Assembly: GCA_003008705.1 (NCBI GenBank)
Contig: PDUO01000006.1
Span: 1,001,295-1,065,294, forward strand
From: Pezicula radicicola
Lineage: Eukaryota; Ascomycota; Leotiomycetes; Helotiales; Dermateaceae
Length of the DNA: 64,000 bases
Reading direction: 5' to 3'
This document shows positions 1 to 64,000 of the stretch, one piece after another. Position 1 is the stretch's first letter; each line of letters opens with the position of its first letter. The notes under the pieces were generated by a model that saw only the letters and a list, made by a program, of their open reading frames with translations, did no database searches and had not been told where the DNA came from. The translations under genes were made by a program, and so were the position numbers.

Positions 1-3000
1 ATCGATGTATTGCTTGGGAGCTTGTATCAAACCTTGCATCTGATATGCAAGGTCCAAGTCTCGTAGGAAGATATGCCAGCTCACACCGTCCATCACGATA
101 TGGTGATAACCAAAAATGATGGTATTCTGGCTTGGACTTTGAGAAACTATCGTCACCCCAAATGTCTGACCTTTTTCAAGATCCCACAAGTGTTTTCTCA
201 AAATCTCAAACTCTTGCTCGATTCCAGTATCGTCTCCACATTGGACATGCTTGAGGAGATATGAAGGCTTTGCCAAGACGCCCTGCATGAGACTGCCGTT
301 TTCGGGGTCTTCAAAGAAAGAAGTCTGCAAAGATTGATGGTGAGAAATGGTTGCGGCTAGAGCTCGGTTCAGTCTTGATATTTGCAAGTTGCCCTTGACG
401 TCGTAGGAGACGGTTACATTGTATGTTGTTGGATCTTCGAGGTACTTTGACAGAAACCAGAGCCGGGACTGAGCATAAGACATCTTTCCTGAATTTTGAA
501 TGCTGTTTATGTTTCCAAAGTATAGGGAATTGCTCGGAGCCTCCTTTGATAGGTCGAAGGAAGATGTTAGAACACTTGGGGGTGTCTCGGTCCCGATAAG
601 CAAGGAGGGTGGTGTACTGAGCCCTCGGCTGTGCATCTTCTCGGAGCTGCCATCGCTGCTCATGTCACGTTCTGAGTCCGAGTTATCGAATGAGTCGAGC
701 TTTTCTCTATCCTGATTGACAGCCATGCCTGAAGCAAGTTGATTCGTCTCAATGGTCACTGGATCTTCAGCGGTCGAGGATGCGGTTGACATTTCTTTCC
801 TGGCTTCCTTGAGTTTCAAGGCAAGAAACTTCTTTGTAGCATCTTCGCAGATTTGAGCAACAGTGTCTCCAGAAAGGACTTTGAGAACTGGTACATCCAT
901 GCGGAGCTCTCTCAGGAACCATGTTCTGATCTCAACGGCTAGCAACGAATCGCAGCCGAGATCAATTAAGGGTATGTTGACATTAACACTATCTGGTGCC
1001 AGTTGCATTATAGCTTCCAATTTGGATGAGAAAGCACTCTGAACAATTTGGATTAAAGATTCCTCAGAATCAGCTTCCTCTATTCTCTGCTTGATATTGG
1101 TAGCAGTGGAGCCAGTCTGTGTATGCTCCTTCACCGACGCCTCTTTGATGACAAAATGAGAGAAACGCGGGTTTGACTCCCAAGGTGGGCGAGCCGTCGT
1201 ATCTGGAGAGTCTACGACCGATTGTAGTCCGATGATAATCTCCGAAGAGCGCTTGGAGTCAGGTCGTCCAGCTAGAACAGCCTCCGCGAAGAAGTGATGG
1301 ACATCAGACTCTGACAGAGGCATAAAGAATAATTTCCGCAGGTGCTCTTCCATAGCTCGGCCTTTACGTGCGACATAGCCCACATCAGTGACTAGTCCTA
1401 TATGGATGACAGACGCTGCTAATCCCTTCTTGCGACGCTGAGAGGCAAGGCTTGCCATAAATAAGTTGGCAGCGTGATAGTTTGACTGGCCTGCGTTACC
1501 GATGATGCTCGCAAGCGAGGAGAACAATATAAAAAAGTCAAGTGGCGTCTGACTGAAAATCTCATCCAGATATCGTGTCCCATCAACCTTGGGTCCGAGT
1601 GTATTATTCAATGTGTCAACGTCCATGTTGACAAAGAGCTTGTCAGAGAGGACCATCGCAGCATTGCAGACTCCACCGATTGGTGGCATCTTGTTTTTGA
1701 CGTCGTTCACAACAGAGTGAACCGAGCTTCTGTCGGAAACATCCATCTTAAAAAGCTGGATGTTAGCACCAAGTTTACCCATTTCCTTGAGCCACCTAGT
1801 ATCCACATCCGCGTTCCTGCTCGTGAGAACAATGTGACGTGCTCCATTCTTTATCATCCAGGAAGCAATAGACAGACCGAGCTCTCCGGTCATGCCAACT
1901 AAAAGATATGTGACTGCAGAAGAGAACATGTTGGCAGTATTCAGTGGTTGGACTGGTACTTCTACAGAGCTTACATCGCTCCAATCTATGAGGTTTCGGT
2001 GTGATGAAGCTGGAGTGGACTTTGCCGCAATATCCTGCACACGGAGAGTTTTAGGTTCATTCGACTCTGGGATTGTGACTATGGCATCTGAATAAGAGTT
2101 TTTGAGGAGACTATGAAGTCCTGAGGCGTTATCGACCGAGGGTTGAAGAGTTACACAGTCGCGCGGCAGGCAGAATCTGATGTTGTGTGGCAGCGATCCG
2201 GAGAAATCTATCACACAGCTCAGATCTTGAGGCAGAAGATGCTTGGTTCTCTGCTGAGAAGACCGTGAGTGGAGCTTGATCCAGTCATGAGGCACAGTTG
2301 ACGACTTTGAAGAAGCAAAGAAAACTCGCTGCTGGTCCCAATGGCGAGAAGAAATCGAGACAAAGTCGTCCTCCGGTTCATACATCAGAACTGATCCACT
2401 AGGAGGAAGGTGCGGTTCAAGACCTCTGGCGATCAAATGAACTGCAACTGCCTGAAGCACGGCTGGTGAGCAACTATAGGGAAGTCAGCAATTACTTGAT
2501 GAAGAATGTCCTAAGAAAATTGAGACATTTGGAGAGATATCCCACAAGAATCGGAACAATGGAAGTATCGAAATAAGGAAGGGACTTCTCCCCTAGAACC
2601 TACCCATATCCTTCCTCGAGCACCAAAGCTTGATCAGTGGAGACTTCGATAGTCGAGACATTGGAACACGAAAGTGCCAGTGCAGTTCGATTTGTACTTT
2701 CGAGGAGACCACTGCACAGATAGTAGTTTTTGCCATCTGCACTTGGGAGCATGATTGAGTATCGCACACTGATTCTAAGAAAACCAGACGGAGATTTCTG
2801 CCGAAGATCCAGGCTGTTTTGGACCAATTCGAGAGATTTGCCAGTAGAGACGATTTCAATGCAAGTCTGTTCGGTGAAAACTGTTTTGGTAATGAGCCGC
2901 CGAGCTGCATTATATCTATCGTTCATAGCCTTGTTAGGCAAGACTCGAGGGACTAGAAACGTTTCGCCGTCAAATAATAACTCCGGCTCGGTCTTCCAAA

Positions 3001-6000
3001 GTATATTATTGCCTGCGTATCCTGGTAAAGAACTCATCCTCAGTCTGAGAAAGACTTCCACCAATATTCTAGCACTTCTAGCTGGCATCCCAGTAACATC
3101 CATGTCCAGAAATTGCAAGTTCAGATGAGGGAGTTCTATCAATAGAGAGCGCCCAATGCCGACCGTCATATTCGAGCATGGACTGTCCGACATTCGACCA
3201 TTGGTAACCCAGAGCACATTTTGAGAACTAATAAAAAGATCTTGTAGTGATTGCAGCCTCGCCGGAGTGACGGTTTTGGAGAAAAGAGGCTGATCGAGCT
3301 CTTCGAGGCAGATAACAGAAGTCATGAACGGAAGGTTGGAGCTATCCAAACTTTCCATGCTTTTGTGAAAGGAGATATTTGTCCAAGAGGGAAGAAGTTT
3401 CCGCATTTCGCTGACCGTTTTGGCAACTGGCAGTGACACCCCGCCGATGATCAGAAGATGCTCATCCCCTGAGTTGCTAGTAGCAGATAGGGGCTCGCGA
3501 AGTAACTCGAACTTCTGGTTTATCGCCTGACTAACAATTAGAGAGAAGGAATGTATGCGCTCGTCTGCCATATCATGTATTATAGAGTCGACTCCGGAGA
3601 ACCCAGTATTCTGGAGAAGTTCATGCCACTGAGAAGCAGAAATCGCGGGCGAATGAACCCTGCCTTCTTGGCATCCCAGCCACCAGCCAGGCACTACCAA
3701 TATATTAGTACTTGATTATGTCAAAGAGCAAAGGCAGGAGGAGCAAAACATGCTCTGAGAAAATAGGGACATTTTTAGCGAGAGCAAGAACAAAGAAACG
3801 GGGTGCTTACATCCACCCATGATGAATCCCGTCCTCAAAATTTCGGGCCCAGTGATTTCCATCATTACTAAGAATCCTCCCGGTTTAAGGAGTAACCTAG
3901 CGTGCTGCATTGTTTCGGTCAAGTTTCGTGTCGCATGCAGGACATTGGCCGCGATGATGATGTCGTAAGAATGCTCTAAGTAGCCTTGCATGATGGGATC
4001 TTTCTCGATATCTAGCAGCTTAAACGCAATCTTGCCGCTATGGTCTCTGAACTTCTCCGCTGCACTCTCAAAGAATCCAGTAGAAATGTCGGTGTAGGTG
4101 TAAGATGAATAAGCGTCGGTGATTGTATCGAGTATACTCCTTGTTGTGCCACCAGTTCCTGCACCAATTTCCAGAATGTTTGCCTGTGGGTGCTTGAACG
4201 TAATTCGTTCAATTACAGTTGCTATCTCGTCATTCACAATGGAAAAACCATAACCTTCCATGTAGAAGCGATTCAGCATGTTATCCTCCAGCATTACCTC
4301 CAAGAGCTGAGTTTCTCCACGCACAACAGATGCGATGTTACTGCCAATGGCATGGATGAGCCGAAGATCAACTCGGCTCGAGTACGGCTCGCTCAATGCT
4401 GAAATAGTCTCCTGTGAGTCTTCTAGCCATTCCGGTTTTGCAATGGGGTGTTGTCCTTTGCGAATTGACTCGAGCAGGGTATTTGCAGCTTCAAACATTC
4501 GTTGGTGATGCCATTTAGAGCTTTGAATCTCCTCTGGCGTGAACTCCCGAAACAAAGCTTGATAGTAGTACAAAGATGTTCTATCGAGAACCTCCAATAA
4601 CTCAATGTCATCTGCAACTTCATTGATCCTATTCAGATCTGTCATTCCGTAGGAAACATCTGTCGCCCAAATAGTCTCAGCAAAGAGACGCTTATCATTC
4701 GAAGGTTCCGGCTCAGAGACTGCTTGCATAGCAATCCCTTCCACTTGCAAGCTCGTCTGCGTTCCTCTGGAATCATAAAGTTGAATATCACCTTCGAGAA
4801 TAGTAGAAGACGCAGTAGTGACAAAGGCGTCAGCATCTGCCTTGATTTCTCCAGAAATACTTTGATACTCCGGCCTTGGGTCTACAGTAAGACGATGAAT
4901 CTTTACGGGTAGATAGGGCGCCCAAATGTCTCCACTCGCCGGAGAGGAGAAGGCTGCATAGAGTGATTGAAAAGCCACATCTAAGAAGGCTGGATGCACA
5001 ACATACTCCTGACCCATGTCAACAGCCAGCCAAGATGCAGTCGTCGAGGCACATCCCAACGAGCGTTTGCAGTCAAGCATTCCACGGAACAGGCCTTGAT
5101 AGTTGAGTCCAACGTTGCCCATTGCAGCGTAGAATCTTTCCATATCCACAGGGACGAGATTTGTACTTTGCTCCTGTCTTGGGGGAAGCTCCTCTCCAGA
5201 GGGTTCGCCGAGATGGATAGAAAGTCGGCCAGTACAGGCTTTGACCAAAGAGCCGGATTGATCGGAGCAAAAATAGCATGTAAACTCTGCCTGCAGAGTG
5301 TGGCTATCAATTAGTGAACTCTCATCAACGATCCTGGCAGTAAAAACCGTTTCAACACGCTGAATTTCTGGAATGACCATAGCACGACTCAAAACCACGT
5401 TCTGCAATTCATAAAGCTTAACAGTGCGCCCATTAGCAATGGCCTTGGCTGCTTCCAAGGCCATTGCGACATAGCCAGCTCCTGGAAACAGTATCTGTCC
5501 TTGAAATTCGTGTCCTCGCATCCAAGGAATCTCTGCAAGTTGCAGAAAGTTCCTCCAGCGCAATTCGTGTTCGGTATCATCAGAAACTCTCCGGCCAAGC
5601 AGCTCTTGGCTATCGTCAGTGCTAAGACGGTATCTGCGTGATATTCGTGACTCTCTCCAGTGGGGTTTGACGTGATCCCAAGAATAGCTAGGCAAGTCCT
5701 TGAGCATTTGCGGTTCCAGAGGGCGAGCGTTAGGCTGTTGGAAGGCTCTGCGGTACGCATCAAAGTCAACGAAGGAGGGTCCAAGAAACGACCAGACATA
5801 GCCGACAGCGCCAGAGAAGGCCTCGATCTCATTATCATCACGTCTCATCACACCAGCATAGCTTGGTGCGGATCCGAAAACTGCTTTCAGAGTCTGCTCT
5901 GCTGGTCCTTTAAGCACTGGATGGGGTCCTAGCTCAATAGCAACATCAAATGGACCGCCATTCCAGATCGAGGCCTCAATCGCTTGTGAAAACAACACTG

Positions 6001-8503
6001 TGCTTAGTAAATTATCCACCCAATATTGCGCTGTCAAATCTTCGCAGCGTCCTTCTAGTAGATCGGGATCCGGATCTCCACGTACGCTAGAAATCCAGAT
6101 ACAGTCGCTTCTCGGTGGGCTAATTTTGATGTCGCAAGCTTTTAAAGAGGCTAGATAAGGACCAGAACAGGGAATCATATGGTGGGAGTGATAGGCAGTG
6201 TCGATCCTTAGCAGCCTTACGAATGTCTTCTCGTTCTCAAAGTGCTCTTTCGCCTCCTTTATCGCGTCCTGATCTCCAGAGAGAGTAACACTCAGGGGAG
6301 AATTGCTTGCTGCAACTACTATACGACGATAAAACTCGGGTCTTGCACAAAATGAAAGCGCACTCTCATAAGATATTCCAACAGCTATCATTGCCCCCAA
6401 TTGCCCCTGAGGACCTCTAGCGAGCCTTGCATAGTATCCTCGGTAGTACGCAATTTGCATTGCAGCTGTAGCCGTAATGATTCCAGCTGCATAGACAGCG
6501 GCAATCTCTCCAGACGAATGGCCCACAACCGCATCCAACTTAACACCTGTTGCTCTCAGAAGATCAACCAGAGCGATTTGCAAAGCAGTGCAAAGGGGTT
6601 GAGATAAAGCGGCCTCAGATAGACGAGAGCTCTCTTTATCAGCAATAAGTTCAGCCTTCAAAGACCAGCTGGGTCCATCTGGCAGACGCGCTAAGACTTC
6701 TTCACACCGTTCAATAGATTCGCGAAATAGGGGCGACGAAAGAATGAGACCCCGGCCCATTGAAGCCCAATGTGCACCTTGCCCGGTAAAAACTCCAAGT
6801 ATTCCAGGCACTTCACTTGGGTTTATCAGCTGCGCTCGAGTGCCAGCTGCGGCTATTGAACCAGCTTCGCTATCTGTGACAAACTTGTCCATGAAGTTTA
6901 GCAGACGCTGTCGAGTTGAGCCGGAAAAGAAAGTCTTGACAGGAAAGGTAGTTCTCCTTGCTTGTAAAACCCATGTTAGATCTTCCAAGTTCAGGGAAGG
7001 TTTTGACTTGATGTACTCTGCAAATTTCTTCACGGATCCAACGAGTGATGATCCTGAATATGCCGAGAATATCAAAGGGCCAAGAAAGCCTTCTTCTGAC
7101 GAATTATGTGCACATTCGTCTTCAATTGAACCAGGACATATGTCCAGATCCTCTCGATTGTGGTATTTGGCTTGAGGGAGGTAGCTTTCTAGGATGGCGT
7201 GAGCATTGGTGCCACCAAATCCAAATGAATTAACACTTGCTCGCAAAGGCACACCAGGTGGCGAGTTCCAAGCCAATGCTTTTGTCGGAATTTGGAGATG
7301 CTCGTAGAATGAAGATATGGCTGGATTGAGCTCTCTAAAATGCATATTCGGTGGAATGGTTTGATTCTTGATTGCTAGTAAAGCCCTGAGAACCCCCGCT
7401 ATCCCAGCACAACCCTCGAGATGGCCGATAACAGTTTTGATCGAGCCAACGAAAAGTTTTTCAGATACCTGCGTCGAAAGCTCATCTGTCTTAGTACCAA
7501 CGGGGAAAAATGCGTCTCTGATCGCCTCAGCTTCGACGGGATCACCTGCAAGAGTTCCTGTCCCATGGCATTCGAAATATTGACAGCGGTCGGCGATAGG
7601 ATCCAGACCAGCATTGCGGTACGTTTGCTGAATAAGGGTAGTCTGCGCTGCAGCACTGGGCATAGTAATGCCCTTCGTCCTTCCATCTGAGTTGACGCCA
7701 GTCCCGCGGATGATTCCTTCGACATGGTCCCCGTCCTTAATAGCTTGGCTCAAGGGCTTTAGGAAAAGCGCACCAAATCCTTCCCCACGAGCATAGCCAT
7801 TCGCAGACTTGTCCCACATACGAGACCTTGAATCAGGTGAAAGCATATGTAATTTTGACTCAGCAATATACATAGCAGGATCAAGAATCAAGTTAGCGCC
7901 TGCAACAATAGCAGAAACCGCATCGCCATTTCTTAGACTTTGAACGGCTTGATGCAATGCAACAAGCGAGCTCGAACACGCTGTATCTATTGTCATAGAT
8001 GGGCCTGTAAGGTCAAAGAAATAAGAAATTCTATTAGAAAGGATAGAACGAGCAGTGCCAGTTGCATGGTTAGTAGCTAGCGCCTCAGAGTCCCGTAATT
8101 GGATATCAGTATAGTCCGAATTCATAATGCCAACATAAACGGATGTTCTCGAGCCCTGGATCTGTTTGAGTGTACAACCAGCAGCTTCTAGTGCTTCGTA
8201 GACTATTTCAAGTAGCATTCGTTGCTGGGGATCCATGCCGTCGGCTTCTAGTGGGTTAATATTAAAGAAGGGCGCATCGAAAAGTCGATAGTCTTCCGAG
8301 AGAAGATATCCCTTGCTATTGACATCTGTACTGCCATGGTGCTCTCCATTCGGGTGATAAAATCTGGAAAGATTCAGTCTATCTGTTGAGAAATCACTGA
8401 GCACGTCTCTGGGCTCTCGGAGTAGTTCCCATAGCTTGGACGGTGAGGTGGATGAGCCTGGAAAACGACAAGCTGTTCCAATGATGGCAATTGGCTCTGG
8501 CAT
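1..8503 (-). CDS. Highly reducing PKS with C-terminal condensation domain (PKS-NRPS hybrid or LovB-type), 3' end outside window
   Basis: Iterative type I PKS, about 2,750 residues visible. Exons: 8503-3811, 3693-2604, 2473-<1. The first splice rebuilds the methyltransferase motif GGLPGWWLG; the second is in frame (phase 2). Domains: KS 3-440 (DTACSSS, Cys176; His313, His361); AT from about 565 (GHSSGE, Ser663); DH (His998 in HEFQGQILFPG; Asp1175 in HPAFLD); C-methyltransferase (GAGTGG, 1447-1452). A pseudo-KR region follows with no ER NAD(P)H motif. KR is at about 1.3-2.0 kb (GMTGELG; SNYHAAN). The ACP serine codon (LGCDSLLAVE) is at 946-948. A condensation domain starts near 480 (MSYAQSRLWFL), with HHIVMDG at 85-105. 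The reading frame is still open at base 1, so A-T-R modules may lie beyond. The missing ER matches the trans-ER gene at 14105. The start is the first Met before the KS (MPEPIAIIGTACRFPG). Confidence 0.95.
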
Positions 8504-9106
8504 GATGAATGGGACGATAAAAGGTTGGACTGTTGAAGTCTACAACGACTTTCCTCTAGGTGCTCAGCTGAATAAATCGAGGCGCCATGAAAAATAGGGG
8601 GAGAAAGTAGTAAGCACTCGAAAACACAGGCCCTGCAGCAGATCATCATGAACAAGAGGTTATCCAAACACCGGTATGCCATTGCTGGTCCAGTAGTTGG
8701 AAGCGTGTCGTTGAGATCCGAAGATTACTTCAGCATGCAGTTTACACCCTGGTGGCCCCCCGTGGACCCCTGCGATTTTACCGATAGGGCTTGAGGCCCC
8801 TGACAGGCCACTCCGTCGAATTTTCCGAGCCCCGGAGCGGCGCAACGGCCCCCCCTACTTAAAATCTCACATCGGATAATGGTATGCATGCACTGTGCAA
8901 TTGTAATCTTACGTATAGGATTGTGCGGGCGGTTTCGTTTCTCGCCGCCTCCTAAGACAAAGATGATACTGACAGGTCGAACTTACTGCTGGCATTGTTT
9001 TGTCCTTCGTTTGCTCTGTATAATCGCTGTTTTCTGGACCTCTTCAAGGCTCAATTTCAGCTTAGTTAGGAACTTTTTGACTTTTGACTTTTGACAGCCT
9101 GATACA
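8504..9106. promoter_or_regulatory. Divergent intergenic region between PKS and P450
   Basis: About 600 bp separates the start codons of the PKS (minus) and the first cytochrome P450 (plus), so it probably serves as a shared bidirectional promoter. It is GC-rich around 8740-8860 (several CCGG/CGG words), which could suit a Zn2Cys6 regulator. I could not define one convincing operator. No coding sequence is recognised. Confidence 0.5.
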
Positions 9107-10750
9107 ATGAACCTCCTTTGGCAATGGGCATCCTATGCCCTCTCTTCTGCCATCATTCTTTTCGTTTTGAAGGAAGGATATGAGCTTTTTAATTATAACC
9201 TCAAAAGGAAGAAGTTGGGATGTGGTGTCATTCCACGGTATTCCCACTCGAACTCTTTCTTTGGCCTCGATATTGCCTTGGGCATGGCGAAGTCCTTGAA
9301 ACAAGACTATTTTCTTGTTTGGCTCAATAAGATCCACAAGAATAAGCCCAAAACATTTCTAGTTAACTTCGTCGGCAGTCGATTTATCTACACCATTGAA
9401 CCCGAGAATATGAAGTCCATGTCTGCCATAAACTGGAAGGATTTTGCAGTTGGACCTATGAGACGCAACAACAACGCCACACATCCTTTTGCAGACAAAG
9501 GCGTTAACACGGTCGATGGAGAGGAATGGAAATTCAGCCGAGAACTCATCAAACCATTTTTCATGCGTGAAGCTTTTACCAATACTGGACGACTCTCGAG
9601 GCATGTTGACAGACTTTTCGAAAAATTTCCAGCGGACGGCGAAACTTTCAACATACAACCTCTCATCCAACGTTGGGTAAGTCACTTCCTCTTGATAAGT
9701 TGAAAATGAGTAAAGTCTTATCTCCAGAATAGTTTCTAGATACCACAACTGAGGTTCTCTTTGGGGAATCCATTGAGTCTTTGGTTTATCCAGAGAGGGC
9801 TGACATCTGCTGGTCTATGGTTGATATCCTCCGCGGTCTGCGCTTACGCTTGCAATGGTACAAATATCTCTTCCTCTTCAAGCATCAGAGTTGGCTGGAC
9901 GCAGTTCAAGTAGTGCACAACTACCTCAACAAACATATTGACAGCACTTTCAAAGATTTGGAGGAGATGGAGGCAATGGAGGCGTTAGAAAAAGCCAAGA
10001 TTCCGGAGGAGATGACAGAGAACACTAAGCGAACAGACTTACTTTGGTCCATGGCATCTCGACTAAGGGACAAGGTAGCTCTCCGGTCTCAGATCTGCCT
10101 CATATTTGTTCCCAATAACGACACTACATCGATATTTATTAGTCATATCCTCTGGAATCTTGCGCGGCATCCAAATGTTTACGCCAAGTGCCATGCAGAA
10201 ATAGAAGCTCTGGGTGATTCCGAGTTGACTTTCGAAACCCTTAGAGGGTTGAAATATCTCAAAGCCGTTATGGACGAGAGTAAGTAGTTTCACACAGTAA
10301 ATCATATATGAACAAGAACTGACGTCAACAGCCCACCGTCTTTACCCGAACGGAGTCACACAGGTCCGCAAATGCATCAATGATACAACTCTGCCTGTCG
10401 GTGGTGGTCCGGATGGGAAGGATCCCATTCTAGTCCGCAAAGGCGATGTAGTCCAAGTCAACAAAAATGTCCTTCATCGCGACACGGACATTTGGGGACC
10501 CGATGCTGAAGAATTTCGACCTGAGCGCTGGGAAGGAGTAAGGCCCTTTTGGACATTTGTGCCATTTGGGGGTGGACCTCGACGTTGCCCTGCGCAAATG
10601 TTAGTTACAACGGAAGCAAGTTATGTACTTGCAAGATTGATGCAACGGTACAAGAGGATTGAAGCAAGAGATCCAAATCCATATGTTGGCGTGATGAGAG
10701 TTGGGCCGTCGAATAAGTATGGTGTCAAAATTGCACTTTACAAAGAATGA
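9107..10750 (+). CDS. Cytochrome P450 monooxygenase (CYP52-like, membrane anchored)
   Basis: Heme-thiolate monooxygenase, 511 aa, probably tailoring the polyketide product at the ER membrane. Exons: 9107-9676, 9733-10279, 10332-10750, with phases 0 and 1. The first splice gives [14 protein letters not shown]; the second restores the ExxR helix (DETHRLYP). An N-terminal membrane segment covers about residues 7-22. The I-helix motif is VPNNDTTS, keeping Asp-Thr but with Pro-Asn-Asn instead of the usual Ala-Gly-x. PERF-type FRPERW and the heme loop [11 protein letters not shown] are intact. The architecture resembles fungal alkane or fatty-acid hydroxylase P450s. It is divergent to the PKS and 600 bp away, so co-regulation is likely. 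The substrate cannot be inferred. Family confidence is high, subfamily moderate. Confidence 0.93.
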
Positions 10751-10762
10751 AGGGATGACATC

Positions 10763-10895
10763 CATATGATATGAGCCGGCGCGAGGCTTAGCCGTGGAGT
10801 CGAGTCACTGCGTTGGGATATCGTTTATTATTTAAATAATATAAACGAATTCCCTTGGCCTTCTGAGCCTCGCGCCATTAGAAACATACCATATG
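10763..10895. repeat. Long imperfect hairpin / small MITE-like inverted repeat
   Basis: A nested palindrome about 133 bp long lies 12 bp after the P450 stop. The outer arms are CATATGATATG (10763-10773) and its near-complement (10885-10895). The middle arms are GGCGCGAGGCTTAG (10778-10791) and CTGAGCCTCGCGCC (10863-10876), with one mismatch. The core is a 26-nt near-palindrome around TATTTAAATA (10822-10847). It could be a non-autonomous transposon relic or a strong 3'-end hairpin between two P450 genes that end facing each other. Confidence 0.75.
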
Positions 10896-11217
10896 TGGAA
10901 TTATAAAAGCACTTATCTAGGGCTATCCTCTCTGGGTGGGTTATATATAAGTGGAAAGGGTTTATGTTATTAGAATACATAATCTAGTAATATACTATAC
11001 ATACACTAAGCGAAATTAAAGGAAGTATCAATCTACTATTTCTTGACGTTTTCACTATGCTTTATCCCTCTCTAATATGTTCTATTAACAAAGGTTAAAT
11101 AAAAATTATCTTTGTAAAGAAGAACAAGATAAAATTAGGATAAACACTTAAGTAACTAAAAGTAACTAAAAATAACCCTAAATGATTCCAAAACAATATG
11201 TTCTAAAACCGTATCTA

Positions 11218-13300
11218 TCAAATAGGAGTAAAAATAATCTTAGAAGAAGCTACCTCTTCCACGCCCTTCTCCTCCTCCACACTAGTGATCAAGTATTTCA
11301 CTACAACCTCCAATATTGTCATCTTAAACACAATATCAGCCACATTTTTCCCAAGACATTTTCCAGATGCAGCACCGACACCAAACCGCATAAAGCCATA
11401 TCGACAAGTGCTCTGTGGCATATCCCTAAAACGTTCTGGTCGAAAAGTATTTCCATCAGGGCCCCAAGTGACGGAATCAGTATTGAGACGTCTTGCATCA
11501 ATGATAACAGCCGTATTAGGGGGAACATTATAACCACCAATATTCTTGCTCATTGCAGTACATTCAGGTAAAGAGAACCCTTGCATATATACTTTTATCA
11601 GTAAAGTTTTTCTCAATGCGTGTGATATGGAGGAGAAGGGACCCAACTTACAGAAGGCAGGTGTTAGTCGCATACTTTCCATAATCAAGAAATTGAGAAA
11701 GGAATCTTGCTTTAAGATATATTTCACCAAGTCATAGTTTTCTTGGGCCTTCTGTTCGTGGATTTCAGCTCGAAGAGCATGTTGGAATTCCTTATTTGTA
11801 GCCAGTTGGGTGAAAAGAGTATTTAGGACAGCGGAACTAATATCAACATTTGCAAAGAGTATTTCATCGACTGTGTGTAAGAACTGTTATAAAACATATT
11901 AGTAGCTTTCGGTGGTAAAGAATGTCTATTCCAAAGGGGCTTATAATATCTATACCTCGGTCTTTGTCATGTCATGTGCTTGATCAACACCTCTGTAAAT
12001 ACGCTCTGCTGGACAGCAGACCTCATTCTGGCGTTATGAGTTAGTACTTTTCAGAATTACGGACGTTGTTTTTGTTTTGAATTGAGCCCCACCTCTCTCG
12101 CATATTGAATTATATCCAAATTCATGAACTCCCACTGCTTCACGTACAGATCCATACGTTTCTTCGCAGCTGTAGGAAATAAATTCCATATTTTGGAAAC
12201 CAATCGCTTGTTGAGAATAACATCATGAAGGATTATTTCATGAAGTACATTTATTTCAAGCAACTTTGAGTAAACCTTTTCCGAAAGTCAGCTAGCTGAT
12301 GCAGTAGGTTTGATATCCACTGAAAGGGGGCTAGGTAGATACCTCGTCACTAAAAACATCCCCATATAGTTGAAGTGCAACCAACTGGAAGGGCAGATAT
12401 CTGCAAGTCTTTTTCACGTCAAGTATAAAGCTACCGTTTGTGGAAGGCACTTTCGTCGCAGCCTCTGTAGGTAATGTGTCGACCCACTCGCTGATCTTAG
12501 CTGAGAATTTGGGGATTGCTTTTATACTTATGGCAGGAGTAAATTCAGGGTCAAAATACTTCCGAATTACCCTCCATCTCTCACCAGCTTTTACACCAAC
12601 AGCATCCCCAAGAATCCTAGAATCAAAAAGAAATGAGTCCCGTAGTTTCGGGAGTAGAGAAAGCCACTTACCTCCCAAAATATTCACCCATGTTTAAGTT
12701 CCGTGGCTTTGGGTGACCTGCTTTATACTTCAGTCATTCATAGTCATGATAAAATAAACACTTTGAAAGTCCTAACCTCTAGTATCATTTCTATAAAAGT
12801 CCCTCAGGTGATCTGGCTGTGTGATGACCAGTTCTCGAGAATTACCATTGTGAATAATGTATGGATCATCATCCGCCAATTCTTTCCCTTTAGCAGAGAG
12901 TTCCAAACTAAAAAAGAAGGATTGCTCTTAGCACAAACAGAAGGGGGGGGGATCATGATAAGAGGAGTATGTATACCTTGCGGCAAATTTCGCCAGTCGA
13001 GAGTCTGATTTAAGTTCTTTTATTCTGCTTCCTTTGTTATTTTTGATGCTTCCGCTCTTGATTAGAACTCAAAATCAGCCTAGCTCAGCCCAGTTCAGAC
13101 CATCTTAGAGGGTAAGGAGGAACAAAGAGCTTTCTCAGTTTGATTTAAGTGCAAGAACTCACATCTGTAAATAAAGCAGAACAAGTCAAGAACAGGGAGA
13201 TAATAATCACAAGACCGGTTGCTGCAGATAGTGCAACTGGATATGTGGGATATACTGTAATAACAGCTAGATGCTCCATCACTAGCTGAGTTCTATTCAT
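11218..13300 (-). CDS. Second cytochrome P450 monooxygenase, nine exons
   Basis: Heme monooxygenase of 455 aa. Exons by splice signals and frame: 13300-13163, 13056-12977, 12907-12777, 12717-12672, 12616-12343, 12263-12093, 12027-11956, 11883-11652, 11579-11218. All phases agree and the total is 456 codons. Met at 13279 is an alternative start. An N-terminal membrane anchor lies in exon 1. The ExxR motif is ESMR in MESMRLTPAF; the heme loop is FGVGAASGKCLG; the I-helix region is LFANVDISS. The C-terminal half resembles P450s of fungal peptide/alkaloid clusters (GliC/GliF type), from memory only. It is divergent from the trans-ER gene. It first looked broken because eight introns interrupt it, but it reads as intact. 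Confidence 0.87.
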
Positions 13301-14104
13301 AATGTCGATGATACTGAGTGTACAAAATTCGAATCAAGTGTAATACAGCCCAGTCTTCAGACACGAAGAATAGAACTTCTAGTAAAAAAAAATAAGTTAG
13401 CTGTTCCACAGAACAGCTCAACCCCAGATCATTTCCTCGGAATTAAGAATCCAGGTCAAGCGAAGAAAGTTTTCATGCACGTTACTCGTGAAATCTAGCT
13501 AGAAATTGATGAAAATCGATTTGTAAGGTGAGTATGCATACAGATCTTTCTGAACTCCGAAGCCTGATTTGTCCTTCAAATTCAAAAGCAAGTTCCATTT
13601 TCTCAAATCCACAATCCTCGGGCCTTAGGGCCGAGAGAGAGGGCGGGTAACAAAGTTAAGCGAGCTGACGACTAATACAACCTAAGGTTTCTAGAAAATG
13701 GTTGTTTCCGGCTTACAGTAGTTTACTAGGTCAACCTGCATCGACTAGGTATATGCACATTCTCTGGTAACGGGTTTACCCATTTATGAACCCCGTCCAG
13801 AGTGTGCTGAATATGCCGGTGTAGATCCATAGTTTCGTAGATTTCCCGGTTTACAATGTTCCCAGCCGAGTCAAGACGGCAAATGGCAAGCAATTAATTT
13901 TCAGTAAGAAACAAAGACACTAAATTTAAGTATTTTGACTTTACCCATGTGTCAAACCCCAGATCTGAACAAAATCGTCAGAAAATTGGAGATAAGATAA
14001 TATTACATGAAACTATTTATTACTTCAGAAAAAAAAAAGAAAACAAAAATTCCATTGACATATTTTTTTACAAAACCAACCCACGAAATTCAAATTAAAC
14101 AAAG
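13301..14104. promoter_or_regulatory. Divergent intergenic region, P450-2 / trans-ER
   Basis: About 800 bp between the start codons of the second P450 and the trans-enoyl reductase. There are A-rich tracts just before 14105. The related words gggtttaccc (13768-13777) and cccggtttac (13844-13853) stand out but cannot be assigned to a regulator. No gene is seen. Confidence 0.4.
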
Positions 14105-15292
14105 ATGACTCTAATACCGGAAACACAAAGAGCCCTCAAGATCCAATGTCCAGGAAAAGTTCATCTCGTAGCAAGAAGCGCAGTCCCATATCTCGAAGCA
14201 GATGAAGTTCTCGTCCGCGTAATCTGTGTTGCGATAAATCCCGTAGATGGGAAGTCCGCAGACCTTTCACCCACGATAGGAGCAACATCAGGATGTGATT
14301 TTTCAGGAGAGGTAGTAGCGCTAGGCAGCAGGAGCACTGGATCAAAATCGATGGAAATTGGTGACCGAGTTTGTGGTTGCATCTTCGGGAACAATCCGGA
14401 TAGGTTGGATAATGGAGCCTTTTCTGATTATGTCGCCGTCCCAGTTAATCTGGTCATCAAAATTCCTCCTCGGTTATCTTACCAAGAAGCTGCGACGTTG
14501 GGTGTTGGGTTATCTACTGTTGGTATGGCACTATATCATGCTTTGAAATTGCCGGCGCCATTATCACCGTCAGTACAGGATCCACGTTATGCTTTGGTTT
14601 ATGGAGGAGGAACTGCCACTGGAGCACTTGCAATCCAGATGCTTCGACTGTAAGTAAAAATGTTCATATCTAAAAAAAAATCCCCCAGCAATGGAGCAAG
14701 TGTACAGTGTACCTAAGAAAATTCAACTTCACTCATGAATTTATTGACTTAACAACCCACAAGGTCAGGTCTAAGTCCGATCACGACCTGCTCTCCCCAC
14801 AATTTCAATCTAGCAAAATCGCTCGGAGCAGTAGAAACTTTCGACTACCATTCAGCAACATGCGGAGAGGAGATCCGAGAATTCACGAAAAATACTCTGT
14901 ACTACGCTCTAGACTGTATCAGCGATACCAGATCAATGAAGATCTGTTACGCAGCAATTGGTAGTCAAGGAGGGAAATATCTCAGCCTCGACCCCTTTCC
15001 TATCAGATGTCATACACGTCGAAGCATTAAGCCAAACTGGATCATTTCCCTCACCATGTTCAACAAGCCTATCAATTGGAAGAGACCCTACAAACGAGAC
15101 GCCAAGCCAAAAGACAGGGAGTTTGCCGAAGGTTGGTTCGAAATCGCACAGAAACTTCTTGACGATGACAAGATCCAACCATTTCCGTATCAGGAAAAGC
15201 CTGGTGGGTTGGAGGGTATCATCCGAGGTATGGATTCTGTTCAGAAGGGGGAGGTATCTGGCGTCAAATTAGTTTATCAAATCCGGGAGTAA
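14105..15292 (+). CDS. Trans-acting enoyl reductase (zinc-free MDR family, LovC/ApdC type)
   Basis: NADPH-dependent medium-chain dehydrogenase/reductase, 357 aa, predicted to reduce enoyl intermediates on the PKS in trans. Exons 14105-14649 and 14764-15292 (phase 2 splice, LRL/SGLSPITT). The N-terminal GroES-like fold shows VAINPVDGK and GCDFSGEVV. The cofactor part shows LGVGLSTVGMALY and VYGGGTATGALAIQ. The C-terminal half shows FDYHS and LDCISD. No structural-zinc cysteines are visible. This is the size and motif set of stand-alone ERs that accompany fungal PKS-NRPS and LovB enzymes lacking a working ER, which is the situation at 1-8503. A generic quinone oxidoreductase is the alternative, but context favours the trans-ER. 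Confidence 0.92.
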
Positions 15293-16042
15293 ACTTAATG
15301 GGTCTCGAAAATAAGCAAGATATCTGTAGAACTCATTTTTTTCTCTCTTTGGTCTACCTATTGAAGTCACACTTGAGAAACATGAACATTTCTTTCCTAG
15401 TTAGCTTCTTGCATGTGTAAAGCTTCTCTCCACCTTTCACAATACGTAATCGAAATAGCATACGAAGTACATGCCGAGAACTACGTACAGTTCGGAATAT
15501 CCTAACCATATTTGCTATAGCGCATGGGAAATTGTGCATTTACGAAGTAGTCAGACAGGACGTCCAAATTTATGATTCCTTACTACTACTATAGTGTAGA
15601 TGGTTTCGGCAAATTGAGGGACCACGGACGGGCTCGAGAGGGATCCTGGATCTGCATTTATCCACGGACTTGGCGATGCAGAACGTTGACCCGTTGACCA
15701 AAGCTGGATACAACTTGGGTTCGAAGAGTCTTGGCAGATAGTTACTTCATTACTGCGCCAGCATACTTTGAAAGGCACGTGTTCAAATTATGATAGAGTG
15801 GATTTGGAAACGGAAGCCATGGCCGTATCTTCGCAGTATTGTATAGTAGATTTGGGCGCCCTTTGTAGTCTCTTGCAGTTACATGGCTAACTTATGGAAC
15901 TACTACTAGGTATAATAGAGTTATTGGGAAGATACCAGATCAAAACTAGTACATAAGTTGGGACCTTTTTCTCTTTCTTTTTTCCCCCAAAATACTCGCA
16001 CCTTCAACTCAGTTTCCATCAAGGCTTGCTCGTCGTACCAAT
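15293..16042. other. Intergenic, trans-ER to FAD monooxygenase
   Basis: About 750 bp with no recognisable gene. The last 80 bp are T/C-rich (cctttttctctttcttttttccccc at 15962-15986), a usual fungal core-promoter feature ahead of the start at 16043. Confidence 0.4.
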
Positions 16043-17837
16043 ATGCCTCACGCTGACTCTACCGTTGAGGAACTTCCATCTGACAGCGTCCTCATAGTTG
16101 GTGGAGGCCCAGTTGGGTTGATTTTGGCTGTGACGCTTGCCCATCATGGCGTTAAAAGCGTTCTGGTGGAGCGAAATCTCACTACAACTCGTTGGCCGAA
16201 GATGGACTTGACGATTGCCCGATCCATGGAAATCTTTCGAGTTCTCGGTATAGCAGATAGTATGCGCGAAAGAGGAGTGCCATCGCATTACCCATTCACT
16301 TGCTTATTCTCCAGTGGTCTCAATTCGGAGAAGGCAATCACTTCGTGGGAACTCCCTAGTGTTGACGAGTTTAGATCTCATATCAATTCTTGTAACGATG
16401 GAACCATGCCGCTAGAACCGTGGCAACGGATCTCACAAGAGGTTTTTGAGGCCTGGCTGAAAGAGCTCGGTGACCAAAATCCTTTAATCAACATTCGCTT
16501 TGGCTGGACAGCTGTAGGTGCTAAAGAGCTCCATGGGGGTGCTGAAGTGGTTGTTGTAGATACTATCACGGGCGCTGAGAAGATCATTCGGGCAAAATAC
16601 GCAGTGGGATGTGACGGCGCAAATAGTGTGCTTCGAAAAAGCCTAGGTATCGAGTTGGAAGGTGGACCAATGTACGTACCAAATCCGCTAGACTCCGTAC
16701 TTTCATATCTGATGTGATGACGACAGCCCCGCGTATGCGCTTCTTGTTCACTTCAAGTCGAAGGATCTCAGCCGTATCCATAAGCAAGGTCAATTCTGGC
16801 ACATCTTCTTTCCTAATGCGGCCGCTGAGGGCGGTTCAGTGAAGGGAGCTATTATTGCTCAAGATGAAGTCGATACCTGGACTGTCCATCGATTCCTACC
16901 AGCCGGATTTAACGACAGCCAAATATCTTCTGAGGATGCGGTTTACAGTGTTTTAGGCGGAATGGGAGAACCGTACCCAATCAAAATTGATGAGATACTG
17001 GTTCGTTCTACCTGGACACCCAATGTTGCCGTGGCCAAAAGGTATTCAGGTCCGGAACAAAGGATTCTGCTCGCGGGAGATGCCTGTCATCAAACTGTTC
17101 CCACAGGAGGGTATGGTATGAATATGGGCATTGCGGAAGCCTTTGACCTAGGCTGGAAGCTGGCAGCGGTAATCAACAACTGGGGAGGACCACAACTCTT
17201 AGCATCGTATGAGGAAGAACGACGCCCAGTAGCCTTGCTCAGCTTGCAGTGGTCCAAAGGGCATATGGGGAAAATCATGGCTCTGTCTGCCATACTTGGT
17301 TTGGAGGCTGATGTGATCAATGCCGCTGATGAGAAGGGGCAGAAAATGAGATCTGCATTACATCAGTACGCGCAGACAAACGACGGGCATAACAAGAGCA
17401 TTGGGGTTGAGATGGGATACCGTTACGATTCCAGAATATGCGTTCCGGGAGAAATTGATCACGAGTCAAGCCCTCCTGAGTTCGACTCGCGGAGATACAC
17501 GCCTACAACATACCCTGGACACCGGGCACCGCATGTCTTCTTGAACGACGGAACGCCGATATTCGACAAGTATTCCAAGGAATTTACCTTGATCGATTTT
17601 AATAATGATGGGCAGAACAGTGCGGCCACGACGTACATTTGCAATGCCTCCAAAAGGCACAATATTCCTCTTGAAGTTGTCGTATTAGCTGGAGAAAATC
17701 ACGCAAATGCAATATGGGGAGCAAAGCTTGTGCTGATCCGACCCGATGGCTTCGTCTCGTGGCACGGAAGTACCATTCAAGACCAGAATGCAGCTGACTG
17801 GATTCTCTCCAAGGCGACAGGCTACGGAGGTACCTAG
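16043..17837 (+). CDS. FAD-dependent aromatic-type monooxygenase (FAD_binding_3 / phenol hydroxylase-like)
   Basis: Flavoprotein monooxygenase, 579 aa. Exons 16043-16671 and 16727-17837 (phase 2 splice giving GGP/IPAYALLVHF). The Rossmann motif is LIVGGGPVGL (about residues 17-26), the DG motif is VGCDGANSVLRKSLG, and the FAD-ribityl motif is ILLAGDACHQTVPTGGYGMN. The C-terminal 150 residues are the thioredoxin-like tail typical of phenol-hydroxylase-type enzymes of this length. It is probably a tailoring hydroxylase or epoxidase for an aromatic or pyridone-like intermediate. It sits between the trans-ER and the transporter. Confidence 0.93.
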
Positions 17838-18547
17838 CGAAACCAAGAGTAGCTCCAATCACAACTAAATAGCAGGTATTGCCGTACAGTATCTAGTACA
17901 TCTATATAGGAAAAGCCAAAACAAAACCGTGAGCCGTGAAACGTACAGTGACTAACATTTACCTATATTGGGAAAATAATCCTTCTGCCCCGTCCGGAAC
18001 GCGAACATGTAAGCGTTCCAACAACCGGTTCACTGGGACGGCGCGGAGGGCGGCTCGCGGCGGGCCGGTGACTAATCGCGATTCGTGCCAAGATACCCCT
18101 GCCTATATTCCCTGAAGGCTGCGTCATCATCCTAGCTCTGGCGCTTCGTGTGCCTATGAGGACAGAGCAGAATCACCCGACAATTCTTCGGTTAAGTGTA
18201 TCTTCTGGATAAGGTAGTCAGCCCCTTTTCTCCGGATAGATATTCACTAGTACCACACCCCACACCGCACTCGCTACAGCCCCTGAAAAATGCGAACTTT
18301 CATCAGCCCTTATTTACCTTCCCGAGGTACTTCGTAGGGCAGATACAAAATTACAAGTGCAGGAAATTTGATACAAGGAGAGCGTAAAAAAAAGAGAAAT
18401 AGAATATCTAGTCCTGCATATTTAGGTATTCAACAGGATTCGCATGGGTGATGGAAACCGCTCCGTAAATCTAACATGGTGTCAAGCCTGAACATACCTA
18501 ACTGCTACCAAATGGGCTGTAGTACAAATCGTAATAATTTATGAAGC
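17838..18547. other. Intergenic between convergent genes
   Basis: About 710 bp between the 3' ends of the FAD monooxygenase and the transporter. A GC-rich patch at 18030-18075 (gcgcggagggcggctcgcgg) is followed by pyrimidine-rich sequence. No gene is recognised. Confidence 0.35.
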
Positions 18548-19893
18548 TCATCCCTCATCATCAGTACTACACCATTGATCTTTTCCAACCATCATTTCAA
18601 CTTCCTCCTCATCACATACCTCATTCCTTAATCCATGTCTATGTCTATACCTATCTCGTACAGCCTCGTCTTCCCTCCGCCCCTTGATCATCGCTACCGT
18701 AACAACAGCCCCAAGAATCAACACCCCCCCAACCACACTCACCCAGTTAGGACGCTGACCCCACACCAGCTCATCCATAATCAACGCAAACACGACCTGC
18801 GTGTATACCATATTCAATGCCTTGGTACTACCTCCACTCTGCAAGCTTGTCGCTATCAACAATTGTAATAATAAACCAAACCCCCCCAGAAACATCAGTA
18901 GTCCCCATTCTGATGCACTAGGCATTCTCAACGCTTCCGCTCCCGTGACTGCAAAGCCCAGACTGGTAATAAGCACCGTCCAGGTCGCAAAATGGTTCAC
19001 TGTCACAGCTGGGTGCGCATCCTTACTGATCAAATCCATGACCACGTAGGCTGCGGCTGCTCCTGCTACCCCCACGAGGGCGGCTCCAACTGCAGCAATG
19101 CGTTCTAGAGACGTAACTGGAACAGAGGGAGAGTTTTCTGGGATATGAGAAGTCCCATGGCAATCCTTGCAGAAAATGAAGCTGCCATTATTGATGACTT
19201 TAGGCATAAGAGGGGGGATTTCGGGTGGGGTTTTAGCAAACATGTGCCAGGGTTGAGAGACAAGAATAACGCCGAGGATTGATATTGCGCTTGCTATTTG
19301 CTGTGTTAGGGTGAATGACACTCTACTGATAAGGCTTGAAGCAAATGCGGCGACCATAGGCGCGAGGAAATTGATGACTGTTGCCTCGGAGAGTGGAAGG
19401 TAGCGGAGAGAATAGTAGAAGCCCCAGACTGACAAAGTCAATTAGCCATTTTCAACTATAGGTTTCGAGTGCTCAGGCATACTACCAAAGACTCCAGTGA
19501 TGCCTCGAAGCGTCAACAGCGGCCATATATTCTTGGTGCCAAATGGCGCTTCTGGCACTCTGGCCAAGAACATCCAAAGCCAACTCAAGGCCATTGTTAC
19601 ACTCATCATAGTTACGAGAATCTTGCCAGTGTCAGCTCACTTGATCCGATTTCAAGCCAATCCCCTCGTGCACATACCTGGCTTGTATCCAATGCTCCAT
19701 AATCTTGATTAGATGTTTGTAAAAGCTTTGCAGCTACGGCTATTAACGATGAGACCAGCTGGGCCAGGAGCATGAGCATGATGCTACTGTTTCTCAGCCA
19801 AAATTCCGTTAATTTCCTCCTGGCTTCTGTTATTGTGCTTTCTGAAGACATAGTCGCGCCCGCATACTTTTCGAGTAGCATCCCTTCTACCAT
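18548..19893 (-). CDS. DMT-superfamily transporter (EamA, SLC35G-like)
   Basis: Polytopic membrane protein, 410 aa, with about ten transmembrane segments in two EamA repeats. Exons 19893-19678, 19621-19486, 19428-18548. Splices give DTSQ/ILVTMMSVTMALSW and GVF/VWGFYYSLRYLP. The first repeat includes the typical LSEATVINFLAPMVAA. The second includes LQSGGSTKALNMVYTQVVFALIMDELVWG. The C-terminus is hydrophilic and Arg-rich. Fungal members are plasma-membrane or Golgi permeases; inside a metabolite cluster, product or precursor export is plausible. Met at 19893 is used; Met 19851 (MSSESTIT) is possible. Confidence 0.88.
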
Positions 19894-21136
19894 TCTCTAT
19901 TACCATGACAAGTATCCCATCATCTAGTCGCTAGTCCCGACTTCAGAGCTGAATAACCAAAACTGATAAGTGGAGTCATGATTTGATGGCCAAGCATGAG
20001 GGAGGGGTCATGATGCTCATGAGAGAAGATAAGTCTAGCTTGCGGCGCAGCATTATTTTCATGTTCATCATGATCTGATCGTACGAATCCCCACTTAACA
20101 TAATCCTTCCACTAAGTTGACCACGGGAATGGCTCCGTTGGTCTGCATATGCCGCCCTTCTCCCGTCCCGCTAATGCCGCCGCTATACGCCTCCCGTTAT
20201 TTACCGTCTAAAATTCCCGATCCTAGTCGTATGCACTCTCCACAGTGATGGGACGTTTTTTTGCAAACTCTGAATGCGGCTATGGCTGCGGCTGTGGCTG
20301 TGGCTGCAGCTGCAGCCCCGAGCCTATTTTAGGCGAAGCCGGATACCGAACCGTGTGGAGCAGAGCGGCCCGTGGGGAGATGGGGATTTACTGCAACTCT
20401 TGATTTGCTACTCCGTACTTTAGATACGTAAGGTAGGCACTAGTAGTACTCGTGCGGGTCGGAAGTCTGTATTAGGCTTAGCGAAATACCGGGGTTGCGG
20501 CCAATTACCTTACTGTCAGCACTTCAACTCAACTTCAAGAAAAGTCCGTGGCTTGAGTGGCCACTATCCCCAGCCCTAAACCAAACCTAATACAGACTTC
20601 CCGCCCGCACTACTGTAGTACCTCCGTAAGTATTATCCCTTTGTCCGTCTGCCGCCACTTTGCTCAGGGATTCAGCACCCCCTTAATTAAGCGAGAGGGA
20701 GATCTTCGGATCTCGCTTGGTGCACGTTCTATTGGTCCCAACTTGTGACAACAGACGCGAATGAGTTCTCTGATCTGCATGCCGATATGTTTCTCTGAAG
20801 TTACCAACACAACGCCCGTAGAGCGGACGGAGGCCCATCTATACCCCGTACGGGCTATTCGTAGCGGCTGCAGCACTGTATGCCCATTGCTCCTTTGATC
20901 TCAAGTCCCCGTAGAGTATGTTGGAAACACAACTCCAACAGAACTAACTGAATATCCCGATAGTATGGAGGAGGAGAGAAGCACTAAGGAACAAGGTGCT
21001 TCTTACATAGAAGCCATATATAGCAAAATGAGATATACAAAAATATTTCCCCGCTCTTATCTTTTGGGTTCTCTTGCTGTTTTACGAAATCTCGTCATAC
21101 TTACATTAAAAACTGCCTCGTTTTGCTACTGACACA
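19894..21136. other. Intergenic with (GGCTGY)n microsatellite
   Basis: About 1.2 kb between the divergent transporter and O-methyltransferase. It contains a hexanucleotide repeat at 20276-20318 (ggctgtggctgtggctgcag). The TATA-like tatatagc near 21013 and the leader before 21137 are the likely O-methyltransferase promoter. No gene is recognised. Confidence 0.4.
20276..20318. repeat. (GGCTGY)n microsatellite
   Basis: About seven imperfect copies of a GGCTGT/GGCTGC hexamer ending in the palindrome gctgcagctgcagc. It is non-coding. Confidence 0.8.
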
Positions 21137-22519
21137 ATGAGCATCACAAATCTCGTCGAACTTGCTTGGAGCATCAATGTCGCCGCCGAAAATGGAACCG
21201 AAAATGTCTCTGAGGAGGACCGCAAGCAGCTGCTTCAAGCCTGCTCCAAATTGCAGAGCTCGTTTGAATCGCCCTTTGAATTCACACTTAGAGTGATCTT
21301 CTCTGTACTTAAAACTCCTGCGGATTGTTATATGCGGTGAAGAGCGGATACTGATGTTAGTGTAGGGTCATCAAGCTATGGCACTTAGATTAGGAGTCGA
21401 CCTAAAGTTGTTCGATGCAGCAGCCAGGAAAAACGGGGATGAAATCACCATTCAGGAGCTTTCTGAAGTAACCAAAGCTGATCCATTGCTCATCAGTAAG
21501 TGTCATGTGCTGGTTTTTCGATTGAGGAGGGAATGAAGTTAACCATCAACAGAGAGAGTTATGAGATTCCTAGGAGCCATGGGTATTTTCAAAGAAGTGA
21601 CCAAGGGCTCATATGCCTCGACGCCTCTCGCCGCATCTTATGTCTCAAGTTCTCCATTTTCAGCAGTCGTTATTCATGTGTATGTTGTTCCCATTTCAGA
21701 CAATATGTTATTTTGCGACCAACCCTCATAACTAGGACCCATTTTATCATGATTATTTCCAAGCTCCCCGAATACTTTGAGAAGAACGGTTGGAAAAACC
21801 CAGATAATGTATACGATGGCCCATTCCAATACGCCATGGGCACTGATAAGCACTATTTTGACTTCCTCGCGTCCAAACCATACTATCAGCAAGCTTTCAA
21901 CACCGTCATGACCATCTCACACCGCCGTCGCGGGCAGAACTGGTTCAACTTCTTCCCGGTGGAAGAGAAGCTTCGCGTTCAAAACCCTACCGATGTAGTA
22001 TTGGTAGACGTTGGTGGCAGCCAAGGAGGAGATCTTATTGCCTTCAAAGAGAAACACCCTGATATCCCTGGAAAGCTTATCTTGCAGGATTTACCAATCG
22101 TTATCGCTGAGGCAAAGAATATTCCCGCAGGAATTGAAGCTCAGGGATATGACTTTTTCAACGAGCAGCCGGTCAAGGGTGCAAAAGCTTATTACTTACG
22201 AACAGTACTTCACGACTGGCCAGACAAACAAGCGCTTCAGATTTTGACCAGAGTTCGCGAGGCAATGGCCCCAGACTCGATCTTATTGATCAACGAAACC
22301 ATGTTACCAGAGTCGAACGTGGCCTTGTCCTCGGCCCAGGCCGATCTCACCATGATGGTTTCGTTTGCATCATTAGAGCGTACAAAGGAGCAGTTTGAGA
22401 CATTGTTAAACGAATCCGGCTTTGAGTTGGTCAAGGTGTGGATGCCCAAGGGTTTCGAGGAGAGTTCGGCAGAGTTGGCCGAGCAGGCGACATTGTTGGA
22501 AGCGAGGCTCAAACAGTAG
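21137..22519 (+). CDS. SAM-dependent O-methyltransferase (plant-type/fungal OMT)
   Basis: Class I O-methyltransferase, 402 aa. Exons 21137-21304, 21366-21495, 21553-21679, 21736-22519, all phases consistent. The N-terminal winged-helix dimerisation part includes HQAMALRLGVDLKLFDAA and RVMRFLGAMGIFKEV. The SAM motif is VLVDVGGSQGGD. The catalytic-base region is VLHDWPDKQALQIL (His). The motif INETMLPE follows. It resembles OMTs of sterigmatocystin-type and pyridone pathways. It probably methylates a hydroxyl made by one of the cluster oxygenases. It is convergent with the regulator gene, whose predicted stop is only 60 bp beyond. Confidence 0.94.
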
Positions 22520-22579
22520 CACATTGGCAAGCTCCAAATCAAAACAAACTGGTATATAGATCGAGGCGGGAGCTTGGCC

Positions 22580-24873
22580 TTAGAGCTATCGATAAATGTT
22601 AGAACAAAGGCTTCGCGAAACGAGCAGCAAGTAATTACCATAAAATCCCATGACACTCCATCATTTCCACTCTGGAACAAAGCATCCCCCTGACCTGTGG
22701 AGGGCCTGTTAAAGTGTTGACCATTTTCTCCTGTCTGAGCCTCCAGAATCTGGCAACAAAGGGCCAGGCTGGACTTTGCCGCCTCCACTATGGAAGTCTC
22801 TGGCAATTTTCCCGTTTTAATAGCATCGGCCTGTGCTAGAGTACATTTGCATAGCACGTAAGCTTCTATGCTTGTATCCCCCGCTTGGATACGGCGGTCT
22901 AGAATCTCGGTGGATTGTTGTATGACTTTGTAGAACCTCTCGCGAGAGAAGCTATGCATCATAGGAAACGAATCTTCCGTCAAATCATTGATCAACTCGA
23001 CGCAGATCGTGGCAGTCGCATGCCATAGCATATGCTTGAACATGCCACAACCAAGCACCTTAAGACGAGAGTAATTCTGCGAGGGTTCTCGATGGGGTTG
23101 TGTCAAGTGCGGGCTGGACAAAAACGCAAGAGAAATTTCAGTGACAACTTTTCGGCTGAAATAGAATGATGAGTCGGACTTTGCTTTGGCCGCATATGGG
23201 ACATGTAGCGCCAATAGAAAGCGGCGTGTCAAGATGTCAAGAAGCTGCATCTGGAACTCAGTTGGCTTTGCGCTGTCGGTGGAGGGCAAGGACAGATATG
23301 ACTGAATGAGAGCTGTATGTGAACGGACAGCAGCATCTATTTCGGAGCCCAGTTGTAGAGTTTTCTGGTAATTTTGATTGGAGTTTAAGGCATTGAGCAA
23401 TCGGATAATCTTGAGTCTAATGGGCACAGTCCTCAGCAGCATGATCTGGATCGTGCTCTGCGTAAATGTGTCCAGGGATTCGTCGGGGGCACAGCCGTCC
23501 AAATGATCTGCAATTTGCACATCATTGGAATTCGATGGAGGCTGCCAATCGAAGTCGTCGGTGGATATTGGCGCCGGCATCCCATAGTCGAGACTTAGTT
23601 GGACAGAAAGCTCTAGTATTGTGGCCCACAATCTCTTTCTCATTTCTAACTCAAAAGCTGGGATTTCTGGAGTATCTTCCCGGGGCTCTCTATGAAGCCC
23701 TAAGATAATTGCTATCCGGAGCGGAAAGTTGGCAGATATCCAGATCAATTCCGATGCAACTACGTCGGTTTGGCGAGCCAAAAGGAGTAGACAGGAAACC
23801 TGGAGTACATCGATGTCAATCTCTGATATTTCAAACATATGAACTAGCCACTGCTGAACGTCGTGAACCCATTTGGATGCCAGGGAACGTAATGAGCGCG
23901 CCTGGTCCTCAGATTCCCCGTAAAAGCATGCCCCAATAGCCAAGACAAGAAGAAACTTCCGCGAAAATACATCGCTTGAACCTAGGGGGTTATTCCAATA
24001 TGCCTGATATTCATGTTGAAATGATGGAACATGCAGAATTCGGAAGACCGTCTCGAACGTGTGAAAATACAGATAAATGAGCCGGTCACAAACTGCCTTA
24101 GGGGGGATTTTGTTGGTGAAATGTGGTCCAGAGGAGCCATAGATCAAGTCACTTGAACGTTTGGCTTTGATTGCTTTTGAAAGTTGCTTGCACTTCGTGA
24201 GGAGGGGTAAGATTTCGGAATACTCGACTGAGGTGTGTGATGCAACGTCGTAGAACAGAAACTTCATTTTGTCAAGCTATGTAGTAGTACGATTAGCTGT
24301 TCCTGCGATAATCCTTTGTTAGAGTCGGTTTTAGCTTACTGCTGTTTGAATATAGTGTTGGCTAGGTCCAAAACTTGAAATTCGTGAAAAGCTGGGTCTG
24401 ATGGATCCTGAAGATGCTAATAGGTTGCTGTTGGTTGAAGTCTCAGAAGGAGGTGAGGTAAACATGGATAACTGATCAGTCCCGTTGCTTGTTGGGCTGC
24501 GTAATATGTGTGGTACCAGATTCGAAACCCCTACCTCCCTGACCTGCGGAGCGTCTAAACGAGCGAAGCCACCTGAAGGACACCAGCTTGACATTTGCTC
24601 CCCCGAAATGTAACTTGTATTCAGATCCCCAAAATGGTCGGCGGCAGGAATGAACCCAGGTGCAAAAGGACTTTCGACTGGGTAATTCAGAATGGGTTGG
24701 TACGTATTCTGATTATGTTGCGAATTTACTGATGACGGGGGACGGTACTCGCACACCAAATTTGACGTTCGGCATGGCCTGCATGGCAAATTGCGGTCGC
24801 ACTTCACCTTTCTTCGTCGGCATTCAGTACAGGCTACTGCGGGCCTGCGACGTTTATATACAGGACTTTCCAT
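22580..24873 (-). CDS. Zn2Cys6 transcription factor with fungal-specific TF domain, likely cluster regulator
   Basis: Predicted 725 aa. Exons 24873-24340, 24276-22639 and a 6-nt last exon 22585-22580. The binuclear zinc cluster is ACTECRRRKVKCDRNLPCRPC, residues about 14-34. The middle is the Fungal_trans domain (IYLYFHTFETVFRILHVPSF near the start). Splice 1 gives QTA/LDKMKFLFYD. Exon 2 would stay open to 22237 and overlap the convergent O-methyltransferase by 283 bp. A GTAATT donor, a CTAAC branch and a TAG acceptor predict a short end reading SWDFML-stop, a common C-terminus type in this family. Adjacent position suggests a pathway-specific activator. The 3' end is inferred. Confidence 0.85.
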
Positions 24874-26213
24874 GTCAACGATAGGAATTATATGCCAGCA
24901 ATCCCTCTTTATAACTTTAAATATAGTTGCGTAGTACTTACGCCCGTTGGGGTATCGACAGTGGCACAGTGCTTCAGGAAAGAATTGTACATGTACAATA
25001 ATAATGAACAACTCAATGCAACGTAATTCAGTTGGGCAAACTTGAAGCTATACAGTAATAAATTAGTTGAGTCGAGCCTGTATCCAAGGATTGAGGGAGC
25101 ACCTACGGAAGTATATAAGTCAAGTATTGTACTGTACCTGGCAAAGTCTGTGAGTATGTTTAGGAGGGTAAAAAGAGCATATTGTGGCCGGTTCCAACTT
25201 GTATTCCTAGCGACAATCGGCCGAAGAAAGAGGTAGGTTACAATACTTTCTTCATATAACTAACTACGTAACTAGCTACTCTTATCAATTTGAGCCAAGG
25301 CGGCTATCGCACAGGGCGGCAGCGATTGAACAGAGTCAGCTACAGTATACATTGGTGGCCTAGCTTCGTACGCAATACATAGGTAGGGCTTACGCTGTGC
25401 ATGTATTGCTATGCTGAGGTATTTCGCCAGACAAAGTGAAGTGGATCTCTACGCCGTGTGCCTGCCTCACTAAACACCAGGGTACGAGTACCTAAGACAC
25501 CGGTGACCAAAAATCAACAAAAAAAAAAATGAAACCAAAAACATGTCTTTCCAATTGAAAATAATAAAGCAGCAAGTCAAAGATGTCGCGATAGTTGTTA
25601 GTTAATTGACTAGGGATTCTATTAATGATTTTGTTTTTATCCCCTCCCTGGAATATCTGACACTGGTACAGTACAGTACAGTACACAGTACAGGACAGTA
25701 GTACAAAGATTGAAGACTCTGCTCGTCTATGGCCGCTTAACGCGTCTCAGTGGCAAAACAATTATCCACCCGAGTACATGAAATTTATTGGCTGAAAAAG
25801 CGTCGTGTTACGAGTAGATCGATCGACACCCCGGTGCACGTCCTACAGCCGCCTGCCTAGGTACGGCAAGCTTTGGCAGAGATCCTTATTTCTACGCCGC
25901 ACAGGTACAGTACAGTACAGTACTTGTACATGACAGGTCTAGTGGCCGCAGTGCCATGGTGTGCATGGCTAGCCGGATCCCCCCCGACTTGCCCCGTACA
26001 GTACTATAGTTCATCCCTAACAGCCGTGGGCCATCCATCCATCACCCGATACTCACCTCCCTTTCCCCTCGGCTACACACCTGCATCTTCACTTCACTTT
26101 CCTTCCTTCCTTTCGTCTTCATCACTCCTTCACGCAATTACGCCGTCCACTCTACTTCTAGCCTTCCGATTTGGTGCCAACTCTCGCCATCATACTCCTA
26201 GGAGTCTTCAGCC
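24874..26213. other. Intergenic with recurrent GTACA/ACAGT microsatellites
   Basis: About 1.3 kb between the regulator and SDHC. (ACAGT)n tracts occur at 25664-25703 and 25903-25923, with single copies nearby (25995). A pyrimidine-rich leader (26060-26160) precedes the SDHC start. No convincing ORF is seen. Confidence 0.5.
25664..25923. repeat. Two (ACAGT)n microsatellite tracts
   Basis: Tracts tacagtacagtacagtacac (from 25668) and tacagtacagtacagtac (from 25905), separated by about 200 bp of single-copy sequence. Confidence 0.8.
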
Positions 26214-26944
26214 ATGGCTTCTCTAGCTTTAAGTCGCTGTCTGTCTTCTTTTCCCTGCTTTGCTTTAAACGCGCACGTGGGTGTATTCGCTGACCATTTA
26301 TTTAGCCTTCGCCCGGACAGGGTCAGCCTCGAGCATCATCCATGCCTCAAGACTCATTTCGAGGCCAAATGCTCTTGCAGCATTAACCATTGGAGCAAGG
26401 GATACCGTGATTCGGAGAAGACAGGTCCGGTATGTGTATGGGATCCCATCAGCAAGAGCGTCGAGTAACATAGGACAGCCATACCACTTCGACCACAAAT
26501 TCCAATCCCAAGACCTATACTATTAGCCCATCTGACAGTGTCAAAATTCTCGCTGCCCAGCGCCGCAATCGACCCACCGCTCCGCACTTGGCTATCTACA
26601 AGTGGCAGCTGACATCGGTCAATTCTAGTCTGGAGCGAATCACTGGCGTCGCCCTCGCCGGTAGTCTATACATCTTTGGTATTGCATATGTTGCATCTCC
26701 ATACCTAGGATGGGATTTGTCATCAAACGCCATGGCTGCTGCTATGGCAGGTTTGCCATGGGCTGGCAAGGTCGCGGTGAAGTTTGGTCTTTCGTGGCCG
26801 TTTTTCTTCCACGGGTTCAATAGCTTGAGGCATTTGGCTTGGGATATGACCAAGGGTTTCAAAATGGCGACAGTATATCGGACCGGTTATGCATCAGCGG
26901 GTTTGTCGATCCTAGCTGCGGCAGGCTTTGCGATCTGGTTTTGA
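26214..26944 (+). CDS. sdhC: Succinate dehydrogenase cytochrome b subunit (SDHC), divergent copy within the cluster
   Basis: Membrane-anchor subunit of respiratory complex II in the mitochondrial inner membrane, binding heme b and ubiquinone. Predicted 202 aa. Exons 26214-26232, 26306-26429, 26479-26944; the first, very short exon is least certain. A basic N-terminal presequence (RLISRPNALAALTIGARD) is followed by the signature HLAIYKWQ, SSLERITGVALAG and three membrane helices. Both conserved histidines are present in HGFNSLRHLAWD (about 159 and 166). By comparison with fungal SDHC numbering, the pocket Trp equals Ser94, the Asn before the invariant Arg equals Glu100, and NG of HxxNGxRH is NS. 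Biosynthetic genes lie on both sides. It may be a self-resistance paralogue; the housekeeping copy cannot be excluded. Confidence 0.9.
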
Positions 26945-27499
26945 TTCTCGGAAGATGGAGCCTCGAAGAAGAGGCCGAGGTCAACAAGGAGTCACCAATA
27001 AAGAATCGAAGTTAGATCTCTCGGAAGACAAACATCTTTTGCGTGGAGTCAGAGTGTCTATGGACGGAAATACGATCCTTAAGACGAGGCTCGGGGTCTA
27101 AGAGTGATTGCTCTTACGCTTTCCTTGAGTTTCACTCGAGGGAGAGCAGGGATACCCTCATAAGTTCCTTTCATTGTTTTATTCGATAGAGAAAAGGACA
27201 GAGAGTTTAGGTATTTAAATCTATCGCAATTATTTCCTTTCCCTTGTAGTTCTTCTAACCCAGGAAGGAACGTGGATATTCTTTGGCGGCGTCCAAGGGA
27301 ACCTACAACACCTCTCCCTTCTACATATCAGATAGTGGATCTACGTAGAAGAGAATACTCTTGATACCACGTCAGACACAGACCACCTTGTGACAGGCAG
27401 AATGTATCTGGCTAAATGATACATCTAGAACGGCACCGCCATGACCAGAAGAGCTTATGAAAAGTCTCCGCCACCTCTCTAAACTGCAAACTCCTATAT
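26945..27499. other. Intergenic between SDHC and FAD monooxygenase 2
   Basis: About 550 bp of 3' flanks of two convergent genes. A pair of related words, cgaagaagaggccgagg and gaagacaaac, is not organised. No gene is seen. Confidence 0.35.
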
Positions 27500-28962
27500 C
27501 TAATCTCTCACAGCCCTCCTTGAAATGAGTGGACTGTCCGAATTTACAGATGAATAATTGTTTGCGTCAATGCAAGCCTGTCGGGATTTGAAAACGGCCG
27601 GACGAGTGCGTGTTATCATCTCTTCTTCGTAGTCGTTAATCACTTCTTTGAAGGTTTTCTGAGACGTCCCCTCAAATGTCAAACTGAGCAGTTTGATGAG
27701 AGCCGAGACATCAATCACCCCGTGATTGGCAGCTTCGCCACGGACTGTGTGGAAATAACCTCAGCAAAAACTTCACGGTTATATCCTTAATAGAATGGCG
27801 CAGTTGCAAAAGATACGAGTAGAAGAGGAAAGGGTGCAAACTCACACATTGTCATAGCATGTGCCGCATCTCCAACCAACGATATTGTGCCATTGTGGTT
27901 GTCCCAGGTTCCTTTTTCTGGCGGCCAGTCCGCCAGTACAATTTCACGCAAATCAGTCTCTTCGGGAATACTGAACACAAGGTCCTTGAAGAGAGGTGCC
28001 CAGTCCTTCGATAGCTCCCGCATAAGTGCTAGTTTCTCTTCTACGCTCTCTGGCACTTCAAGAGGTTCATCTCTCCCCAAGAATCCTTTGCGGTACGGCC
28101 AACTCATCATCATTTGACATGTTGCCGTCGTCCTCTCCTCAGTCGACCGAGGAAGATCAATGAATGAGTGCCAAAAATACACGTTATTGTCTGGATCTCC
28201 GCCTTGGAAGAAATGTGGATCTATGGCGAGACATTTTTGGATTTCTGAGAGGGGACGTTCCATGCGGAGGCCTATCAGTCGGACTGGCAGGCGGTTTGTT
28301 CGATAAATTGTAGGGCAAAGACTCCTCCGGACAGCAGAGTTTGCTCCATCACATCCAATCAGAAGGTCCCCTGTTGCACTTGTGCCATCGTCAAAGTGAG
28401 CGGTGACGGTGGAGTCAGTTGGGTAACTGATGTTCTCCAAGCATTTGGACCACTTGAAACCAATATCAGCAAAACAAAACACAACTATGCTATAGAGTTT
28501 CAAGATTCTTACCTGGATGTCTAATCTTTCCATCAACAGCGCCATCAACTTCTCCCTCGCTACTCTCGATGCAGCCCCAAGCGGAATAGGCCATAAGTGC
28601 TGCTTCTCCGCTGTCTTCAGATTCAGGAACTGGAAATTTCCAGGATTCTTCTTCTCTGCCGCCTCAGGATTAACCAGACACTCGTCGAATCGCTCGATTA
28701 TCTCCATCGGTAGCACATTCCGCAAATCAGTTAATGCCCAGTGAATTGTCAAAGACCATCCTCCTCCGCGAGCAAAGGCATGCGAATCACGTTCGTAGAG
28801 ATCGAAAGTAAAGCGTGGAGATTCTGGGTATTTGTGATTGATGTTGCGGAGTGCCTGGGCGAGAATCAGCCCTGTGAGACCTGCGCCGATGATGATGACA
28901 TGCTTTGGTTTGGAGAGGTTGGAGGTTCCATTCGAGCATGATCCTTCATTAGAAGGAGCCAT
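27500..28962 (-). CDS. FAD-dependent monooxygenase, salicylate hydroxylase-like
   Basis: Flavoprotein monooxygenase, 433 aa. Exons 28962-28513, 28452-27846, 27744-27500. The Rossmann motif is HVIIIGAGLTGLILAQAL (about 21-38). An arginine-rich substrate segment (GAASRVAREKL) follows. The DG motif is LLIGCDGANSAVRRSL. The GD motif spans the last splice, SLVGDAAHAMTM/FRGEAANHG. The C-terminus is of normal length. Splice 1 (LDIQ/WSKCLENI) uses TTTCAAG as acceptor. The enzyme would hydroxylate an aromatic or related ring. It is convergent to SDHC and next to a UstYa gene, so it may extend the cluster rightward. Confidence 0.92.
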
Positions 28963-30079
28963 TGTATCTATTTATGTGACACTAGCAGGTCATCTGATGG
29001 GGTTTTTCTAAGGCCGTTGCCCAGTGGTTAAGTTACCCAGGGTTGAAATTTAGTAAGTACCCGTCAATGTTTTATCCGAAGACCTTCACGTATCCAACTC
29101 AATGATGTTTCCGACTGTGATAAGAGAGAAGATAAGTGCAAGAAAGTTTATGCGGTTAACAATATTGATTTGGAAACATTCAACGAGTTTTAAGTTAAAC
29201 GTTTACGGAATATCGGGGTGGTCCATGGCGGCACTACTTCCTACAAGCACAATTTCCTAGTCCGGATGCTAGCTCTAACGACTCCGTTGTGGTCAGAATA
29301 GACTCCGACAAAGAATCCACCCGATTGACATGATATGATAAAGCGCACCACACTGCGGGGTAATGCTCACAGCAACGTGGGTATCTACTGTGAAAAATCT
29401 CAAAGTGGCTGAGAGCATTGAGGCTCAAATTTCCACATCTAGTTGCCGGTGATAAGGATTCAACAACAAGAATTTCCCATCCAAAAAACCTCATGTGCGT
29501 ATTAGATATTCATTCCAGAAGCTCTTTTAGCTCCCGGAAACGAATATCTTACATAATTGTGAGAGAAGTGATTTTCTTAGTATTCTGAAACAAATTGCCG
29601 GAACATGCAGCATATATGCTCCAATGATTCCTTGTAATACTCTCACTAAGGCCGAATTCCCCGAATTCCCCGTGCCGATGGCACTCCAAATGTACAACTA
29701 GGCCAATAGTAGAAGTAGTATGTCGGCTCGGGCAGTATACCGCATAACTAGGTACAGTACAAATCCCTTGTCAAGTTTCCTAAAAGGCAAAGTTTAACGA
29801 ATGAGTTTTCCGATTTCCCAGGACAATAGCAGCTAGCTACATGGTACATCTGCAATATTCTGAATAGGTTTATCATCATTACCAGTAAAATTACATACGT
29901 ATAGTATGCCTATTACAAATCATGGGGTATAGTTACCAAGAAATGGAGTCAAGATCGGTTATTGTACTACGTTAGCTCAATTCGATTAACTATTGCTTCT
30001 TATTAAACAAATCTATGCCTCCCACGTTCAGTTGAGTCTACAAATTCTTCCCTTCTAGTGGATTTACCAAGCTTTCATT
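28963..30079. other. Intergenic between divergent FMO2 and UstYa genes
   Basis: About 1.1 kb. It contains a tandem duplication of gaattcccc near 29653-29671. Short ORFs here have no family features. It probably holds the two promoters. Confidence 0.35.
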
Positions 30080-31122
30080 ATGGCACCTACTCTTGAGAAG
30101 TATCGCTTGCTCAATGAAGATGAATCCGATACCATCAATAGCGGTTCCAGCAGTGAGGAACTTACGGGTCATGAATACCTCTCACGAAAAGAAGTTTCCA
30201 TGTCTAAGCTCTCGAAATTGTCCATTATTGTCACTGCCGTCGTCTTCATCTTCTCTATCATCTCCAACATCGTCATGGCTCTTACTTTGAGAAAGGTTTG
30301 GGTACCCGCCCAGCGAATTACTAAACTTGGTGAGTATTTTTTGTTTTTTTGCTTATGCAGACCTCGGCTTTTACAATACTAATTCGGAATGCGTAGCTGG
30401 ATTGGCAGACAATCACCCGGCTGCATGGCAATCGGCAACTCCATATAACCAAGAGAACATCTCTGAGAGTGACCATGCCTGGGTCAATATGGAGATCGAC
30501 TATATCAACGTTGCTCTTACCAAGGAGTACGCCAAAGAAAAAGGTCTCCCTCCTTCGGCGGATTTCCCGTGGGATCCTACTCACAGCGTCTACATGATTA
30601 CTTCAATGCACAGCTTGCACTGCTTGGTAAACTTCCCATCTAAAAACGATATGGAAGATCACCTACTAATATCACGGATAGAAATCTCTCCACAGATCAA
30701 ATCTAGAGTATAGAAAAGGTGTCAAGCAGAGCTACCAGACGGAGCATCTAATCCACTGTCTGGATAACGTTCGACAAGATATCATGTGCGCAGCCGATGA
30801 TACACCACGCTATATTCCCGTCGATGCCACAGGTAGCGCCATCACAGCTGTAGGCCAATATCGCCAATGTAAAGATTGGAATAAGCTGGAGAAGTGGAGC
30901 AAGGAGCATGGGGCGTGCTTCAGTTACAATGAGTTGATTCGCCATGAGTTGTTGGAAGACCAGCCGTATCCACATGCTCTGCGTTTCTGCCCTAAGGGTA
31001 GCAAGTTCTTGCCTGCGGTGCAGAAGTTTTATAATATGCCTGAGGACTGGGTACCGACGAAACCAGATCCTCCTTATCCTGATGTGGGAATCAAGTTTGA
31101 TGGATATGGGGTGTATACGTGA
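30080..31122 (+). CDS. UstYa-family oxidase (DUF3328)
   Basis: Predicted 306 aa. Exons 30080-30329, 30397-30626, 30682-31122, all in phase. A cytosolic N-terminus is followed by one signal-anchor helix (about residues 44-70). The two diagnostic metal-binding HxxHC motifs are HSLHC, just before the second intron, and HLIHC, about 23 residues later in exon 3 (HLIHCLDNVRQDIMC). UstYa proteins are copper-type oxidases or cyclases of RiPP and other fungal pathways, usually membrane bound. Here it starts about 1.1 kb from FAD monooxygenase 2. No repeat-type RiPP precursor with aromatic cores is seen nearby, so it more likely acts on the PKS-derived product or in a separate small locus. Confidence 0.9.
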
Positions 31123-32138
31123 TTTGAACCTTGAGAATGTTAGCTGGGCCATGGCAAGTTGGGTGGAGTTTCTTTCTCTTCTCTTCTCTGCTCTTCTCTT
31201 CTCTTCTCTTCTCTTCCCTTAGGAGAAACTTTGTCTAGATTGTGGGACAGGAGAGTTAGTGTAGCTAGGGCCTGGGACTTTATTTGATTGTAGGTATTAC
31301 AGATACTGAAATGAGTTCTGCATATGAGCTTCTCTCATGGCAACTCATCTTCCTGTAAAGTGCTACACATGCGGGGAAACCGAGCTGGAAAGCTTATCGT
31401 GACCCTTTACATGCTTTGATTTGTGTAGAAAGGTGGAAGTAGTAGCTATCTTATAGCTTTATAAGCAGAAAGTGTTAGCAAAAAATGATACTTTGATTTT
31501 ACATTTTATTGTTTCCACGTGGTAAGGCAATGAGGAGGACATTGCACTTCAAAAAGATAATTCTAGCACAACTCCTTGGTGGCATTAGGTGGCATGTCTT
31601 TGATGTGAAATTATTTTATGCTCCAGTTTTCTGTGCGAGTCAGTCCTTGAATTACTTTGTGAATTGTCTACTGTTGGGCCTCGCTTAATTGCTGACCTTG
31701 GAGTGAATAGAGCCACCTCGCTTAGCTTCATGTCATAAATATGAATGGAAGTGAAGTTCTGCAAATATGAACCTCACCGTGAATAAGAAAATTACAGGCA
31801 GCGGCTAGATTCATGCTTTGAATCACTGTTCTTGATTAACAGTTGCAATTCGCAGGCTTGCAACTAGCGTCCACAAAAATTATAAAGTCTCTCGTCCAGA
31901 CCGTCCTCCTCCCTTCTTCTTCTTCTTCATTCAACACACACAACAAATTTCTAAAGCGTCTTCAACACCCTCTTCAAGGACAATTTCCCAAAATATCTTT
32001 CAAAGCCTCTTCCAAAGCCTCTTCAAAAAATATCTTTGCGCTCTCAACACTATCAAGAAGCGTCTTTCACATCATACAAAATCTCCCCAAAAGAAACCCT
32101 TATCAACACTATCATCTTTATCAATTCCCACCATCACT
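31123..32138. other. Intergenic with TCTCT microsatellite and downstream promoter
   Basis: About 1 kb. A (CTTCT)n tract lies at 31171-31219 in the UstYa 3' flank. The right side holds the promoter of the repeat protein. No gene is recognised. Confidence 0.45.
31881..31930 (+). promoter_or_regulatory. TATA box and CT-rich tract of the Ser/Pro repeat protein gene
   Basis: TATAAAG (31881-31887) is followed by a pyrimidine tract to about 31930 and then a long C/A-rich leader to the ATG at 32139. This is the classic layout of highly expressed fungal promoters. Confidence 0.6.
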
Positions 32139-33740
32139 ATGTCTGACCTTAGACGCAAAGCAATGGCAGGAGCTGCTCAATCACGAGCTCCTGCTAGCAC
32201 CCTCCCATCTAGGCCAAGCAGCCTGCGTCATGCAACCATTCCAGAGGATGTAGCACCTTCTGGCTTTGAAATCTTTGAGGATGAAGGATCGGAGAATGAA
32301 GGTGGAGGGGCGTCAGTTCGTGAGAAGAGCTCAGTACCGAAATTATCATCTAGTCGAGCTCCATCAAGTGTCGTGCCATCATCTACGGTGCCAAAGTCAT
32401 CATCGCCCAGCCGAGCTCCAAAGAGCGCGGCGCCACCAAGCGATGCCCCTTCAAGCGCAACTCCTAGTATGGGACTTACGAATTCAAAATTCCGAGACCC
32501 GAGTATGGCACCAAGTAGTAAAGCTCCAAGAAGCAAAGTTCCAAGCAGCATGGCGCCAAGCTCTACCCCAAGCATGGCTCTGACCAACTCCAAGTTCCGC
32601 GATGCATCCAAGGTGCCTGGAAGCATGGTACCTTCCTCCAGTCGTGAGAAGAGCAGAATTGTCAGTCAAGAACCAACTGATGACGACGAAGCTCCTGGCA
32701 TCGCCGAACCAAGCAGTGCACCGCCTCCTAGTGCCTCAAAGGTTCCATTGCCTGCATCCGTGGCACCAAGTACTGTACCTGCATCAGCCTTTCCACAAAA
32801 GAGCAGAGTAGTTAGTCAGGCTCCTCGTAGTGTTGCGCCATCAGTATCTGGAGCATCCGCGAGCATAGTTCCTAGCAAGATGCCTAGTGTCATGCCTTCT
32901 GAAAAGACAACTTCCAAAGTCCCGACAAGCAAAGCACCTGGGAGTTTGGCTCCATCTAGCAGGGCACCGTCCGTAATGCCTTCAATGAAAGAACCATCCA
33001 AAGTTCCAACCAGCAAAGCTCCTGGGAGTCAAGCTCCATCAAGCAAAGCACCCTCCGTAGTGCCATCAATGCGGGATCAAACAAAGGTCCCAAGCAGCAG
33101 AGCACCTGGAAGTCAAGCTCCTTCCAGTAAGGTACCTTCCGCAATGCCATCAATGCGGGATGCAACAAAGGTTCCAGGAAGCAAGTTGCCTTCTGCAATG
33201 CCCTCTATGCGAGACAGAACAAAGGCACCTGAGGACATCCCAATCCCCCCAAGCGTACCAATTTCCTTCTCGGAGGAAAAGTGGTCTCAAATTGAAAAGA
33301 GCCGAACAAGCAGGGTGCCAATGAAGAGTATCTTCACAAACCCAGGTGATGAGGAGATTGCATCCAAGATTGCCACAGTTGCTCCATCAGGAGCACAGGA
33401 AGAACAATTCCAGGAAATGATGCAGCAGCTTGGGTCCTGTATGGACAAATACACTTGGGTTCGTCGAGAGGATATCGGTGGCTACCTTTGCAAGGGAGGA
33501 AAACATTTTACATCATTCGAATTGATTGCCGAGGGTAAAGGTGGCTGGCATGTTTTGCTGGAGGCTTTCAAATTTGAAAAGGGATTAAATCCTCACGGTC
33601 CCTTTTATGGTTACCCAGTTTGGCCGAGCAAGGCATGGGCCACTAACAAGATAGACAAGATGACTGGAAAGAAGGGAGCATTTTTCAGTCTTGATAGAAA
33701 GGCGAGTGATGGGCCAGCACCTGAAAACATTCCTGAGTAA
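32139..33740 (+). CDS. Ser/Pro/Lys-rich tandem-repeat protein with conserved-looking C-terminal domain
   Basis: 533 aa, single exon, function unknown. Residues 1-70 are acidic and mixed. About 70-365 are low complexity (A/V-P-S-S and K-A/V-P words, mostly disordered). There are two copies of a TPSM(G/A)LTNSKFRD block and, at 32916-33221, three full 28-residue units beginning KVP.SKAPGS plus a partial fourth. The last 140 residues look folded (KYTWVRREDIGGYLCKGG, GWHVLLEAFKF, PFYGYPVWPSKAW). No signal peptide or membrane helix. I do not recognise the C-terminal domain. It has no Tyr/Trp/Phe in the repeats and no dibasic cut sites, so it is unlikely to be a UstYa substrate. Codon use looks normal. 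Confidence 0.8.
   Translation: MSDLRRKAMAGAAQSRAPASTLPSRPSSLRHATIPEDVAPSGFEIFEDEGSENEGGGASVREKSSVPKLSSSRAPSSVVPSSTVPKSSSPSRAPKSAAPPSDAPSSATPSMGLTNSKFRDPSMAPSSKAPRSKVPSSMAPSSTPSMALTNSKFRDASKVPGSMVPSSSREKSRIVSQEPTDDDEAPGIAEPSSAPPPSASKVPLPASVAPSTVPASAFPQKSRVVSQAPRSVAPSVSGASASIVPSKMPSVMPSEKTTSKVPTSKAPGSLAPSSRAPSVMPSMKEPSKVPTSKAPGSQAPSSKAPSVVPSMRDQTKVPSSRAPGSQAPSSKVPSAMPSMRDATKVPGSKLPSAMPSMRDRTKAPEDIPIPPSVPISFSEEKWSQIEKSRTSRVPMKSIFTNPGDEEIASKIATVAPSGAQEEQFQEMMQQLGSCMDKYTWVRREDIGGYLCKGGKHFTSFELIAEGKGGWHVLLEAFKFEKGLNPHGPFYGYPVWPSKAWATNKIDKMTGKKGAFFSLDRKASDGPAPENIPE
32916..33221 (+). repeat. 84-bp tandem repeat (28-aa units) inside the repeat protein
   Basis: Three units of 84 bp (32916-33167) plus a 54-bp partial unit. 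Each encodes KVPxSKAPGSxAPSSxxPSx followed by a MPSM(K/R) segment. Copies differ at several bases, so the array is not brand new. Confidence 0.85.
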
Positions 33741-35458
33741 GTAGAGAAAAGTGATGCAGGGGCTTGCATGGCGGGTTCCGTACATTGTGGGTATTAGTGA
33801 GAGATGTTTGAACTGTATGATAGTAAGTTTATGGGCCTGGTGTTTTGAACGTTTTCCGTTCATGGTGTATAATAGTATTTCCAGGGAGCGAGAGGTTAGA
33901 GACATATTACATGGTTGGGATGCTTAATACAAAATAGTGTCTTCCAAATTATATTTTTCTCGTGACTTTAATCTTCTCTATCACTCTTTCGCTTTGAAAA
34001 ACTAATAATCAAACTTGACAGCGTAGATAACCGCTTAATTTCTTCCTTTTATTCTCTACTTTAACAGTCCACACTTCTATATTTATACTTTTAATTTAAC
34101 AACTTTAAAAGCAACATGTACTAATTCCTAACAACATTCTACTTTATTTTATATACTCTGAACTAAGAAATTCGGGAATCGCTCACTTAATTTTAAGAAT
34201 ACCGTGCCGAGCCATATACAGAATTTCTAAGTCAACTGAGTTACAAAGGTTAAGTCTTTACTTTAAGTATAATTTCAGGAACGTATCAATAAATTAAGAA
34301 ATCTAGGAGCGTATTGGTGGAGTTCTTTTGTTTTTACCTCTTTTTAAAAAAGCTCGATATTTGAAATATTTACAACTAGTTTTTGCATTCTAACAACCCA
34401 GCCATATTGTAAAATTTCCCCTTCCCTTCGTCCTTTACCAATCCTAGAATTTATAACACTAAACTCAAAGAACAAATTGCAATACGAGACTCATACAGCT
34501 ATTATAGGCTATTAGCTTTCCCCTAAAATTCAATAAATCGCCGTGCCCTCTCTGGAACCTTATTGCAAGACACAACTACGTGGCCTCTTATTTTTTAGTG
34601 ATTCTCTGAATTGCTTTGTTCTCTCACTTGATGGACAGAAGTCAATAGGTTCTCTGTCACCCTAATCCTTCTCCTCACCACAAAGCCTGCATCTTTCATG
34701 CCTACATCTCGATATACGCACTTCTGCTGCTCTCTCAAGTCCTGAGTCCACTTCCGAGGATATATTCTCCATATCATATACTATGTAAGCAACATTCGAT
34801 AAAGAATTATAACTGGGAGGGCCTTACTTACTTTACACGCCCACCAATAGTACCAATTTTGCATATCGTCTATGGTCGTATTAGTTGCTTGAAGTGGATT
34901 GTATCTTTGGCTTTAAGCAGTCTTTAACAAGTTGCCTACGCAGCAAGAAAGGAGGTTCAATCTGTTGTGCTATGATTAGCTTATACAGAGGAGAACTAAA
35001 AGTATGCCCTATCTATGTAGCTAGCTCAAATTTCAAAGTTCCCAGATACAGCTTTTTCAATCCCATCTTCCTGGCCAGAGACCACTGAGAAATACACACC
35101 CTACAACGACTTATTGAACACTTCCTCTGCATAAGGAGTCAATCAGAAAGCCACAGAGTCCAGAGTCTGATTCTACAACAGTAGGAGTAAATCACATTTA
35201 GGCTCACTTAAAGATTCAATTTCAACCAAACACTAATGCTGTGACACAGTTCAATATTCTAACTCCAAAGCAGTGAATCTACTTCTCTTCTCACCTAGTA
35301 TAAAATCTCCCTCTTTCTTCCTTTCTTCCTTCCTTCCTCCCCAACAACAAAACACAAAACAAGCACAACACAACAATAACTCAACACATAAAAGCCCCAA
35401 CAAATACTCAAACCAAAACACACATAAACACACTACGAAACCAAACACCATCAACAAG
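33741..35458. other. AT-rich gene-poor stretch
   Basis: From about 33,930 the sequence turns visibly AT-rich with stop codons in all frames. This is consistent with RIP-mutated repeat DNA, although no transposon family can be recognised. The last 160 bp return to a fungal promoter for the small ORF at 35459. Confidence 0.5.
35299..35342 (+). promoter_or_regulatory. TATA box and CT tract of the small Gly-rich ORF
   Basis: TATAAAA (35299-35305) is followed by a CT tract to 35342, then a C/A-rich leader (ccaacaacaaaacacaaaac) to the ATG. The arrangement supports transcription of the 64-codon ORF. Confidence 0.65.
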
Positions 35459-35653
35459 ATGTACGGATATCCCGGCTTTGGAAACTCAGGAAACTCAGGT
35501 CGAACCCCCTTTGTTGTGCGACCAGGCGGCTTCACTCCACTCCTATCAACCCCACCTACTGCTGCCTTTAATAATTTCATGGCTGGGGCACCTATGGGTT
35601 TCGGTATGCGGGATAGGTGGTCTCCGGGTTTTGGAACTTGGCGTTCTCGTTAA
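35459..35653 (+). CDS. Small Gly/Phe-rich protein, 64 aa, unknown function
   Basis: Short ORF starting MYGYPGFGNSGNSG and ending FGTWRSR. It has no signal peptide, membrane helix or known motif. It is rich in Gly, Phe, Pro and Arg, like low-complexity small fungal proteins. The start is chosen because the upstream in-frame ORF (35273) runs through the TATA/CT-tract promoter and C/A-rich leader, which look untranslated. It stands alone between AT-rich blocks and has kept an open frame where surrounding DNA is mutated. Confidence 0.6.
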   Translation: MYGYPGFGNSGNSGRTPFVVRPGGFTPLLSTPPTAAFNNFMAGAPMGFGMRDRWSPGFGTWRSR

Positions 35654-36370
35654 GTAGTTTTTTAAGGCTATTTACGGGAATTTAGGGAGAGGGGGAGGGC
35701 TTTAGGATGGAGAAAGTGTAGGATGGTTAGGATAGGATAGGATAATAGGACAGGAATCAATGGCTTTTCCTTTTTTTTTTTTTTTTATAGATCGTAAAGA
35801 TGTGACGACCATTACATGAAATTTCTCTATAAAATAGTAGAGTAAAGAGCAGTAACAGTACATTATTGTTAACCTTCTCCCCTGTTTAACTCGCTTAAAT
35901 GATTGCCCAGTACTACCACCGCCTGAGAACTATCCCGTTGGTTTGGTAGTGCCTTTGTTACTATTCAGTTATTCATTCTGAGAGTAATTACCTCTCTGCC
36001 CTTCCATGCATAGAAAATCTTTCAACAAAATACTTACAGTATCATCATCTAAGATTAAGATCCCTTGCCCAATATTTATTAGACTATCCCTGCACATCAA
36101 ATACTTATTAGTTTTTCGAATGTGTTCCTTTACTTCCCATACGTATTACCAATACTTTGATCAACTCCTTTGTCCGTGAAGGTAAAACTAGGTATTCGAA
36201 AGCTTCTTTGTTACACTTGATTAGCTAGCAGTTTTCGGCGAGTGTTGAATTCATTTGGAATGGATACGTATACCAATAACTTTCTGTCAAAAGGACCCTT
36301 GGAGGATATTTAGATATAGAATACAATTGATATCCTCAAGCTCTATATCTAACATAATTTCCGAGGGATA
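35654..36370. other. AT-rich non-coding sequence
   Basis: 3' flank of the small ORF (T-run at 35770-35786) followed by AT-rich DNA without recognisable genes. Confidence 0.4.
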
Positions 36371-36860
36371 TGGAAGGTTGTTGGGCCCATTTGGGACACA
36401 ACAATTTTTCCTTTTGAATATCTTCAAATAACTTCTAAATTAAAAGTCCAACAAATTCAATTTCTTAAAGGACTTGACTAATACATTAACTACTTATCAA
36501 AACCATTCCTAATATTTTAATATTACCTATTTGTACATAGTTTATGTATCTACTCGCTGAGGAAATTAAAATTGGGATATTAAACAAGCAAAAATCAAGG
36601 AATTATATAAACTACTTCTATAAAAACAGTTTATCAAGTGAATTTGATTAGGAGCATTTAATTTAATGTAATTTGTGTAGGCTGGTAATAACGACATATT
36701 ATTAGTTTTTTATCTACAATAACTAATTAGCCTATACAGTCAGCCTGCTTGATAAATTAACTAGCTTAGCTCCTTCTAGAGCCCCTGGTTGTTGGTTTCT
36801 TGAAACAAAAAAAGAGGATAGGGAGGATTGATGTGTCCTAAATGGCCCAATAACCTTCCA
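36371..36860. mobile_element. 490-bp MITE with about 35-bp terminal inverted repeats and TA duplication
   Basis: The left end reads TGGAAGGTTGTTGGGCCCAT. The right end, read inward on the other strand, is TGGAAGGTTATTGGGCCATT. The match continues to ACACA..CAAT (about 35 bp, one indel, three substitutions, two of them G/A). Both ends are flanked by TA (36369-36370 and 36861-36862). There is no coding capacity; the interior is AT-rich. The size and TA duplication fit a non-autonomous Tc1/mariner-type element. Confidence 0.85.
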
Positions 36861-37133
36861 TAGAAGGGTGAACATCGTATAGTAGAGATGCATCTCTGAT
36901 GAATTTAGAAGCAGCAGTTGTTGGATAATAGGTATTTATGGAAAGTTCTCTAATCAACTATAAATCAACATTTATGCTATCTGTTTTTGAGAGAGACCAT
37001 ATGGATACACAAATTTGTTTCTCTACAGATCTAAGTGTTGCATTAATGAACAGGATAGACTCTCACTGATATTCAAAAACAAAAAATCTCGTAGTCCCAT
37101 GCAACAGCTACAGAATACACAACCCACATCTCC
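36861..37133. other. Short AT-rich spacer
   Basis: About 270 bp between the MITE and the hydrolase pseudogene. Nothing is recognised. Confidence 0.35.
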
Positions 37134-38350
37134 CTACTTCCTAACATCCCCAAACCAACCAAAAATCCTCTGATTCATCAAAACAGTACCCCCAACATGA
37201 TAATGATTACCCGCGCCATCCTCTGCCCTAAAAACAACAAGACTAACCCTCTCCCCAAGCACCTCCTTAACACGGCCAGGTTGGCACCCAAAAAACTGAT
37301 CATCCTCAGCATCACCAAACCAAACCGGACACCTCACAAAATCCTCAGCGCCCTTAGGCGTCATATCCGTAACCTTCATTATCCAATCAAAATGGCCCTT
37401 AACACAAAAAGACCAAAGACCTTGCTCAATACCCCATTGAACGTTAGTCGGTACTTTCCCACTTTCTAAAGCCTCTTTTATTACTTTGTTGAAGGTGATA
37501 TGATCTTCTGGATGTGAGGAAGTGAAGAGTTCTTTCCATGGTGGTGGCATAAGTGAGAAATAGGCCTCGAAGACGGCGTAGACCCCATTGATTGCAATTA
37601 CTACTGCTAGACGATGCCCGAAAGCCGTTGCTCAGACTGCTAGCCACCTGCCCATAGAGTAACCTATCAATCCTACGCGAGTGATGTCGACTTCAGGTCT
37701 AGTCCCCAAATAATCCATGACGGGGGTAACAACTTTCTCCCATTCAGCAATGAATCCCAGATTCTGCTCTCGTCGCACTGCTGGTTAACCTGGTCCCTCA
37801 TATGTAATGATATTGTACCCTCTTTCTAAAGCTGCAAATCCACAGACATGTAGCATCTCTTCCTGAGCACCATCATACCCATTTCCCAAAATTAACGTTG
37901 GTCTAGGCTTGTCACTACTACGGGCTGCGGATCGGAAGAAAATAGCGGGAACGTCAAAGCCGTCTGCTTTCAACACGACTCGCTAGCCAGATATAGGAAG
38001 TAAAGAAATGACCCGATCAAAAGCCTTCTTTTGCTTCTGCCAAAGTTTGTTGATTCGGGGACCATCTTTGTTCTGTGCAAAAAGAAATCTGCGGCCCGGA
38101 AGTAGGTCGAGGCTTGGAAATATGCATCTCTTGCCAAGACGGGTTCCTTCGCTGCATCGATCTTGTCAGCTTGGGAATTCACTTGTGTCGCTAGACGGTT
38201 GAATGTGTTGAAAAAGGACTCGAAATTGCCCGACTCAATATTCCCAGCTGCCTCTAGAACTTCGCCGCTATCTGCCCCAGACTAGCGGACGTCTGAGAGG
38301 TTGCGAAGCAACTCGTAGTGGAAACTTTCATCGGTGTTGAGTTGAAGCAT
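37134..38350 (-). pseudogene. Broken Ayg1-like alpha/beta hydrolase
   Basis: Remnant of an alpha/beta hydrolase of about 400 codons, of the fungal Ayg1/dihydropseudooxynicotine-hydrolase type that shortens or cleaves polyketides. It starts at MLQLNTDESFHYELL (38350). Recognisable parts are a helical N-terminus, GFDVPAIFF, LILGNGYDGAQEEML, EGPG, the nucleophile elbow GYSMG, the acid region DAEDDQFF and the histidine region GAGNHYHVGG. In-frame stops lie at 38282-38284, 37983-37985, 37785-37787 and 37632-37634. A frame change occurs near 38055-38095. The stop after EGPG fits a CAA-to-TAA change, a RIP-style C-to-T transition. A MITE sits 33 bp upstream of the old start codon. It is not functional. 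Confidence 0.88.
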
Positions 38351-38383
38351 TTTGAGATGAATCGTCTCGTGGTATAGTATGTA

Positions 38384-39059
38384 CTAGTGTGGTTAACAAT
38401 ACAAATGATACGATATTAGCCACTTTGATATTATATTGTAATAAAATGATGTTAGACTGTGAATATCGTTTCGATTGCAATATAAGAACCTTAATATTAT
38501 ATTGCTATTAATATATCGTTAATATAGATAATATAAACAATATTATTATATGACTCTAAGTAATTCTAACTTAGCCTCTATATCTATTTCTCGGATAATA
38601 AGGCAATCGATTCTATAGCTACAGAGATCGATCTAGTAAACCTAAGCAAGGTAGCTTGTTTAGTATAACTAGGAGGGTTCTTATAGACGTCTAGGACTTC
38701 CTTTAGAGGTATATTAGTAGGTTAGTGGTATATTTTATATAGTTGTTTAATTTCAAAGATTATTTCAAAGACATCTTAAAAATGTATATTAAGTAAGGAG
38801 TAAAATAACTATTTCCCGGGCGATTATAGACGAGCTAGACTGATCAGAGGCATAATACGAAGTATAAGGTATTTACTAATACTAGTAAATAATATTATAA
38901 TATAACGATATATCGCAATATAAGGAAACCTATTATTATATCATATTATTATAATATTAGGCTTCTAATATCGTTTTATATTATAATATAGGAATTCTAA
39001 TATCGTATTACGATTATCGCGATCGATATGATATATCGTTATATTGTTAACCACACTGG
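38384..39059. mobile_element. 676-bp MITE with AGTGTGGTTAACAATA inverted termini and TA duplication
   Basis: The left end is CTAGTGTGGTTAACAATA. The right end read inward is CCAGTGTGGTTAACAATA (17 of 18 identical). TA flanks both ends (38382-38383, 39060-39061). The interior is AT-rich, full of ATCGATAT/ATATCG palindromic words, and has no coding sequence. It is probably a non-autonomous, RIP-altered Tc1/mariner-class element. Confidence 0.85.
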
Positions 39060-42000
39060 TATGTCCTTAGGAGTCTATTTCTACTAATCCTAAGAATTGA
39101 TCAAATATTCTTGGTGTGGGAGGAGGTCAATAACAATCTGCGGTCTACAACCTCGGGTTATATATGGCTTTCTTGAAAATTATTAGAATGCGTCCCACCA
39201 TTTATGGTTACTGCAAATGGTTAGACGGTTACTCTGTAAGTTGAAGCGAGCGGCACATATAAAGGAAGAATGCTTTCCGCAAATCATGTGCATGGCCTCA
39301 CTCTACCTTTGCGCAATTATATGCTCATCTGGCAAACCCCGTACGGCCATAACACTATAGGCGGCCTTGATTAGCTCTACAAGACTAAGGCAGACTTTAC
39401 TATCTCCTATGTGGTATGGATCCAGTTTCCACATGGGTGTAATATAAGCATCTATTTAAACATTAAGCATATACTACTTCCTATGTCTTTTTACGTGTGT
39501 ACAGGGAAATTCGAGGCTCTATTAGCTGTAAAGCAATAAATCATATAAAAAAGCAAACATATATAGCTATAGAGTAGGAAGCCTTTATAAAAATTGCATA
39601 TAATTTTACGTATACCGATTACGTCTATAGCAAGTGTTGCCAGTTAGCGATGCGCACATACCACTACACCCCTGACCTGGACATATACCACATAGGAGAT
39701 AAGTAATCTAGGATTCGTAGAAGTTCTAGCAATAAAAAGCTGAAGTCTAGCTAACATTAACTAGCTTACATTTAGAATAAAGGAGCCATGCCACCTCTAG
39801 AGATGTAATCTCATAGGTCTAGCACTAACACGAACTAACTAAAATTCAAAGTCATAGAAATAAGGGCAGCCTTAAGAGTATATTACAATGTGTGGTGCAA
39901 ATAACCTCTCAGGGTCGTATTCATTTAAAAACGAGGAATAAAATCTTACTATATTAACAAGTTTATCAACGACGAATCTAGTCCATAGTTCTTATAGGTC
40001 AAAATGTTGTCATTCCTTTTCTAATTCAGGAGGCTATGTTTAAGAATGGCTCTAAGATGAAGGTTAAAAGAACCAAGTACGATTCTGTTAACTTATGCAG
40101 CTAACGACATTACCATTGATCGGCAGAGGAGTCTTGAAGGACTCGTAAAGAACAATTAGAGACTAACCAACTGACTTAAAAAACTGCAAGATTCATGCAA
40201 AATTTTAAGGTTGAGTAGGTCTCCCTGAAAATCCTGAAGGGCCCAATGACTTGTACTATGATAGAAATATGCTCGTAACATTCAGTAGCTCTCCTAGAGA
40301 CTTGTAAAGCTGCTGTTTCGTGGCAGAGGTTGACCAAAAAATTCGAACGAGGGCAATTTCTTAATCTCCACCAAGCGAATGCTCCTACCTGCCAACTCTA
40401 CAAACCTGCGAATGGATCCATTCCAGTAATTCTACTCCTGGTGGTTTTCAGGGGACGTTTTCACAAGTTACTAAACAGGAAAACTCCCAATCTCAGAGCG
40501 GATGACCGAGAGAACAACCCAGGATTGGCTTTCAAAACGCGTACGGTCGTAGACAAGTCGTTGCAGCAACGAGGCACTCTTCTTAACAGTAAAAAACTTT
40601 TCAGTGAAAGACTGCTACTTACAGTCCTCTTCGCTGCATATCAAGCATCTGATTTTGCCTTCAATACTGGAAGGCAAAGTTATCGCCACCGGACCACAGC
40701 TAGCAGATTCAAGATACTCGGTGACGAGGAAAATACCCAAGGATTTAAGGCACTCGCAGAGACCACTGCTCCATAACTACGCCTCTCACATGGTGGAGGT
40801 CGGATACATCGCAAGCAAGTACCTCGAAAGTACTGCTCTAGACCGGCAGAAAACCACCATATGATTTGCTGAACTACCATTAGCAATGCGACGGTCCATA
40901 TAGATATGACTCATAGGCAAAAGATGAGGCAACAAACTTAGACGACCCTCGAAGGTTGGAATGGCGTTGGCGAAGAGGCGAACCTCGAACGAATAACATG
41001 GTTGAAACCCTCAAGGCTTAAGGATAGTCCTTTTCTAGCTTTGCTAAGGCCCTGCCTCGACCAATTACTCCAGATTCCCAACCACGCAATGTAAGTTGAA
41101 AGATGATAGAGCGAGGGTATGCCAGCGACCATGTGCATTTTTTATATCTGCTCGGTCCCTCGGTAGCACTCCTGATGACTCTTCCTCGGCGTACCAGTCA
41201 TCGACATGAAAAGGAGGAGGTTGGCAAACGCCTGTGAGCTGGTCTCAGGAAAACTGAATCCCAAGAACTTGCTCATGGCAATACAATGCTCATAGCTCCA
41301 TCGCATTGACTTGGTGACGATAAATGCCCAGTTGAGATGTACTGTACCGGTAGCTGTCATGTCGCAAAATGAGGCTCAGTCGTCTGCCTATCCGGAATTT
41401 CCTACTTTAGACCAAGATGAAACGCAGCAATCAAGGCGAAGAGGCAACTCGTGGGTCGGGAATGTTAAGTATATGCGATCTCTGGGTTTGAAAGGTCGGA
41501 TGACTCCCCAGCATGTGGCTCATCTTTCCTAGAAGAGAAGAGAAATTCATGGAGGTTGGGGTTGGTGAGTGCTGACAAATGAAATGGCATGAGCGATTTT
41601 GAAGGAGTTGAGGGGAGTATCATCTCGCATCATCATCGGCGTCATCATCTGTCGCCTAGAGATCTGATGGAAGCGGGTCCACCAAGGTTATTTTCGCCGC
41701 CTCTCCGCCTCCATCAACATGGTGATGCCGGCGGCTTTCTAACGGGGGATGCAAGCGAAACGAGGGTATATCGGTTCGGTACAAAGTAGACATTTCGCCA
41801 CCCCTCCTGTTCCGTCCAACCCCAGACACGTGACAAGAATGGAATCAGCAAGGCTGAAGAAAGCTGCGCAACCATTAATTATGATGACTCTGTATGACCA
41901 TGGATGCTACGACCGTAGGAAAAACTTCTTCAGATGACTCTTTTTTCCAAACGAGAAACGCGGATCTCTCATATGCCGAGGAATTGACTGAGTAAACGGC

Positions 42001-45000
42001 CCTGCTGCCTACTTATCACTTGACATGGTTCTCTACCGGCTCATTGCTCAATCTTCGAATCGAAATGTTTTGGTTTGGTACCGCAGGTGATTGAGGCTGA
42101 ACTGCAGCCGTCCCTATCACATCGTACGCGACCGTGCAATTGGCTCTGTTTCGCTGTTAAGCGCGGTGCATTGCGTCTGATGACCTGAGAGCGCGGATTT
42201 GCGTTCTGGACTGGATGTGCCGAAGACTGAGCGAACAGTAGCTCCGAGCCAATGCGCGAGCGGAGTGGTTGGAGTGGTAGAAGAAGCAATGCTAGGGCTG
42301 CAGTGCGGCGTCTGCACTACACACCACCAGAAAATAAAAAATGAAAATAAAAAAAAAATCATGAGAAAAGAAGGAAACGAACGAGAGAGAAAAATGCGCA
42401 GAGAACTTGCCAGATTTTCATCATACGTCACTAAACATAAACTGGACCTGATATGGTCCGACACGTGTGATGTGGTCATACTGGGCCATTCACCGCCAGC
42501 TGCGGAGCGATGAAAAATTCCTGAAAGAGGGCAAAGTTGATGCTATTGATGCAGCAGGATGGGTATTTGAGCAGTAGTTTGGTGTGTCTCTGCGACTTAG
42601 CGGGTGCCTACAGCCAATGCTGTGCAGCACGACGGGATGGAGCGCTTCAAGTTCAGCGGGTGCGGGACACTGCAGCGAGTTGATCCTGTACAACGTGGGA
42701 ATTGGTAGGGGCGCATAGCCAATGATGGTCGCGAGGATGCGCGCTGATGCACCACTCTGCTGCGACGATACCTAACTTGACTTGACAAAAGCCACACGAT
42801 GGAAATCAAAAGTAAGGAGGGGTGATGTGTATTGGTTTTGGAGAGAGAGAGGAAGACAATGCGTAAAGAGACGGTGTGGAAGAAGGTTATGAACTTGTGT
42901 ATGAGGTTAGTACGACAGACACGAAGCGAAGAAAACTCTGCAAGCGCGTCGCAGGGACGGAGCTTGGAAGACGAAACGGCAGAATTATTCAAGAGAGTTG
43001 GATTTGTTGTTGGATGACCCATGGATGAGCGGGCCCTAACGGTTCGGGGAGGGGGAGGAGAAATTTAGAAATTTAGGCGTGGGTGTTTGCTTGCTTCTCG
43101 CGAAAAAGGGTGAGGGGACAGGGGCTGCTCATGCTCGAGACAGGGGGATGTACAGGGGTTTCTCATGAACCATAACAGCGGGATGAGTGCCCTAATGTGT
43201 CTCAATTCTAGGGCCCGTAGTGTGCGTCTTTAGCCTGTCACATCTGCTGCATCGCCTGTGAGCAGCCTAGAGAGGTGTTCGTCGCAATTGAGAAGATGCC
43301 TACCGTATTCTTCCTCCAACAGACTTTGATCTGATCGCACTACTAGCAGCGCAACGCAACAATTCTTTCCGGGCCCCTTAAGGAGGTGCCAGATGTTGTG
43401 TTTCGACGGCCATCAAAACATCACGGAAACAAAATCAAATTGGTGGCGTGTGAAGGAAGATTGGAATTGACATGGTTATCTACGAGAACGGCCGAGAAGC
43501 AATCAGTATGTAGGCCGATGTGATATGATAAAAATTGATAATGGGAAGGTTGGTAAGAATAGAGTGCACCGTGGCCCGTACTGTGGCAGGCATCCTCAAC
43601 TCAGTAAGGGTGTGTGCCTCATTGTCGTCTATCCTCATCAGGAATCCAGATTTATTATTATGCTCGGCGGCAACACCGTGATGGTTGTGATGAAAGATGG
43701 ACGTGTGACTCGATTGCTAGGTAAGGTACTGCTGACTGACTTCCGTCGCCGGGAACTTTGTGTACCTTACAAAATGTTAAAGTTGTGAACTCCTGCTGCT
43801 CTTCTCAGCTTCGCCTCTGGCAACTACCCGTCCCGATATAAATGATCCTGCACCCGGCACAGGATACACATTGCTTATACATTGATTGATCTGCTCCAAG
43901 AACACGACCTTTCTGCAGCTTACCTACAAATCCAAAAGACCCGAGTTCTTTCGTCGTAACTCCTGAACAAATGCAGTAGCTCAACCGAGAGGGATGCAGA
44001 GTTCATAGTCGTACGAAGTTCTTGTAGGACGAGTCGTGTTGGATATCCAGCAGAGTTCAGCCAGAAAAAAGTTTCCTACTACTCGCGCAACATCTTGTCC
44101 AACAGACTTGTGGTCCTCAGCTGGTGAGCGAAGAATCCATCTGGAGTGCGCAAGAGGTCGCAAACAACCTGGCTGTTGTTGCCTCCAACGCGACGGCGTG
44201 AAATGCGATCGCCACGCTGAAGCAATTCGAGACCTGGAGGCGAGAGAAAAAAAAATAGGGGACCAACCACCGAGTAGAACCTCGTTACCGGTTGAAGAGG
44301 AAGAAGGGAGAGGTGACTCTTCTTTCAAAGCCTTGAAAGCCGTCTGACTGCGCCTCTTGAGGCCCAACGTCAAATATCACTTCTGTACATCCCCAATCTC
44401 AACCCTCGCAAGACAATCTCCTCAAGCCTCCCGACTCCTTGGTTTTCCTTGCAGACGGCTGTGAACAGCAGACTTCCCCGTTGAAGCCGTTGACTCGCGG
44501 CTCCATCGAGCTCCATCGAGCTCCATCAAAGGGCGGATAGACTTTTTCGCCCAGGGGTGACTCTGGATCTAGGGGATTCCTGTCTCAATATCATCTCGCT
44601 AAGCACGAAGCACTGGCCTTTCGAGCGAGCGTCCAGGGCCCTCTTGAATGGCCTTCGTCCGCACAATTCGGGACAATTCTTTACGCATCTCGTATGTATT
44701 CACCGCTTTCAAAATTACCATAGCATTCCTCAGCAATCCTTGTTCCCCGTCCCAATTTCAACTGGGACTTGAAAGTGTGGGCCTCTTCTTAGACCTTGGT
44801 GGCTGACGACCCAGAAAATCACAGTTGCTCCCAGTCGCTCCCAGAACACCCCCTGTCCAAGCCAACGCACACACAGTCCACCCACAACAACAGGGCTTCC
44901 TGCAAAAATTCCATACTTAATCCTGCCGAGCCCCCCCAACCACCACCTTTTGCTCTCCCTTCTCGAACATCTACCAAGATATCGATCCCCAAAACGCTGA

Positions 45001-45317
45001 CGTCCCAAATTGACCGCTTACAAATCCATTCAAGGGCCGGATCAAGATCGATCCAGCTTATTCCAGCATCTTCGACGTCGAAATTCGATTTCGACCTCAG
45101 CCTCTAGACAGACCTCCTGGCTGAATAGCAGGAGATCTCAAGACACCCAGTCTTTGACATGTACGGATCAACGACACAGGTTTCCTCTCCTTCGCGTACC
45201 GACTACATACCACGGTGACGGGCTTGTCACACTCTCCAGCGCTTCGACCACACGGCGCGACGACCTCTTTTTATTTCATTTTAGGGTGCCAGGCGGGCAT
45301 CGCAAGAGACGGATATC
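39060..45317. other. 6-kb gene-free stretch with a composition change near 40.3 kb
   Basis: 39,060-40,300 is AT-rich relic-like sequence. From about 40,330 the base composition becomes balanced, yet no ORF has family features. Those at 40330-40776, 42117-42479, 42597-43022 and 43525-43788 are short, mutually overlapping and unrecognised. A tandem repeat of gagctccatc (three copies) lies at 44503-44529. The last 500 bp are likely promoter and long leader of the 45318 gene. No tRNA is recognised. Confidence 0.5.
44503..44529. repeat. Three tandem copies of a 10-bp unit (gctccatcga)
   Basis: Direct repeat ggctccatcgagctccatcg continuing to agctccatc, in non-coding DNA upstream of the 45318 gene. 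Confidence 0.75.
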
Positions 45318-46484
45318 ATGAACCCATACTCCCCATACTCACCTTCAGGGCAACCTGGAGGTTTCTACCCCTTCAGCGCCTCTCCATCGCCAGCTGGATC
45401 ACCATCTGGCCACCACGGCTACTATGCGTCTCGCGCAGGCCCATCACCACGACACTCACGACACACAAGTTATGGAGGAGATGCTGCCTACGGTCAATCG
45501 CCGAAGGCCTTCTCCCCCAGATATACCTCTAATGGGTTCTACGCGACCGCGAATGTGAGTCGAAATAAAAGTTTCTGGTCAGCGTCGCGTTATGAGCAGC
45601 CCCGAGTCAGCAGGCGGCGAAACTCTTACTCCTACCAGCGGGCCTCTTATGGGGATTCCGACGAGGATGAGAATGTTGAGTGGATGTACTATACCGTGAA
45701 TGGAGTCCTCTATCGAGAGACCGTTCAGCCAGCTCGCCGAGCGACAAAGACATTTTATAAATATCAAGGGCATGGCACTGATCATTATAACTATTATCAG
45801 GACTATGAAAGAGACATTACACCACGTTACGAATCGCGATCACGTCGCAACTCATCCTCCACACCACAACGACCACCTTCGCGGACTTCGCGCCCTACCA
45901 CATCATCACCAAAAAAACCGCCACCACCAACACTAAAAGCCACCGAGGCCGACGCGCGCAAGCATCGCATTCCTCCTGGGTACTCTCTCAAGAACTGGGA
46001 CCCTTCAGAAGAGCCCATCATGCTACTGGGAAGTGTCTTTGACGCCAACAGTCTCGGCAAATGGATCTACGACTGGACAGTCTACCACCATGGTCCTGCA
46101 ACACCCATTGCAGACATGGCTGGTGAACTGTGGCTCCTTCTCATTCAACTTGCCGGCAAGGTCAAGCGTTCTGAAGAATGCATGCCAAGAATTCGCAAGC
46201 AAGACAGTCGCGAGATGGTGGAGGACTTCATTGAATCAGGGGAACGATTGACAGACAAGTTGAAGAAGTTACTCAAATCATGCGAAACGCCCATGTTAAA
46301 GGCGGGCAAGAAGGGTAAGGACTCGGCGCAGTTAGGCAAGAATGCAGGCACCGAGTTCGTTGATTCCATCTTCGGACGGGATAGACAGCTTGAGAGCACC
46401 GAGAAGTTCATGGCTTCCATCCGGCTATGGAACTTACGATTTGATGCCAACTGCGAGGAGATCCTCAGAAACCCACGCGATTAG
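45318..46484 (+). CDS. Conserved fungal hypothetical protein, disordered N-terminus and C-terminal helical domain
   Basis: 388 aa, read as a single exon. Residues 1-110 are Ser/Pro/Tyr/Gly-rich. Residues 115-160 contain an acidic patch followed by EWMYYTVNGVLYRETVQP. Residues 165-210 are Arg/Ser/Pro-rich with PKKPPPP. Residues 215-388 form a folded domain (IPPGYSLKNWDPSEEPIMLL, GKWIYDWTVYHHGP, GELWLLLIQLAGKVKRSEEC). Such proteins are common in Pezizomycotina, often auto-named vegetative cell wall protein gp1 because of the Pro-rich part; that name carries no function. No signal peptide. A GTGAGT inside codon 75-77 could be an optional intron, but the frame stays open, so I keep one exon. Confidence 0.82.
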   Translation: MNPYSPYSPSGQPGGFYPFSASPSPAGSPSGHHGYYASRAGPSPRHSRHTSYGGDAAYGQSPKAFSPRYTSNGFYATANVSRNKSFWSASRYEQPRVSRRRNSYSYQRASYGDSDEDENVEWMYYTVNGVLYRETVQPARRATKTFYKYQGHGTDHYNYYQDYERDITPRYESRSRRNSSSTPQRPPSRTSRPTTSSPKKPPPPTLKATEADARKHRIPPGYSLKNWDPSEEPIMLLGSVFDANSLGKWIYDWTVYHHGPATPIADMAGELWLLLIQLAGKVKRSEECMPRIRKQDSREMVEDFIESGERLTDKLKKLLKSCETPMLKAGKKGKDSAQLGKNAGTEFVDSIFGRDRQLESTEKFMASIRLWNLRFDANCEEILRNPRD

Positions 46485-49331
46485 AGCGTTTTTTATACCT
46501 CCAACAAACAGGGGAGGGGCGGAGGAAAAGGCGGGAGGCAATTTTATAAGATTTCACATCTTCGCGACGGATTTTCTTACGACCGATATCTATGATACCC
46601 TTCATTTATGGGCGGATTCCTTTTATCGTCAGATTGTAAGATATAACAGAGAGCAATCCACCAGGGAGAGAATAATACAGCGGCCAAAGGAGGGCCGGGG
46701 GCAACCCATTCAAAGATTTTCATCGGCGGTTCTGCGAGCATGCGCGCATCACTTTTCACGGAATTATGTTTGGCAAGGAAATGGAAAGGCAAATGGAAAA
46801 GTTGTTTATGACAAATCTTAAGGTTGCGATGACATGCGGTTTTGCGTTTTGCGATTTTGTTTTTATTGGAGTATGCACGCTGGTCACTGCAATTTTTGTT
46901 GAAGGGAAGGAGGACCTTGATTGTAATCGTAGTTTTTAGTTGTGGCTTTCTGGTTCCTGGTTTTTCGCACGACGGCATCATCTGGGGCGTCTTGTCAGTT
47001 AGCATTCTCTGTCATGGTTCCTCCTCAGTCAGATATACCCTTCCTACTTTCTCTTCTAAATAAAACATTTAAAATTTTACTCCTGTTCCAACGCTGTGAC
47101 TCTCTTGCCCCTTCGTCTGATATCTAACACGCACGCAGCCCTCTCTTAATACAGCCCAATATCAGGGCATAAACATTTTCTCGATCGCCTATGTTACATC
47201 GTGAGCCCTAATCAACAAGCGAATAGGTGATCAAAACAATGAACGAATATTATTATGACTTCTAAGATCATCCAGGCACATATCCCCAAATATCACTCGC
47301 CTATAGTGGTCAACAACAAGCAATATCCCTCCCGCCATATCAGCGCCTAAAACGGCCCCCGACGCTTAACTTTTTGCTTTTTGCTTTTTAGGTTCGAATC
47401 TTCATGCAAACCATCCCACCATGATTTCGGGATATAGATCTGCCGGGCTCCTCGAACTTGGAATGTTTACGCGCACCTATATCTCGAAGTCGAGGAGTTA
47501 CGAACGTTGGGGTAATTGCAATAGAAAGGACGGGACGGAGTTTCATGCAAGGACTTCCGAATACTGCCATTATTTTCCTCTGGTCGAAGGAGATTTCCAT
47601 TGGGTTTCTGATGTTCAATTCGGTGAGGCTTTTTGTTTTCCATGTGCAGTGTGCAGATTTCGACCCCACCACCATTTTTGAGTTTGGTCTCTGGCAGCGC
47701 GAGACGAGTGTTATTATTGGAGAGGTGTAAGGTAGAGGGACGTATGCATGGAGGGGTCAGAGACATGCATCACTGCATCACCAATTAATAGAAATGTATT
47801 GTTTCTTTTCGAGAGCCCAAGAACAACCCAACAGGTACACAAACCCAACAGGTACGCACACAAGTACATTGGGGCGATGGAGTGTATCCAATCGTTAACA
47901 AGTGCGTGTCAATGGGCCTGGTCGGCCTTCTAGAAGGCGTGTATTTTGTCTCTCTTGCAGGACTCGGATGTTGGTCCGAGGCTTCCATCTGCAAGCAAAT
48001 ATCTGGCGTTGAATCAACGATGGATATGGTAGCCATAGACGTAGAATCCATGGAAGTGTTAAGTGGGGTTTTTGTGACAAATACGGCGGCGCTCTCTTTT
48101 TTTGATCTGCTGTTCTTCGAGGACACGAGCGATGATGTCGATTATGATGTGTTTGTGAAGGTTGGTTGGTTTTGTTCATGAACCGGCGGGATGGTCTGGT
48201 CGAGTGACAGCTGACCTGTCTCTCTGTCTTTAGATCGCTCCTTCGTTCTTACTCCAATCATCAAATTTCTGCTTAAACGCTCTTACCAACAATTATACCA
48301 CACTTCCCTTTCCCATAAGACCACCGTTCCAACAAGAAGACCTACCTCTACCTACCTACCTACCTGCATGTCATGTACAACACTGCTGTACTGGCACCAA
48401 AATGGTACTTCGTACTTGCTGTCCTACCCCTCCTTGCGCATACCAACCCCCCCACCTTTCCAATCACACCCCTCCCAAAGACCACTCAATCCACCATCGG
48501 TCGGAGTCTCGATTCCTCCATTCTCCATTCAAAATGCTAAGATTACGCGAAAAGGACACTGTATGCACACTGCACACTGCACCTAACCGGTCTTCCCGCT
48601 GACAACATCTCCAACAATAATCCAACACCTACACACCCCTCAACGGCGAAGCGCAAAGCGACCCAACCAAGTCAGCATCGACCGCGCATCTGCCCGACCC
48701 TCCCGATTCTGCAAGTACTGCATAGCCTGCATCGAACACTACAAGGCACCTCGGGATATTTTTAAGCTCTGAGTCAAAAAAAAAGCCTTCAGGCAAACAG
48801 ACGACACTGCATTACAGAAATAGACCCCAAGGTTACGGATACCTGCAGAACCGAGATCCTATTTTTCAATCCGTCGTGAGGATTGGGCATTGGCACAGCC
48901 TTATGACGGATTAAGAGACTTGGGGATTTTGGGCTTGGGATTGGGATTGGGGGCTAGTTTTTGTTGGAAGTCTATTGGAACGAGGTGTTGTGACGAGGCT
49001 GAGGGGTTTTCGCTGCAGCATCACCGCCATCGGAGGATTGGATAGCCTAATGGTCACTAGTTGTTATTGGACTGAAGGGACACTCGATTGACATTTGTTA
49101 TCTATCCTACGACACAAAAAGAGTACACGGCGCATATTGAGGCGTATGTAACGGATATTGGGCTTGAATTGGAGAATAGCGGGATCCTTCGGCTCAAAGG
49201 GATTAACAGTGTGGTCTGGCAGAAATTGCCTTCTGAGTAAGATTGGAGAAGGGCCGCTGTCAAGGCTGCATGCAGTATACACGTGTTACCCAAACCAACG
49301 TGAAGAACACAGGCAGCCTCCCGCCGCCAAC
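46485..49331. other. 2.8-kb region without a recognisable gene
   Basis: 3' flank of the 45318 gene followed by sequence of normal composition. Short ORFs (47388-47675, 47785-48126, 47882-48181) overlap on both strands and show no family features. A (CTAC)n tract is at 48344-48363. A tRNA B-box-like ggttcgaatc occurs at 47391-47400 without a surrounding cloverleaf. The right end is the promoter of the methyltransferase gene. Confidence 0.45.
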
Positions 49332-50506
49332 ATGCATTATATACGCTTCCTCAAACAACCACGCCTCATCTCGTCATCTAACATCAACCCAACGTCTCCA
49401 CCAAAACTTTCAGCTAAGGTAACTATAACTACCGATCTAGGCGAGTCCTTTCTTTTCGAATCAATTCCTCTACTAGCTCAAATCCAACTAGTGCAAGGTA
49501 GCAATGAGTGGATATCTGTTGCAGACAAGGAGGTCCTATGGACAGCGAAAGCTGGATACACTGGATTGGAAATTGAAATTCCTTTGCCAAAGTCGAGAAA
49601 AGTTCATAAGAGTGGGGATATGAGGATGGTGGTAGAGGCGAAGGAGCCAAAGAAGGCCTGGGATTGTTTGGATAGACTCCCTGAAAAAGAGGACGATGGG
49701 TCTGTCGTGTCTGTCTGCAGTATGGCAGTTGTTCTTGGCAACAATAAATCACCGCTCGGACAACCACTTGCAGAACGAGTCTTTTCTGCTGCAGGAACAG
49801 AGATTCACATCTGGGAAGAGACAGGCGAGAGTATCGCCCGGCATATTTGGTACGCTTCACATCATCTAGGTACGTCTCTCCCTCCAACTAAGAGCTAATG
49901 AATGGCAGGGACGCTGGATTGATCTTATCCTCCTACCTTTCCATTCTCTCTAGTTCCAACACCCCTATATATGATCTTCCAAAAATGCCCTTACTACACT
50001 CCACCTTACAAAAGCCCTCGCTTAAAGTCCTAGAACTAGGCGCAGGTTGTGGAATAGTAGGCATAACACTTAGCACCCTTTATCCAAACGCAACTCAAAC
50101 CCTCTTAACCGACCTTCCTGAAGCAGCCTCAATCCTATCTCACAACCTCTCCCTCTCCACCTCCCCACCCAGCTCACAACTTAACCATCAAATCCTAGAC
50201 TGGTCTCTCCCTCTCACACAATCCATCTCCTCTACATCCTGGGATCTAATCCTCATCGCAGATTGCACATACAATCCCGATGTCGTCCCAGATTTAGTCA
50301 AGACATTAGAGAGAATTGTGGACGGGAAACAGGAGGTCCTCATATGTCTTGCTATGAAAGTAAGACATGAGAGTGAGATGGTCTTCTTCGATTTGATGGC
50401 TAAGAGTGCGTTTGAGGTGAGGGAGTCTGCGAAGATCCCGTTGCCGGTTTTGGGGGGTGAGGGGGAGGAGATTGAGATTTTTGGATTTGCTTTTCGTGGG
50501 GTATGA
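49332..50506 (+). CDS. Class I SAM-dependent methyltransferase (Methyltransf_16, protein-lysine methyltransferase-like)
   Basis: 371 aa. Exons 49332-49849 and 49909-50506; the phase 2 splice restores RHIW/DAGLILSSYL, the conserved entry motif of this family. SAM motif I is VLELGAGCGIVG, motif II is TLLTDLPEA, the post-motif is LILIADCTYNPD. The N-terminal 170 residues are a family-typical beta-rich region. Homologues methylate lysines of proteins such as chaperones and elongation factors; the target here is unknown. Met 49332 is chosen because it follows CCAAC; an in-frame upstream Met (49158) lies in likely leader sequence. No cluster context. Confidence 0.9.
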
Positions 50507-50927
50507 TTTTGTGAGTTAGTTAGGATTGGAAAGATGAGGGATTAGGGAGTTGATGTTTTTATTTTTTTTATTTTTGCTTTATATATGCTTAAAGCTTCTT
50601 ATCTTATACAATATATATACATCGGTGCTCTAGCTTATGTCCAGCCAGCCTTAATAGTAGACATTCATACAGTACATACATAAATACTAACATATCCCAT
50701 CAGCTCTCATATCTAGCAGTACTATATTATACTACGCCAAATATTGAACATAGGTTAAAGGCAGCAGTCAGACGCATCGTACTGCGATACTATTTTAGGA
50801 GACATCATTGATGATATACCCAGCATATAAGACATCCTCAACTCGTTTCAAAACTTCCTCTCACTCCCCCATCCCATCCACCTCATCCCGACTTCCTCTT
50901 CTTTCATAACTTGTAGCCTTTTCTCAA
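50507..50927. other. Short AT-rich flank before transposase relic
   Basis: About 420 bp, T-rich just after the methyltransferase stop. Nothing coding is seen. Confidence 0.35.
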
Positions 50928-51420
50928 GTTAGAGGAGCTATTGGATATAGCTATAAGAGCCCGTTGGTGTTTATTAATGGATCTGGCAAGAAGGGAGCAT
51001 TTACACAAGTTGATTACAAGTCACAAGTGTTGTCACCATATATAGTCTCTATTATTGAAGACTTTGGAGCGCTTACACATACCCTTAGGATAGAGCCTTT
51101 GTTTATGGAGGATGGGAACTCTGCACATAGCCATAAGTCGAAAAACAACTACTGTATCTTATTCCGATCATACCATAGTATTATATTATTACCTTATCCT
51201 TCTACAAGCCCAGATATGAACCCTATAGAGAAGTGTTGGCGTAAAATTAAGCAATCACTCTATAGGCGAAGAAAACAACCAACTACAGAAGAGGAAATAA
51301 GGGGTTCTTAGTTTCTATTGTCATTTGATACCTTCTTGTCAATCCTCATTCTCCAAGCCTACATAACATAAAACAACCTCACTTTGACCCTATGTAGCTC
51401 TTCTACAATATTGATCGAAG
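50928..51420 (+). mobile_element. Tc1/mariner-type DDE transposase fragment (DDE_3)
   Basis: The open part (50964-51311) encodes a C-terminal piece of a DDE superfamily transposase. It shows FMEDGNSAHSHKS (second catalytic Asp) and YPSTSPDMNPIEKCWRKIKQ (third catalytic acid with the SPDMNPIE signature). The upstream DNA-binding HTH and the first catalytic Asp are missing, and terminal repeats were not found. It is a truncated, inactive copy. Confidence 0.85.
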
Positions 51421-54400
51421 AACCTTTTTGCATAGGGGGGTTTTTTTTTAAAAAAACGGGTGTACGTCGTATATATCATCCGTCTTGTGAGATCGCTTTC
51501 CTTGCTTCCTATGTTTGTCTGTCATGATCTCGACGATGAGATTCACAAGCTGTATGTCTGGGCTTGGGGATGAGTATTGAGTTGAGTGGGCAGTGGGCAG
51601 TGGGGATTTAGAAGTTTAGAGGGGTGTTTGTGGATTTGGTCTTATAAGGGTCGAGGCGGAGGAAGAGGAAATAAAGTAGTAGGTAATAGGTATGGCAGAT
51701 TTATACCCTTCTTTTATCTATATACTATATTATACTATAAGCCTATTTTAGTATGGTATAACTATTTTTCCTTGTTTAAATATATTTTACTTCTTTTAAA
51801 ACATTATTCTTCGTATCTAGCTTATTTCTGTTATAGGTTATCTTCTTAGAATTCTACCCAACTTACAAGAGAGATAGTAGTAAAAGACAGATCTAGAATC
51901 TATACATAGGTATAGTTGAACAATATCTTTGTATAAAGGCTATTATCTAAGATAAATAAACAAGTACCTTGCGTTGTTTATTTATATGATTCTATTTAGA
52001 TAGAGGTTTCTAGTTTATGTTGTTAATTGATAGGTTGTTGTTGATTCTAATATTTAAAAGAGGGCAAACTCTGATGATATCAAGGATCTATATAAGAGAT
52101 GATTCAGAATTAGGGCCGGATATGTTAGTACGTGTAGGTAAACCACGGTGAAGTTAGTTGACTGTAGCGGTAGGCGTGGAAACAGGCTGGGTAATGGCGT
52201 TGCGAATATCAATCACTCGCTCTATAGCGTTATCTATATCCAGGTTGTTTTAGCTATTAAGAAAATAATGTAAGAGAGTAGGTTAGGACTCAGGACCATC
52301 AAGCTACTGCTATAGAAGTGGAGTACCTCTTAGACTGTCCTCGATTCTACGAAATTGAGGTATGATTTCCGTTGTATTAAGCTTAACAGTAAGTTCTACT
52401 GTAGTTACATCTCCTACTACTCTTAATAGATGCCGACAGCCTTGACTATATACCATAAGTAACTTCGGAAATTCTATAGATGTAGTTTTCGAGTCCCTGT
52501 ATATATTGTATATTCTATATAAATTTACTATATTAGTGTAATCTTGTATAGTAGGTATATAGAACCAAGCGGAAAGGTAAAAAAGCTATAGGTAAGTTTA
52601 TGAAATCTGTTTAGGATGTTATATTCTCTATACTCTATGTTAAAATTTAGCTTATACATTGTAAGAGTAGAATGTAAACCTATTGATTTGATCTTAAGAT
52701 ACCTCTAACGAAAAAAGAATCTCCTGTTTCTATTCTCATTTTAAAGTATATTGTTACTACTATTGTTAACTTATTTCTTAAATTTTCATTTCAAAGAGAG
52801 ACGTAGGCTTTGTTTTTGATAGCAAGGGAAAATAGATAACAGTATTTATACTTTTAGAGGTTGATATACTTATAGTCGTCCTTTGAAATATTCTAGTTTA
52901 CAGAACAAGGCGGACTGAGTAAGAATGACACTAGGTACTATACTATACAGAAAGCAATTTAAGCTTATTGTTGTCATTTACAAGCATATTGTCATTCCTT
53001 AAAATATTTCTTACAATAAAGTGTAGAAGCTATAGAACAGCTCTAGTATTCTACTACTATCTTTCCTATATAGTTGTATATCCGGTTATCTATCTACTAC
53101 TTTCTATTCTTGCCTTCCTTCCCTTCTAGTAAGAACACTATATACGAAACTAACGACTTATAAAGTCTAAAGGACATAAGGATACTTTTCTGTATTCTAC
53201 TTAAGGTTAATAGAGATCTATTTTACCCTAACTACCTAACTCTCTATATATAGTTCTTTATATCGCCTTAAACCTATAGCTTTTAGCTCCTAGAAAGTTT
53301 ATACCTTCTCTTACCTCGGTAATACAAGACGTGCTAGATAGAGCTAGGGCAGCTGTTTCGTGTTCATCTCATTATAGACATCCCTAATTGTATCGTTACT
53401 TGCTGCAATTACTATAGTATTAGAGGATACTGAGGCCATTCTTGGTCAAGAAAACAATTATAGGTTCTAGCTTTCTTTGAAAGCTTGTTGAATTTGACTT
53501 TCGAGGGCTTTTTAAAACTAACTGTTTTGTTGGAGTGTTATGTTCGCCAGAAGCTTTAGAATACAATGTATACTAATTCAAGGTCCGTATTAGACTAGAG
53601 GAAAAAGCAAGGGATGGCTGAAACTATGAGATTCCCCGTAGTCTGGATTTTAACAATAATGTATATAGATGTATGGATTTTTGCAGAATTAAATAACTAG
53701 AAAATAAAATATTTATTAACAAACGACTTGAGAGGGACTTAAGAAGAATAGAGATAGGAGAATTAACCCAAATTCTACTTCTCGTTAAAGGTATCTCTAA
53801 TTGGTAGAACATGAGATTGAAAGTGGTTTGTATCTCAACCCTACTACGTAAATGCACAAGTAGCGTAGCTAACTTAAATAAATAGACCTCTACAACCTGC
53901 GCACATATTAACAGGGAAAACAGACACTAAAGACTTAAATCGAGTTCCACTACTCCTCGAGAGAATTTCTAGTCTATCACGTACTCGTCAAATACAGAAT
54001 GGTTATATTGTAGACCTCATTTATAAATAACACAAAAACTATACTAAGATAACTAAGAAGAAGAAAACCGGTACAGGAAGTAAGAAATAACTTAGACAAT
54101 AAGACCTCGGTTATTAGCGAGGCTATTAAAAATAAAACCAATTATTAATTTTAAGTTAATAGAAGTATAACAGTAATATTACCTATAACAACTAACGATT
54201 TCATTTATTGTCAAAAGAGAATTTTAGTTAAAAAGAGAAGAGAAGATCTGTTAAATTCAATGAAATATATGGGAATAGTCATGTGATCGTCATACTACTA
54301 CAAGTAGGCCCATTCTGGCACTCTAGCTTCCATACAGAACACAGAATCCACCACTATTGCCACCACATATTCCTGTCCATATTGCTTCCCATTTAACAGG

Positions 54401-54870
54401 TTATGAGCCCGGACAGCTCTTCCAATCGCTAAATCGCAATAAGGCAATCAATCAATCAAGTGTTTCTGTCCGTCTTATAATACGACAACTTGCTATTTAT
54501 TACTACCGCAGATCCGCAATATATCCTCATTTTCAAGTGCTACCACAGATCCATGGTCATTTAAGCTATCGCAGATCTACAGCTATTCGCTTTAAAGTCA
54601 CCGTAGACCCGTGGCTACTAAATCCATTAATTCGCCAATTCGAACTAAGTCAAAAGCCTCGATTTTCGAGCACTGAAGCTCTTTATCAAACAACAACATC
54701 TCCACTCTATAAGCGAGTCAAATCAACGCCAATCGCGCTCTAAATTAGAAGCCATTCCCTGCAAGAACTACGAAGAAAGATTATACTTATCATCCTCCGA
54801 ACACTAAGAACCTTAAGAACCTTAAGTCAACCCCAAACGCGATCCCTCTCCTCCTCCAATCAAGCACATA
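51421..54870. other. AT-rich, RIP-like transposon graveyard
   Basis: About 3.4 kb that is visibly AT-rich and TA-dense with stops in all frames. Short ORFs (51586-51849, 53624-53857) look spurious. Islands of balanced composition (52,130-52,330; 54,290-54,860) are probably less mutated parts of retroelements; 54357-54743 is open but unrecognised and lies directly ahead of the copia gag relic, so may be LTR or leader. Confidence 0.5.
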
Positions 54871-55033
54871 ATGTCGTCCAACAACAACCTCTAATTGCCG
54901 GTCACGCAGAAGCTCAAGGGCGAATCCAACTACTACATATAGAAGGAGAACATGCAGCGTCTGCTCGCTGGTGCCGACCTCGACGACTACATCGAAAAGG
55001 ATATTACAATCCCAACTAAGGTTAAAAAGGACT
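54871..55033 (+). mobile_element. Ty1/copia gag N-terminus relic
   Basis: Starting at ATGTCGTCCAACAAC, one frame reads a copia-type gag opening: QKLKGESNYY, then a stop where family members have Trp, then KENMQRLLAGADLDDYI. Two stops interrupt it within the first 30 codons (TAA near codon 8, TAG after NYYI). TGG-to-TAG is the change expected from RIP on the opposite strand. Sequence beyond 55,033 is too decayed to follow. Confidence 0.75.
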
Positions 55034-55716
55034 AATTGTAGCTTAAATTATTAATAACATCCTATTTCCTAAAGATAGTAATTAGTAGGTAGAAAAACAA
55101 TTTATTAAAAAGTAAGATAATTACAAAGAAGAAAAATCTAATATACTAAAAAAAAATATATAAATATATAGGAATTGTACCTAAGTGTACTATATTATTA
55201 ATTTACAGGGTCTATAAGCCGTACTGTCACAGGTAAGGTTGTTATTTTAACCTTTTCAGGTATAGACTCCCTATAAAAAGAAAAATTCTTCCTATCTTAA
55301 GGGTTGAGATTAATTGTCCCTCTCTTCTTTCTGACCCCGCTTCTACTTCATTACTCAAGGTTGTCTATCCCCTTCAAAAGGCAGCATAAGAGTGAAGTTC
55401 TATACGCTATTATAGTTGCTGTCTGTATTGTAAAGTTAATATATAAAGGTTATAAAAGCTGTTGACATAGTGACAAAAACATTTAACAAGGCTATCTGCT
55501 TGGGTAAAATAGTCATAAATATCCTAAACATGCCTACCTGCTAACCTATATACAAGAAAATCCCATCCAGAACGCCGCCAACCACCAGCCTACTAACTAA
55601 AATGAAAAAGATCGCTTCCTACGTAGTAGCAAACCCCCTAATAAAGGCTCGACTCAACAAACCTCAACCCAGTTCAACTTTTCCAGTTATGAAAGACGCC
55701 CCATTGACATAACACA
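55034..55716. other. Decayed AT-rich sequence, then 3' flank of amine oxidase
   Basis: No recognisable gene. It presumably continues the copia remnant for some hundred bases. Confidence 0.4.
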
Positions 55717-57946
55717 TTACTTAGAACAGCATGATCCATCACCACCAGCAACAACCAACTTGGACATCTTATCCGTCGCATCAACAACACCCTGCTTAGA
55801 ACCACTAGCCACCTGACTAGGTGTGCTGCAGTAGGAAGGAGGAACATCCAGTGCTGGGTTCTTAGAGAAGAAGTGACGAGGGCGCAATAACAATGTCATT
55901 GGCTCCGCAGGCATGATGGGGAAATCTTCAGGCGCTGGGAAATGTGTGATGCCGAAGGTGTGCCATAATACGATATCGGTATTCTCGATCGAAGCAGAAG
56001 AGTCGGAGATCCATTCTGGGATTCCCTTGGATGGTTCGCCAGAGGTTTGAGGGACGTGACGGCCTGCTGGGAGGATTTGCTCGTCGTCATACTTGGTTAC
56101 GTGGACAGCATGGCGGGCAAATCCTGCGCGCTTCCAGACAAGTGATCCTTCTTTGGGCATGAGCTTGGGTACTTCGCGGCTGACTAGTTTGTAGGAGACA
56201 GGCTTGTGGGAGTGTGGGTTTAGCTTGCTCTCGTTGGCCATTTCCCAAGTTCGGCTGGTGATGCCGTCGTAATCGCTGATTGCTTCACCGACTGTGGTGT
56301 ACTTGGTCTTCTTGGCGAAGAAAGCGTTTCCGTATGGGTTTGCGGCGCTACCGACTTCACCGGCACCTTGCATGGCATCAACTTGGAAGACGGTGTTATT
56401 GGGTCCGTCGATGTTAGGGTCGATGCGTAGACAGAACAGATGTTGGTGGTTGTGGGCATTGACACCTGGGTAGACTTCAGTTCCCCAGCCCTTGGTGTCT
56501 TCTCCTGGGTTCATGGCGTATGTGTTTAGGATACCGGTGAGCTTGATCTCGAGCTGGACGGTACCATCTTGGTGGAAGATCCAGTAGACACAGTACTCGT
56601 AGTTTGCCGCTGTGAAGATGTGGGAAATGATGAGTTTGCGGCCGCGAGTGACGATGACGGAGTCATCACGGAAATCAGTGTGCTTGAAGAGGATACCGGC
56701 GTCTTCTTCGTGGATGCAGATGGCGTTCTTGATGGTGGTTGATTCTCCTGCTCTATTAACAAATGCTGCGTCCATGTAGTGAATCGCGCCCTTGCAGTCA
56801 CAGCCCAGCGAGAGACTGTTGGTCATGTAACCTCCACCGTACTCGCCGAGATCGAAAGCATGCTTTCTCTGATGTGGGTGTTCTGGGTTTCCGTATGGCA
56901 CAACCATCTCAGCGAGCGAAAGTCTGTAGAAGACAGGTCGGACAGTGCCCTTGTCGTTGTATGTGATGTTGTTGAGCACAATGCCCTCCTTGTAGTTGAA
57001 GCCAATGTGAACATTCCAGTTCTGCCAGCTAATAGACCGGCCTTCGATCTTGAATGAGACACCGTCTGGTTGTGTGATATTGATGGGCTTGATATCGGTT
57101 CGGTATCCACCCTCCTTCTCAATGCTCGCTGGGTGGTAGTTGTTTGGTGGGGATTTGCTAAGTGGTCTGCGGACCTCGGGGATATCAATGTGAATGATGG
57201 CGAGCTTGTCTGCGTCAAAGATTGGGCAGAAGTCGAGAGGGAAAGAGTATTGACTGTCGTCGATATGTGGACGGTAGTACATAAGGGCTTGCTGAAGTCT
57301 GACATTGCTGCCAAATCTGTGGTCATAACCAATGGTCCAGGCTGAGATAATTAGATAGGTCTGATTGCGGGATATACTAAAAACTTACGGTCACAGAAGA
57401 CTTTGTGCATATCAGTCGCTGGGACTCCGCTAATCACACACTGCTCAATAACCTTGGGGTCTTTTCGAACCACAGCCTCGACTTGGTTGAGATCCTCCAT
57501 TGTAATCTAGTGCAAGGTTAAAAAAGGTCTGTTTAAAAGGTTTCAGGGAAAGTTGCACTTACCAAAGGCTGAACTCCTTCCAAAACCTCCCACTTGATGA
57601 TTTTCTGAGCCTTCAAGTCTACCAGTCCATCACAGACCTTTCCACCTGGCGCGATAGCGACCACATCAGCTACTCTGGTTGGTCTAGGCTTTGAGGTGTC
57701 CTCTAGCCACTTCAGCATCTCCTTCTTCCGTGGTTCTTGGAGGGTAACGGCATTGTAATTAAGTTTTCCATGCTCCTTGCGGATGATGGAGACAGCTGTC
57801 TCGATTTCCACATTGGAGAGGGGATCGAATGGGTGAGGGGGATCACTGGCACCGGTGAAGTGCTGTGTGACGGATCTGAGTCTATCGAGAGCCATGACTG
57901 CTGGTTCTTCTGGAGTGAAGAAGGAGGTTCGAGGGTTAAAGGGCAT
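55717..57946 (-). CDS. Copper amine oxidase (primary-amine oxidase)
   Basis: Quinoprotein that oxidises primary amines to aldehydes with release of ammonia and H2O2. Predicted 708 aa. Exons 57946-57563, 57506-57389, 57341-55717, all phases consistent (VQPL/ITMEDLNQ, VFCD/PWTIGYDH). The topaquinone precursor Tyr is in TAANYEYCVYW, matching T-x-x-N-Y-[DE]-Y. Copper ligands are HNHQHLF and the later His in GITHFPAPEDFPIMPAE. The N2/N3 domains precede the catalytic domain. A further in-frame Met at 58021 would add 25 residues; MPFNPRTSFFTPEE is preferred. The C-terminus is CSK and is not a standard peroxisomal signal. Function is nitrogen use from amines. Confidence 0.95.
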
Positions 57947-58021
57947 GCGAATCGCAAGAATATGACTTGGGGAAGAAGAGAAGAATGGCTTGCAGGAACA
58001 ATGACAATGATGGAGGGGCAA

Positions 58022-58924
58022 GACAGTTCATATACGAAAGAGAGCTCGGAATCTGTGTATCAATCGGGAGAAGAGAGGGCCAATGGACGATAAAAGATTG
58101 GCTTGGAATGGCTCGATTTGCGTGAAGCTGGAATAATATTTACGGGAAGATCCACCAGCCTGCCGCTCCAGAAAGTCAAGAAAGTCAAGATAGTCCGAAG
58201 ATAAAGCTTCACACCGGTATCGCCAGGGCAAAGGATGTGCAAAGAGATGCCAATGGGCTGCTCACCAGCTGCAGTGATTTGGTCATTGATCTGGATAAGG
58301 CACTGATAAGACTTTTTGACCGCTGTCTAGGTTCTGTTAGTTCAAGCTGCTGGCGAGAAGGCCGCATTCTATGCCCTAACTGGGTCTAGCCTATCGCGGG
58401 GTTGAGAGGACATGCGGTGCACTCGAGAGCTGCCTTACCAGAAAAAGAAGAATTGTCCCCGAGCGACAATATAAATACAGCAGATCGCGGTGTAAAGACA
58501 TTGACCTGTAATATGAGTGGTTGAGAGACATGCGTTTTCCGGAGTCCTGAATCTTTGCGACAGGACGGAGGACCCGACAGTCCCTGCACGTGAATATACC
58601 CGATCAGGGTCGAACTATGAGAAACACCAAGTCATTGACTGGGGCTTGATAGATAAAGTCAAACTTATGAGACTTGAAAATTGGATAACTGGAAGGCAAA
58701 GTCTTGCCACCGATATCTTCCTTCAAAGTCCCAAGGTAGAAGTTCATGATCGATGTTCTGTTATCAGCTCGAGTCATGTGTCATGTCATGTCATGTCGTT
58801 CAAGCGAATGATGAATTGTGGTGTTGATGTCCTTCAGAGACTTGAATCATTGCGCCTTGATTATCCGTACTAAAATGCTTTTGTATACAACGCATCAAAA
58901 CATTCCTCACAGCAACCAACACGC
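58022..58924. other. Intergenic between two minus-strand genes
   Basis: About 900 bp, probably the amine oxidase promoter. A short (TGTCA)n run is at 58775-58797. The open frame 58517-58873 (plus) has no recognisable features. Confidence 0.4.
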
Positions 58925-60048
58925 CTAGCAGACATTCGGCCCTGCTTCCAACTGCAAAGCAACCTCTTGCGCGAGTACTTCATGCGCTGGATAAGTTGGA
59001 TGCAAGCTATTCAGCCAGAAATACTCATTAACTGGTATGCCACAGCTGGCATCATAGTAATCCGTTGTCGGTGTACCACTATTATCTATCAGCTAAATTT
59101 CTCCTCCAAGCGGATCCATTTGCGACTTACTTTTCATACGCGACACAATAAGTGGTAGTATTCTTGTAAAGTGCAGTCTGGGGGTAGCTTGTCGGGTTAT
59201 CTAGAATCTGGGTGAAAATTGCATTGACGTCTACAGTGAAGACATTGACATCTGAGTGGTTGGATTTCAGGTTGCTTGCAAGCGTATGAACTCTAGTATT
59301 CCAAGCTGCAATATCGGCCTTTTCTTCAGCTTGAGCAGAAGTTCCCGAAGAGACGGCCAAAGGACTGCGGTCAACAGGAGGTACATTAATGAACAAAAAG
59401 TTGCGGCCGCCAGTAGCGTAGAGCTCCTCCACAATTGCAGCATAGTCTGCGAAGATTTCAGCATTAAGAGTGGTAGTTGCGGGTACGCCAAGATAGTACG
59501 AGTTTCCAACATCATTAATGCCGTCGAATATAGCAAAGAGGGTGTCACCAGAAGACCACGGAGCAGAGGAGGGCTTTGAGGCGTATACTGGAATGAACTC
59601 GTCCTCAATTTGCTCTGCAACTGATGAAACTTGAGGCTCATACGGAGCTACAAGAGTTGAGTTTATTGTTGCGCCGCCGTATGCAATGTTGTAGGTGAGA
59701 GTTGCGGTAGAGTTGTATTCGACTGTGAGATAATCGACCCAGTTTGGTCCATTTGACGCAGTGTACCCAGGATACGGAGGATTCCCTAATGGATTGCCTA
59801 TAGAGGGCCGGGTGCCTGTGATATCGAAGGTTGTGGAAGTGTATGAATCACCACTGTTTCTTTGTGAGCGGGTGAAAGTGGTTTTAGCGAGGTACTTACA
59901 AGATGAAAGCATACTTAATACCAGCCCAACCTGGCCAGTTGCTGGTAGCTGAGCAAGTAGCCTTCTTGTAGCCAGTCGCTGGAGCTGCTTGAACAACAGT
60001 CAAAAGACTGAGAGCTGACAGAAACAGAGAGGATATTGTTAAAGGCAT
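58925..60048 (-). CDS. Secreted SGNH/GDSL acetylesterase (CE16-like)
   Basis: Predicted 341 aa. Exons 60048-59900, 59853-59131, 59078-58925. A signal peptide is clear (MPLTISSLFLSALSLLTVVQ, cleaved near AAPA). Block I nucleophile Ser lies in FIFGDSYTSTTF, formed across intron 1. Block II is YGGATIN. Block III is GINDVGNSY. The catalytic His is in LNSLHPTYPAHE of the last exon, reached by splicing at GAAAA/GTAAGT. CE16 enzymes remove acetyl groups from xylo- and other oligosaccharides outside the cell. Several N-glycosylation sequons (NST, NHS, NTT) fit secretion. No link to neighbours is seen. Confidence 0.93.
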
Positions 60049-61535
60049 GTTGATAACACAAAGATACTCAGGTAAACTCAAGGGAAGGTGTTGATCAGCA
60101 ATGCACCCGAGCAATATGCTATTGTTTAGAAGAAATAAGAAAGGACAGCATGGCAATAATATATCATGATATGAACCCTGATTAATTCTGTAGCAATCTA
60201 CTTAGCCTTGACAGAGTCATGATGGAAGAAGAAGAAAATAGATTAGGTTGTTCTTAGGCAAGATTTGGTCAGGTACTACGCGGGGCAAAGAACAACGGAG
60301 GCACTCCTTCCGTAGATCTTGCAATAACATTTGCGGGGGGAAGGATAGATGATGCTATACTTTCACCAATCGCCTGGTAACCGCGTGCACCTGTTCATAT
60401 TACCCCGGTGGACATAGCGGTGCTTCTACCGAAATTTGCTGGCATCACCTGGCTTGCAAAGACACTGGTCGCTCGCCGGAGTTGCGGGAAGCCACAGCCA
60501 GAGGGGAAGGCCTTCTAGCTTGAGCCAATGCCGGTTATATAAACACATAGCGACGAAGAGCAATTGATGGAGTGACTTTCTCCGTTATATCCTCTCATGA
60601 AGTGTCGTACATTATCATAATGATGATGAGATTTGGAGGAAGAGACGAAGAAGAAAGAGGTGGAGCGCGTCATTCTAAACAAAACGAACGCGCTTCGGCT
60701 CGAACCAAAAATTGGAACCTTGGAACTTTATCCGATAAAATCACGTGGACGTGTCTGCCCACTCTTTCCTTCAAGCGTCTTCTTCAATCAAACTCTCACA
60801 TCAACAAGAACTTAATTCTCCGTAGTGTATGTCATTGATTGCATATACGAACCTCGTCATATTCTCGAGTAGGTCTTCGAAGAACCATCAAGCAATACAC
60901 CTTCGATCGAAAACCCTGTTATTTGAGGTTACTACATCTTGCCCGACCTATCATTAGTTTGAATTCTCTAGCAGCCAGCATAGGTAGTTACAACATGCTG
61001 GCACATGTATTCCTATCCTACAAAACACCTTTCTACAGCCCAATTTCAGGGGACCAGTGAGTAAGAACTGTGTTCTAAATCCTTGATTTGAAGAATGTTG
61101 ATCTCGGAATTTTAAGTGTTACTCGTAGGTAAAACGAAGCGAGTAAGCAATACCCGTCTCATTTAGCATCTACCTATCGCCTAATATCTCTTGGCCCTGA
61201 CTGGTTTTTCTTCTAGAAGTTCTTGGGATAGATGGTATTAAGCGACGTAGCACGCAGCACACAACAAGCAGCAAAATGCCTTTCTTCTGGCTTTTCCTCT
61301 CATGGTTTCGCTTGTGCAAAACTCCCAAAAGTCATATCGAGCAGAGACGTGAGATTTAACGTACCGGTGTTGATATGTTATAACATGTGGAATGTGATGA
61401 GTTAATCTACCTGCTTGTTACCTCCTATCAGGATTAATATGAGTTCCAAACCATACCCAGGACATAAACTAGCAAGCGCTCTCAAAGTAGGTTCATTTCT
61501 ATATACTAGTACTGGTCAGCAATACCTATCTACCT
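60049..61535. other. 1.5-kb intergenic, nothing recognised
   Basis: Promoter side of the esterase and 3' side of the dehydrogenase. Short ORFs (60572-60838, 60839-61060) have no family features. Confidence 0.4.
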
Positions 61536-62738
61536 TTAGTACCCCTTCTTCCGATCCACTACATTCAACAACGGTTCCCCCCTCTCAATCCGCGTAAGAT
61601 TCTGCTCCAAGATCTGAAAACTTCTATCAGCGTACGTCGTTCCCACACCACTAACATGCGGCGTAATAGACACATTTTCCAAATCCCACAGCACATTATC
61701 TGCAGGTAAAGGTTCAGGATCCGTAACATCCAACGCCGCACCCCTCAGCCCGCCATCTTCCTTACTCTTCTTTAGCGCATCGATTAGATCATCTTGTTGG
61801 AGTACTTTTCCGCGCGCAATATTTGCTATGAACGCGTTTTTCTTGCCGAGAAGCTTGAATTCGGCGGCACCGAGGAAATGCGTAGTTTGCGGGGTGAGGG
61901 GTACTGAGACGAGAAGGATATCGATGTCTTGGGAGAGGAAGTTATGGAGGGAGGCTTTGTCGAGTCCGGAGTACCAGGCTGATGGGAAGACGCCGTCTGG
62001 ATCTCCTGTCCCGGGAACAATGTAACCATGATCTTTTTTACTCTGTGGTGTCTTCTTGGGTGTCGCTGTGTAGACAATTATTTCGTATCCCAAAGCTTTG
62101 GCGATGTGTGCGGCTGTACTATAATATTAGTCTATTGGATCCCAATTTATTTGGGATCTTAACTTTCTTTGACGTCCAATGGCCCCATAACCCAAAACAC
62201 CTAGCCTCTGTCCAACACCGTCTGTCACAGGCTGAAGCTCTGAAGATTTCCCCCATATGTGCTTCTTCTGCCACTCTAACATGATTTTCTCCTTGTGCGA
62301 GTGGCTTAAAATCTGCAAGATAACCCATTCTGCAATCTGAGGACCATGAATACCGGAGGAATTCGTGATTGTAATGTCTGTTTCTTTCCAGATGGGCGTT
62401 TCGGGTAGGCGGTCTACACCAGCACTGATCAAATGAACGAGCTTCAAATTAGGGGCAAGTTTCGGGTGCGGTGGGAGCGTAAATAGGGTTACGAGAATGG
62501 TAGCATCATAAAATATATCTGCGAATTGTCAATGGTGGGTTCCAGAATGGGGTGAGGGGTAGATACCCTCTGGAATCTCTGACAAGTTCTTCAGCACTCC
62601 TCGACTGAACGTTTGTTCCTTATACGTAAAGCGCACATTGGGATGCTTCTTTTTGATCTGCGCAAGAGTTTCATGGGGTTCTGGAAAGGGAACAATGATG
62701 AGGATATGCTCCTCGTTTGGTGGGCCTGCGTCTCCCAT
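61536..62738 (-). CDS. D-isomer-specific 2-hydroxyacid dehydrogenase
   Basis: NAD(P)-dependent dehydrogenase of the D-lactate/glyoxylate reductase superfamily, predicted 369 aa. Exons 62738-62567, 62518-62164, 62118-61536. Splice 1 gives EIPE/DIFYDATILV. The nucleotide motif is GVLGYGAIGRQ. Catalytic residues are Arg in NIARGKVLQQDD, Glu in DPEPLP and His in ITPHVSG. Family members reduce 2-keto acids such as glyoxylate or hydroxypyruvate. Splice 2 uses a GTTAAG donor and adds two residues (RN) after GRQ compared with what I expect for the family; the exact border is uncertain. An upstream Met at 62786 exists. Confidence 0.92.
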
Positions 62739-63195
62739 AATTGTCGAAACTATGGCTGTTAGTCGATTGATGGTAGATGCGAGCATAGACAGACAGGTAT
62801 GGGCAGCAGTTCACCAGCACAACAGAGCGAAGGTATTTATACAGGACGATGGTGGAGGTCAAAAATTGGGCAAGATGCAAAGTTAAAAAACGTAAATCAA
62901 AGCGTCAATTGCGTCTTTTGGCGTTTCCCTACGGAGGTATGGAGCTAGGTAGTCCTCGTTGATGCATTAGTAAAACGAATCAGAAGCACCCCACCAAGAT
63001 AAGGCACGGCGATAGGCATCCGTTGAAGAACCCCGCCCTCCCACTGTGTTGACGCTGACAGTACTGGTACCTAGACGTTAGGTACGAGGTCATCTTCTTC
63101 TTTTCTATGCGATAATTTTTGTATAATTTTTAGGTTAATCCATCGTGGAAAGATCAGGCGTAACTCCAGTTCCTCTAACTCGCGCAATGACAAGT
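62739..63195. other. Intergenic, dehydrogenase promoter / XPRT 3' flank
   Basis: About 460 bp without a recognisable feature. Confidence 0.35.
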
Positions 63196-63959
63196 TTATG
63201 CTGAAGACTGCTTGGCCGCAAAGGCGTCGTGTTCATCGATATCAACTGCCTCCCAAGGATAGCAAATCCAAACGTCAGCAACGGTTCTCGCGGCGCAGTA
63301 TCTGCCCTCGTCAATCATGCTTTGTGGCAATGTTCCCTTCTTTGTCTTGTCCTTGTTCTATACGAATAGACGTTAGCAAAACCCTATTCTTAAGAATTCT
63401 ACATTAGAAACATACGTGCAGAACGAAGATTGAGAAGACAGTCTCCTCGCACTTGTGTCCCTCAGCTAGGAGTTTCTCCCTCGCCATCTCAACATCCTTC
63501 TCTAGCTCCTTCACAGCATACTCCAAAGTAGTTCTTGTATCATCAACCTCATCAACAATCAGGATGCGCTTGCCGACCAAGTTCTTCATCTCGCCCAAGC
63601 TTGTTAAGTCCAACCATTGTGTGCGTGTAACCTTGGTTCCTAACTGCTCAACTTCTCCGGGTGTGTTCGATCGCGAAGGGTGGGTGGACGGTAATTGCTC
63701 GTACAATGAGAGACCGATAGCTTGAATGGGGATATTGGGGGATCCTGGCTGCTTGAGAAATGATCGGAGAATGCGCGCTGGAACATAACCTCCTCCACCG
63801 ATGGCAATCATGAGTTGTGGCTTGAATTCTTCGAGGATCTTTGGCGCACTCTCTTGGCAGAGCTTGTGCACCTGAAAAGCATCAGTACCGTTTCTGCCTG
63901 GAGGGGTAAAGTAGGAGCGCATTTACCATATTGTAGGTAACATATTCTTTGATAACCAT
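63196..63959 (-). CDS. XPT1: Xanthine(-guanine) phosphoribosyltransferase (Xpt1-like)
   Basis: Purine-salvage enzyme converting xanthine plus PRPP to XMP. Predicted 216 aa. Exons 63959-63927 (11 codons, MVIKEYVTYNM), 63871-63416, 63357-63196. Motifs: LMIAIGGGGYVPARILR near the N-terminus and the PRPP-binding ILIVDEVDDTRTTLEYAVKEL-type loop. The last exon is YCAARTVADVWICYPWEAVDI, which closes the fold. Splices are in phase 0 (NM/VHKLCQ, LH/NKDKTKKG). Length matches fungal Xpt1. The gene is complete: the start lies 41 bp inside the right edge. Confidence 0.93.
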
Positions 63960-64000
63960 GGTGCCGATTGTTGTCTGACCTGTGGTATATAACTATGTTT

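Follow-up and report, generated by a model that had tools for sequence, protein, structure and literature searches.

Inside a PKS-NRPS cluster of Pezicula radicicola lies a gene for SDHC, the cytochrome b subunit of succinate dehydrogenase. We hold it reasonably likely that this gene protects the producer from a complex II inhibitor that comes from the same cluster and that is probably a 2-pyridone, and that it is thus a self-resistance gene. The window, by which we mean the whole stretch of 64,000 nucleotides that was analysed, is C98:1001295-1065294 of a genome of 61.0 Mb in 152 contigs. When the cluster is active, the alternative SDHC would be imported into mitochondria and would replace the housekeeping SDHC in complex II. 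The altered pocket, with Ser for Trp and Glu for Asn, would still reduce quinone and would bind the inhibitor poorly, and the alternative SDHC would keep the producer's respiration going. Table 1 of PMC10320164 already names succinate dehydrogenase in this role for the atpenin B and harzianopyridone clusters, and the cluster SDHC of P. radicicola adds a candidate. If this reading is true, the cluster is a testable new source of an inhibitor of complex II, at which a major class of fungicides is aimed. Nature would then use two sites that are known from SDHI resistance in field and laboratory, and self-protection would be the reason for at least one fungal SDHC paralogue.

The cluster and its SDHC gene

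The sequence-only reading that preceded this analysis had left the type of the synthase as "PKS(-NRPS)", and once the sequence left of the window is added, it is a full PKS-NRPS. The gene continues 3.9 kb past the left edge of the window to C98:997371 with the rest of C, A, T and a reductase-like domain. It is intact, with three introns and 4,006 aa, and Pfam gives no match to an ER domain over this whole length. Tailoring, transport and regulatory genes fill 9.1-31.1 kb of the window. The features are the following.

1..8503, minus strand: N-terminal part of the PKS-NRPS (KS-AT-DH-MT-KR-ACP and the start of C); window exons 8503-3811, 3693-2604 and 2473-1, from Pfam and the extended sequence
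9107..10750, plus strand: multi-exon cytochrome P450; Pfam p450 on exon 10301-10747, frame 9095-9703 without Pfam match
11218..13279 (start at 13279 or 13300), minus strand: second multi-exon cytochrome P450; Pfam p450 on 11218-11886, upstream exons from open frames only
14105..15292, plus strand: trans-acting enoyl reductase, LovC-like; Pfam ADH_N, with ADH_zinc_N below the cut-off; first exon against LovC in the PDB with E 1.4e-27
16043..17837, plus strand: FAD monooxygenase with aromatic-ring hydroxylase C-terminal domain; Pfam FAD_binding_3 and Rng_hyd_C; FAD monooxygenases in the PDB, RebC the best
18548..19881, minus strand: EamA-family transporter, possibly an exporter; Pfam EamA on 18548-19441
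21137..22519, plus strand: O-methyltransferase-type enzyme; Pfam Methyltransf_2; nearest solved structures LepI and MpaG'
22237..24873, minus strand: Zn2Cys6 regulator; Pfam Zn_clus and Fungal_trans; 3' end unsure, the frame entering the O-methyltransferase gene antisense
26214..26944, plus strand: cluster SDHC (succinate dehydrogenase cytochrome b subunit); Pfam Sdh_cyt with 92.9 bits, cut-off 25.8
26597..26638, plus strand: quinone-pocket segment YKWQLTSVNSSLER at the start of helix I of the cluster SDHC, from sequence alignment; resistance-site positions as given in PMC5094580
27500..28962, minus strand: second FAD monooxygenase; Pfam FAD_binding_3; last exon from sequence, without Pfam match
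30080..31122, plus strand: UstYa-type protein with two HxxHC motifs (30609 and 30745); Pfam UstYa on two exons

According to PMC8669486, 2-pyridone clusters pair a PKS-NRPS whose own ER is dead with a separate ER and two P450s, and harzianopyridone is named among the separate-ER clusters. The sequence-only reading had pointed to PKS-NRPS plus trans-ER pathways as the source of atpenin and harzianopyridone; both enzymes are present here, and together with the two P450s they match this description. The reading had further placed the SDHC gene among cluster genes, and Pfam recognises all of the neighbours that it named, the Zn2Cys6/Fungal_trans regulator, the O-methyltransferase, the FAD monooxygenase and the UstYa-type protein. 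With cluster borders judged from gene content only, the SDHC gene sits between the regulator and O-methyltransferase on one side and the second FAD monooxygenase and UstYa-type protein on the other, not at the cluster edge. Across seven intergenic regions, no Zn2Cys6 half-site pair or word common to the SDHC promoter and other cluster promoters was found beyond chance. The intergenic region common to regulator and SDHC carries a GTACA pentamer repeat of 6.6 copies at 25666-25700, with a similar run near 25905. Left of the window, a glycosyltransferase family 28 gene (L005 4256-5720) adjoins the 3' end of the PKS-NRPS. To the right of the cluster, positions 31836-33740 hold a 634-residue Ser/Pro/Ala/Lys-rich frame without Pfam match that contains an 84-bp tandem repeat (3.1 copies), and a copper amine oxidase gene lies at 55717-57384 in the right half of the window.

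The preferred model of the cluster SDHC joins exons 26214-26280, 26327-26429 and 26479-26944 to an intact protein of 211 aa, with introns GTGTAT..GGTCAG and GTATGT..GGACAG. The first of these introns is uncertain, because four alternative choices are also in frame. By eye, the N-terminus resembles a mitochondrial presequence. A PDB search gives SDHC chains of complex II as the best relatives of solved structure. The AlphaFold model of the last exon has a mean pLDDT of 88.4 and three long helices. Below E 0.001, Foldseek matches this model to 14 chains, all from complex II entries, among them yeast complex II with bixafen. Sequence and predicted fold are compatible with assembly into complex II. 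An environmental relative (P0003) is 86% identical to the cluster SDHC over 140 residues.

The housekeeping SDHC and the quinone pocket

A search of the same genome with PF01127 gave five candidates, and scoring all of them left two SDHC loci, the one in the window and one at C87:1373431-1373799. SDHD (PF05328) and SDHB (PF13085) are present at one locus each. The C87 copy reads QVTWYLSGLNRITG and HCINGLRH, which is the canonical form, so that the second, canonical SDHC that had been suggested as a check is present on another contig. The two large frames beside it encode a GH1 glycosidase and an alpha/beta hydrolase by Pfam, and no PKS or NRPS frame is found among the 13 listed in 9.9 kb around it, two of which were Pfam-tested. 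Among the best 120 of 508 matches, its closest relatives are from Coleophoma cylindrospora (77%) and Phlyctema vagabunda (75%), both Helotiales, Dermateaceae. The first intron of the housekeeping gene is apparently of the GC-AG type (donor GCAAGT, L001 1240-1312).

The cluster SDHC and the C87 SDHC are identical at 78 of 182 aligned residues (42.9%). Two introns are common to both copies in the same phases (1 and 2), the second at the matching Arg codon. From this identity and from the two introns kept in the same phases, we conclude that the cluster SDHC is a genomic duplicate and is old. The same two introns rule out an origin as a retrocopy.

The motifs Y-K-W-Q-L-T-S-V-N-S-S-L-E-R and H-G-F-N-S-L-R-H, first noticed from the sequence alone, are confirmed in the cluster SDHC. 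Numbered as in Zymoseptoria, the cluster SDHC has Ser at W80, Ser at A84 and Glu at N86. Alignment with chicken SDHC keeps the quinone-site Ser and Arg and has Ser in place of the fungal Trp. We take the kept Ser and Arg of this segment to be quinone-binding residues. The earlier statement that the heme His, quinone-site Ser and Arg are retained agrees with the sequence, which has two His and the Ser/Arg pair. All 37 hand-picked aligned rows have the quinone-site Ser and Arg and the first His. The cluster SDHC thus appears, as judged from its residues, to be altered at the inhibitor site with the catalytic residues kept.

W80 and N86 had been named as SDHI-resistance sites, and both are listed as such in PMC5094580 and PMC5680630. 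The changes given in the former include W80S, A84V and N86K/S. According to PMC5680630, W80S and N86S confer low insensitivity to synthetic SDHIs, and N86K confers high resistance. How common the altered residues are was counted in 148 sequences, made up of 147 database matches (those of the second search being the best 120 of 508) and the housekeeping SDHC of the same genome. At the Trp site, 123 of them have W, 20 have S, 4 have A and 1 has M. The Asn site is occupied by N (105 sequences), H (21), E (10), Q (5) or another residue (7). For the Gly of HxxNGxRH the counts are 137 G, 9 S, 1 N and 1 R, and Ser at the A84 site is ordinary (50/148).

An old paralogous clade

The SDHC tree was calculated from 67 hand-picked rows, which are 26 of the 27 matches of the first search, 39 of the 120 listed in the second and the two own copies. 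A phylogeny of both copies had been proposed by the sequence-only reading, and it places them far apart. The cluster SDHC shares a clade of 8 rows (100/99) with proteins of Hymenoscyphus albidus, Microsporum canis and Nannizzia gypsea and with four environmental proteins. Around it stands a clade of 17 rows (99/94), to which Coccidioides, Uncinocarpus, Thermoascus, Aspergillus sclerotiicarbonarius and Coleophoma also contribute. The larger clade spans at least two fungal classes, since Hymenoscyphus and Coleophoma are Leotiomycetes and Microsporum is a Eurotiomycete. For M. canis, Coccidioides and Coleophoma, the tree also holds an ordinary SDHC outside the clade (P0094, P0136 and P0028). A recent duplication of the housekeeping SDHC within the Leotiomycetes is rejected with a log-likelihood lower by 86.9 and p-AU 3e-68, in a test on 30 rows without P0005 and the Leotiomycete-like P0072 and P0084. 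The tree puts M. canis and N. gypsea next to the group of the window. An arrangement that joins this group to Hymenoscyphus only is also compatible with the data (p-AU 0.358), and we therefore claim no transfer between dermatophytes and Helotiales.

In all 17 rows of the clade, the Trp is replaced by Ser or Ala and the Asn by Glu, Gln or Met. Outside it, on the Leotiomycete side, 7 of 25 housekeeping-type rows have a residue other than Trp (Ala, Ser or Met), and none of the 25 has Glu or Gln at the Asn site. On the SDHC tree, non-Trp at the W80 site needs five changes. The view that the altered residues reflect self-resistance within this cluster is kept in so far as they lie at resistance sites, and is weakened in so far as the changes did not arise in this cluster and are common to an old paralogous clade. 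Housekeeping-branch SDHCs with Ala at the W80 site come from Phialocephala subalpina, Acephala macrosclerotiorum and a Mollisiaceae strain, and a Rhexocercosporidium strain has Met (P0082, P0093, P0050 and P0071). Ser is found at this site in the housekeeping-branch rows P0031, P0054 and P0078.

A link of an SDHC of this clade to a cluster is seen only in the present window. In A. sclerotiicarbonarius the paralogue lies on a contig of 490,815 bases and the related PKS-NRPS on another of 606,467 bases. Hymenoscyphus carries a close paralogue (HYALB_00005772), and no match of this name is found among the best 120 of 1,023 PKS-NRPS matches. None of the PKS-NRPS matches listed is linked by a neighbouring locus tag to HYALB_00005772 or to McanMca71_006718, the M. 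canis match (48%) being without a tag. With an unlinked paralogue in A. sclerotiicarbonarius and no PKS-NRPS named Hymenoscyphus among the matches listed, the paralogue may therefore serve other ends, elsewhere or here.

As an alternative, the second SDHC would belong to the many alternative SDHCs that fungi carry and would be kept against inhibitors of competitors or for metabolic adjustment, with a position in the cluster that is incidental or loosely useful. In PMC6941823, the role of SDHC paralogues in fungi is called unknown, and outside natural SDHIs or metabolic adaptation are proposed for it. The breadth of the 17-row clade and the unlinked gene of A. sclerotiicarbonarius point the same way. 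However, the SDHC gene of the window has pathway genes on both sides, the genome has one locus each for SDHB and SDHD, and two known complex II inhibitor clusters are listed with a succinate dehydrogenase resistance gene in the table of PMC10320164. We regard this alternative as rather unlikely. 

A wider form of the self-resistance reading would have the whole alternative clade arise as, and still travel as, a self-resistance gene of complex II inhibitor clusters, and the clade would then mark undiscovered inhibitor clusters. We put this forward tentatively and lean against it. On the same doubtful reading, an inhibitor-insensitive complex II would have been ready in fungi long before synthetic SDHIs.

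Four members of the clade deviate in the conserved motif. P0012, P0015, P0016 and P0019, from Coccidioides, Uncinocarpus, Thermoascus and A. sclerotiicarbonarius, have K-Y, K-C, K-Y or R-Y for R-H, and Ser for the Asp of HxxNGxRHLxWD. Because R-H and Asp are replaced, these proteins may not bind heme or quinone normally.

The predicted cluster product and comparison with known systems

In a database search with the PKS-NRPS, scoring was confined to the 1,876 candidates with the most words in common; of the 1,023 matches, the best 120 are listed. Among the matches listed, three proteins are 83%, 75% and 74% identical to the window enzyme, followed in our comparison by A. sclerotiicarbonarius with 62%, the closest named bearer of a related PKS-NRPS, and by P0173 of Trichoderma harzianum with 56%. 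P0173 is not known to be the harzianopyridone enzyme. A FastTree tree of the 120 listed matches and the window groups the PKS-NRPS with five Trichoderma proteins in a clade of 25 rows (0.998).

The nine adenylation-site letters were taken from our own alignment at the GrsA positions. They read DMIIAMCAA and are identical in the T. harzianum PKS-NRPS and in IccA, the ilicicolin synthetase of Talaromyces variabilis (P0222). IccA uses tyrosine. It is a PKS-NRPS of the same length class and 49.5% identical to the window enzyme. Ilicicolin H acts on complex III, not II. DMIIAMCAA is found in 21 of 94 codable enzymes, window included, and because it is so common, it does not single out a product. 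The reductase-like domain was considered as proof of tetramate release and was discarded: the window has GFTASKW where IccA has GYTATKW, and this position therefore decides nothing.

PKS-NRPS plus trans-ER clusters make many compounds with other targets. The cluster could accordingly make a 2-pyridone or tetramate for another target, and the SDHC would be a passenger trapped between cluster genes by rearrangement. That products of such enzymes often aim elsewhere, that the adenylation letters recur in 21 of 94 enzymes and that no common promoter motif was found in the seven intergenic regions are all consistent with this. Against it, the supposed passenger is a variant of an inhibitor target that is changed in the inhibitor pocket, and it has stayed intact, with the 86% identity to P0003 over 140 residues. 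We consider a chance passenger quite improbable.

P450, FAD monooxygenase and methyltransferase enzymes are used in the harzianopyridone and atpenin pathways. For the clusters of harzianopyridone (T. harzianum) and atpenin B (Penicillium oxalicum), Table 1 of PMC10320164, citing Bat-Erdene 2020, gives succinate dehydrogenase, subunit unspecified, as the resistance gene, and "BGC proximity" is the hit type for the harzianopyridone cluster. A succinate dehydrogenase gene in or near the cluster is thus a common trait of these two systems and the window. By its description in PMC8669486, the harzianopyridone cluster also shares the PKS-NRPS and separate ER. Both producers belong to another fungal order than the fungus of the window. 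PMC12625553 gives two HxxHC motifs for ApnU, the copper halogenase of the atpenin cluster, and the UstYa-type protein of the window carries the same number. By its own account, the HxxHC-motif workflow of PMC12871659 does not separate such copper halogenases from hydroxylases. A PDB search with one UstYa exon gave no match.

A working precedent for an exchanged subunit is found in Zymoseptoria tritici. According to PMC6941823, its alternative SDHC (ZtSDHC3) assembles into working complex II and confers SDHI resistance via one pocket residue. ZtSDHC3 takes the place of the housekeeping subunit, to which it is paralogous, and shifts the response to inhibitors through the quinone pocket, and we propose the same for the cluster SDHC. 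In contrast to ZtSDHC3, which is regarded in that paper as a species-specific duplicate, the cluster SDHC is an old paralogue inside a biosynthetic cluster. Resistance by ZtSDHC3 is due to Ile at the A84 site, whereas the cluster SDHC has Ser there and its changes at the W80 and N86 sites. Target-copy self-resistance genes listed in Table 1 of PMC10320164 are the IMP dehydrogenase of mycophenolic acid and the proteasome subunit of fellutamide B. As in those two cases, a second copy of an essential enzyme lies in the cluster and the ordinary one elsewhere; here product and resistance role are predicted. In the open-licence literature, with subscription journals mostly outside, no SDHC in a Helotiales PKS-NRPS cluster and no tie of the alternative-SDHC clade to a cluster was found, which is a weak negative.

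Because of the precedents of ZtSDHC3 and of the atpenin B and harzianopyridone clusters listed with succinate dehydrogenase (PMC6941823 and PMC10320164), the cluster is likely to be the source of a complex II inhibitor of the 2-pyridone type. More closely, we infer a 2-pyridone derived from a tetramate and akin to harzianopyridone and atpenin. The original idea of an inhibitor with self-protection of its producer gains from the second canonical SDHC, the distance of the two copies in the tree, the 2-pyridone layout and the succinate dehydrogenase entries in the table of PMC10320164. It loses from residues common to an old clade, from non-Trp in 7 of 25 housekeeping rows and from the lack of a shared promoter motif in the regions compared. 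Very improbable is a cluster SDHC that no longer works in complex II and has a structural role like yeast Sdh3 in the TIM22 translocase. The yeast SDHC chain in a TIM22 complex structure (6lo8_C) and the name SHH3 of an SDHC-like protein of Candida viswanathii (P0027) speak for such a role, but the cluster SDHC keeps quinone-site Ser and Arg, HxxN and RH, where some other clade members have K-Y, K-C or R-Y.
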